Positions 1 through 34,573 of a stretch of 34,573 nucleotides of DNA are shown piece after piece (the first letter of the stretch is position 1; each line of letters opens with the position of its first letter). The DNA is from Ruminococcus sp. (lineage in GTDB: Bacteria > Bacillota > Clostridia > Oscillospirales > Ruminococcaceae). The notes beneath the pieces were generated by a model. The model did not search any database, was not told the DNA's origin, and saw only the letters and a list, made by a program, of their open reading frames with translations. The translations under genes were made by a program, and so were the position numbers. Location: the NCBI GenBank assembly GCA_017519415.1, contig JAFWSI010000043.1:1-34573 (forward strand), read 5' to 3'.

Positions 1-65
1 ACCTCCTTGTATCTCAGATAGTAATGCGGTCGCCAAACCTTTACTATTCTACTATACTTGGAGGT
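1..65. repeat. Imperfect inverted repeat at the left edge
   Basis: Bases 1-12 (ACCTCCTTGTAT) and 54-65 (ATACTTGGAGGT) are reverse complements at 10 of 12 positions. Just inside, bases 17-24 (GATAGTAA) and 42-49 (TTACTATT) pair at 7 of 8. The block could fold as one long imperfect hairpin. No coding frame of note crosses it. It could be the end of an RNA, an element end or a chance fold; the window edge prevents a decision. Confidence 0.3.
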
Positions 66-97
66 TATTTTTAAGCTTTTGCTAAAGCCTTTTTATT

Positions 98-116
98 CCC
101 CCAGTAGAACTGGGGG
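98..116 (+). other. Strong hairpin, IS200/IS605-end-like
   Basis: CCCCCAGT (98-105) pairs perfectly with ACTGGGGG (109-116) around a three-base AGA loop. A smaller hairpin, TTTAG-TTACG-CTAAA, follows at 117-131. The octamer GCTAAAGC occurs on both sides (81-88 and 126-133). Short subterminal hairpins of this type mark the ends of IS200/IS605-family elements, so this may be the relic of one end. No transposase or TnpB-like gene is visible in the window, so the assignment is weak. Confidence 0.3.
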
Positions 117-138
117 TTTAGTTACGCTAAAGCGCCAA

Positions 139-171
139 TAAAAAGGCTCAGTGCTTATGCACTGAGCCTTT
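139..171 (-). terminator. Rho-independent terminator of the PadR operon
   Basis: A 13-bp perfect stem (142-154 with 159-171) closes a TTAT loop. Read on the minus strand, the stem is followed by TTTTTATT. It lies about 20 bases downstream of the stop codon of the last gene of the minus-strand operon that starts with the PadR gene. Confidence 0.85.
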
Positions 172-189
172 GCTGTAAGCCGGCATATA

Positions 190-390
190 TCAGCTTTGTT
201 TTTGCCCTGTACCGTTGTTTTCATATTCCAGAGCGGATATTACAGCGCAGAGCTTACGTGTCCTGCCGCTGTCGAAAGCGATTGTGACTATAGTGTCATC
301 GCCTATGGGGAGGGTATCGGTAACTGTGCCTGCGCCGAAGAGGCGATGCCGTACCCTGTCTCCCTTTTTAAGCTTTTTATGGTCGAGCAT
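190..390 (-). CDS. Small Tudor-like (UvrD/PcrA C-terminal-like) protein
   Basis: This 66-residue protein is compact and basic at its N-terminus. Residues 9-24 read KKGDRVRHRLFGAGTV, followed by an I-x-F-D-S-G-x-x-R-K-L strand near residues 37-47. That pattern matches the small Tudor-like barrel at the C-terminus of PcrA/UvrD helicases, where it contacts RNA polymerase or nucleic acid; here it stands alone. The start ATG lies 5 bases after the stop of the DUF4097 gene, so the gene is the last member of the PadR operon and is probably translated by coupling, since its own ribosome binding site is weak (CAGGAA). A strong terminator follows. The fold is a reasonable guess from motif; the cellular role is unknown. 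Confidence 0.7.
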   Translation of the reverse strand: MLDHKKLKKGDRVRHRLFGAGTVTDTLPIGDDTIVTIAFDSGRTRKLCAVISALEYENNGTGQKQS

Positions 391-395
391 GGTTA

Positions 396-1271
396 TTATT
401 CCTGATCGTAGACAACGTTTGACTTACCGATACCGTTATCTATATCAATGTTGTATTTTCTGTCGTCGCCGTTGAAATCACTTGAAGGATTGGTAAGACG
501 AAAGGTCATGCCGCCAATGCCGCCGTCAGCATCTATATTGCCGTTCATTGTGCCGCTGAACTCAAACTCTCCCACACCGTTATCAAGGTCAAGACCGCCG
601 AGTACGCTGCCGGAAATAGTAATATTTCCCGCACCGCCGTCCAGATCGAGCTTTCCTTCGCAGTTCATTTCTTTTATGTTCAGATTTCCCGCACCGCAGT
701 CTATATCTCCGCTGGAGCATTTTATATTCCTGATGTCAAGGTTCCCCGCACCGCAGTCTACCTTGAAGCTGTCGCAGTCTATATCAGAAATGTCTGTATT
801 TCCTGCACCGAGATCAAGATCAAAGCTGCGGAACTCTTTTTTGGGGAGACTGATCTCTATTCTGGTATCATTGCTTTTTTTAGTGCCGAAAGAGGGGATA
901 AAATAGATATGGTGCTTGGAAGTGTCGAATTTTACCTTTAATGTACTTCCGTCTGCTTCTGCCTTGAAGGTCTCGGGAACATTGTGTGCGTCAATGCTGA
1001 TCTTATCGTCCTCGCTCTCGATTATGGTGAGATTTGCCCAGTCAATATCGAGTGAAAGATTATTTATATCTCCGACGTCAAAGCTTTCATTGAAGTCCGT
1101 GAGATTCTTGCTGTTGTATCTTGAAAGATCGCTCTCGTCGTAAAGCAGGAAGCCTATCACGAATATTATTATACCGAGGCAGACGAATATGAGCCATGCC
1201 CAGCTGCCTCCGCTTTTTTTCTTCTCGGGAGCCGTATTTTCCTCCGTTATCATTACATTGTTCTCAGGCAT
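396..1271 (-). CDS. DUF4097-family membrane protein
   Basis: A protein of 291 residues. A short cytoplasmic N-terminus is followed by one transmembrane helix (about residues 23-45, WAWLIFVCLGIIIFVIGFLL) and a long extracytoplasmic domain. That domain has repeating DLGAGN, DCGAGN and DGGAGN turns, each followed by a short strand, which is the regular beta-solenoid-like signature of DUF4097 proteins. The ATG at 1271 is preferred over one 33 bases upstream because GGGGGA lies at the right distance before it. It overlaps the end of the HAAS gene by 8 bases. PadR, HAAS/DUF1700 and DUF4097 genes often occur together in Firmicutes; the molecular function of DUF4097 remains unclear, with envelope sensing suspected. 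Confidence 0.9.
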   Translation of the reverse strand: MPENNVMITEENTAPEKKKSGGSWAWLIFVCLGIIIFVIGFLLYDESDLSRYNSKNLTDFNESFDVGDINNLSLDIDWANLTIIESEDDKISIDAHNVPETFKAEADGSTLKVKFDTSKHHIYFIPSFGTKKSNDTRIEISLPKKEFRSFDLDLGAGNTDISDIDCDSFKVDCGAGNLDIRNIKCSSGDIDCGAGNLNIKEMNCEGKLDLDGGAGNITISGSVLGGLDLDNGVGEFEFSGTMNGNIDADGGIGGMTFRLTNPSSDFNGDDRKYNIDIDNGIGKSNVVYDQE

Positions 1272-1890
1272 TTTCTTTTCCCCCTTTTTTGAATAAGCCT
1301 GCAAGCCAGCTGCAAAATCTTTTTATGCCTCTTCCGCAGGCAGGTATGGCAGCGCTGAAGGCCGGTCTGCATATAAGTATGACTATTCCCGTCATGAACA
1401 GTCCCGCACCCAGCATCATAAGTCCTACGCTCGGAACGTGTATGAGAGCCGCAACGCCGCCGAAGAGAAGTCCGACAGCAAGTCCGATAAATCCGATAAC
1501 AAGTGATATGAGCAGTACGATCGCTACAAACAGGAAAGTAACTACTATTATCAGTATCGGAAGCCATATGGGAAAGGTGATGATACCGAGGATTATACTG
1601 AGAGCGATGGCGCCTCCCGAAGACTTTTTCTTCTGCTGAGGCTGCGGAGGCGGAACGGCTCCTCTTCTCTGCATTGCGGGAACGGGCGGATTGATACCGC
1701 TTTCACGGAGTATATTCGCGGCAACTGCCTCGGGCGAGCCCATGGAAGCGGCAGTTTCCTCTTCCTTTCCGAAGCCAGCGTCGAGGAAGACCTCCTCGTA
1801 GTATGAGAGCGCGTCATTTATATCCTCGGACGGAAGTCCGCCGCGCTCAAGAGCGTTCCTCAGTCTTGTAAGAAATTCAAGTTTGTTCAT
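1264..1890 (-). CDS. HAAS/DUF1700 domain membrane protein
   Basis: A protein of 208 residues. Residues 1-60 form the helical HAAS (DUF1700) domain, with MNKLEFLTRLRNAL and a YYEEVF-D-A-G motif. A proline/glutamine-rich stretch follows, then roughly three to four hydrophobic helices over the C-terminal half. HAAS domains are typically encoded next to PadR regulators and are thought to link them to membrane effectors. The ATG at 1890 has GAGGGAG at good spacing and sits inside the last codons of the PadR gene (14-base overlap), so translation is coupled; an ATG 18 bases further upstream is less likely. The gene in turn overlaps the DUF4097 gene downstream. Confidence 0.9.
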   Translation of the reverse strand: MNKLEFLTRLRNALERGGLPSEDINDALSYYEEVFLDAGFGKEEETAASMGSPEAVAANILRESGINPPVPAMQRRGAVPPPQPQQKKKSSGGAIALSIILGIITFPIWLPILIIVVTFLFVAIVLLISLVIGFIGLAVGLLFGGVAALIHVPSVGLMMLGAGLFMTGIVILICRPAFSAAIPACGRGIKRFCSWLAGLFKKGGKENA

Positions 1891-2209
1891 GGTTTTCAGC
1901 TCCCTCATTCAATAAAATACTGTCTATTTTCTTCTTGTGGCTGCGCCATTCTTCCCTGTACTCCTCGAGGGAATCATTTCCCTTGGGAGTAATGCGGTAG
2001 TACCTTCTGTTCCTTCCCATAAACTCCTTGTCATAGGTCTCGAGAAGCTCCCCCTTCTGTAATCGTCTTAAAACGGGATAAAGGGTGGATTCCGAGATGT
2101 CAACTGCTTTTCGCAGGTATTGAGTTATCTCGTAGCCATAGGTATCGCTGTTCTGTACTATAGAAAGCACCATGGCGTCGAGAAGTCCTGCATTGATAGA
2201 AAAACCCAT
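1877..2209 (-). CDS. PadR-family transcriptional regulator
   Basis: A protein of 110 residues, the usual length of a compact PadR regulator. The winged-helix core is plain: LLDAMVLSIV near residue 8, YGYEITQYL, then STLYPVLRRLQKGELL, then the wing with R-x-Y-Y-R-I-T-P-K-G, and a C-terminal dimerisation helix (EYREEWRSHKKKIDSIL). The start has AAAGGAG eight bases upstream. It is the first gene of a four-gene minus-strand operon. PadR proteins usually repress their own operon, and a dyad overlies the promoter upstream, which supports autoregulation. The inducer is not evident. Confidence 0.95.
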   Translation of the reverse strand: MGFSINAGLLDAMVLSIVQNSDTYGYEITQYLRKAVDISESTLYPVLRRLQKGELLETYDKEFMGRNRRYYRITPKGNDSLEEYREEWRSHKKKIDSILLNEGAENHEQT

Positions 2210-2268
2210 AGAGTGGCTCCTTTCCGAGGCTATAATTCATGCTTGCCATATATTATTTTATGACGAGC

Positions 2269-2326
2269 AATATTCAGCTTCTGACAATATTATATCTCGT
2301 ATAATATTACTTGTCAATACAATATT
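2269..2326. promoter_or_regulatory. Probable PadR operator: dyad plus spaced AATATT boxes
   Basis: AATATTATA (2286-2294) and TATAATATT (2300-2308) form a perfect 9-bp inverted repeat with a five-base centre, covering the -10 box and part of the spacer. The palindrome AATATT also occurs at 2269, 2286, 2303 and 2321, at intervals of 17, 17 and 18 bases across the promoter. PadR dimers bind such dyads in their own promoters, so this is the natural candidate operator. Confidence 0.65.
2289..2317 (-). promoter_or_regulatory. Promoter of the PadR operon
   Basis: Read on the minus strand, a perfect TTGACA (2317-2312) is followed after 17 bases by a perfect TATAAT (2294-2289). It lies about 80 bases upstream of the PadR start codon and faces it. 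Confidence 0.9.
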
Positions 2327-2419
2327 GCAGAAATTGTAAAACATTGTATATATGCACTTCATGAGACTTTGAAATCAGCTTTCGATTATTATATTTGCAC
2401 AAATTATATGTCCGGATAC

Positions 2420-2455
2420 AAAAAAAGCTCCCTGCGGTGTGCTGTCCGCAGGGAG
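2420..2455 (-). terminator. Terminator after the sigma/dockerin-protein operon
   Basis: CTCCCTGCGG (2428-2437) pairs perfectly with CCGCAGGGAG (2446-2455). On the minus strand the stem is followed by a run of seven T after a single C. It lies 40 bases beyond the stop of the EF-hand/dockerin membrane protein gene. Confidence 0.9.
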
Positions 2456-2494
2456 TACCAATAATATTATAAGGAGGTGATTATGCATGATTCA

Positions 2495-4513
2495 TCAGCT
2501 GTTCAGCAGCTTTAGCTGCAGTGCCTGAGCGTCGGCAGGAGTGATACCGTTACCCGTGTCGCTGACATCTGCATTGTATCTGCCGCTTTCTGTGAGCTGA
2601 TACTTGTCGGGATTGCAGCAGGACTGGATTATAAGCAGTACGTCGGCCATATCTACCGTGCCGTCGCAGTTTGCGTCGCCGCTGCGTTCCTTATCGAGAG
2701 CGTTAATATCAGGGATGACATCGTTACGGCTGAGGACTTCCGCGGTCTCGCCGCTGCTCTCGCAAACATCATTGTCCAGTGAGATGACATACATTTCCGT
2801 TATGAGTATATCGTAGATGTCACCGCTTATGCCGTTGCCGTTGTAATCGCAGTTCGCTGCGATATTATTGAATACATCTTCGGGGAGCTCGCTTTCCTGT
2901 GCCGTTCTTCCGCAGAGTATATCTCCCAAATAAATATCGGAAGCGTAGTAGTCCTGCTTGTCAACGGCTCCGTCCATATTGACGTCGGGAGCGGGTCTTG
3001 CTCCTGCTTCGACATCGCTGCAGAAAGTATCGAAATACCTGTTGAACTTATCGGCATGAAATGTCAGCAGATACTCCTTCATTCCCGTAGCTTCGCAGTA
3101 AGTCCTGAAGTTTATGTCGGGTGAGTAATAGGGTCTGTATTCAACAGGAATGAAGCTGTCGTAGAACTGAGCCTCGTCGTATCCGCTGCGGAAGGGTTCC
3201 TTTTCCATCAGGCACCATACAAGGTAAGCCGACGACCATGAATCGTGAGTGAGCTCATCGGCGGTCTGACAGAATTCCGCGCAGCTTCCGGAGATATTCT
3301 CCGGAAGCTCCCATACTTTGCTTTCGTTTTCAGTTCCTGCACGCCATAGATTAGCAGACCATATACTGTAGTAAACGTAGTCGGTTATGTCAAAGGTGCC
3401 GCTGCTGTCAAAATCGGGGTCGAGTCTGCCGGCGGAAATCGCCTCCGAAAGCAATGGATAGCCCGCCATAAGAGCTCTGCTCTCGGAGTAAACCTCGCTT
3501 ATAAAAAGCTCGGACGATCTGTGAGACTGCCGGTTTTCGAGGGGAACTGCCTCTGTATAGGCAGAATCCGGGTAAGCTGAGGCATCAAGGTCAGTTATCC
3601 TCAGTCCCTTTGTGACGATGCAGTATCTGACTGCGTTCTTGGGAGTGAGCCATTCATTGTCTCCCGCTTCTGTAACGGAGCCAACACCGAGGCTGCTGCA
3701 TTTTCCGGCGGCAGCGGCGGAGAGGTCATACCCATTGGAGTACAGGAACAGCTCGTAGCAGTCCTTAAGGTCGAATACACCGTCTTTATTCAGGTCAAGA
3801 TCTCTGCTATGTGCTTTAAACTCCTCGAAAATATCCGCTTCGCCCTTATGCAGTCTTGTGTAGGGGAGGGTATAGTCTGCATTATCAGGTATCGATACGT
3901 CGGGAGAGCTTGCCAGCACAGCCGTAGCGAAAGCGCCTAATTTCTTGACATTGAATATCCTTTCATTCGTTTTTGCTCTGGTGGTTGTGGTTGCAGTGTC
4001 ATTTCTGCTTATTGTCGATGTGGTCGTCGTTTCTTTTCGGTTCGTCCTGCTGGGAACGGATACAGTGACACCATTAACGCCGGCAGCTCCCAGTGCAGTA
4101 AAAGCTGTCGAAGACGTGACTGCATATGAGCCTGTGCCTCTCACCTGAAGGGAAGTGGTGGTAGTGCAGGCCGCAGACTGCTGTACAGCCGTTGTCGTCG
4201 TTATCGTATCACTGTCTCCGCAGGCAGTGACAGGCTGATCGGACGATGAGCCCGTTGATTCGGCAATGATATTCTCATTACCGTGCAAGTCCATATCGCT
4301 GAGTGCTGAGCGGTTTCTGAGGTCTGCCCATAATCCGACGGCTACCAGACAGGCCATAGCGGCTGCTGATACCCTGAATTTCAGAGGCGTTCCTCTGTTC
4401 CGCTTCTTTTCTTCGGCAGAGATGACTTCAGCCCTTGAAAGAAACTCGTCCATGTGCTGCGGCTTAGGAAAATCAAAAGATTCTCTTATAGCCTTTTCAA
4501 TTTTTCTTCTCAA
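2495..4513 (-). CDS. Transmembrane protein with EF-hand/dockerin repeats, probable anti-sigma partner
   Basis: A protein of 672 residues when started at TTG 4513, which has AGGAGG eight bases upstream; a TTG six bases earlier is too close to that site. A charged N-terminal segment of about 45 residues is followed by one membrane helix (about 46-64, SAAAMACLVAVGLWADL), so the rest is extracellular. Residues about 85-185 are Thr/Ser rich. The remainder carries several calcium-loop motifs: D-L-N-K-D-G-V-F-D, D-F-D-S-S-G-T-F-D, D-V-N-M-D-G-A-V-D and D-Y-N-G-N-G. The last 60 residues are a clear type I dockerin (GDANCDGTVDMADVLLIIQS, second loop near the end). It follows the ECF sigma gene by 12 bases. 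The topology (short inner domain, one helix, large outer sensor) fits a sigma-factor inhibitor, but no standard anti-sigma fold is recognisable; that role is inferred from position. It is paralogous to the protein at 10727-12553. Confidence 0.85.
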   Translation of the reverse strand: MRRKIEKAIRESFDFPKPQHMDEFLSRAEVISAEEKKRNRGTPLKFRVSAAAMACLVAVGLWADLRNRSALSDMDLHGNENIIAESTGSSSDQPVTACGDSDTITTTTAVQQSAACTTTTSLQVRGTGSYAVTSSTAFTALGAAGVNGVTVSVPSRTNRKETTTTSTISRNDTATTTTRAKTNERIFNVKKLGAFATAVLASSPDVSIPDNADYTLPYTRLHKGEADIFEEFKAHSRDLDLNKDGVFDLKDCYELFLYSNGYDLSAAAAGKCSSLGVGSVTEAGDNEWLTPKNAVRYCIVTKGLRITDLDASAYPDSAYTEAVPLENRQSHRSSELFISEVYSESRALMAGYPLLSEAISAGRLDPDFDSSGTFDITDYVYYSIWSANLWRAGTENESKVWELPENISGSCAEFCQTADELTHDSWSSAYLVWCLMEKEPFRSGYDEAQFYDSFIPVEYRPYYSPDINFRTYCEATGMKEYLLTFHADKFNRYFDTFCSDVEAGARPAPDVNMDGAVDKQDYYASDIYLGDILCGRTAQESELPEDVFNNIAANCDYNGNGISGDIYDILITEMYVISLDNDVCESSGETAEVLSRNDVIPDINALDKERSGDANCDGTVDMADVLLIIQSCCNPDKYQLTESGRYNADVSDTGNGITPADAQALQLKLLNS

Positions 4514-4525
4514 GCCCAAGTCCTC

Positions 4526-4975
4526 CTATCCTTGAAAATCTTTTTTCAGTGTGTCGAGTATTTTCTTTATCCGCCGGCTCATCTTGAACCTTGAGACTCC
4601 GAAGAGACTGCTCAGCACGCTGACCGGTACTTCATTTACATAACGAAGCATTATAATCTCCTTATCCTCGTCGGGGAGCCGTCTGATAGCGTTTCCGAGA
4701 GCTACATTTGTGAGTATGCAGTCCTCGTAATCCTTATCGTCGGTAATGCATTCACTGAGTTCTTCCCCGTTTTTTCGATGAAAGGAATCTATACACAGAT
4801 TTCCGGCGATCGTGTACAGATAATGGAGCTCCTTGCCCATATCGCGATAATGTGGACTTTCGAGGAACCGAAGGAAGGTTTCCTGTGTCAGATCTTCAGC
4901 AATATCACGATCGTGTACCTTGTAGTAGCAGTAGCGAAAGATCTTCTCATACTGCTCTTTAATGTCCACCGACAC
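4526..4975 (-). CDS. ECF-type RNA polymerase sigma factor
   Basis: A short sigma-70 family protein of 149 residues. Region 2 spans about residues 8-70, with RDIAEDLTQETFLRFLE and LYTIAGNLCIDSFHRKN, the conserved -10 recognition and core-binding segment. Region 4 spans about 95-147, with AIRRLPDEDKEIIMLRYVNE and the helix-turn-helix VSVLSSLFGVSRFKMSRRIKK. The GTG start at 4975 has GGGAGG seven bases upstream. The downstream gene encodes a membrane protein with extracellular EF-hand/dockerin repeats, the expected place for an anti-sigma factor. ECF factors usually direct transcription of a small regulon and often their own operon; the targets cannot be told from this window. Confidence 0.93.
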   Translation of the reverse strand: MSVDIKEQYEKIFRYCYYKVHDRDIAEDLTQETFLRFLESPHYRDMGKELHYLYTIAGNLCIDSFHRKNGEELSECITDDKDYEDCILTNVALGNAIRRLPDEDKEIIMLRYVNEVPVSVLSSLFGVSRFKMSRRIKKILDTLKKDFQG

Positions 4976-5071
4976 ACAAAAACCCTCCCTTCATTAATGA
5001 TTAACTGTACTGCGGGGTATGATGTGCAGAATAAATTGTAAACATTCTGTGAACATTTTACCTTTGAATAC

Positions 5072-5080
5072 ATTATACCA
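5072..5080 (-). promoter_or_regulatory. Possible extended -10 promoter for the sigma gene
   Basis: On the minus strand the sequence TGGTATAAT forms an extended -10 box about 95 bases upstream of the sigma start. The -35 position holds only TAGATT (three of six consensus bases), so recognition would rely on the TG extension or on an alternative sigma factor. Confidence 0.4.
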
Positions 5081-5135
5081 TATTTTTCAATAAAAATCTA
5101 CTGTTTTTATGAAATTAATATATAATTTTTATAAA

Positions 5136-5187
5136 ATCCTTCTGCGGGAAGGATACAAAAAGGGGAACGGCATAAGCACCGCTCCCC
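5136..5187 (-). terminator. Tandem terminators after the serpin gene
   Basis: Read on the minus strand, GGGGAGCGGTGC-TTAT-GCCGTTCCCC (about 5187-5162) is followed by TTTTTTG, giving a standard terminator 14 bases past the serpin stop. A second perfect 7-bp stem (5154-5148 with 5142-5136) is followed by TTTTATAAAAATTAT and may act as a backup. Confidence 0.75.
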
Positions 5188-5200
5188 GTACTGTATAAGA

Positions 5201-7048
5201 TCAGCTCTCGAGGCTTGTAGCGGCTCCTATGAATACAGGAACGTTATTGTCGTCAACTATCATGTAAACGAAAGGCCTGTTGAGGTAGATATATATTTCC
5301 TTTTTCGGCTCGGGAGGTATTCCGCAGCCTGCATTTCCCGCAACAACAGTCACGGCCGCAGCCTTTGTGCCCGATTCCGTAAGCTCTATCTTTGTCTTGT
5401 GTATGACCTTGCTTATGAAGAGCGGATCCGCGCCCTCCACGGTGAGATCGTTCATCTTCGAGAAGTCTGCATTTCTTATATCGAATGCACTTTCCATACC
5501 GAGTGCCTGAAGATGTTCGTTCAGCAGTGTGCTGTAGTCATATGAGAATTTTGGTATCATTACATACAGATCGTAGTTCTCGGGATCCTCATATGTCCTG
5601 AGGCCGCTGAGAAGCGTATCGGCGTCGAGACCTGCGATATACTCACCGAAGTCCACGTCCTCGTGAGGAAGTATTCCCACGAAGCTGTATTTGCCGTTGT
5701 AGCGCTTCCTGAAGGCGTCAGCATTGCCGAGATCGTAGTACATATACTCCTGGCTGTTGAGAGTCTTTATGTCGTGCTCCTCGCCGTTGAGATCCGTGAA
5801 CTTGCCGTTCAGAGCCGTTTCGTACTTTGAAGCCCATTCAGCTTCAAAGTAAAGGGTGTTTATGAGCAGCATCATCAGGGACGAATCTATATCATCTTCC
5901 TTGAGTACCTCGGGTATCATGCCTCGTGTATTCTTTTTCACCCAGTTGTTTACCTGGCCGGCTACGCTTGGCTTGAAGGGATCCTGATATATCTCGGAGC
6001 CGTAATACTTCTTGTTGGTGGTAAGGAAGTCGTCGAGAATCTTGAGGGTGGGAGTATCTCTGTACCAGATGGAATTGGCAACGTAGAGCTTTTCCTTCTT
6101 CTCGTCGGGGAGATTTGCGACGTAGTAGGCCATGTACTCGTTGAGCTCCTCGAGAGTAAGACCGTTTCCGAGCACCCTTTCCATTTCCTCCCTGGTCTTG
6201 TTGCCCGCGCCGTTTGCAGTCATTGCAAGGGCTGAGGAGATAGAGAAGGGAGAGATAAGTGTGTTGGGGGCTTTTTCGGGATCGTAGCACTTTTTGAGCA
6301 GCTCGATACCGAGATTCATTTCCGCGGAGGCGAACTTCTGATCTGTTGCTGTTCCCTCGGAGGCCTGAACGTCAACGGTATTGTCGAGGCGGAGACTGCC
6401 CACCTGAGCGTATTCATCGATGCCGGTGCTCCTGCCGAGAGTGAAGTCGATCACCTTCTGAAGATCCTCGGCGTCAATGGAACCGTTCTTGTTTATATCG
6501 GCGTTGGCGATCTGATCCTCGGTGAGACCGTCGTAGGAATCTGCCGTCACATATTTTCTGAATGTGATTATATCATAGGTATCGACGGTTTCGTCGCCGT
6601 TTATATCTCCGTAGATCTGGATGCCGGAATCCCTGATATAGACAATGTCCTCTACAATATAGCTGAACGACAGTTTGTCCATTTCAAATGAGCGTTCCAG
6701 CTCTCCGTAGTAGTTGGAGCTTCTGAATTTTATGTCGAACTTATCCTCATAATCGATTTGCTGTATCATTTTTGACATCTCGACACGCTTGCTGTCCGAT
6801 TTCTGCGACACCGTGAATTTGAGTGATCTTCCGTTTTCGGGGCAGTAAGCTGAGAAGTACAGATTATTCTTTATTATCAGCTGAAGTCCCTTGACCGTGT
6901 ACTCATACATCTTTGTTTCGTCCTTGTCGGCAGCCGCGGAAATGAGCTTCGGGGACGAGCCTGCCTGCGGCAGGATAAAGGCGCCGAATGCAAGTGCAAG
7001 GCTGAGCAGTCCTGCGGTGAGCCGTGTGAGTTTTCTGAATTTACTCAT
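5201..7048 (-). CDS. Secreted dockerin-serpin (protease inhibitor)
   Basis: A protein of 615 residues. A signal peptide (KFRKLTRL, then AGLLSLALAFGAFIL) leads into an unassigned domain (about 40-140), then a dockerin-like module (about 147-206) with two calcium loops, D-I-N-G-D-E-T-V-D and D-I-N-K-N-G-S-I-D. A complete serpin domain fills about 236-615. Its hinge is the typical inhibitory type (ESGTKAAAVTVVAG, from about residue 558); counting along the loop puts the scissile bond near G-C in AGCG. Serpins trap serine or cysteine proteases by loop insertion, so this one would protect the cellulosome or the cell surface from proteolysis. Dockerin-serpins are known in cellulosomal bacteria. The ATG at 7048 is chosen because the upstream ATG at 7057 is only two bases from the GGAG. 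It has its own promoter and terminators. Confidence 0.93.
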   Translation of the reverse strand: MSKFRKLTRLTAGLLSLALAFGAFILPQAGSSPKLISAAADKDETKMYEYTVKGLQLIIKNNLYFSAYCPENGRSLKFTVSQKSDSKRVEMSKMIQQIDYEDKFDIKFRSSNYYGELERSFEMDKLSFSYIVEDIVYIRDSGIQIYGDINGDETVDTYDIITFRKYVTADSYDGLTEDQIANADINKNGSIDAEDLQKVIDFTLGRSTGIDEYAQVGSLRLDNTVDVQASEGTATDQKFASAEMNLGIELLKKCYDPEKAPNTLISPFSISSALAMTANGAGNKTREEMERVLGNGLTLEELNEYMAYYVANLPDEKKEKLYVANSIWYRDTPTLKILDDFLTTNKKYYGSEIYQDPFKPSVAGQVNNWVKKNTRGMIPEVLKEDDIDSSLMMLLINTLYFEAEWASKYETALNGKFTDLNGEEHDIKTLNSQEYMYYDLGNADAFRKRYNGKYSFVGILPHEDVDFGEYIAGLDADTLLSGLRTYEDPENYDLYVMIPKFSYDYSTLLNEHLQALGMESAFDIRNADFSKMNDLTVEGADPLFISKVIHKTKIELTESGTKAAAVTVVAGNAGCGIPPEPKKEIYIYLNRPFVYMIVDDNNVPVFIGAATSLES

Positions 7049-7115
7049 GTGTATCATAACTCCTTTCGTCACAATAAAAATGTTCGGTAATACATATATT
7101 ATTATCCACATCTAC

Positions 7116-7144
7116 ATTATAACTGCCGTTTTGTCAAAAGTCAA
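7116..7144 (-). promoter_or_regulatory. Promoter of the serpin gene
   Basis: On the minus strand TTGACT (7144-7139) is followed after 17 bases by TATAAT (7121-7116). The start codon is about 70 bases downstream. Confidence 0.8.
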
Positions 7145-7240
7145 TAAAAAAACCGACATTTTGAGTATAATTTCAAACATCGCAATAAATGAACGGAACG
7201 TCTGCGGACGGCAATAATAAGCCGGTACTGCTGAGAACAT

Positions 7241-7264
7241 AAAAAAGCAGCCCATCGGGCTGCC
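7241..7264 (-). terminator. Terminator after the VanY-like gene
   Basis: On the minus strand GGCAGCCC-GAT-GGGCTGC is followed by six T. It lies about 20 bases past the carboxypeptidase stop codon and separates that gene from the serpin promoter. Confidence 0.88.
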
Positions 7265-7284
7265 TGAAAACATATTACGGAAGA

Positions 7285-8091
7285 TTACTGGTATTCTGAG
7301 TCTATACCGAAGTATTCCTCGAGAGTAAGACCTGTTTCGTGTATGATGTAGGCGAGGTCTGTGCCCACATAGCGGATATGCCATGATTCGTACTTATAGC
7401 CCGTTATGTCCTGCTTACCTCTCGGATAGCGCAGTATAAAGCCGAATTCGTGGCAGTGCTCCTCGAGCCATATCGCCTCGGGAGTTCCTATGAATGTATC
7501 GTCTATCTGATTGACGTCTATGGCAAGTCCCGACTGGTGCTCGGAGTGGCCGGGGCGTGCCGAGAAGGTATCGGCCTGTTCCTGACCGTTCCATTCAACA
7601 TAGTTGCTGTATATCTGAGCCTGATAATCGTAGGAGCGGAAGCCCGAGGAAAGGTATATGCTGAGCCCCTCCGCAGCCGCTGCTTCGGAAAGCTTGTAGA
7701 ACTGGGATTCGCACAGGGGATCAAGACCGGGATTGAAGTCTGACGGCAGGCTGTAGGTCTTGTTGGCAATGAGGGTGCCGTCAATGTATTTGAGCCCCTC
7801 TATATCGTACTGCTGAGGCTTTGGAGCATAGTCGGGATCTCCTTCGGCAGGAGCGTCTGCGGATATGGGGTGCTGAGTATTCTCCTGAACGCTTTCGGTC
7901 TGTTCCTCAGTAGCTGCTTCGGCAGTTGTTTCGTTTGCGGTTGTTCCGGCAGCTGTGGTTTCGGCAGCTGCTTCCGTAGTGGAAGCGGGTCCGGAAGAGC
8001 TGTTGACAGACTTGCCGACGGTATCGTTGCCGCAGGATGTACATGTGATAATTGCGGCAAGAGCCGCGGTTATGAATAAACTTCTTTTCAT
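7285..8091 (-). CDS. D-Ala-D-Ala carboxypeptidase lipoprotein, peptidase M15B (VanY-like)
   Basis: A protein of 268 residues. It opens with a lipoprotein signal ending in C-T-S-C, with Cys20 as the lipidation site, then a low-complexity Ala/Thr/Glu linker to about residue 85. The catalytic domain follows (about 95-268). Motifs are SSGFRSYDYQAQIY, the zinc-binding SEHQSGLAIDVN (His185, Asp192) and ESWHIRYVG (Glu235, His238). M15B enzymes cut the terminal D-Ala from peptidoglycan stem peptides. This one would act at the outer face of the membrane in wall turnover. No VanR/VanS/VanA/VanH-like genes lie nearby, so a glycopeptide-resistance role is not supported. The start has AGGAGG-like sequence upstream; the gene is monocistronic with its own promoter and terminator. 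Confidence 0.94.
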   Translation of the reverse strand: MKRSLFITAALAAIITCTSCGNDTVGKSVNSSSGPASTTEAAAETTAAGTTANETTAEAATEEQTESVQENTQHPISADAPAEGDPDYAPKPQQYDIEGLKYIDGTLIANKTYSLPSDFNPGLDPLCESQFYKLSEAAAAEGLSIYLSSGFRSYDYQAQIYSNYVEWNGQEQADTFSARPGHSEHQSGLAIDVNQIDDTFIGTPEAIWLEEHCHEFGFILRYPRGKQDITGYKYESWHIRYVGTDLAYIIHETGLTLEEYFGIDSEYQ

Positions 8092-8173
8092 TTTATCCTC
8101 CTTGAATATGGCAGACGCTGCATGACAAAGGTGTTCTTAAAAACGATATATGAAAGTATCCGTCTGCATTTCT

Positions 8174-8202
8174 ATTATAGCACATTCATTTTGTTATGGC
8201 AA
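8174..8202 (-). promoter_or_regulatory. Promoter of the VanY-like gene
   Basis: On the minus strand TTGCCA (8202-8197) and TATAAT (8179-8174) are separated by 17 bases. It fires towards the carboxypeptidase gene, about 85 bases away, back to back with the plus-strand promoter at 8224. Confidence 0.8.
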
Positions 8203-8223
8203 GTCTTTTCGTGTGGGGCAGTA

Positions 8224-8252
8224 TTGCAAAACAGGCACACATATGTTATAAT
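8224..8252 (+). promoter_or_regulatory. Promoter of the P-loop kinase-like gene
   Basis: TTGCAA (8224-8229) is followed after 17 bases by TATAAT (8247-8252). The leader contains a 7-bp hairpin, CCCGCAC (8266-8272) with GTGCGGG (8283-8289), 29 bases before the start codon. Confidence 0.8.
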
Positions 8253-8318
8253 GTCCGTAACCGCACCCGCACGAGCACAGCGGTGCGGGATTTACAAAGG
8301 TGATTGAGAGGCCGGATT

Positions 8319-8792
8319 ATGTCTAAGGTAATTATGCTATGCGGAAGATTATGCAGCGGCAAGACCACCTATGCCGCGAAGCTCCGCGGGGAAACGGGAG
8401 CTGTGATACTTTCGGTTGACGAGCTTATGCTCAGTATCCTCGGCGGCGATACGGGAGATATGCACAACGAATACGTGCGCCGCACGGAAAAATATCTTTT
8501 CGCCAAGGCAGCGGATATAGCCGCTGCGGGAGCTGATGTGATACTGGATCAGGGCTTCTGGACGAGAGCCGAGCGCAGCTTTGCAAGGAGCTTTTTTGCG
8601 GAAAGAGGGATAAGCTGCGAGCTGCATTACCTCACGGTGAGCGATGAGGAGTGGCTGAGGCGTATCGAAGAGCGCAACAAGGCGGTGGAAGCGGGAAAAA
8701 GCAGCGCCTATTACGTTGACGGCGGTCTTATGGAAAAATTCCGCTCTCTCTTTGAGCCTCCGGCAGAGGACGAAGCAGACAGGATAATATAA
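8319..8792 (+). CDS. P-loop AAA_33-type ATP-binding protein, kinase-like
   Basis: A protein of 157 residues. Walker A is G9-R-L-C-S-G-K-T-T17, and a conserved Asp (SVDELML) follows the first loop. A D-Q-G-F-W-T-R motif near residues 72-78 matches the second nucleotide-kinase signature, and the R-R-I-E-E-R-N lid helix follows. This is the layout of the AAA_33/zeta-like kinase family, which phosphorylates small molecules or nucleotide sugars; the substrate is not evident. No antitoxin-like gene precedes it, which argues against a zeta toxin pair. The ATG at 8319 is preferred over the in-frame TTG at 8304 because GAGAGG is correctly placed. It is transcribed alone and converges on the GNAT genes. 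Confidence 0.85.
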   Translation: MSKVIMLCGRLCSGKTTYAAKLRGETGAVILSVDELMLSILGGDTGDMHNEYVRRTEKYLFAKAADIAAAGADVILDQGFWTRAERSFARSFFAERGISCELHYLTVSDEEWLRRIEERNKAVEAGKSSAYYVDGGLMEKFRSLFEPPAEDEADRII

Positions 8793-8823
8793 AGCAGCGT
8801 ACCCTCGGGTACGCTGCTCTGCT
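8793..8823. terminator. Bidirectional terminator between convergent genes
   Basis: AGCAGCGTACCC (8793-8804) pairs perfectly with GGGTACGCTGCT (8807-8818). It starts right after the kinase-like gene stop and ends ten bases before the end of the convergent GNAT gene. On the minus strand TTTATATTAT follows; on the plus strand the T run is short. Confidence 0.8.
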
Positions 8824-8827
8824 TTAT

Positions 8828-9376
8828 TCAGTCCACGAATTCCATGGTGAAGAATTTTGAAAGGATGCTTCCCGCATAGTTTTTCATAAGTGTCTCGTAC
8901 TCCGAGGCTCTGACGTCGCCGCCTGTTCCGAGAATGTCGTAGGTCACTTTGCCCTCCCGCAGCTTCCGGCGCAGCTCGGTGAAGCCGTTCCGCAGATAGA
9001 AGCTTCTTCTGCTCAGCCTCTGTTCATAGTTTTCGGCGTTCTTGTCCAGCTGCTCTATGGCAAGGAAAAGCCTGCGCCCTTTATAAAGCTCTCCTGCGGC
9101 TTTGAGTATGGCGCTGCCTATGCCCTTCCCGCGCTGCTCCTCCGAAACCGCAAGGTAAAAGATATAGGAGAGATCGCGGTCATTGACGATATAGAGCATT
9201 CCTGCCCATTCTCCGTTGCAGCTTATGCTCCAGAAGTCCACTCCCTCTTTCTTTGCTTTCAGCACGAGCATCAGAAAGGGAGCTCTTTCCTCATCGGGAA
9301 AGGCTCTCATGTAGAGCTGCTTTATTTTGCGGAAATCCGGACTTCTTGGCTTTAATCTCGTGAAATTGATACTCAT
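8828..9376 (-). CDS. GNAT-family N-acetyltransferase
   Basis: A protein of 182 residues with the GNAT fold. The acetyl-CoA loop is LAVSEEQRGKGIGSAIL (QRGKGIG at 81-87), and a FYLRNGF motif marks the final strand. The acceptor substrate is not predictable. AAAGGAGG lies seven bases before the ATG. It follows another GNAT gene by 13 bases, so the two form a bicistronic unit, although they belong to different GNAT subgroups and share little sequence. Confidence 0.9.
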   Translation of the reverse strand: MSINFTRLKPRSPDFRKIKQLYMRAFPDEERAPFLMLVLKAKKEGVDFWSISCNGEWAGMLYIVNDRDLSYIFYLAVSEEQRGKGIGSAILKAAGELYKGRRLFLAIEQLDKNAENYEQRLSRRSFYLRNGFTELRRKLREGKVTYDILGTGGDVRASEYETLMKNYAGSILSKFFTMEFVD

Positions 9377-9389
9377 GGCGGACCTCCTT

Positions 9390-9932
9390 TCAGCTTCTTT
9401 CTATACAGTAGCACACCTCGCCGCGGGGCTCGATCCCCTGACAGCGGAAGCGCTCAACATTGTCGGTGATATGCATGGGCGATTTTTCGAGAACCCGTCC
9501 CGATCTGGTGTTTTCGGCACGGTGGTAGGCCTCGATACGGCGGAAACCGGAAGCTGCGAAAATATGTCCGATGACAGCTGCGAGAGCCTCGCCCGCGTAG
9601 CCGTTCCCCTGATATTTGCTGCCTATGCAGTATTCTACCTCGGCGGTGCACAGCTCATCGTATACACGGCAGAAGGCTATCTGACCTATATTCCTGCCGC
9701 TGCTCTTTTCGATAACTGCCCAGCGGTAGAAGCTTTCCGAGGAATAGCCTGCGATATAGCTCTCAAGGAGCTTTCCTGCCTCCGCGGCTGAGATATAGGC
9801 GGGCTCGCCGTATTCGTTCTGCACGGAGGGATCCGATACCCAGTTTTCCAGCATATCCTCAAGATCCTCCGGAAGAAACCTGCGCAGTATCAGTCTCGGT
9901 GTCGATATGGTATTTGTTCCGCAGTGCCGCAT
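9390..9932 (-). CDS. GNAT acetyltransferase, RimJ/RimL-like
   Basis: A protein of 180 residues. It starts with the RimJ/RimL-type strand T-P-R-L-I-L-R-R, and carries the acetyl-CoA motif YQGNGYAGEA (108-116) and a late N-T-R-S-G-R-V-L-E-K segment, which in this subgroup lies beside the cofactor. Such enzymes acetylate protein N-termini or small amines; the target here is unknown. AAGGAGG precedes the ATG by seven bases. First gene of the two-gene minus-strand unit. Confidence 0.9.
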   Translation of the reverse strand: MRHCGTNTISTPRLILRRFLPEDLEDMLENWVSDPSVQNEYGEPAYISAAEAGKLLESYIAGYSSESFYRWAVIEKSSGRNIGQIAFCRVYDELCTAEVEYCIGSKYQGNGYAGEALAAVIGHIFAASGFRRIEAYHRAENTRSGRVLEKSPMHITDNVERFRCQGIEPRGEVCYCIERS

Positions 9933-9981
9933 AGCTGAGCCTCCTTATGCTTCGGCGGATTCTTCCGCGTTTCATATAATA

Positions 9982-10010
9982 ATTATATCAGAAAAATGTT
10001 AACAATTCAA
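9982..10010 (-). promoter_or_regulatory. Promoter of the GNAT pair
   Basis: On the minus strand TTGAAT (10010-10005) is followed after 17 bases by TATAAT (9987-9982), about 50 bases upstream of the first GNAT start codon. Confidence 0.75.
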
Positions 10011-10067
10011 CCTGTGCCGCGGACATGGAAAATCAGGCAATTTTTTGCCGGGAGCCACAGAAAACTA

Positions 10068-10096
10068 TGGACATTATCCGCGGAATATGTTATTAT
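10068..10096 (+). promoter_or_regulatory. Promoter of the second sigma operon
   Basis: TGGACA (10068-10073) is followed after 17 bases by TATTAT (10091-10096), 89 bases before the sigma start codon. It resembles a housekeeping promoter, so at least basal expression need not depend on the ECF factor itself. Confidence 0.65.
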
Positions 10097-10185
10097 TAAT
10101 AATAAATGGATTTATACTAAGACAATCACCGCACAATTACGTCTAATATAGTGAAAGAATATTAAATCCGGAAAGGAGCCGATAA

Positions 10186-10740
10186 ATGGATAATGGTTCG
10201 ATCTATTATGACCGTTATCTTGCCGGTGATGATTCCGCGATGGGGGATATTGTCCGAGAATACAAGGACGGTCTCACTATGTTTCTCAATAGTTTTACCG
10301 AAAACATATTTGACGCAGAAGAGATAATGGAGGAAACTTTTTTCAAGCTTGCATACAAAAAGCCGAAGTTTTCTGGTAAAAGTTCTTTCAAAACATGGCT
10401 CTACACCATTGGCCGAAATATAGCAATCGATTATCTGCGAAAGAGATCGAAGCTTAAGTATTCGCCGCTTGAAGAAAGCGACACTCTTGCCGGAGATATG
10501 GATATTGAGGAAAACTATATAAAAGAGGAGCGGAAGGTCATCATTCATAAGGCTATCCAGAACCTGAAGCATGAATACCGTCAGGTCATTTGTCTGATCT
10601 ATCTTGAGGGATTTTCAAATGCCGAGGCTTCACTTATCATGAAAAAAAACAGCCGCCAGATAACAAATCTGCTTTATCAGGCGAAAAGATCTCTCAGAGA
10701 AGAACTCGAAAAGGAGGGGATAACGTATGCGGGATTATGA
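10186..10740 (+). CDS. ECF-type RNA polymerase sigma factor (second copy)
   Basis: A protein of 184 residues. Region 2 (about 20-88) contains FDAEEIMEETFFKLAYKKPK, then SSFKTWLYTIGRNIAIDYLRKR, a textbook ECF segment. Region 4 (about 120-178) contains AIQNLKHEYRQVICLIYLEG and the helix-turn-helix FSNAEASLIMKKNSRQITNLL. The ATG has AAAGGAG seven bases upstream. The last 14 bases overlap the next gene, a one-pass membrane protein with extracellular EF-hand-like repeats, so the two are translationally coupled and produced in fixed ratio, as is usual for sigma/anti-sigma pairs. It is only distantly similar to the sigma factor at 4526-4975, although their partner proteins are clear paralogues. Confidence 0.95.
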   Translation: MDNGSIYYDRYLAGDDSAMGDIVREYKDGLTMFLNSFTENIFDAEEIMEETFFKLAYKKPKFSGKSSFKTWLYTIGRNIAIDYLRKRSKLKYSPLEESDTLAGDMDIEENYIKEERKVIIHKAIQNLKHEYRQVICLIYLEGFSNAEASLIMKKNSRQITNLLYQAKRSLREELEKEGITYAGL

Positions 10741-12553
10741 TGAAGTAACAAATACTGTGCTCAGAAGACGTGACGAGCGTATAGCCGTTCATAAAAGGCG
10801 TATCGCCATTATGAGAAACAGCACGGTCGCTGCTTTGTCATTGTGCCTGGTCGCTGCGGTGGGGCTCAGGGTATGGAACAGAAAGCCTGCTGCCGATATA
10901 ATGCCTGCGGACAACGTTATCGTCTCTGTGGATACTACCGTGAATACCGTAGACCAGACGACAACTGCGGTAACCGGCAAGCCGGACGGCGGCAGAAAGA
11001 CTTCAGCGGCCGTTTCAGGCAGAACAGCGGGCGCTGTAACAACTGTGACATATTCGGATACAAAGGCTGCGGCAGTCCGGACATCATCCGCAGCAGGCGC
11101 AAACGTAAAGACAGGCATGACGACCGCTGTCAGAACAACGTCTGCGCGTAAAAGCGATACAGCTGTGACCACTTCCGTCAGCGGAGGCGGAAACAGCTAT
11201 ACTGAAAGCAAAGTGGACTATCCCAATAAGCTTGCTCACAGGGTGCTCAGATACAAGCCCGAACCAAACGGCAAGCCCTATATCGATTTCCCGAGGCGTC
11301 AGCTCTCTGCTAAGGAAAAGCAGCTGTTCGGCTCAATGGACAGCGGAGAGCTCCCTACCGATATTAATATGGACGGAAGATTCGACATCAGGGACTGCAT
11401 GGATATAATAGGCTATGAGTACGGCTATGAGACCTCTCCCGAGGTCGCGGAAAATATAATGAAGCATTACGACATCAACGGCGACGGAATAATATACGAG
11501 CCCGAGGGAGACTACCTTCTGAAGTATTATATAGTCAATCAGCTGACCTATGAGGACCTTCTGCCCGGGACCTATGCAGATATTGAAAAGGTAATGGGCG
11601 AGGGCGAATACGTTGAGAAACTTTCACCTGATCTTATCTACGATGACGTAATGCCTCTCGATCATAACAATCCCGACAGATACAAGGGCAAAAACGCTGA
11701 ACTGACCCAGGAGCAGTACATGGCAGGAAGAAAGCTGTCCGAGATACTTATAAACAAGTTAAAGTCGGATGCAAACGAGCTCAAGGCGTTCTATACCGTA
11801 TTTCTCAGATGCGCCCGCAATCAGGTCCTTGATCTGGACGTGAACAAGGACAATATCATCGATATAAAGGACTGGTATTTCCAGTACACCTGCTATCTGA
11901 CATACAGCTTCTGCGAATATCTTGACGACGAGCTTGTTGAGGAAAGCGCCCTTACACTGGGTCAGATCATGCAGAACTGCAAGAGGAATTATTCCGCATG
12001 GGAAAAGCTTACCGGTGCTAATGACGTTGCCGATTATGCTGCGTGGTACTGCTTCGAGACTGTGGATGTGAACGATAAGAGCATATTCACCGAGAAGTAT
12101 TACGATACCATTTGCAAGACGTACAGGAACAGATATATATGCAGTCTTCTTTCCCAGAAGTACAGTGAGGTATTCAAGTCCGTATCCGAGTTCACCTTCA
12201 ACAGCTATCCCTTTTTCAAGGCTGTTGAATACGGCCATGCCGTTGTGGCGGATTCAAACGGCGACGGAGTCCTCGATATATATGACAGCATGAATGCGGA
12301 TATATATTACAGGAACGTCCATGCTCTCTGTGCGTCGGACGAAAGGATCGTTTTACCGGAGAACGTTGAGAAGTTCTTCAGGGAGAACTGCGATCTGAAT
12401 AACAACGGCGTCAACGGAGATATGCACGACCTTATCATATATGAGCTTGCGGTATATGAATTCGCGGACGATCCCGTTACTATCGACGATCAGCGGAACA
12501 ATCATTATACAGAGCTCTATAACGCCTACGTGGAGCAGCTCAGAGGGGCGTGA
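10727..12553 (+). CDS. Transmembrane protein with EF-hand/dockerin-like repeats, probable anti-sigma partner
   Basis: A protein of 608 residues. A basic cytoplasmic tail (D-E-V-T-N-T-V-L-R-R-R-D-E) leads to one membrane helix at about 31-48, then a Thr/Ala/Ser-rich stretch (about 65-160) and a large extracellular region. Calcium-loop motifs occur in order: D-I-N-M-D-G-R-F-D, D-I-N-G-D-G-I-I, D-V-N-K-D-N-I-I-D, D-S-N-G-D-G-V-L-D and D-L-N-N-N-G-V. The last part aligns closely with the protein at 2495-4513: LPE-x-V, then N-C-D-x-N-x-N-G-x-x-G-D-x-x-D. Unlike that protein it has no terminal dockerin. AAGGAGGGG precedes the ATG, which lies inside the sigma gene. The position and topology suggest it restrains the sigma factor and senses something outside the cell; this is inference. 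Confidence 0.85.
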   Translation: MRDYDEVTNTVLRRRDERIAVHKRRIAIMRNSTVAALSLCLVAAVGLRVWNRKPAADIMPADNVIVSVDTTVNTVDQTTTAVTGKPDGGRKTSAAVSGRTAGAVTTVTYSDTKAAAVRTSSAAGANVKTGMTTAVRTTSARKSDTAVTTSVSGGGNSYTESKVDYPNKLAHRVLRYKPEPNGKPYIDFPRRQLSAKEKQLFGSMDSGELPTDINMDGRFDIRDCMDIIGYEYGYETSPEVAENIMKHYDINGDGIIYEPEGDYLLKYYIVNQLTYEDLLPGTYADIEKVMGEGEYVEKLSPDLIYDDVMPLDHNNPDRYKGKNAELTQEQYMAGRKLSEILINKLKSDANELKAFYTVFLRCARNQVLDLDVNKDNIIDIKDWYFQYTCYLTYSFCEYLDDELVEESALTLGQIMQNCKRNYSAWEKLTGANDVADYAAWYCFETVDVNDKSIFTEKYYDTICKTYRNRYICSLLSQKYSEVFKSVSEFTFNSYPFFKAVEYGHAVVADSNGDGVLDIYDSMNADIYYRNVHALCASDERIVLPENVEKFFRENCDLNNNGVNGDMHDLIIYELAVYEFADDPVTIDDQRNNHYTELYNAYVEQLRGA

Positions 12554-12650
12554 ATGTATGTATGAGGAACGGTGAGCGAATATCGTGCCCGCCGTACCAT
12601 AGATTAGGGTTTTTCTGATAGATATACCTTTTTATTTGTTTGTTTTATTT

Positions 12651-12680
12651 CCCGCACGGCTTATGTGCGGGATATTTTTG
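12651..12680 (+). terminator. Terminator after the second sigma operon
   Basis: CCCGCAC (12651-12657) pairs with GTGCGGG (12665-12671), followed by ATATTTTTG. It lies about 100 bases after the stop codon and just before the next promoter. Confidence 0.75.
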
Positions 12681-12712
12681 TATATACGGCGCGGAGTTTT
12701 TGCGGAAAAATG

Positions 12713-12740
12713 TTGACACCTGCCGATAATAGGGTATAAT
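12713..12740 (+). promoter_or_regulatory. Promoter of the lipoprotein/RTX gene pair
   Basis: A perfect TTGACA (12713-12718) and TATAAT (12735-12740) are separated by 16 bases. The lipoprotein start codon is 43 bases downstream of the -10 box. Confidence 0.85.
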
Positions 12741-12783
12741 AGTATTATAACGACTTTTAAACGCAGTAACGAAAGGAGCATAT

Positions 12784-13614
12784 ATGAAAAAAACAGTCTT
12801 GGCAATAGCGGTATCCTTGATCGCCTCGGCGTGTCTCTGGAGCTGCAAGGTGGCGGAAAGCGCACCTCCCGTACAGCATGAGGCGGAGGGCGGCGGTATT
12901 ATGGAGGAGCAGGAAAACGAGGAGCTCAGCGACTGGCAGAAAAAAGTCCTGAAAAAGAGGGGACTGCCTGAGGATTACAGCAAGCTAACCGCTTCCCAAA
13001 AGCTATCGGTAAAGCGCATATACGAAATGAAAAAGTACCTTGACGATAAATATGGCATGGAATTTGAATACGCGGGATATGTGGAGGGCGGACTGCTGGA
13101 AAAGGAGCAGTTCATGGCCTATCCAAAGGATCAGGGCACTGACGGCGGCAGGAACATTTACACCGTAACGGTGAATGAGGACGGGTCCTTTTCGGACAGC
13201 GCTTCCGATCCCGCGGTAAGAATCAGTCTGGAAAAGCTGCTCAACGACTATGTGACGGACTTTTTTGGCGAAGGAAAAGCGGTTGTCTTCGTTACGGGCT
13301 GTGAGAACGGCCCCGCAACTGCGGAGGACGTTGAAAAAGGCAGGCTCAGGGGCATAAGCTCGGTGAACGAGATACTCGTTTCGGGCGCGGACTGCGACAG
13401 TGAGAAGCTGAAGACCTTTGTGAAAGCGCTTTATGACTGGTGCGGAGAAAAAGAGCTCTGCGGCAGGAGCATAATAAGACTCTTCCCGGATACGGATATG
13501 AGCAAGGTTAATTCGGATAATTATACGGACTATTATCTGTCGGCCACAGAGAGATACGAGATATGTCTCAGCGCCGACGGATCGGACAATTACATCATCC
13601 CTGCGACAGACTAA
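12784..13614 (+). CDS. Lipoprotein of unknown function
   Basis: A protein of 276 residues. Its lipoprotein signal ends in L-W-S-C with Cys21 as the probable lipidated residue. A short acidic linker is followed by a helical, charged segment (W-Q-K-K-V-L-K-K-R-G-L-P) and then a mixed alpha/beta domain (about 80-276). I do not recognise the family. AAAGGAG precedes the ATG. The RTX lipase-like gene starts 20 bases after its stop without a promoter between, so both are probably made together; the lipoprotein could hold or assist its partner at the cell surface, but that is only suggested by position. Confidence 0.85.
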   Translation: MKKTVLAIAVSLIASACLWSCKVAESAPPVQHEAEGGGIMEEQENEELSDWQKKVLKKRGLPEDYSKLTASQKLSVKRIYEMKKYLDDKYGMEFEYAGYVEGGLLEKEQFMAYPKDQGTDGGRNIYTVTVNEDGSFSDSASDPAVRISLEKLLNDYVTDFFGEGKAVVFVTGCENGPATAEDVEKGRLRGISSVNEILVSGADCDSEKLKTFVKALYDWCGEKELCGRSIIRLFPDTDMSKVNSDNYTDYYLSATERYEICLSADGSDNYIIPATD

Positions 13615-13634
13615 CTAAAGAAGGAGCTATTATT

Positions 13635-16106
13635 ATGAAGCTGGACAACGTCAGATTATCAGACACGGAAATATGTATGCTCGAACAGCTGACCTATCTT
13701 GACGAGGACGTGGCAAAGGCAGCCTCCTCGGCAAGCAGCAGGGTAATGTTCTACAAGATCAGCGATACCAATAAAGGCGATACCGTAGCGGATATACTTG
13801 CACCGTTTACAGACAAGGCGCTCCTTAACCTGAAAAAACACGGTGAAAGTATCTGCGACGCGGAAATGACAGGTGCGGAGTGGGCTGACATACTGAAATA
13901 CATAAAGGGCAGCAGGCTTGCGAGGCTGAAGCTTACAGCCCTGAAAAGTGATGTGCAGGACTATCATATAGCAGTGGACGATGCTGGAAGAAAGTATTCC
14001 TACCCGCTGGCGCTGTGCTTCACGGACGGCTCCGACGACCCGAAGGAGGCAATAATTGCCTATAAGGGCACCACAGGTCCCGTTGAGTGGGCGGATAATG
14101 CCAAGGGAGCCTGTTCATATTTTACGCCTCCGCAGAATGAAGCTTTGAAATTTGCGACGGAAATGGCAAACAGGTACGGACATCTCACTGTCACCGGACA
14201 CTCCAAGGGCGGAAACAAGGCTATGTATGTGACCATAATGTGCGATAAGGTAGACAGGTGCGTAAGCTTTGACGGACAGGGATTTTCCGAGAAATTCCTG
14301 AAAATGAACGAGGGAAAGATAAAGAGAAGAGCGAAGCTCATACGGAATTATTCTCTTTCCACGGATTTTGTACATATACTTCTCTATCAGATACCCGGAT
14401 CTCAGCAGATATACTGCAAGGGCTTCGGAGTAGACGGAGTTGCGCAGAACCATGCTCCAAATTCCTTCTTCGTTCAGAAGACCCGTCAGGAATTCCTTGA
14501 AGAAGCCGCTCCTGATCTCGGCTTTGCGCGTCTTGACAGCTCGAATTATTATAAGGTGTTCCAGAAGGCGCTGGAAACCTATGGCAAGGACTATGTAATG
14601 CAGTTCGGAGAGGGAAAGCTGTTCCATATCAACAGGGACGGCTCTTCCGAGCTCAGATTTGAGCACTGTATGGAATCGGAAGAGGTGGCAAGGCTGCATG
14701 ATTTCATTCTGTACCTGCTGGGACAGGGACCCGAAACGGAGATACTCGTAAACTACTTTGAGAAGCTGCTTCCTGTAATGGTGCTTGGTCTTGACGTAAA
14801 GGGCAACAAATACAATGCCGACGAGAAAATGAGGTTCCTGCTAAGCGATACGGAGCCCCTTATGAAGCTCATGGGACATATCCTTTACTATATCAAGACC
14901 ATGAAGATGAATGTTTCCTACATAGACGATCTCCTCAGGACATTCAAGCTTAGCGGACTGAGCCTGTTTTACAGCGCCTGCGGTACTGTCGTGCTGAATA
15001 ACCTTATGGAGAAGGAGTACGACCCGGATCCCGCACTGAGCAACATAGTGTGGGAAAAGGGCGTTAAGAAGCTTGCGGGCGGTAAGCTCGCAAGGGGGGA
15101 TTTTGACAGGGTATGGACAGGCATACAGCGGGAGTTCCTCAATCTGTATCACAAGACCAACAAGTATCTTGAGGATACAAAGTTCATCAATGAGCTCAAT
15201 GATCTTGTGGATCTTATGAACTCTGATTTCATCAAGAAGCTGAAAGGGACGGTAAGGAATTCCGAGGAGCTCATGAAGATAAAGGATAAGAACCAGCTCT
15301 TTGATTTTCTCAACGAGGGCATACTCGATCTGAATTTTTCAGCTCTTCTTCCCTCAAATTACTATGAGGTAAGATATGCACTTTTCGGCAGCTACAAGAA
15401 GAAGATAACGGATATACTCGACGAATACGGCTATTCACTCAGGCTCGGCAGCAGCGAGGACAACATCATAGTTGCGGATAAAAGCGGCGGCGAGGTGGTG
15501 TACTCGGGCTCGGGCAGGGACAGTGTAACGGGAGCCTCTCTCAGGAGTACGGTCATACTGGGCGGCAGCGAGAATGACAAGCTGGATGGCGGCTCGCGGA
15601 ACGACGAGATCTACGGTGAAGAGGGAAATGACCAGATCAGCGGCGGAGAAGGCAACGATAAGCTCTTCGGAGGCAGCGGCGATGATATGATCTGGGGCGA
15701 TGACGGAAACGATACTATCGAAGGTGGAAGCGGCGACGACAGGCTCTTCGGAGGCAAGGGCAATGACATTCTTGACGGCGGAGCAGGCAACGACAGACTA
15801 TACGGCGGCGAGGGTGATGATGTGTATATCTTCGCCCGTGGCAGCGGCAGCGACCTTATAAGCGACCGGCTGGGTAATGATACCGTCCGCTTCGTCAATA
15901 TCGTCAAGGACGATATAAGCGTTACCCGCGGAATGGGAAACAATCTTAATTACAGTATAGACCGTTCCGATGATACTCTTATTATAGACAGCGTAAAGGA
16001 CGCAGAGGAGAAATTTACCTATGAATTTGCGGACGACAGGAAGTACAGGCTCCGCGAGGGAGAAGACGGCTTTGAGTTCACAGAGCTGTCTGACGATAAT
16101 GAATAA
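13635..16106 (+). CDS. DUF2974 (Mbeg1-like) lipase-fold protein with RTX repeats
   Basis: A protein of 823 residues. Residues about 1-330 match the DUF2974/Mbeg1-like alpha/beta-hydrolase family: AYKGTTGPVEWADN, then the nucleophile elbow V-T-G-H-S190-K-G-G. A long helical middle region (about 350-610) follows. Residues 643-732 form ten consecutive nonapeptides of the G-G-x-G-N-D-x-x-x type, the calcium-binding RTX beta-roll, followed by a C-terminal cap rich in short strands. There is no N-terminal signal peptide, as in RTX proteins exported by type I secretion from a C-terminal signal. RTX proteins are mostly Gram-negative, so this is unusual in a Firmicute. The ATG at 13635 has AAGGAG well placed; reading upstream of it has no support. 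A hydrolase acting on lipids or esters is likely but unproven. Confidence 0.9.
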   Translation: MKLDNVRLSDTEICMLEQLTYLDEDVAKAASSASSRVMFYKISDTNKGDTVADILAPFTDKALLNLKKHGESICDAEMTGAEWADILKYIKGSRLARLKLTALKSDVQDYHIAVDDAGRKYSYPLALCFTDGSDDPKEAIIAYKGTTGPVEWADNAKGACSYFTPPQNEALKFATEMANRYGHLTVTGHSKGGNKAMYVTIMCDKVDRCVSFDGQGFSEKFLKMNEGKIKRRAKLIRNYSLSTDFVHILLYQIPGSQQIYCKGFGVDGVAQNHAPNSFFVQKTRQEFLEEAAPDLGFARLDSSNYYKVFQKALETYGKDYVMQFGEGKLFHINRDGSSELRFEHCMESEEVARLHDFILYLLGQGPETEILVNYFEKLLPVMVLGLDVKGNKYNADEKMRFLLSDTEPLMKLMGHILYYIKTMKMNVSYIDDLLRTFKLSGLSLFYSACGTVVLNNLMEKEYDPDPALSNIVWEKGVKKLAGGKLARGDFDRVWTGIQREFLNLYHKTNKYLEDTKFINELNDLVDLMNSDFIKKLKGTVRNSEELMKIKDKNQLFDFLNEGILDLNFSALLPSNYYEVRYALFGSYKKKITDILDEYGYSLRLGSSEDNIIVADKSGGEVVYSGSGRDSVTGASLRSTVILGGSENDKLDGGSRNDEIYGEEGNDQISGGEGNDKLFGGSGDDMIWGDDGNDTIEGGSGDDRLFGGKGNDILDGGAGNDRLYGGEGDDVYIFARGSGSDLISDRLGNDTVRFVNIVKDDISVTRGMGNNLNYSIDRSDDTLIIDSVKDAEEKFTYEFADDRKYRLREGEDGFEFTELSDDNE
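15561..15830 (+). repeat. Ten RTX nonapeptide repeats
   Basis: Ten in-frame 27-base units encode GGSENDKLD, GGSRNDEIY, GEEGNDQIS, GGEGNDKLF and so on to GGEGDDVYI. The units are diverged at DNA level, so they are old rather than recently amplified. Asp at position 6 and Gly at 1-2 and 4 give the calcium-binding parallel beta-roll. Confidence 0.92.
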
Positions 16107-16110
16107 GCAA

Positions 16111-16143
16111 AGCGGCTGCACCGAACGGTGCAGCCGCTTTTTG
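16111..16143 (+). terminator. Terminator after the RTX gene
   Basis: AGCGGCTGCACCG (16111-16123) pairs perfectly with CGGTGCAGCCGCT (16126-16138) across a two-base gap and is followed by TTTTT. It starts five bases after the stop codon. Confidence 0.93.
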
Positions 16144-16237
16144 ACCGTATGAAAGCTTTTGTGAGGGCCTTGCGAGTGCCGGGAAATCATTCGTAAAAAA
16201 CGATAATCTGAATTAACATGATACGGTACAAAAGTGC

Positions 16238-16264
16238 GCGCCGAGCTCAGAATGAGCTCGGCGC
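16238..16264. terminator. Strong hairpin, possible terminator of the efflux operon
   Basis: GCGCCGAGCTCA (16238-16249) and TGAGCTCGGCGC (16253-16264) form a perfect 12-bp stem with a GAA loop. On the minus strand GCACTTTTG follows, on the plus strand TTTAAAG. The T runs are short, so termination is plausible in either direction but not certain. Confidence 0.5.
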
Positions 16265-16501
16265 TTTAAAGAGAATATAAATGAGAAGTAGAAGGCTTTT
16301 AATAACGCTGAGTATTTTGAGACTGATCCGCAATGCCGATCACATTCTCCGATCGTCGGGACACTTGTATACCGTCAGTGTTATAACCTCTGAATGGATC
16401 ATCTGACCCTCTGACGTGTACTCAACGTCCTAATTATACACCTTTTCAGAAGATAAATCAAGCCCTAATTTTGAGCAGATAATCCCGTCACCCTTTATAT
16501 C

Positions 16502-16627
16502 CTATCCTTTTGACGTAAAATCGGTATTATCAGGCGTTCCGGCAGCTGTTCCGCCGCCCTTTTCAAAGAGTATTATGCTTTCTGCGTTTTCCATACGGAA
16601 GCCGTAGCCGGCGCTGCTTTCGGGATC
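16502..16627 (-). pseudogene. Coding remnant, 41 codons, no start
   Basis: On the minus strand, directly after the permease stop and an in-frame TAA (16628-16630), 41 codons are open and read DPESSAGYGFRMENAESIIL, then FEKGGGTAAGTPDNTDFTSK. The residue choice and codon use look like a real protein end, but no start codon with a ribosome binding site precedes it; the only ATG is internal. It is probably the tail of a decayed gene. The family is not recognisable. It could also be a chance open stretch. Confidence 0.35.
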
Positions 16628-16632
16628 TTATA

Positions 16633-17958
16633 TCATTCGTAGCGGAGAGCCTCTATAGGGTCCAGCTTTGCAGCCTTTCCTGCGGGATAGCTTCCGAAGA
16701 ATATTCCGATGAGCATTGAGAAGCCCAGCGAAATGAGCATTGCTGCCGGAGATGGTTGTATGGTGAGGGATATGATGTCCTGATATTCGGGCATCTGCGT
16801 CATGGCGTATTTGGCTATCTCACCTATGAGGAAACCGTTGAATATTCCGAGCAGAACGCCGATGATACCGCCTATGAGACAGAGAATCACCGCCTCGGTT
16901 ATAAACTGGGTCCTTATGGAGCTGTTTTTGGCGCCGAGAGCCTTTCTGACTCCTATCTCGCGGGTGCGCTCGGTAATGCTTACCAGCATTATATTCATTA
17001 CGCCGATACCTCCTACAAGCAGGGATATTGCGGCGATTATCGCGACTACGATCGTAACTACGTTCAATACCTTGGTTATATCCTCCATGTCTTCCATGGG
17101 ATCGTAGATGTATATTTTGTAGTAGCGGTTTGTGCTGTATTTTTCGTCGAAGAACTGAAGGAGCTCTTCCTTTGCCTGTTTTCTGTCATAGGTGGCTGAG
17201 GAGAGAGTGACTTCCTCGTAGTTGCTCTGCATCTCGGCATTTGTGAGCTTGAGTCCTGTCTCGTAGGGGATGAGAATGGGAGTTGTTCTGTCCATCATGC
17301 TTATGCCCGGCTGGAAATACTTCTCCATTATCTTCGGGAATTTGTATACGCCCACGATAGTGAATTCGGTGCTGCAAATGCCGTCAATATCAACGGTTAT
17401 GTCCTTGCCGAGAGCTTTTGCGTTCTCACTGCCGAAATACTGCTTTACGAATATATCGGACACCAGTGCGGAATGCTTTTTGCCCTTGTCATCGGCGTCT
17501 TTGATGCATCTGCCGTCGATGACCTTGTACAGAGAACCGCCTCTGATATTGCCCTCGGTGACGCCCTGGACCGATATGTTCAGCTTCTGCGATTTGGGAT
17601 TGATGACGTTTCCGCTGCCGCATGAGCAGGAGCGGCTCCAGAGGTATTTGCCGGGATATTTCTCCTCCAGCTCGTCGTACATCTCCTGGGTTATGTAGTC
17701 CTCCTCCTGCATGGGGCGATACTGAAGGTAGTTGCCCTCGTCGTCCTTTCCGCCCTGGAATATGTATTCCACGGAAAAGTAATTCTCGCCAATCTGGTTG
17801 AAGGAGTTGGAAAGTGTCTTTTTCAGGGAGTTGCCGAGAGTTGTAATGGTTATTACAGCGCTGATGCCGATGATTATGCCCAGCATGGTCAGCATGGCGC
17901 GCATTTTGTTGCTTTTAAGTGAGGAGAAGGCAAGGCGTATATTTTCAATGAAGAACAC
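16633..17958 (-). CDS. MacB-type ABC transporter permease
   Basis: A protein of 441 residues with the MacB/FtsX plan. One N-terminal membrane helix (LTMLGIIIGISAVITITTLG) is followed by a large extracytoplasmic domain (about 45-305), then three C-terminal helices. The last part reads GVRKALGAKNSSI, and it ends with AGKAAKLDPIEALRYE, the typical FtsX-family terminus. The GTG at 17958 is chosen because AGGAGG lies eight bases before it; a GTG nine bases upstream overlaps that site. It overlaps the ATPase gene by 14 bases. With the ATPase and adaptor it forms a tripartite-style pump that exports small molecules or peptides; no outer-membrane partner is expected in a Firmicute. Confidence 0.94.
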   Translation of the reverse strand: MFFIENIRLAFSSLKSNKMRAMLTMLGIIIGISAVITITTLGNSLKKTLSNSFNQIGENYFSVEYIFQGGKDDEGNYLQYRPMQEEDYITQEMYDELEEKYPGKYLWSRSCSCGSGNVINPKSQKLNISVQGVTEGNIRGGSLYKVIDGRCIKDADDKGKKHSALVSDIFVKQYFGSENAKALGKDITVDIDGICSTEFTIVGVYKFPKIMEKYFQPGISMMDRTTPILIPYETGLKLTNAEMQSNYEEVTLSSATYDRKQAKEELLQFFDEKYSTNRYYKIYIYDPMEDMEDITKVLNVVTIVVAIIAAISLLVGGIGVMNIMLVSITERTREIGVRKALGAKNSSIRTQFITEAVILCLIGGIIGVLLGIFNGFLIGEIAKYAMTQMPEYQDIISLTIQPSPAAMLISLGFSMLIGIFFGSYPAGKAAKLDPIEALRYE

Positions 17959-18673
17959 TGCTGCCACCTCCTGCTATGCCTGCGGTATGATCTGAGACTA
18001 TCTTTCCGTCGTTCAGGGTGATTATCCTGTCGGTCTCGGAAGCGAGCTCGCGGCTGTGGGTGATGAGCACTATGGTCTTGTTCTCCTCCTTGTGGAGCTT
18101 ATGGAATATATCCATAACCATATGTCCCGTCACGGAATCGAGGGCTCCCGTAGGCTCGTCGGCGAGTATTATGGAAGGGGAATTGGCAAGAGCTCTTGCT
18201 ATGGCGATCCTTTGCTTCTGACCGCCGGATAGCTCATTGGGATTGTGGTCTGCGCGGTCGCTCATCTCCACAAGCTCCAGGAGCTGTTCCGCTCTTTTCC
18301 TGCGTTCCTTTCTTCCGATGCCTGCATAGAGCATTGGAAGCTCTACATTCTCGATCGCATTCGTCCTTGAGATAAGGTTGAAGTTCTGGAAAACGAAGCC
18401 TATCTCGCGGTTGCGTATGGAGCTTAGTTCTGTATCGTCGAGCTGGGATATATCGTTGCCGTTCAGCATATAGATACCGCTGGTGGGACGGTCGAGAGCG
18501 CCGATTATATTCATGAGGGTGCTCTTGCCCGAACCCGAGGGGCCGACTATGGCTGCAAATTCTCCCTCCTGTATCTTAAGATCGATACCGTGGAGTATTT
18601 CCAGCTCGTTGGGCATTCCGATATAGAAACTCTTGACGATACTGTGCATGGAAATAACAGTTTTCATCGGCAT
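17945..18673 (-). CDS. MacB/LolD-type ABC transporter ATPase
   Basis: A protein of 242 residues. Walker A is GPSGSGKST (44-52), the Q-loop glutamine is in VFQNFNLI (Q96), the signature is LSGGQ (148-152), and Walker B with catalytic Glu is IILADEP (168-174); the H-loop reads LITHS. This is the LolD/MacB branch, which pairs with FtsX-type permeases. The ATG shares a base with the stop of the adaptor gene (TAATG), with GGAGGA just upstream, so translation is coupled. Energy-supplying subunit of the pump. Confidence 0.96.
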   Translation of the reverse strand: MPMKTVISMHSIVKSFYIGMPNELEILHGIDLKIQEGEFAAIVGPSGSGKSTLMNIIGALDRPTSGIYMLNGNDISQLDDTELSSIRNREIGFVFQNFNLISRTNAIENVELPMLYAGIGRKERRKRAEQLLELVEMSDRADHNPNELSGGQKQRIAIARALANSPSIILADEPTGALDSVTGHMVMDIFHKLHKEENKTIVLITHSRELASETDRIITLNDGKIVSDHTAGIAGGGSSVLH

Positions 18674-20139
18674 TATTCCTCCGGAGCGTCAAGGGATATG
18701 GTATCGCCGTCGGAAACGTTGCTCGGGCTGGTGAGCACGATGTCGCCAACCTTCAGGTCTCCCGTGAGTATCTCGGTGTAGTAGTCTCCTTCAAATCCGA
18801 TGGTGACCGTGCGCTTTGACAGGGTATATTTACCGTCTTCGGCAGGAGTTGCCACGTATACGAAATATCCGTCGTTCTCGCCGCCGATGACAGCGTCGTA
18901 GGGTACGCTCAGTGCGGCGTCGCGCTTGTCGAGGATTATCTTCACGCTGGCGGACATACCAATGAGAAGTTCGCTGTCCTTGTCGGAAATGCTTACCTCA
19001 ACCGTATAGCCTCCGGGAACGGCGGTGCCCAAAGCGCTGCTGCCCGCGTCGGAGGAGATTATCCTTTCGATACGGGTTACCTTGCCGTTGATTATCCTGC
19101 TGCCCGTTGCGGAGGTCTTTATCTCGGCGTTCATGCCCTCGTTTATCCTGAGTATGTCGGACTCGCTGATCTTGCCCGAGATTATGAGCTCGGAGGTGTT
19201 TTCTATGGTCATAAGGTTGTTTGACATGGGAACGCTGCCCTCGGAAATACTCAGCTGAGTAACAACGCCGTCCTTGGGGGCCTTTACGATACAGCTCTCG
19301 ATCTTTTCCTGAAGCTCCCTGAGCTGCTTGTCGGCGGAGCTGTCGCTTACGGTGTATTTCTCGGCGTCAATGGCGTCCTGTGCAGTCTGCACAAGGTTGT
19401 CGCCGGCCTTTACCGTATCGTTGTATGCGGATATAGCCGCGTCAACCGCGTCGTCATAGGCGGGCAGCTGAGAGTGTACAGAGTCCACCGTCAGGTCGAG
19501 AGCGGCTATCTTTGCCGTAAGATCCTTCCAGTTTTCGCGGGCTGCGTCGGCAGCCTCCTTGTCGTCGCCTGCTGCGAGCATTTCGTCGTAAGCTGCCGCA
19601 GCATCCTCGTTGAGGGAGTTGTAACGGTCCACAAGTATATTATAATCGTTGTATGCCTGATCTCTCTTGGACTTGGCAGTGTCAATGGCAGACTGAGCCT
19701 TTGCAATCATATCGGCTCTCTCCTGACGCGCCTTTGTGAGGTTGCGCTGATTGAGGCTGTGGCTGTAATTTGAAGCGCCCTCTGCCTTTGCGCTGCTGGA
19801 GGAGAGACTGTCGAACTGCTCCTTGAGGGAACTGCTGTCGAATTCGCAGAGAATATCGCCTTTTTTCACGCTGTCTCCTACCTTGACGTTGAGCTTGCTT
19901 ACCTTGAGAGCCTGTTCGCAGGCTATGCTGACCTTGTCGCTGCTGGAAACGTTTCCGGACAGGTTTACATAGTTCAGCAGATCGCGGTTCTGAACTGTAC
20001 CGCAGGTCTGTGAGTTCCATTTTATCATTGATGTGGCTCCGCCTATGGCGTTTCTTATCAGCATGACGATAACGCCGATGATCAGCAGAAGCACGATCAG
20101 GATAATGATGAGCTTTTTTCTTTTCTTTGATTTCTGCAT
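18673..20139 (-). CDS. HlyD/MacA-family efflux adaptor protein
   Basis: A protein of 488 residues. A basic N-terminus and one membrane helix (about 9-28) anchor it. A first half-lipoyl strand set (V-K-V-G-D-S-V-K-K-G-D-I-L-C-E-F-D) leads into a long coiled-coil hairpin (about 95-275) rich in Ala, Asp, Lys and Glu. The second half-lipoyl segment follows (IVKAPKDGVVTQLSISEGS), then beta-barrel and membrane-proximal domains. This is the standard order for MacA-like membrane fusion proteins. It is the first gene of the operon and has GGGAGGAG before the ATG. It would extend from the membrane and receive substrate from the permease. The substrate is unknown. Confidence 0.95.
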   Translation of the reverse strand: MQKSKKRKKLIIILIVLLLIIGVIVMLIRNAIGGATSMIKWNSQTCGTVQNRDLLNYVNLSGNVSSSDKVSIACEQALKVSKLNVKVGDSVKKGDILCEFDSSSLKEQFDSLSSSSAKAEGASNYSHSLNQRNLTKARQERADMIAKAQSAIDTAKSKRDQAYNDYNILVDRYNSLNEDAAAAYDEMLAAGDDKEAADAARENWKDLTAKIAALDLTVDSVHSQLPAYDDAVDAAISAYNDTVKAGDNLVQTAQDAIDAEKYTVSDSSADKQLRELQEKIESCIVKAPKDGVVTQLSISEGSVPMSNNLMTIENTSELIISGKISESDILRINEGMNAEIKTSATGSRIINGKVTRIERIISSDAGSSALGTAVPGGYTVEVSISDKDSELLIGMSASVKIILDKRDAALSVPYDAVIGGENDGYFVYVATPAEDGKYTLSKRTVTIGFEGDYYTEILTGDLKVGDIVLTSPSNVSDGDTISLDAPEE

Positions 20140-20166
20140 TTGTTTTCTCCTCCCGAATGTTGTTTG

Positions 20167-20182
20167 TTATGTAAATACATAA
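20167..20182. promoter_or_regulatory. Palindrome overlapping the efflux promoter start
   Basis: TTATGTA-AA-TACATAA is a perfect 7-bp dyad that covers part of the -10 box and the expected transcription start. It is a good operator candidate for a dimeric repressor, but no regulator gene lies beside the operon. Confidence 0.5.
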
Positions 20183-20207
20183 TAACATATTTTCCGCCTA
20201 TCGTCAA
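20179..20207 (-). promoter_or_regulatory. Promoter of the MacA/MacB-type operon
   Basis: On the minus strand TTGACG (20207-20202) is followed after 17 bases by TATTAT (20184-20179), 40 bases upstream of the adaptor start codon. Confidence 0.8.
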
Positions 20208-20353
20208 CATTTTACGGCATATTCCGACGGACAGCGGGCGGAAATACCCTTCGTTTATGATTATAGCACTTCAAATATTAAAAAGTCTTTAAAAAGCGTC
20301 GGATTTGCACGAAAAATATTACATTCGCAGGCCGCATGGAAGGAGTAGCGCGT

Positions 20354-20407
20354 ATGAAGGACCGATTACAGCGGCTATTGTGGAATGTGCAATATTTATT
20401 CTCCTGA
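20354..20407 (+). CDS. Possible 17-residue peptide
   Basis: ATG with GGAAGGAG eight bases upstream opens a frame of MKDRLQRLLWNVQYLFS and a TGA. The peptide would be basic at its start and amphipathic. It lies before the kinase-operon promoter, so it is not part of that transcript, and no promoter of its own is clear. It is probably chance but has an unusually good ribosome binding site. Confidence 0.15.
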   Translation: MKDRLQRLLWNVQYLFS

Positions 20408-20433
20408 TATGTGCAATAATCTTATACAAAATA

Positions 20434-20462
20434 TTGACAAAAATGTAATGATATGGTATAAT
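20434..20462 (+). promoter_or_regulatory. Strong promoter of the FHA/kinase/surface-protein operon
   Basis: A perfect TTGACA (20434-20439) and a perfect TATAAT (20457-20462), with a TGG extension, are separated by 17 bases. Transcription would start near 20469, leaving a leader of about 115 bases. No other promoter is obvious up to 31427. Confidence 0.92.
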
Positions 20463-20536
20463 TATTTATATGTATTTCCGGAGTGAATGGAAAGAGAAAT
20501 ATCCGGAAAGCCGTGCTTTAAATTTGTTTTGAGGAA

Positions 20537-20562
20537 GCCGCGGATCGGCTAAGGATCGCGGC
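20537..20562 (+). other. Leader hairpin before the FHA gene
   Basis: GCCGCGGATC (20537-20546) pairs with GATCGCGGC (20554-20562), with one bulged G, around a seven-base loop. It sits just upstream of the AAGGGG ribosome binding site. There is no T run, so it is not a terminator; it may stabilise the long mRNA or adjust initiation. Confidence 0.5.
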
Positions 20563-20584
20563 AAAATCGTTAAGGGGTGAGTAA

Positions 20585-21916
20585 ATGCCGGGTATTACCG
20601 CAAAAGTCCTGTATCAGAACTGTGACGCTTTTCTTCAGGTCTCTCTCAGAAAGAAGGATCAGATCGACGAAAAGAGGCTCAGATTCATAAACGAAAACAC
20701 CGGAAAGGGTTTCCTGCGCGTGAAGTGGGAAAAAACTGCCGCGAGGAACGTGCTGAAGTACAAGGTAAGCAATATGACTGCGCTTTCTGAGTATATCAAG
20801 CAGACCATGACTCAGGAAACGTATTTCGGGATAATATGCCAGCTCCAGAAGATACTGGAGTATTGCAGCGAGGATAAGCTCTCTGCGGAGAACATTCTTC
20901 TGAATGATCCGAAGAACGTATATTACGATGTGGAAAAGAAGAAGGTCTACGTAGCCTATCTGCCGCTCTCGGTCAACGACCGCAAAGGCGGAGGAGCCGT
21001 AAAGCTGCTCTCAAAGCTGCATAAGAACGCAAATATAACCGTATCGGACGGCAAGGTTATAGAAAAGTACGGTTCCTTCATCGAGGACTACATCAAGAGC
21101 AGGAAGGACGGAAGCTTCACTCACAATCACCTGTATATACTGCTTCACGATATGCTTTCCATACCTGTTGACGAACTGGCGGGCAGCGCTTCGCAGGAGC
21201 AGCCTGAGCGGAAGCAGTCTTCCGGAGCCCCGGAGGATTCGGATCACACCATAATCGTCAACAGGAACAGGAGCATCGAGTGCCCTGCTTTCCTCAGGGA
21301 CGAGAACAACAGGGAGATACCCATAGACCATTTCCCGTTCACCATCGGCAGAAAGGCGGACAACGACCTTGCCCTTACGGACAGGGGGACCGTGTCCAAG
21401 GAGCACGCTGCCATAACCTATGAGAACGGTGAGTTCTTCATAGAGGACAGGAATTCGGCAAACGGCACCTTCCTCAATAGCTTTGCCGAGAACGGGCAGA
21501 GGATTACAAAGGAAAAGCTCGGAAGCGGGGACGTCATCTACATATATGATTCTCCCTTCGTGTTCAATATAAATTCAAGCGATTCGGCTACTGTTATAGT
21601 TGACGGCCGTAATGCGGGAGAGGCAAAGAAGTCTCCCAGCGGCAAGAAGCTGAAAAGCATAGCCTATCTTCTCAATTCCTCCAGCGGGGCAAAGATTCCG
21701 ATATTTGTGTATCCCTTTACCTGCGCGGAGATCTCGGGCCTTATCATAGGCAGGGAAAACAGCGGCAGCAGACACAGCATATATATCGAAAATATTTCAT
21801 GCACTTCCCTCAGCGTTGAGGACAGCGAGATGACAGAGGGCGAAAGGACAGACATTTTCTCGGGCTGTAATTTCCTCTATCACGGCATAGCCTATACTTT
21901 TTATGAAGAGAGCTGA
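20585..21916 (+). CDS. FHA-domain protein with N-terminal DUF6382-like domain
   Basis: A protein of 443 residues with no signal or membrane helix, so cytoplasmic. Residues 1-195 look like the DUF6382 domain found with FHA domains in Firmicutes. A good FHA domain follows at about 245-328: FTIGRKADNDLAL (Arg256), VSKEHAAI (Ser271, His274) and DRNSANGTFLN, all the phosphothreonine-contact positions. A second, degenerate FHA-like fold (about 362-440) has LIIGREN but lacks the rest. Two stretches, H-T222-I-I-V and A-T336-V-I-V, resemble phosphothreonine docking sites. First gene of the operon; next are a phosphatase and a kinase, so it is the likely reader of the kinase's phosphorylation. ATG preceded by AAGGGGTG. 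Confidence 0.93.
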   Translation: MPGITAKVLYQNCDAFLQVSLRKKDQIDEKRLRFINENTGKGFLRVKWEKTAARNVLKYKVSNMTALSEYIKQTMTQETYFGIICQLQKILEYCSEDKLSAENILLNDPKNVYYDVEKKKVYVAYLPLSVNDRKGGGAVKLLSKLHKNANITVSDGKVIEKYGSFIEDYIKSRKDGSFTHNHLYILLHDMLSIPVDELAGSASQEQPERKQSSGAPEDSDHTIIVNRNRSIECPAFLRDENNREIPIDHFPFTIGRKADNDLALTDRGTVSKEHAAITYENGEFFIEDRNSANGTFLNSFAENGQRITKEKLGSGDVIYIYDSPFVFNINSSDSATVIVDGRNAGEAKKSPSGKKLKSIAYLLNSSSGAKIPIFVYPFTCAEISGLIIGRENSGSRHSIYIENISCTSLSVEDSEMTEGERTDIFSGCNFLYHGIAYTFYEES

Positions 21917-21921
21917 CGGAT

Positions 21922-22701
21922 ATGAAATATTTATTCTCCTATGTTACTACAGAGGGCGCTGTCAGAAAGGTAAATCAGGATTCTCTTTTTATTGCCACTG
22001 CGGAATATAAGGGAGAAGAGATATTCTTTGCTGCGGTCTGTGACGGCGTCGGAGGACTTGCGGGCGGCGAAAAGGCCAGCGCCTATGTCTGCAAGCGCAT
22101 GAACGACTGGTTTGTCTCGGAGCTTCCGGAGCTCCTGCGCAGCGGCGCCAAGATACTGAATATACGCCGTTCCATGGACGACAGGCTCCACGAGCTCAAT
22201 ACAAGGATAAACGACTATGCCGGGCGTACCGGCTCGGATATGGCGACCACATATACCTCCGTACTCATACTCCCGGAATTCGGGAAAATGCTGACGGCTC
22301 ATGTGGGGGACTCAAGACTGTACAGGATTACCGATAAGGAGATCGCCGTGCTCACCTCGGATCATTCCGTTGTGGGGCAGGAGATCAGGAGCGGAAAAAT
22401 AACTGCCGAGATGGCGGGCAGCGACCCGAGGCAGAACCAGCTCACCAACTGTATCGGCGCAGGCCTTGAGGATACCGCCTATGATTACAGCATAAGAGGG
22501 TACGGTACGGACGAATGCTATATGCTGTGTTCCGACGGCTTCCGCAAGAAGGTCTCGGAGACCGAGCTCAGGGAGGCTCTGTGTCCCTCTGCAAACAATG
22601 ATGAAAAGGCAATTTCCGGAAATCTGAAAAAGCTGACCAATAAGGTCATCCAGTGCGGAGAAAGGGATAATATCACCGCCCTTCTTGTAAAGCTCTGCTG
22701 A
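21922..22701 (+). CDS. PP2C-family Ser/Thr protein phosphatase
   Basis: A protein of 259 residues covering one whole PP2C domain. Metal-binding and catalytic motifs are in order: K-V-N-Q-D-S (Asp20), CDGVGGLAGGE (Asp41, Gly42), LTAHVGDSRLYRI, M-L-C-S-D-G-F and G-E-R-D-N-I-T-A. These manganese/magnesium enzymes remove phosphate from Ser/Thr and usually oppose the kinase encoded next to them. The gene starts five bases after the FHA gene with only a weak ribosome binding site, which suggests coupled translation. Cytoplasmic. Confidence 0.96.
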   Translation: MKYLFSYVTTEGAVRKVNQDSLFIATAEYKGEEIFFAAVCDGVGGLAGGEKASAYVCKRMNDWFVSELPELLRSGAKILNIRRSMDDRLHELNTRINDYAGRTGSDMATTYTSVLILPEFGKMLTAHVGDSRLYRITDKEIAVLTSDHSVVGQEIRSGKITAEMAGSDPRQNQLTNCIGAGLEDTAYDYSIRGYGTDECYMLCSDGFRKKVSETELREALCPSANNDEKAISGNLKKLTNKVIQCGERDNITALLVKLC

Positions 22702-22717
22702 AAGCGAGGAGATCTTT

Positions 22718-24409
22718 TTGCTTAACGAAGGCTTTGTCCTTGAAAACAGATACAAGATCGTTAATATTGCGGGAAAAGGCGGCACATCAATTGTCTACAG
22801 GGCACTGGACCTGAGGGCCAACAACGCTCAGCGGGCCGTTAAGGAGGTAAAGAAATCCAACGGCACGGACGCCTACAACGCCCGTCAGGAGTCCCTTCTC
22901 ATCAAGGAATTCTGTGAGAAGGACGTAAAGAATTCCTTTTTCCCGAATATAATCGAGATCATTGACAATAAACCCGACGCCCTGTATATAGTTCAGGACT
23001 ATATCGACGGAGTATCCATGGAAAAGCTGCTGGCGTACTATCCTTTTCCGCATAAGACCGTGCTCCGCTATGCCAAGGACATCTGCTCTGTCATGTCCTT
23101 CATACACAAGTGCGGCATGATACACAGCGATATGAAGCCCGACAATATCATGGTGGTGAGGAATGACGTCAGCTTTGAAAACGAAAAGCGCCCCGACAAT
23201 TTCGGCAAGCTCAAGTTCATAGACTTCGGCTCGGTCATCGAAAGGCGTGAGGGTACATTTGCCTATACCCCTGCCTATGCCGCTCCCGAGCAGTTCCGCA
23301 AGGAGGAGCTTGACGAAAAGACGGACATATTCAATATGGGAGCCACCTTCTATCATATGCTGACGGGCAGGAAGCCCATGAACGTTGCCGTCAACGGCAA
23401 GCTGGTGAGCTCCGAGGAGCGCTTTGTGTTCGACAAGGGCGCCAATGCGGGACTTGTCCGTATAATACGCAAGTGCGTAAGCGACGACAAGTCAAAGAGG
23501 TACCGCTCCTGCGACGAGCTGTACGAGGATCTGTACAAGACCGAAAACCATACCTATATCAGGACAACGGGCATAATCGCGGGACTTTCCGCTCTCTGTC
23601 TCGGCCTTTCCTTTTTCTCGGGAGCAATGGCGAGAAAGGTAAAAAGCGAGAACTTCATCCCCCTTGTGGAAAAGGCGGAGAACGCAAGCGATTACGATAC
23701 AAGGGCAGCCGCCTTTGAGGACGTCATCAATGCGGACGGCTCCTATGCGGACGCCTATCTGAAGCTGATAGAGCTGTATGAAGCGGACGACGTGTTCACG
23801 GCAGATGAGGCGGAGCAGATACTCAGACTGGTGAACGAAAACATAAACGAGCTGAAAAAGAATCCCCGGTATGGTAAGGTTGCCTACGAGCTGGGAATGC
23901 TTTACTGGTACTATTATTTCTACGGTGCCGAGAACGGCAAGCAGAGCGGCACTACGGGAAAGATCGCTTCCGTGAAATGGTTCAAGGAGGCTCAGACGGA
24001 TATATTCAGGGAACAGGATCCCGACAGATACGACATCGCCAAGGTGTACTGTTCTATCGGAGAGTTCTACTCGCTGACCCAGAAGAAGGAGAACGAGCTC
24101 CTGAAAAAGAATTACTCCGCCGATCTGTGGGAGAGCATGATCTCTCTCAATGAAATGGTGGAGACTGCCAATGCGGGCTCAGAGATAATAATCCTCGAGA
24201 CCTATAAGACCCTTATAAATCTCGAGAACAGCAATATCAATGAATTTGCGAAATCGGGCATTTCCTATGAGGCTCAGACGGAGCTGCTCGATGATATAAA
24301 GAACAAGACCGAAAAGATCAATGCCGAAGAGGGAACGGCTGCGGAAGCGAAGGAATATATCCTCACCTTCTATGACAGGATCCTTGAGAGCATTAAGGGC
24401 TCGGTATAA
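22718..24409 (+). CDS. Transmembrane Ser/Thr protein kinase
   Basis: A protein of 563 residues that starts at TTG with GAGGAG six bases upstream. The kinase domain (about 10-272) has a glycine loop G-K-G-G-T-S (19-24), Lys42 in RAVKEVKK, the catalytic loop HSDMKPDN (136-143), D-F-G (169-171) and A-P-E (189-191). The usual His-Arg-Asp has Ser for Arg, so it is a non-RD kinase with activation-loop control probably altered. A membrane helix (about 283-304) is followed by a helical outer domain of about 255 residues that looks TPR-like, not the PASTA repeats of PknB. It therefore probably senses something other than muropeptides. Phosphorylation targets are likely the FHA protein and the small membrane protein of the same operon. 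Confidence 0.94.
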   Translation: MLNEGFVLENRYKIVNIAGKGGTSIVYRALDLRANNAQRAVKEVKKSNGTDAYNARQESLLIKEFCEKDVKNSFFPNIIEIIDNKPDALYIVQDYIDGVSMEKLLAYYPFPHKTVLRYAKDICSVMSFIHKCGMIHSDMKPDNIMVVRNDVSFENEKRPDNFGKLKFIDFGSVIERREGTFAYTPAYAAPEQFRKEELDEKTDIFNMGATFYHMLTGRKPMNVAVNGKLVSSEERFVFDKGANAGLVRIIRKCVSDDKSKRYRSCDELYEDLYKTENHTYIRTTGIIAGLSALCLGLSFFSGAMARKVKSENFIPLVEKAENASDYDTRAAAFEDVINADGSYADAYLKLIELYEADDVFTADEAEQILRLVNENINELKKNPRYGKVAYELGMLYWYYYFYGAENGKQSGTTGKIASVKWFKEAQTDIFREQDPDRYDIAKVYCSIGEFYSLTQKKENELLKKNYSADLWESMISLNEMVETANAGSEIIILETYKTLINLENSNINEFAKSGISYEAQTELLDDIKNKTEKINAEEGTAAEAKEYILTFYDRILESIKGSV

Positions 24410-24424
24410 AGCGGGAGGTGCGGA

Positions 24425-24838
24425 ATGGATTCATTTTACTGGGAGATACTGTCCGAGATATTTCTCGGGATAGGCATCGTACTCCTGCTTGTGGCCGTGT
24501 TCCTTGCTTTCAGGTACAGGATAATATCCAACATAATATCCGATGTTGCTTCACAGAAGCGGATACCGGCCATACCGGATATGCCTTCATTGGCAATGCC
24601 CGAGTTCTCAAAGGACACAGCGGGCGATTATCCGGTCATTACGGGCTCCTCCGAGCCCTTCGCCGATGAAAGCGGCGAGATAACGGTAGTTGTAGCCCGC
24701 GGGAAAAAGCAGGCTGACGACGGGGCGACGGTGGTCGTCGGCAGGGCAGAGGAAGTTGAGAAAAGCGATTTCAGGATAACAAGGAATATAATCCTTATAA
24801 ACGCTGATCCGGACGTGATAGACGGTGGCAGTATATGA
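24425..24838 (+). CDS. Small one-pass membrane protein with paired T-V-V-V motifs
   Basis: A protein of 137 residues. One hydrophobic helix (about 12-30, FLGIGIVLLLVAVFLAF) is followed by a basic segment, which puts the C-terminal part in the cytoplasm. That part contains two near-repeats: E-I-T87-V-V-V-A-R-G and G-A-T102-V-V-V-G-R-A, each after acidic residues. I do not recognise a family. The start has GGGAGG well placed, and the stop overlaps the next start by four bases (ATGA). Position between the kinase and the cohesin-like gene, plus the Thr motifs, suggest a substrate or adaptor that carries phosphorylation to the membrane; this is inference. Confidence 0.85.
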   Translation: MDSFYWEILSEIFLGIGIVLLLVAVFLAFRYRIISNIISDVASQKRIPAIPDMPSLAMPEFSKDTAGDYPVITGSSEPFADESGEITVVVARGKKQADDGATVVVGRAEEVEKSDFRITRNIILINADPDVIDGGSI

Positions 24839-25740
24839 CGGTGAGAGGATTTGCGTTTAGGGGAATTGCGGCAGTTCTGACCGCCTGTGAGCTTTGTGTG
24901 CCCTGCGTCGGAGCCGTCACCTATGAGGCTCCCGATAATATCGAGCTCTCCATAGGAGATGTGGAGATACCTAAGGAAGGGCTCAGCGGTGATACGCTGG
25001 TGGAGGTACCGTTATACATCGGCAGCAATCCCGGCTTCACCTCACTGAGCATAGTGGTGGCGCTTGAAGGTCCGCTGCGTTATGACGACGATCACGACGT
25101 TGACACGAACGTGCTTGCGGGCGTGAACATTTACAGATGCAACAATACTGACAATATAGTATCCGCCTGCTTTGAGGCGGGCTCGGATACCTATTATGAC
25201 GACGGAAAGTTCGGCTGGCTCCGCGTCATAGTTCCCGCGGACATATCGGCGGGAAGATACGGCATATCCTTCCTGACGGAATGCGATATGTACAGCCTGG
25301 GGATATACACGCACAACCGCAAGGAAGCAAGATTCGGTGCAGCAAGCTTCTCTGTGCTTGGCGGCGGAAGCATAACCGTTACCGAGCCGCAGACGGAGCC
25401 TCCCGCAGGAGATCAGCCTGCCGAGAAAGCCGGGCAGCCTGTCATGGAAGCAGGCGGTACGGCTGAGGCAGCGGCTGAGGCAGTTGTAGAAGCTCCTGCC
25501 GCCTCTGCGACGGCGACATCGGTAACGGCAGCGGGGAGTGCTGTCACATCAACGTCCGGAACAAGCGCCACGACTGCCGTTACAACGGAGAACGTGACCA
25601 CTTCGACCGAACGAACGTGGATTAGATCGAATGAAGACAACAGAAGCAGGAATATGCTGGTTCCCATTATCGCAGCGACCATTCTGGCTCTGGGAGCGGC
25701 AGTAGCTTTTATTGCAAAAAAGGGAGGAAAATCCAGATGA
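24835..25740 (+). CDS. Membrane-anchored cohesin-like domain protein
   Basis: A protein of 301 residues. A signal peptide (to about residue 26, ending C-V-G-A) precedes a beta-rich domain (about 36-178) with E-V-P-L-Y-I-G-S-N-P-G-F-T-S-L-S-I-V-V and A-G-R-Y-G-I-S-F, the strand pattern of cohesin modules, which bind dockerins. A Pro/Ala/Thr-rich linker (about 180-268) leads to a C-terminal membrane helix (about 272-293) and a short basic tail, so the module faces outwards close to the membrane. It overlaps the genes on both sides by four bases. The cohesin assignment rests on pattern only and the module is diverged; a related carbohydrate-binding sandwich is the main alternative. Confidence 0.85.
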   Translation: MTVRGFAFRGIAAVLTACELCVPCVGAVTYEAPDNIELSIGDVEIPKEGLSGDTLVEVPLYIGSNPGFTSLSIVVALEGPLRYDDDHDVDTNVLAGVNIYRCNNTDNIVSACFEAGSDTYYDDGKFGWLRVIVPADISAGRYGISFLTECDMYSLGIYTHNRKEARFGAASFSVLGGGSITVTEPQTEPPAGDQPAEKAGQPVMEAGGTAEAAAEAVVEAPAASATATSVTAAGSAVTSTSGTSATTAVTTENVTTSTERTWIRSNEDNRSRNMLVPIIAATILALGAAVAFIAKKGGKSR

Positions 25741-28700
25741 ATAACGGACTCTTTGATCTGAAAAGGAAGGCAGCCTTTGCGGCGGCTCTCGTTTTCGTTT
25801 CGCATACTTTTGGCAGTATGCCGCTGGGAGAGGTCTCGGCAGCCGTTACTGCCTTAAGGACTGACATTTCACAGGATACGGGGGCTTCCGGAGATGAGGA
25901 CGTGCAGGATCCGCCTGCGGCCACGACGACAACAGCTGCGACTACTACGACAACAGCTCCGATAACAACGACGACAACTGCAACCACGACGACAGCTGCG
26001 ACAACAACTACAACAGCTGCCACTACGACGGCAGCCACCACTACTGCCGCAGCGAGTGTGACCTATGTTATAAAGCTGGAAAGCGGCTCCTCTGACGTCA
26101 ATGAATTCATGGAGCTTGCAGCCGGGATAATCGGCAGCCGGAACTGGTCGTCCTTCAGGTTCGACGGTATAGATGAAGCGTCCTTCACTCTGTCAAAAGC
26201 AGCGGATATAAACGACGATGATATTATTATCGGGAAAAAGCTCTTCAGACAAAACAACAGCACTGTCAAAAACGGTGAGATCGTACTGAAATACGATACC
26301 TATTTCAGTTTTTCTTACGAAGATGACAAGGCTATCGAAGGAATAAGGATAGCCTCTCCGAGCAGCGACGGTTACTACAAGGCGGGTTCAACGGTAAAGT
26401 TCGTTCCCGAGGGGCCTTACTTTCTGAGCGGTGACGCGGCTTCACTGGATTATACGGTAAAAGGCAGCTTCTTTGCCAAGAAGGAAGGAGCCTTTGAAAG
26501 CGACTACGACCTTGTGGTATCTGACGGAGCCGGAAACGAGTCGAGAACAAGAGTGGCTGCAAAGAGGTTTTCCATAAAGGCAAAGCCTTACTATATCGTC
26601 AGATTCAACGGTGAAAAACAGAAGACTCAGGAAAAATATACCTTCAAATGGCTTGATGCTGAGAAAGTTACGATAGAAAAGATCGACCTTCAGGCGATGG
26701 TCGTATCGGACGGCTCGCATTCCCACAGATATGACAATCTTGTAAGAGGAACGCTCTCCATGAGCGAGCTCCTTTCCAATGAGCACTTCAAATACAAGAA
26801 GGACGCGGAATTCTCCTTTACGGGAATAGAGACCAAGGTGCGTGTTACCGCTTCCTTTGAGGGTGATGAAGGCCGGGACGATGAAAGCTATATCGTTTAT
26901 GTTGAGAAGATAGGCGATGATTACTTTATACGTGTCCCTTACCTTGAAAGCGACGGATATATTCTTGATCGGTATACATACAGCGGAGAAACCGTAAGGG
27001 AATTCAGCAATATGTATGGGGATATTCTGGCAAACAACAGATACGTCCTTATAAAGAGCGAGGAGGAAGGCGGCTCTGTTTCCGTCGTATATAAAAAGAT
27101 AGACAAAAATGACAAGCAGTACACATTTGCGCCTAAGGATTATCTTTACGAAAGAAGCAGCGGCTGCTATGAGGTGCCGGGAGATATGGCCAGTGCAGGT
27201 CTTATGGATTTCGACAGCGCCTTCTACGGCAGCACCATGCTCTACGATTTCTTCAGCAGATCGGACAAAACGGGATTAAGAAACGGAAAGTACCCCATAA
27301 GCTCCGAAAAGAACTCCTTCGTGCTCAATACCGATAACCTTAATGACCCGGATTTCATACTGGCGAGCAATATCCTGAGCTCCGACGGCAGTACGAGCCT
27401 TAAGGAGAGCCTTGAGGGCAGCATATGCTTCTACATTGACAGGAAGGCGCCCACCGTGACTATAAAGCCTGATGACGCGAAGGACGGAAAATGGGTAGGC
27501 GAAAAGGGACTTGACTTTACCCTTGATATTTCCGACAGGGAGGACTATCCTGTCTCAATGGAGGGCGAGCTCTCTCACGAGAAGAAGGAGATCAAGGAGA
27601 TATACGATAAGTTCATCAATGCCGAACATGATGACGGGCGTGAGATAGCGTCGGTAGTTGTGGGCGGATACCGCTATGACAGACCTGCGGGCGGCTGGGA
27701 TTCAGTTAGCTCGGTGGAGGGCTATGTTGAGAGCAGCGCTCTGAGGGAAGCCGAGGCGGAGGCTGTTCAGCTCCTTATGGATCTTGACGTCAAGAAGCTC
27801 GGCAGCAAATACTCCTCCCGAAAGGAAAACTACCGTTACCACAGAGAGCTTCTCAGAAGCGGTATTTCCGACCTGATCGTTGATGTGAACGATTACTTTG
27901 CCGGCAGGATCGATGCCGCTTCGTCTACGTCTTCAAAGGAGAAGCTTGCAAGGCAGCAGGGTGTGCTCATAAATGCGCTGAAGGCCTACAGAAATGCGGA
28001 GTCAGCACAGAAGGCTCCCGATTATGTACCTGTGCTGTCCTTTGACAAGTCGACCGGAAAATTCAATATAAATATCACAGCTGCCGGGAGCTTCAAAAAG
28101 AAAAACCTTGATGAGAAGATAGCTGTATTTGCAATAGACAACAGCAACAACTCCAGCTACGATCCGGAACACGAGGAAAGGATATGGCTCAGGATTGACG
28201 ATACTCCTCCCGTTATCAAGGATATAAACGTACAGACCGACAATGCCGGGACTGTTAAAAAGGGCAGCGATACCGCATATATCCTTAAGGCAGGAAGCAG
28301 CATCAGTGCCGATATAAGCGATATATCAGGCGGATCAGGTTCAGGCATCGCATCTGCGGAATGGAATATCTCCGACGAGGTACTCGGCGGAGCAATGAGA
28401 CCGGAGGACGGCAGATATGTATACAGAGTAACGGCTGAGGAGCTCAGGAACAAGAATCTTATGGCAAAGATAGCTGTCAGGGCTGAGGATATAGTCGGAA
28501 ATACCGCGTCACTCAGCAGCAGCTTCAATGTTATCATAGATACGGCCAGGCCGGAAGCAGGCATAACAAATGCCTCTGCGGCGGGAAGCTGGTACACCGA
28601 GAAGTCTGACGGCGGACTTGAGAAAAAGTGGTTCAGGGGCTTTGAGAATATAAGGCTTGCCCTGAAAGCTTCCGACAAGAATCCGGATATAGCCTCGGGA

Positions 28701-31427
28701 ATAAAGTCCCTTGTGCTTAAGGTAAACGGCAGGGCAACGGACATTGACCTTGAAGAAAAGGGCATCAGTGCGGAAGCGCTGGGGAACGGCTCCTACTATC
28801 TTTCCTTTGCACAGGAAGAAGAGCCCGATAAGTTCCGTGCCGTACTGAAAAGCTCGGTGGACGGAGAATTCAGTCTCGACTTTGGCGAGGTATTCAGTGT
28901 AAAGACCGAGGGCGCTCCTGAGGAGCTGGGCTGTGTGGATATAGGCCTTGAGGCTGTGGATAATGCCGGCAATACAAGCGCTGAGGCTAACGAAAAGGTA
29001 TATGTTGATCTTTTCGCACCTGTTGTGGAGTCTGTAAGGTACGGACGCGACGAGCTCATAAGCCGCAGCGGCGGAAGCGAATACGTGCTGTTTGCACACA
29101 GCTCGGCAGATGTTTCCGTAAGGGTCCGCGACAACGGCCCTTCTGCGGGAATAAGCGATATAAAGGTATCCCTCATCGGCGCTGACGGAAATCCCGTCTC
29201 TGCGGACGTACCAAGAAGAAAGGGCATGGACGCTGACGAGTGGATAGTTACGGTGCCCGTCAACTTCAAGGGTACAATGGAGCTGACTGCCGTTGACGCA
29301 TCGGGAAGGACATCCGATACTGTCAGGACCCTCGGCATGATCACCGAGAACGGTGAACGCCATGCACAGACCTCGGGTCTGGACATAAAGCTGCCAAAGA
29401 CCGATTACAAGGACAAGGCGGGCAGACCCCTTTACAGCTCCGATGTAAAGGCTGTGCTGGTGGCTGAGGACAGTTTCTCCGGTATCAGAGAGGTAGGAGT
29501 TTCACTTTCGGGAGCTCCCGAAAAGGTATTCGTGAGGGACGAAAACGGCAGCTTCACAGGCGACGACCGTATAAAGTGGACCGACAGCTTCGGCGAGCTC
29601 AACCTTATAAACGGACTTACAGGAGAGATCGTTGTTTCCGAGGAAGGAAACGACCAGTTCATCTCCATGAGGCTGAAGGATAACGCGAGAAATCCCGAGG
29701 ATAATTCGGGAAGAGCGGAAGGCTTCAGCATAGACAAGACAGCTCCCGTGATAAACGTTGCCTTCACAGACGGAAACGGCTCTGCGGATCAGGAATTCAG
29801 GAACATCTACAAGGGCGCAAGGACGGCGGTCATAACCGTCAGGGAAAAGAACTTTGACGAGTCGCTGGCAAACGTTCTTGTAAACGGCGAAAAGCGCACA
29901 GTGAAATGGGATCCTCCCGCACCCGGCACCGAGGACTACGATAACGCAGTCTACAGGGCAGAGGTTCCCTTTGAAGCCGACGGCACCTACAGGCTCACCG
30001 TACAGTGCAAAGATATGTGCGGCTGGGGCGCAGAGGACTATGTTTCCGATGAATTCATCATAGACAGAACAGCTCCCGCGCTGAATGTGGGCTTTGACAA
30101 GAATATAGAGAACGACCATTTCTATAATGGTCCCGTAACGGCAACCTTCAGGATCTCCGAGAACAACTTCGACCCCGGAAGAGTATCCGTATCCGGCACC
30201 TACAACGACAAGGCGGATAATTTCCCGAAGCCCTCCGCATGGACTCGTTCGGGTAGTGATTATATCACTACCGTAAAGTTCGATAAGGACGGCGAATATA
30301 CCGTAAGGATCTCGGGACGTGACAAGGCAGGAAACGACTTTGAGTCATACAGCGGAAAATTCTGTATCGACAGTCAGGCTCCCAAGATAGCCTTTGAGGA
30401 CGTTGGAAAGTCCAACAAGGAAAAGGAGATCAGGCCGCATATCAGGTTCAACGACGTGAATCTTGACAAGGAAAGCATAAAGATAGAGCTTCAGGGCGCC
30501 AACAGGGGAAGATCCCTTGATTTCGGCGGTGAATTCCGTGAGAACTCAGGAGGCTACGAGTATGTATTCGATAATATCCCCGAGGGCGCTGAGTTCGATG
30601 ATATATACACCATCAAGGCCAGCGCCAAGGATAATGCCGAAAATAAGATAACCAAGGACTTCCGCTTCTCGGTAAACAGATACGGCTCCAATTTTGTGCT
30701 CAACGACGCGACAAAGGCGATCTCCGGCAAGTATATCTCCAGTGAACAGGACGTTATCATAACCGAATACAATACCGACAGGCATGACGGCGACTACAGC
30801 GTGTTCATCACCAAGGATTCGGAGATGACAGAGCTGAAGGAGGGCGTTGATTATGAAGTAAGGTACAGCGGCGGCGAAGACGAGTGGTCGGAATACCGTT
30901 ATGTGATCTATGCCAAGAACTTCACAGCCGACGCAAGATATACCGTTTCCATACATTCTGTGGATCAGGCGGGCAATATCAATATCAGTACATCTGATAA
31001 GAAGAAGGCGGAGCTGACATTCTTTATCGACAAGACCAAGCCTCTGTGCATACCGATAAATATCACGGAAAACAGCGCGTACAAGGGCGAAAAGCATACG
31101 GTGCACCTTGCTGTTTCCGATAACCTTATGCTTAAGGATATAAGCGTATACATAGACGGCGAGAGCGTAAGAGCTCATCAGATAAACGATGAATGCGTAT
31201 TCAATATACCGAATTCAAAGCATTCTCAGGATATAAAGATCGTTCTTACGGATATGGCCAACAATCAGATCGAGTACAACTATAAGAATATCCTTGTTAC
31301 CACAAGCGTTATACGAATCGTGGCGCACAAGACGTGGTTCAAGTTCGCCTGCGGAGGAGCAGCCCTCCTTCTGAGTGCAGGCGCGTTCGTGCTCGGCAAG
31401 AGAAGGAAGGCTAAGCGCTTCCTGTGA
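25737..31427 (+). CDS. Giant Ig-repeat surface protein, membrane anchored
   Basis: A protein of 1896 residues. A signal peptide (about 1-36) and a Thr/Ala-rich tract (about 62-105) are followed by an array of Ig-like modules. Module borders recur as I-D-[KRD]-T-x-P variants near residues 563, 820, 932, 1090, 1332, 1442, 1544 and 1763, each followed by a beta-strand start; this is the usual bacterial Ig-like tandem pattern. Spacings vary, so other domains are inserted, such as a helical block near 615-765. A C-terminal helix (about 1868-1887) and a basic K-R-R-K-A-K-R tail anchor it; there is no LPXTG motif. The start overlaps the preceding gene by four bases. A long stalk or adhesin is likely; its ligand is unknown. 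It is the last gene of the operon. Confidence 0.93.
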   Translation: MNNGLFDLKRKAAFAAALVFVSHTFGSMPLGEVSAAVTALRTDISQDTGASGDEDVQDPPAATTTTAATTTTTAPITTTTTATTTTAATTTTTAATTTAATTTAAASVTYVIKLESGSSDVNEFMELAAGIIGSRNWSSFRFDGIDEASFTLSKAADINDDDIIIGKKLFRQNNSTVKNGEIVLKYDTYFSFSYEDDKAIEGIRIASPSSDGYYKAGSTVKFVPEGPYFLSGDAASLDYTVKGSFFAKKEGAFESDYDLVVSDGAGNESRTRVAAKRFSIKAKPYYIVRFNGEKQKTQEKYTFKWLDAEKVTIEKIDLQAMVVSDGSHSHRYDNLVRGTLSMSELLSNEHFKYKKDAEFSFTGIETKVRVTASFEGDEGRDDESYIVYVEKIGDDYFIRVPYLESDGYILDRYTYSGETVREFSNMYGDILANNRYVLIKSEEEGGSVSVVYKKIDKNDKQYTFAPKDYLYERSSGCYEVPGDMASAGLMDFDSAFYGSTMLYDFFSRSDKTGLRNGKYPISSEKNSFVLNTDNLNDPDFILASNILSSDGSTSLKESLEGSICFYIDRKAPTVTIKPDDAKDGKWVGEKGLDFTLDISDREDYPVSMEGELSHEKKEIKEIYDKFINAEHDDGREIASVVVGGYRYDRPAGGWDSVSSVEGYVESSALREAEAEAVQLLMDLDVKKLGSKYSSRKENYRYHRELLRSGISDLIVDVNDYFAGRIDAASSTSSKEKLARQQGVLINALKAYRNAESAQKAPDYVPVLSFDKSTGKFNINITAAGSFKKKNLDEKIAVFAIDNSNNSSYDPEHEERIWLRIDDTPPVIKDINVQTDNAGTVKKGSDTAYILKAGSSISADISDISGGSGSGIASAEWNISDEVLGGAMRPEDGRYVYRVTAEELRNKNLMAKIAVRAEDIVGNTASLSSSFNVIIDTARPEAGITNASAAGSWYTEKSDGGLEKKWFRGFENIRLALKASDKNPDIASGIKSLVLKVNGRATDIDLEEKGISAEALGNGSYYLSFAQEEEPDKFRAVLKSSVDGEFSLDFGEVFSVKTEGAPEELGCVDIGLEAVDNAGNTSAEANEKVYVDLFAPVVESVRYGRDELISRSGGSEYVLFAHSSADVSVRVRDNGPSAGISDIKVSLIGADGNPVSADVPRRKGMDADEWIVTVPVNFKGTMELTAVDASGRTSDTVRTLGMITENGERHAQTSGLDIKLPKTDYKDKAGRPLYSSDVKAVLVAEDSFSGIREVGVSLSGAPEKVFVRDENGSFTGDDRIKWTDSFGELNLINGLTGEIVVSEEGNDQFISMRLKDNARNPEDNSGRAEGFSIDKTAPVINVAFTDGNGSADQEFRNIYKGARTAVITVREKNFDESLANVLVNGEKRTVKWDPPAPGTEDYDNAVYRAEVPFEADGTYRLTVQCKDMCGWGAEDYVSDEFIIDRTAPALNVGFDKNIENDHFYNGPVTATFRISENNFDPGRVSVSGTYNDKADNFPKPSAWTRSGSDYITTVKFDKDGEYTVRISGRDKAGNDFESYSGKFCIDSQAPKIAFEDVGKSNKEKEIRPHIRFNDVNLDKESIKIELQGANRGRSLDFGGEFRENSGGYEYVFDNIPEGAEFDDIYTIKASAKDNAENKITKDFRFSVNRYGSNFVLNDATKAISGKYISSEQDVIITEYNTDRHDGDYSVFITKDSEMTELKEGVDYEVRYSGGEDEWSEYRYVIYAKNFTADARYTVSIHSVDQAGNINISTSDKKKAELTFFIDKTKPLCIPINITENSAYKGEKHTVHLAVSDNLMLKDISVYIDGESVRAHQINDECVFNIPNSKHSQDIKIVLTDMANNQIEYNYKNILVTTSVIRIVAHKTWFKFACGGAALLLSAGAFVLGKRRKAKRFL
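25917..26055 (+). repeat. Thr/Ala codon tract (linker)
   Basis: ACN and GCN codons dominate in runs such as A-T-T-T-T-A-A-T-T-T-T-T. Synonymous codons are mixed, so it is a selected linker rather than a pure microsatellite. Such linkers are typical of ruminococcal surface and cellulosomal proteins. Confidence 0.85.
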
Positions 31428-31601
31428 TGACATGATAAAACGGCCGGGACCAGCCGAAATGCTTATGCATAAGGCTTATGCGTACCTGTTGAGGAGCTTT
31501 TTTCAGAAAGCTTTCCCCGATAGTACACAAGAACTTCTGCATGGGCAGCACGGCGGATCCGGACCGTTTTTGTATATGAATAAATATATGAGGTGAGTAA
31601 A

Positions 31602-32621
31602 ATGAAAGCACTGATAATCGGCGGAACGGGGACAATAAGCAGTGCGGTCACAAGGCTGCTGATAGAGAGAGAATGGGAGGTATGGGTACTCAACAGAGGA
31701 AACAGACCGGTTCCCGAGGGTGCAAATGCCATTATCGCGGACATATCCGACGAGAAGCTGGTGGCGGAGAAGACAGCGGGAATGCATTTTGATACGGTAT
31801 GCGAATTCATTGGCTTCGTTCCCGGGCAGGTAGAGCGCGATTACCGTTTGTTCAGGGACAGGACGGATCAGTACATATACATCAGCTCTGCGTCGGCATA
31901 CAATAAGCCTGCAAGGAGCTACATCATAACCGAGGGCACGACCCTTGCCAATCCTCATTGGCAGTATTCCCGCGACAAGATAAAATGCGAGGAGCTGCTT
32001 ATGAAGTACTACCGCGAGGAGGGCTTCCCCGTAACCATAGTGCGTCCCAGCCACACCTACGACGAAAGGAACATTCCCCTCGGCGTACACGGCAGAAATG
32101 GCTTCTGGCAGGTCATAAAGCGTATCCGGGATGAAAGGCCTGTAATAATACAGGGCGACGGCTCGTCACTGTGGACAGTTACCTTCAATACCGATTTTGC
32201 AGTTGGATTTGTGGGACTCATGGGCAATCCCCATGCCATAGGAGAGGCCTTCCAGATAACGGGGGACGAGTCCCTCAGCTGGACACAGATATATGAGACC
32301 ATAGCTCAGGCTCTCGGAGTAAAGCTCCGTCCCTATTATGTGTCTTCTGAGTTCCTCAGCGCAGTCGATCCAGGCTACGATCTTGAGGGCAGTCTCACGG
32401 GAGACAAGTCCGTATCGGTGGTGTTTGACAACCGCAAGCTGAAAAGAGCCGTTCCGGAATTCCGTCCCACGGTGAGCTTTTCGCAGGGCGTCCGCATAGC
32501 CCTTGACTATATACTTGCCCATGAGAGCGAGCAGAAGGACGACCCCGAGTTCGACGCATGGTGCGACAGGGTCATAGCTGCACTTGAGAAGGCAAAGAAA
32601 GAGATAAAAGGAAACATATAA
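31602..32621 (+). CDS. NAD-dependent epimerase/dehydratase-family protein
   Basis: A protein of 339 residues of the extended SDR family. The Rossmann loop is MKALIIGGTGTISSAV (G7-G-T-G-T-I-S13). A conserved Y-I-Y-I-S-S-A-S-A-Y segment holds the catalytic Ser region, and Y122-S-R-D-K126 is the YxxxK pair. R-P-S-H-T-Y and W-T-V-T-F-N-T-D-F follow as in sugar-nucleotide epimerases and the CSP41-like group. The substrate is not evident. The ATG at 31602 is preferred, with GAGGTG upstream; an in-frame GTG nine bases earlier overlaps that site. It follows the giant surface gene by about 175 bases and is probably a separate unit, although no clear promoter is visible. Confidence 0.92.
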   Translation: MKALIIGGTGTISSAVTRLLIEREWEVWVLNRGNRPVPEGANAIIADISDEKLVAEKTAGMHFDTVCEFIGFVPGQVERDYRLFRDRTDQYIYISSASAYNKPARSYIITEGTTLANPHWQYSRDKIKCEELLMKYYREEGFPVTIVRPSHTYDERNIPLGVHGRNGFWQVIKRIRDERPVIIQGDGSSLWTVTFNTDFAVGFVGLMGNPHAIGEAFQITGDESLSWTQIYETIAQALGVKLRPYYVSSEFLSAVDPGYDLEGSLTGDKSVSVVFDNRKLKRAVPEFRPTVSFSQGVRIALDYILAHESEQKDDPEFDAWCDRVIAALEKAKKEIKGNI

Positions 32622-32625
32622 AAGA

Positions 32626-32650
32626 AAGCTCCCCGAACTTCGGGGAGCTT
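32626..32650. terminator. Bidirectional terminator between convergent genes
   Basis: AAGCTCCCCGA (32626-32636) pairs perfectly with TCGGGGAGCTT (32640-32650). A-rich and T-rich flanks on both sides make it work for the epimerase gene on the plus strand and for the xylanase gene on the minus strand. Confidence 0.92.
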
Positions 32651-32664
32651 TTATGTTATTCAGG

Positions 32665-34573
32665 TCATGCTATTTCCACGAAGCTGCTGAACTTGCCCAG
32701 CAGGAATTCCTGAATGCGTGCTGCGTCGGATGAAGTAACGCCGCCGCCGTTTACATCAGCGTTTGCCTTGCCGACAGCCGTGATGTGGTGATCGTCGCTT
32801 CCTTCGAGACCGTACTTGTTGGGATTGGCTATGGACTGCATGATGAGTACAGCGTCAGCCATATCAACAGAACCGTCGCAGTTGGTGTCGCCCAGCTTTG
32901 TGGGAGTTATCTGCGTGGTGGTAGTTGTGGTAGTGGTTGTAGTCGTTGATGTAGTTGTCGTGGTAGTTGTGGTTGTTGTGGTTGTCGTTGCGGGAGGAGC
33001 CTGTGAAGCTATATAATCATTGATCTCTCCTGCAAGGAATTCACCGATCTTCTTATAGCCTGTGCCGTTGGGGTGGAGCTGATCTCCGCTTATGTCGTTC
33101 ATGCCGTCAAGACAGCCGTGAACGTCTGCAAATATAACATTCTTGCCCTTGCTTGCGTATTCCTGAGCAACGCTCTTTACGGTATTGTTATAGTTGCCGA
33201 TCTTCTGCGTATTTCCGCCGTATGCCGTGTGCTCCGGAACTGAACAGAGGAAGATGACTCCGCCCGAAGGCATATCTGCCAGCATATAGTCAAGCATAGC
33301 GCGGAGATCTGATGCGCATGCGTCCATTGAACGGTTAGCGGTCAGGTCATTGGTACCGATCATGAGCAGGATAATATCAGGCTGAGCCTGTTTAACGGCG
33401 TTATTGTTCTTGAGTTCGTTGTACAAGCTGCCCTTGCCGCCCTGCTGCTGTCCCCAGCTGGGAACTTCCTTGATCTGGTATCCGCTGAAGCCTGCATGGT
33501 TATCGTCGTATGTGATGCCGTTTGCAGAAGCGCTGTCTCTTCCGTTTGGTCCTACCATATCGATCTTGGTGTAGCCCATCTTCTGGAGTGCACTGTACAG
33601 ATACTTTCTGTAGCCGCCTGTTTCGCCGTCGCCGTTGGTGATAGAGTCGCCGGCAGGCATGATCTTTATGGTCTTGTTCTTGTCGATGTTGCCCGAGGGC
33701 TGATTAACTGTTGTAGTCTGATCGGAAGCTCCGACCTTGCCCTTGCCTGTCTCTACGGACGACTTTACGCCTGACTTTGAAGCCTGAACGTTATCGAGGT
33801 AGAAGTCAGTAAGGCTGTCGGGTGACTCAACATAGAGTGTGCATGATGTAGCGCCGGTAGGAATGGTGAAGGAGGTATTCTCGATCTTTGTCCACTCGCC
33901 GCTCTTTGCAGTCACGGTGTCAACCTCAACGTATTCTGTACCGCTGCTTGATTCAACCTGAACGGTCATCTTCATGCTTGCTGAATCGCCGCTCTTCTGG
34001 AGTACGGCAGCGCTGAAGCTGTATGTGCCGCCTGCTGTGAAAACATCGGGATCAAGGTCTATGGAAGCGCCGTTCCAGTTATTGTTTCTTCCGCTTACGA
34101 AGAGAGAGTTGCCGCCTTCGTAGTAATCTGTGGAAACTATATCTACGGAAGCCTGGCCTCTGCCCTTCCAGCTGCCTGCGCCCGATTCAAAATCGCTTAC
34201 CCAGTAGTTGCCGTTTGCGTCGGGTTCTACCTGAGTCTTTGTAGTTGTTACGATCGGATCATTGCCGCCTGAAGTAGTTGTGGTCGGAACATCGCCGAAG
34301 CTGATCTTCTTTACATTTGCGGAGCCGTTGGATCTGTAGCCCTCGATGTTAAGGGATACCTCATAAAGTGTACCCGACATGTCAAGGCCTGCCTTGCTCC
34401 ATGCGTCAAAATGCTTGGATACGTCGATAGTACCCTGCATATAGTTTGTGGTATTGTTCTGGGAGCCGCTTCTCTGACGAACGCTCCAGTACTGCGGGAA
34501 GGTTGCTGTGCCGTCCAGCGAAGGCTGGTTGTAGCGCATTGTCTTCCTGATGTCGTAGGTGTTGCCGTTCAGA
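32665..34573 (-). CDS. Xylanase GH11 - CBM22 - CE3 acetylesterase - dockerin, 5' end missing
   Basis: The frame stays open to the window edge, so the N-terminus lies outside; at least 635 residues are present. The order is: C-terminal half of a GH11 xylanase (34573 to about 34290; Y-D-I-R-K-T-M-R-Y-N-Q-P-S and Y-W-S-V-R-Q-R), a Thr/Gly linker, a CBM22 module (about 34215-33780; W-K-G-R-G and S-G-R-N-N-N-W-N-G), a CE3/SGNH acetylesterase (about 33680-33010), a Thr tract (32914-32988) and a type I dockerin (GDTNCDGSVDMADAVLIMQS and a second loop). The esterase shows G-D-S-I-T-N-G, G-T-N-D and D-Q-L-H-P-N-G. It would cut xylan chains and remove acetyl groups within a cellulosome, with its dockerin docking on a scaffoldin. 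R. flavefaciens makes enzymes of this architecture. Promoter off window. Confidence 0.95.
   Translation of the reverse strand, partial: LNGNTYDIRKTMRYNQPSLDGTATFPQYWSVRQRSGSQNNTTNYMQGTIDVSKHFDAWSKAGLDMSGTLYEVSLNIEGYRSNGSANVKKISFGDVPTTTTSGGNDPIVTTTKTQVEPDANGNYWVSDFESGAGSWKGRGQASVDIVSTDYYEGGNSLFVSGRNNNWNGASIDLDPDVFTAGGTYSFSAAVLQKSGDSASMKMTVQVESSSGTEYVEVDTVTAKSGEWTKIENTSFTIPTGATSCTLYVESPDSLTDFYLDNVQASKSGVKSSVETGKGKVGASDQTTTVNQPSGNIDKNKTIKIMPAGDSITNGDGETGGYRKYLYSALQKMGYTKIDMVGPNGRDSASANGITYDDNHAGFSGYQIKEVPSWGQQQGGKGSLYNELKNNNAVKQAQPDIILLMIGTNDLTANRSMDACASDLRAMLDYMLADMPSGGVIFLCSVPEHTAYGGNTQKIGNYNNTVKSVAQEYASKGKNVIFADVHGCLDGMNDISGDQLHPNGTGYKKIGEFLAGEINDYIASQAPPATTTTTTTTTTTTTSTTTTTTTTTTTQITPTKLGDTNCDGSVDMADAVLIMQSIANPNKYGLEGSDDHHITAVGKANADVNGGGVTSSDAARIQEFLLGKFSSFVEIA
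32914..32988 (-). repeat. Poly-threonine codon tract (linker)
   Basis: About 25 consecutive codons are ACN, broken by one Ser codon, between the CE3 esterase and the dockerin. All four Thr codons except rare ones are mixed. The flexible linker lets the dockerin reach its cohesin. Confidence 0.88.

What the first reader, a model, noticed from the sequence alone, without database searches (positions are those of the whole stretch)
20585..31427. Kinase/phosphatase/FHA module welded to a cohesin-like anchor and a giant surface protein
Seen: six genes in one direction behind a consensus promoter, with gaps of 5-16 bases and then two successive 4-base ATGA overlaps joining the small membrane protein, the cohesin-like protein and the 1896-residue Ig-repeat protein. 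Known: kinase, PP2C and FHA genes often cluster. Inferred: the tight coupling to two surface proteins suggests the phosphorylation module controls, or reads, the state of a surface structure for adhesion or cellulosome attachment. The usual partners of such modules (PASTA domain, cell-division genes, type VII secretion ATPase) are absent.
Basis: partly seen in the sequence, partly recalled or inferred. Interest (0 to 1): 0.85.

Follow-up and report, generated by a model that had tools for sequence, protein, structure and literature searches.

The report
Secretion-system control module without its motor
In a group of fibre-degrading gut bacteria, a six-gene set that elsewhere sits beside a protein-export machine has been kept intact without that machine's motor, and its sequence suggests an on/off switch driven by phosphate tags on a short membrane protein.

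Summary
The six genes are real, one-directional and tightly packed. They match the accessory set of the type VII secretion subtypes T7SSe/T7SSj (Garrett et al. 2024, PMC11217815): J (DUF6382-FHA), F (PP2C), D (membrane kinase), K (one-helix protein) and I (giant Ig-like protein), plus a divergent cohesin-like protein not mentioned in the sections read. In 5 of the 15 named relatives read, the set is linked to an EssC-type ATPase. In the window and its 7 closest named kin (Ruminococcus flavefaciens clade) it stands alone. In 7 of these 8 genomes no EssC-like ATPase was found, and in 8 of 8 no WXG100 reached the Pfam cut-off. All 8 loci carry the same 12/12 promoter, and three close strain pairs show purifying selection. 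New here: K's cytoplasmic tail, and J's linkers in this clade, carry T-[VIL]-[VIL] motifs (K tails: 30 observed, 3.7 expected, 0 of 2000 permutations as high), candidate phosphothreonine docking sites for J's FHA domain.

The parts
20434..20462 (+). promoter TTGACA-N17-TATAAT, 12 of 12 consensus positions
   Evidence: a 12/12 promoter 73-122 bases upstream of the J start used in all 8 clade loci
20585..21916 (+). J: DUF6382 + FHA + C-terminal domain, no membrane helix (TseJ/TsjJ-like)
   Evidence: Pfam PF19909 2.9e-11 and PF00498 8.7e-18; FHA residues G255, R256, S271, H274, N293, G294 invariant in 15 rows; no TM
21245..21259 (+). J motif HTIIV (Thr222), candidate phosphothreonine site before the FHA domain
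   Evidence: D-H-T-I-x-V kept in all 8 clade rows within a variable linker
21587..21601 (+). J motif ATVIV (Thr336), candidate phosphothreonine site after the FHA domain
21922..22701 (+). F: PP2C/PPM phosphatase (TseF-like)
   Evidence: PF13672 2.8e-11; N18 Q19 D20, D41 G42, G129 D130, D205 G206, D249 N250 invariant in 9 rows
22718..24409 (+). D: Ser/Thr kinase, one TM helix (residues 286-304), C-terminal domain inferred to lie outside (TseD-like)
   Evidence: PF00069 1.8e-32; K42, E58, D138, K140, N143, D169-F170-G171 invariant in 15 rows; TM; about the first 50 positions of the outer-domain profile match TPR structures, best 2.7e-8
24425..24838 (+). K: small one-helix membrane protein with cytoplasmic tail (TseK-like)
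   Evidence: TM residues 11-29; follows D in 15 of 15 named loci
24680..24694 (+). K tail motif ITVVV (Thr87), candidate phosphothreonine docking site
24725..24739 (+). K tail motif ATVVV (Thr102), candidate phosphothreonine docking site
24770..24820 (+). K C-terminal conserved block
   Evidence: alignment A3, coordinates
24835..25740 (+). cohesin-like protein, signal-like N-terminus, Thr/Ser/Ala-rich stalk and C-terminal TM
   Evidence: profile match to a solved cohesin 5e-8; no Pfam cohesin; hhalign negative; TM 275-293
25737..31427 (+). I: 1896-residue Ig-like surface protein with C-terminal TM (TseI-like)
   Evidence: PF19077 Big_13 1.6e-06; TM 1868-1886; 22-25% identity to T7SS-linked homologues

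Best explanation
The six genes are the J-F-D-K-I accessory set of a T7SSe/T7SSj-type secretion system, extended by a cohesin-like protein. In the R. flavefaciens clade the set is kept as a stand-alone unit without a linked EssC ATPase and WXG100 proteins. Proposed working: kinase D, with a domain outside the membrane, phosphorylates threonines in the T-[VIL]-[VIL] motifs of K's cytoplasmic tail and of J's linkers. The FHA domain of J binds the phosphorylated K tail and so is brought to the membrane beside D, K and the anchors of I and the cohesin-like protein. Phosphatase F resets this. J's own two motifs on either side of its FHA domain could compete with K and hold J closed. In T7SS-bearing relatives the same switch would act on EssC, whose N-terminal FHA domain can carry the same binding residues. 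Here it would set the state of the I/cohesin-like envelope structure alone. Shown: gene order, homology, promoter, purifying selection, no core found in 7 of 8 clade genomes, motif enrichment, conserved catalytic and FHA residues. Inferred: phosphorylation of the motifs, the J-K contact, and what the outer proteins do.
For: Gene set matches T7SSe/j in PMC11217815. 15 of 15 named loci read have J-F-D-K; 10 of 15 show the cohesin-like gene (in L083 only a 66-residue ORF) and 11 of 15 show I. An EssC-type gene is linked in L076, L077, L078, L080 and L081. Over-cut-off WXG100 occurs in exactly these 5 of 14 genomes and in 0 of 8 clade genomes. FtsK (839-891 residues), the internal control, was found in 14 of 14. 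The eight stand-alone sets form one clade, 100/100 support. K tails: 30 T[VIL][VIL] against 3.7 expected in 14 non-redundant of 19 sequences, 0 of 2000 permutations as high, highest 11. In a 10-sequence subset 23 of 27 hydrophobic pairs follow Thr, while Ser, Ala, Asp, Glu, Asn, Gly, Lys and Gln show no excess. J linkers: two motifs in 8 of 8 clade rows. dN/dS 0.015-0.27 in three strain pairs.
Against: No phosphorylation data were found or made. Motif support is uneven: G206 has none in K; G138, G292 and L077 have one each (p 0.39, 0.11, 0.51); L078 has three (p 0.07); J of L077 and L078 has none, and of L076 one. The own genome is only 75% complete. G298 (RUI288), one of the 8, has on another contig a 1728-residue tandem FtsK-domain (EssC-like) ORF with two WXG100-like neighbours below the cut-off, so a type VII core that could serve the set is not excluded there. 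The strict FHA pattern was found in 2 of 4 EssC proteins tried. DUF6382 showed no detectable link to EssB or kinases. YukD was not sought genome-wide. No structure could be predicted.
Confidence: 0.62

Rival explanations
1. One reading: the kinase module controls a surface adhesion or cellulosome-attachment structure made of the cohesin-like and Ig proteins.
For: All six genes stay together in 8 of 8 clade loci. The cohesin-like profile's best solved match is a cohesin at 5e-8; weaker matches at 0.0013-0.042 are further cohesins and two 'cell-wall anchoring proteins' (cohesins of R. flavefaciens as I recall; the table gives no organism). The own genome has 15 cohesin matches at E up to 0.01, and dockerin genes lie in the window.
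Against: Cohesins occur in 14 of 14 genomes, including G304-G307 whose set lacks the cohesin-like gene. No dockerin in the six proteins. Pfam cohesin matches 0 of 10 members and hhalign against 11 cohesins of these genomes gave probability 0.5%.
Confidence: 0.2
2. An ordinary, complete T7SSe whose ATPase, WXG100 and ubiquitin-like genes lie elsewhere and were missed.
For: Own genome 75% complete. Relatives L080 and L081 have the six genes plus the core. G298 has an EssC-like and WXG100-like locus on another contig.
Against: EssC and WXG100 searches of all 8 clade genomes, four of them from named strains, found an EssC-like gene only in G298 and no WXG100 over the cut-off, while FtsK was found in all and EssC homologues at 30% identity were found in other genomes. 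Extra weak FtsK-domain matches in G000 and G297 proved HerA-like, not EssC. A core companion gene (329 residues) was absent from the 7 relatives; G000 has a partial match, 33% identity, 1.3e-15.
Confidence: 0.12
3. Decaying leftover of a lost secretion system with no present function.
For: No core found in 7 of 8 clade genomes.
Against: All six frames open in the clade loci (I truncated by the locus end in L071), 12/12 promoter in 8 of 8, dN/dS 0.015-0.10 for J, F and D and at most 0.27 for the others in three strain pairs.
Confidence: 0.05
4. The T-[VIL]-[VIL] motifs are not phosphorylation sites but short strands that dock onto a beta-sandwich without phosphate.
For: The motif is hydrophobic and strand-like. 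The FHA region of YukB was shown to bind YukC in E. coli (PMC9600267, passages seen).
Against: The residue before the hydrophobic pair is Thr in 23 of 27 cases and Ser once, in 10 sequences; a plain strand would not require Thr. A kinase and a phosphatase gene stand beside K in all 15 named loci, with the kinase active site conserved in the 15 rows aligned.
Confidence: 0.25

Closest known systems
T7SSe (Garrett, Higginson, Palmer 2024, PMC11217815; abstract, sections 8, 9, 14, 15, 16 and passages read; figures and supplements not seen)
   Same: J with DUF6382+FHA, F PPM phosphatase, D one-helix kinase, K one helix with unstructured cytoplasmic stretch, I large protein with Ig-like domains and C-terminal helix
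   Different: No ATPase C found in 7 of 8 and no over-cut-off WXG100 in 8 of 8 clade genomes, no second small one-helix gene H, no ubiquitin-like B at the locus; an added cohesin-like protein; the threonine motifs are not in the sections read
T7SSj (same paper)
   Same: A, B, C, D, F, I, J, K with no H; D's outer domain is said to be TPR, as part of the D profile here suggests
   Different: Core genes not found here; described from Clostridium; the ATPase subtype of the relatives could not be assigned
Agrobacterium T6SS switch: kinase phosphorylates a membrane protein, which then binds an FHA protein (as told in the Discussion of PMC11217815; original not read)
   Same: Membrane kinase, membrane substrate, FHA reader
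   Different: Different secretion system, Gram-negative, no sequence relation tested
GarA/OdhI FHA switches (mechanism recalled; FHA similarity)
   Same: FHA protein with a threonine motif in its own flexible part
   Different: Those regulate metabolism and are soluble (recalled); no DUF6382, no membrane partner

Membership tests
T7SSe/T7SSj | EssC-like ATPase (TsxC) | tested here: not met
   None found in the own genome (75% complete) or in 6 of 7 clade relatives; G298 has one 1728-residue EssC-like ORF on another contig. Linked to the set in 5 T7SS-bearing relatives.
T7SSe/T7SSj | WXG100 protein (TsxA) | tested here: not met
   0 of 8 clade genomes over the Pfam cut-off; 5 of 14 in all, the 5 with linked EssC
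T7SSe/T7SSj | ubiquitin-like TsxB | tested here: inconclusive
   No match at the 7 clade loci; no genome-wide search was made
T7SSe/T7SSj | J: DUF6382 + FHA | tested here: met
T7SSe/T7SSj | D: membrane kinase with helical outer domain | tested here: met
   the outer domain is only partly matched to TPR
T7SSe/T7SSj | F: PPM phosphatase | tested here: met
T7SSe/T7SSj | K: one helix with short unstructured cytoplasmic stretch | tested here: met
   (disorder and orientation judged from composition, gaps and charges, not predicted)
T7SSe/T7SSj | I: large, signal peptide, Ig-like domains, C-terminal helix | tested here: met
   the signal peptide was judged by eye and did not pass the hydropathy threshold
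T7SSe | H: a second small one-helix protein | tested here: not met
   Only one small one-helix gene at the locus; not sought elsewhere in the genome
Cohesin | match to the Pfam cohesin model | tested here: not met
   0 of 10 members; no match at this place
Cohesin | profile similarity to solved cohesins | tested here: inconclusive
   5e-8 to 10uv; of 7 matches under 0.1, four are labelled cohesin and two cell-wall anchoring protein; hhalign to local cohesins negative
Cohesin | binds dockerin | not testable with these tools
   needs a binding assay
PASTA kinase (PknB/Stk1) | extracellular PASTA domains | tested here: not met
   NCBIfam match covers residues 5-279 only, 122.9 against cut-off 450 bits; no PASTA in Pfam
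EssB/YukC | sequence relation of DUF6382 or D to EssB | tested here: not met
   hhalign against one EssB sequence: probabilities 0.1% and 0.4%; D's topology is like EssB's

The most novel reading that the evidence does not exclude
A T7SS-derived but ATPase-free envelope machine: a kinase/phosphatase/FHA switch that reads a multi-site phosphothreonine array on a small membrane protein and through it sets the state of a giant Ig-like protein and a cohesin-like receptor. The machine would have broken away from protein export and been kept as a separate contact or receptor system in a cellulosome-building clade.
Probability: 0.35. Interest if true: 0.78.

Novelty: new variant of a known kind. Interest (0 to 1): 0.62.

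Why it matters
The paper defining T7SSe and T7SSj suggested phosphorylation control but, in the sections read, named no substrate. The K tail offers a concrete, testable one. A clade that keeps the switch and the outer proteins while apparently lacking the motor gives a natural experiment on what these accessory proteins do by themselves, including whether the giant Ig protein is a secretion conduit or has its own role.

Tried and rejected
DUF6382 as an EssB-type pseudokinase: no support by profile search of solved structures or hhalign against one EssB and against kinase D; only 1 of 199 phylum genomes gave an EssB at 1e-10, so the test is thin.

Tad-pilus link of the second DUF6382-FHA gene of the own genome: rejected, ATP synthase genes lie near it. 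Tad-like genes do stand by such modules in three other genomes.

Cohesin-like gene as a marker of cohesin-bearing genomes: rejected, cohesins are in 14 of 14 genomes.

HlyD/ABC neighbours (16633-20139) as part of the set: directly upstream only in L075 among the 7 clade loci; in L072 a HlyD homologue ends about 6.8 kb away; L069 and L074 hold under 2 kb upstream, so they cannot tell.

Further FtsK-domain matches as hidden EssC genes: rejected for G000:C30 and G297:C19 (HerA-like, DUF87) and for the about 1940-residue ORF of G000:C2 (helicase); other weak rows were not opened.

Placing the ATPases of the relatives on a subtype tree was not done, since no named reference ATPases were fetched.

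Full report
What is in the window. The window is the whole of contig C44 of an incomplete genome (74.87% complete, 75 contigs). The six ORFs claimed exist at the stated places, with gaps 5, 16, 15, -4, -4 and a perfect promoter at 20434-20462. Pfam names FHA plus DUF6382, PP2C and protein kinase, nothing over the cut-off for the next two, and Big_13 for the last. Hydropathy gives no helix in J or F, one in D (286-304), one in K (11-29), signal-like and C-terminal helices in the cohesin-like protein, and a C-terminal helix in I; the N-terminus of I did not pass the threshold.

What it is. A search of 297 family genomes with J and the fetched surroundings showed that in a same-genus genome (G135) the same six genes run into two unknown genes, a YukD-like gene, a 1566-residue FtsK/SpoIIIE-FHA ATPase (EssC type) and two WXG100-type proteins (Pfam; one of the two WXG100 matches and the YukD match lie below the curated cut-offs). 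G028 is the same as far as its contig goes; the start of the ATPase is at the contig end. The only paper found with DUF6382 is PMC11217815, which defines T7SSe and T7SSj with these components: J (DUF6382-FHA), F (PPM phosphatase), D (kinase), K (one-helix protein) and I (large Ig-like protein) (abstract, passages and sections 8, 9, 14, 15, 16 read). The cohesin-like protein is not mentioned in those sections.

Named relatives. One scan of genome contigs with the J alignment gave 52 loci. I read the first 15 (L069-L083, E at most 2e-26); the other 37 match only around the FHA domain and were not used. All 15 have J-F-D-K in that order (L082 ends within K). The cohesin-like gene is seen in 10 of 15 (in L083 only as a 66-residue ORF) and I in 11 of 15. 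L076 has I but no cohesin-like gene; L077, L078 and L079 have neither nearby. Seven loci (L069-L075: R. flavefaciens Y1, YL228, YAD2003, MA2007 and three metagenome genomes) have J at 58-62% identity and all six genes (I truncated in L071). The other eight have 26-33% identity.

The motor is missing. In the 14 genomes (13 behind loci plus the own), an EssC-type ORF of 1485-1574 residues is linked to the set in 5 (G304, G305, G306, G308, G309; in G309 across a contig break), and WXG100 passes the Pfam cut-off in the same 5 only. G307 has a 1401-residue EssC-like ORF on another contig. Of the 8 clade genomes, 7 show no EssC-like gene. G298 has a 1728-residue ORF with two FtsK stretches on another contig, next to two WXG100-like ORFs below the cut-off. 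FtsK was found in 14 of 14, so the search works. Further FtsK-domain matches over the cut-off in G000 (C30) and G297 (C19) are HerA-like. A 329-residue protein that stands before EssC in G135, G028 and G241 was found strongly in 4 of 14; the own genome has a partial match (33%, 1.3e-15). EssC was also not found in G138, another genus with J-F-D-K-x-I. A tree of F plus D (20 rows) puts the 8 stand-alone sets in one clade (100/100) beside T7SS-linked sets (some branches are long, and the root is for drawing only). The simplest reading is one loss of the core, but a gain of the core by the others is not excluded.

It is kept. Three strain pairs of the clade give dN/dS 0.015-0.10 for J, F and D, 0.08-0.27 for K, 0.26-0.27 for the cohesin-like gene and 0.15-0.24 for I. 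All 8 loci have the 12/12 promoter 73-122 bases before the J start used. The 4-base overlap of K and the cohesin-like gene is kept in 6 of the 7 clade loci measured, and that of the cohesin-like gene and I in 5 of 7 (L071 not measured there). The slow cytoplasmic and faster outer genes fit a conserved switch with surface parts under varied selection (inference).

A candidate switch. D keeps the catalytic residues in 15 of 15 rows, with HSD or YSD in place of HRD (7 rows). F keeps the Asp and Gly residues expected of PP2C in 9 of 9 rows (their role is recalled). J's FHA keeps G, R, S, H, N, G in 15 of 15, the residues that bind phosphothreonine (recalled). K's tail varies in length but carries repeats of T-[VIL]-[VIL]: 30 in 14 non-redundant of 19 sequences against 3.7 expected, highest of 2000 permutations 11. 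In a subset of 10, 23 of 27 hydrophobic pairs are preceded by Thr, although Thr is 8.9% of the tail. J has HTI[ILV]V before and [AP]TV[IVL][VI] after its FHA in 8 of 8 clade rows. Against: G206 has no K motif; G138, G292, L077 and L078 are not significant one by one; J of L077 and L078 has none and of L076 one. I propose that D phosphorylates these threonines, J-FHA reads K, and F resets. The Discussion of PMC11217815 recalls a like switch in a type VI system. In T7SSb, the FHA part of YukB binds the YukC pseudokinase domain (PMC9600267, passages seen).

The cohesin-like protein. Its profile finds a solved cohesin at 5e-8. Of 7 matches under 0.1, four are labelled cohesin, two cell-wall anchoring protein (cohesins as I recall) and one caltractin. 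But Pfam's cohesin model matches none of 10 members, and hhalign against 11 cohesins of these genomes gives 0.5%. I call it cohesin-like, membership open. Pfam cohesins are in 14 of 14 genomes, so the gene does not mark cohesin-bearing genomes.

Novelty. Searches for DUF6382 (one paper), T7SSe/TseI (first 20 of 136 listed), R. flavefaciens with type VII secretion (one review, listing only), FHA/phosphothreonine/T7SS/kinase (5 papers: two opened, three seen as listing), T7SS with cohesin and dockerin (two papers, listing only), R. flavefaciens with FHA or kinase terms (first 8 of 416 listed) and T7SSe/T7SSj names since 2024 (one paper) showed, in what I saw, no report of a stand-alone set or of the threonine motif. 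The library lacks most subscription papers and holds no preprints, and the supplements of PMC11217815 were not read.

Noticed in passing
window 10186-16106: ECF sigma factor followed by a protein with a weak EF-hand match, an unknown gene and an Mbeg1-like lipase with RTX repeats; the lipase resembles two proteins in the T7SS region of G206 (L047, 3e-8 and 3e-15).
   Followed up: partly
window 32665-34572 (-): GH11 part, CBM4_9, GDSL esterase and dockerin, running off the contig end; also a serpin-dockerin protein at 5201-7111 and a dockerin at 2495-4519.
   Followed up: partly
L045:13158-14237: Second DUF6382-FHA-like gene of the own genome, near ATP synthase genes; no relative of F or D was matched in that locus.
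   Followed up: partly
L049, L050, L053: DUF6382-FHA-like genes with PP2C (and a kinase in L049 and L050) near T2SSF genes, with Flp-like and DUF5702 genes in L050 and DUF5702 in L053, suggesting that the same switch also serves Tad-like pili.
   Followed up: partly
L041:374-2313 (-), L038:604-2507 (-), L037:2848-4769: Conserved pair of about 316 and 329 residues before YukD-EssC or EssC; the second has a weak match to the Rep3 initiator winged helix. Possible new T7SS companions.
   Followed up: partly
L051:10747-20000: J-F-D-K, a 150-residue protein (several helices by eye) in the cohesin-like slot, then I, in G138, where no EssC was found: perhaps a second stand-alone lineage.
   Followed up: partly
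L039:3134-3895 (-), L043:16369-17124 (-): J of 251-253 residues that lacks the N-terminal DUF6382 part, still followed by F, D and K.
   Followed up: no
L144:4135-13546 (-) (G298:C18): 1728-residue tandem FtsK-domain ORF with two WXG100-like ORFs and a TPR protein nearby in RUI288: a different type VII-like locus.
   Followed up: partly
window 25915-26035: 39-base tandem repeat coding the Thr-rich N-terminal stalk of I.
   Followed up: no
G000:C67:2179-2403 (L033): Weak WXG100-like match inside a 1261-residue ORF.
   Followed up: no
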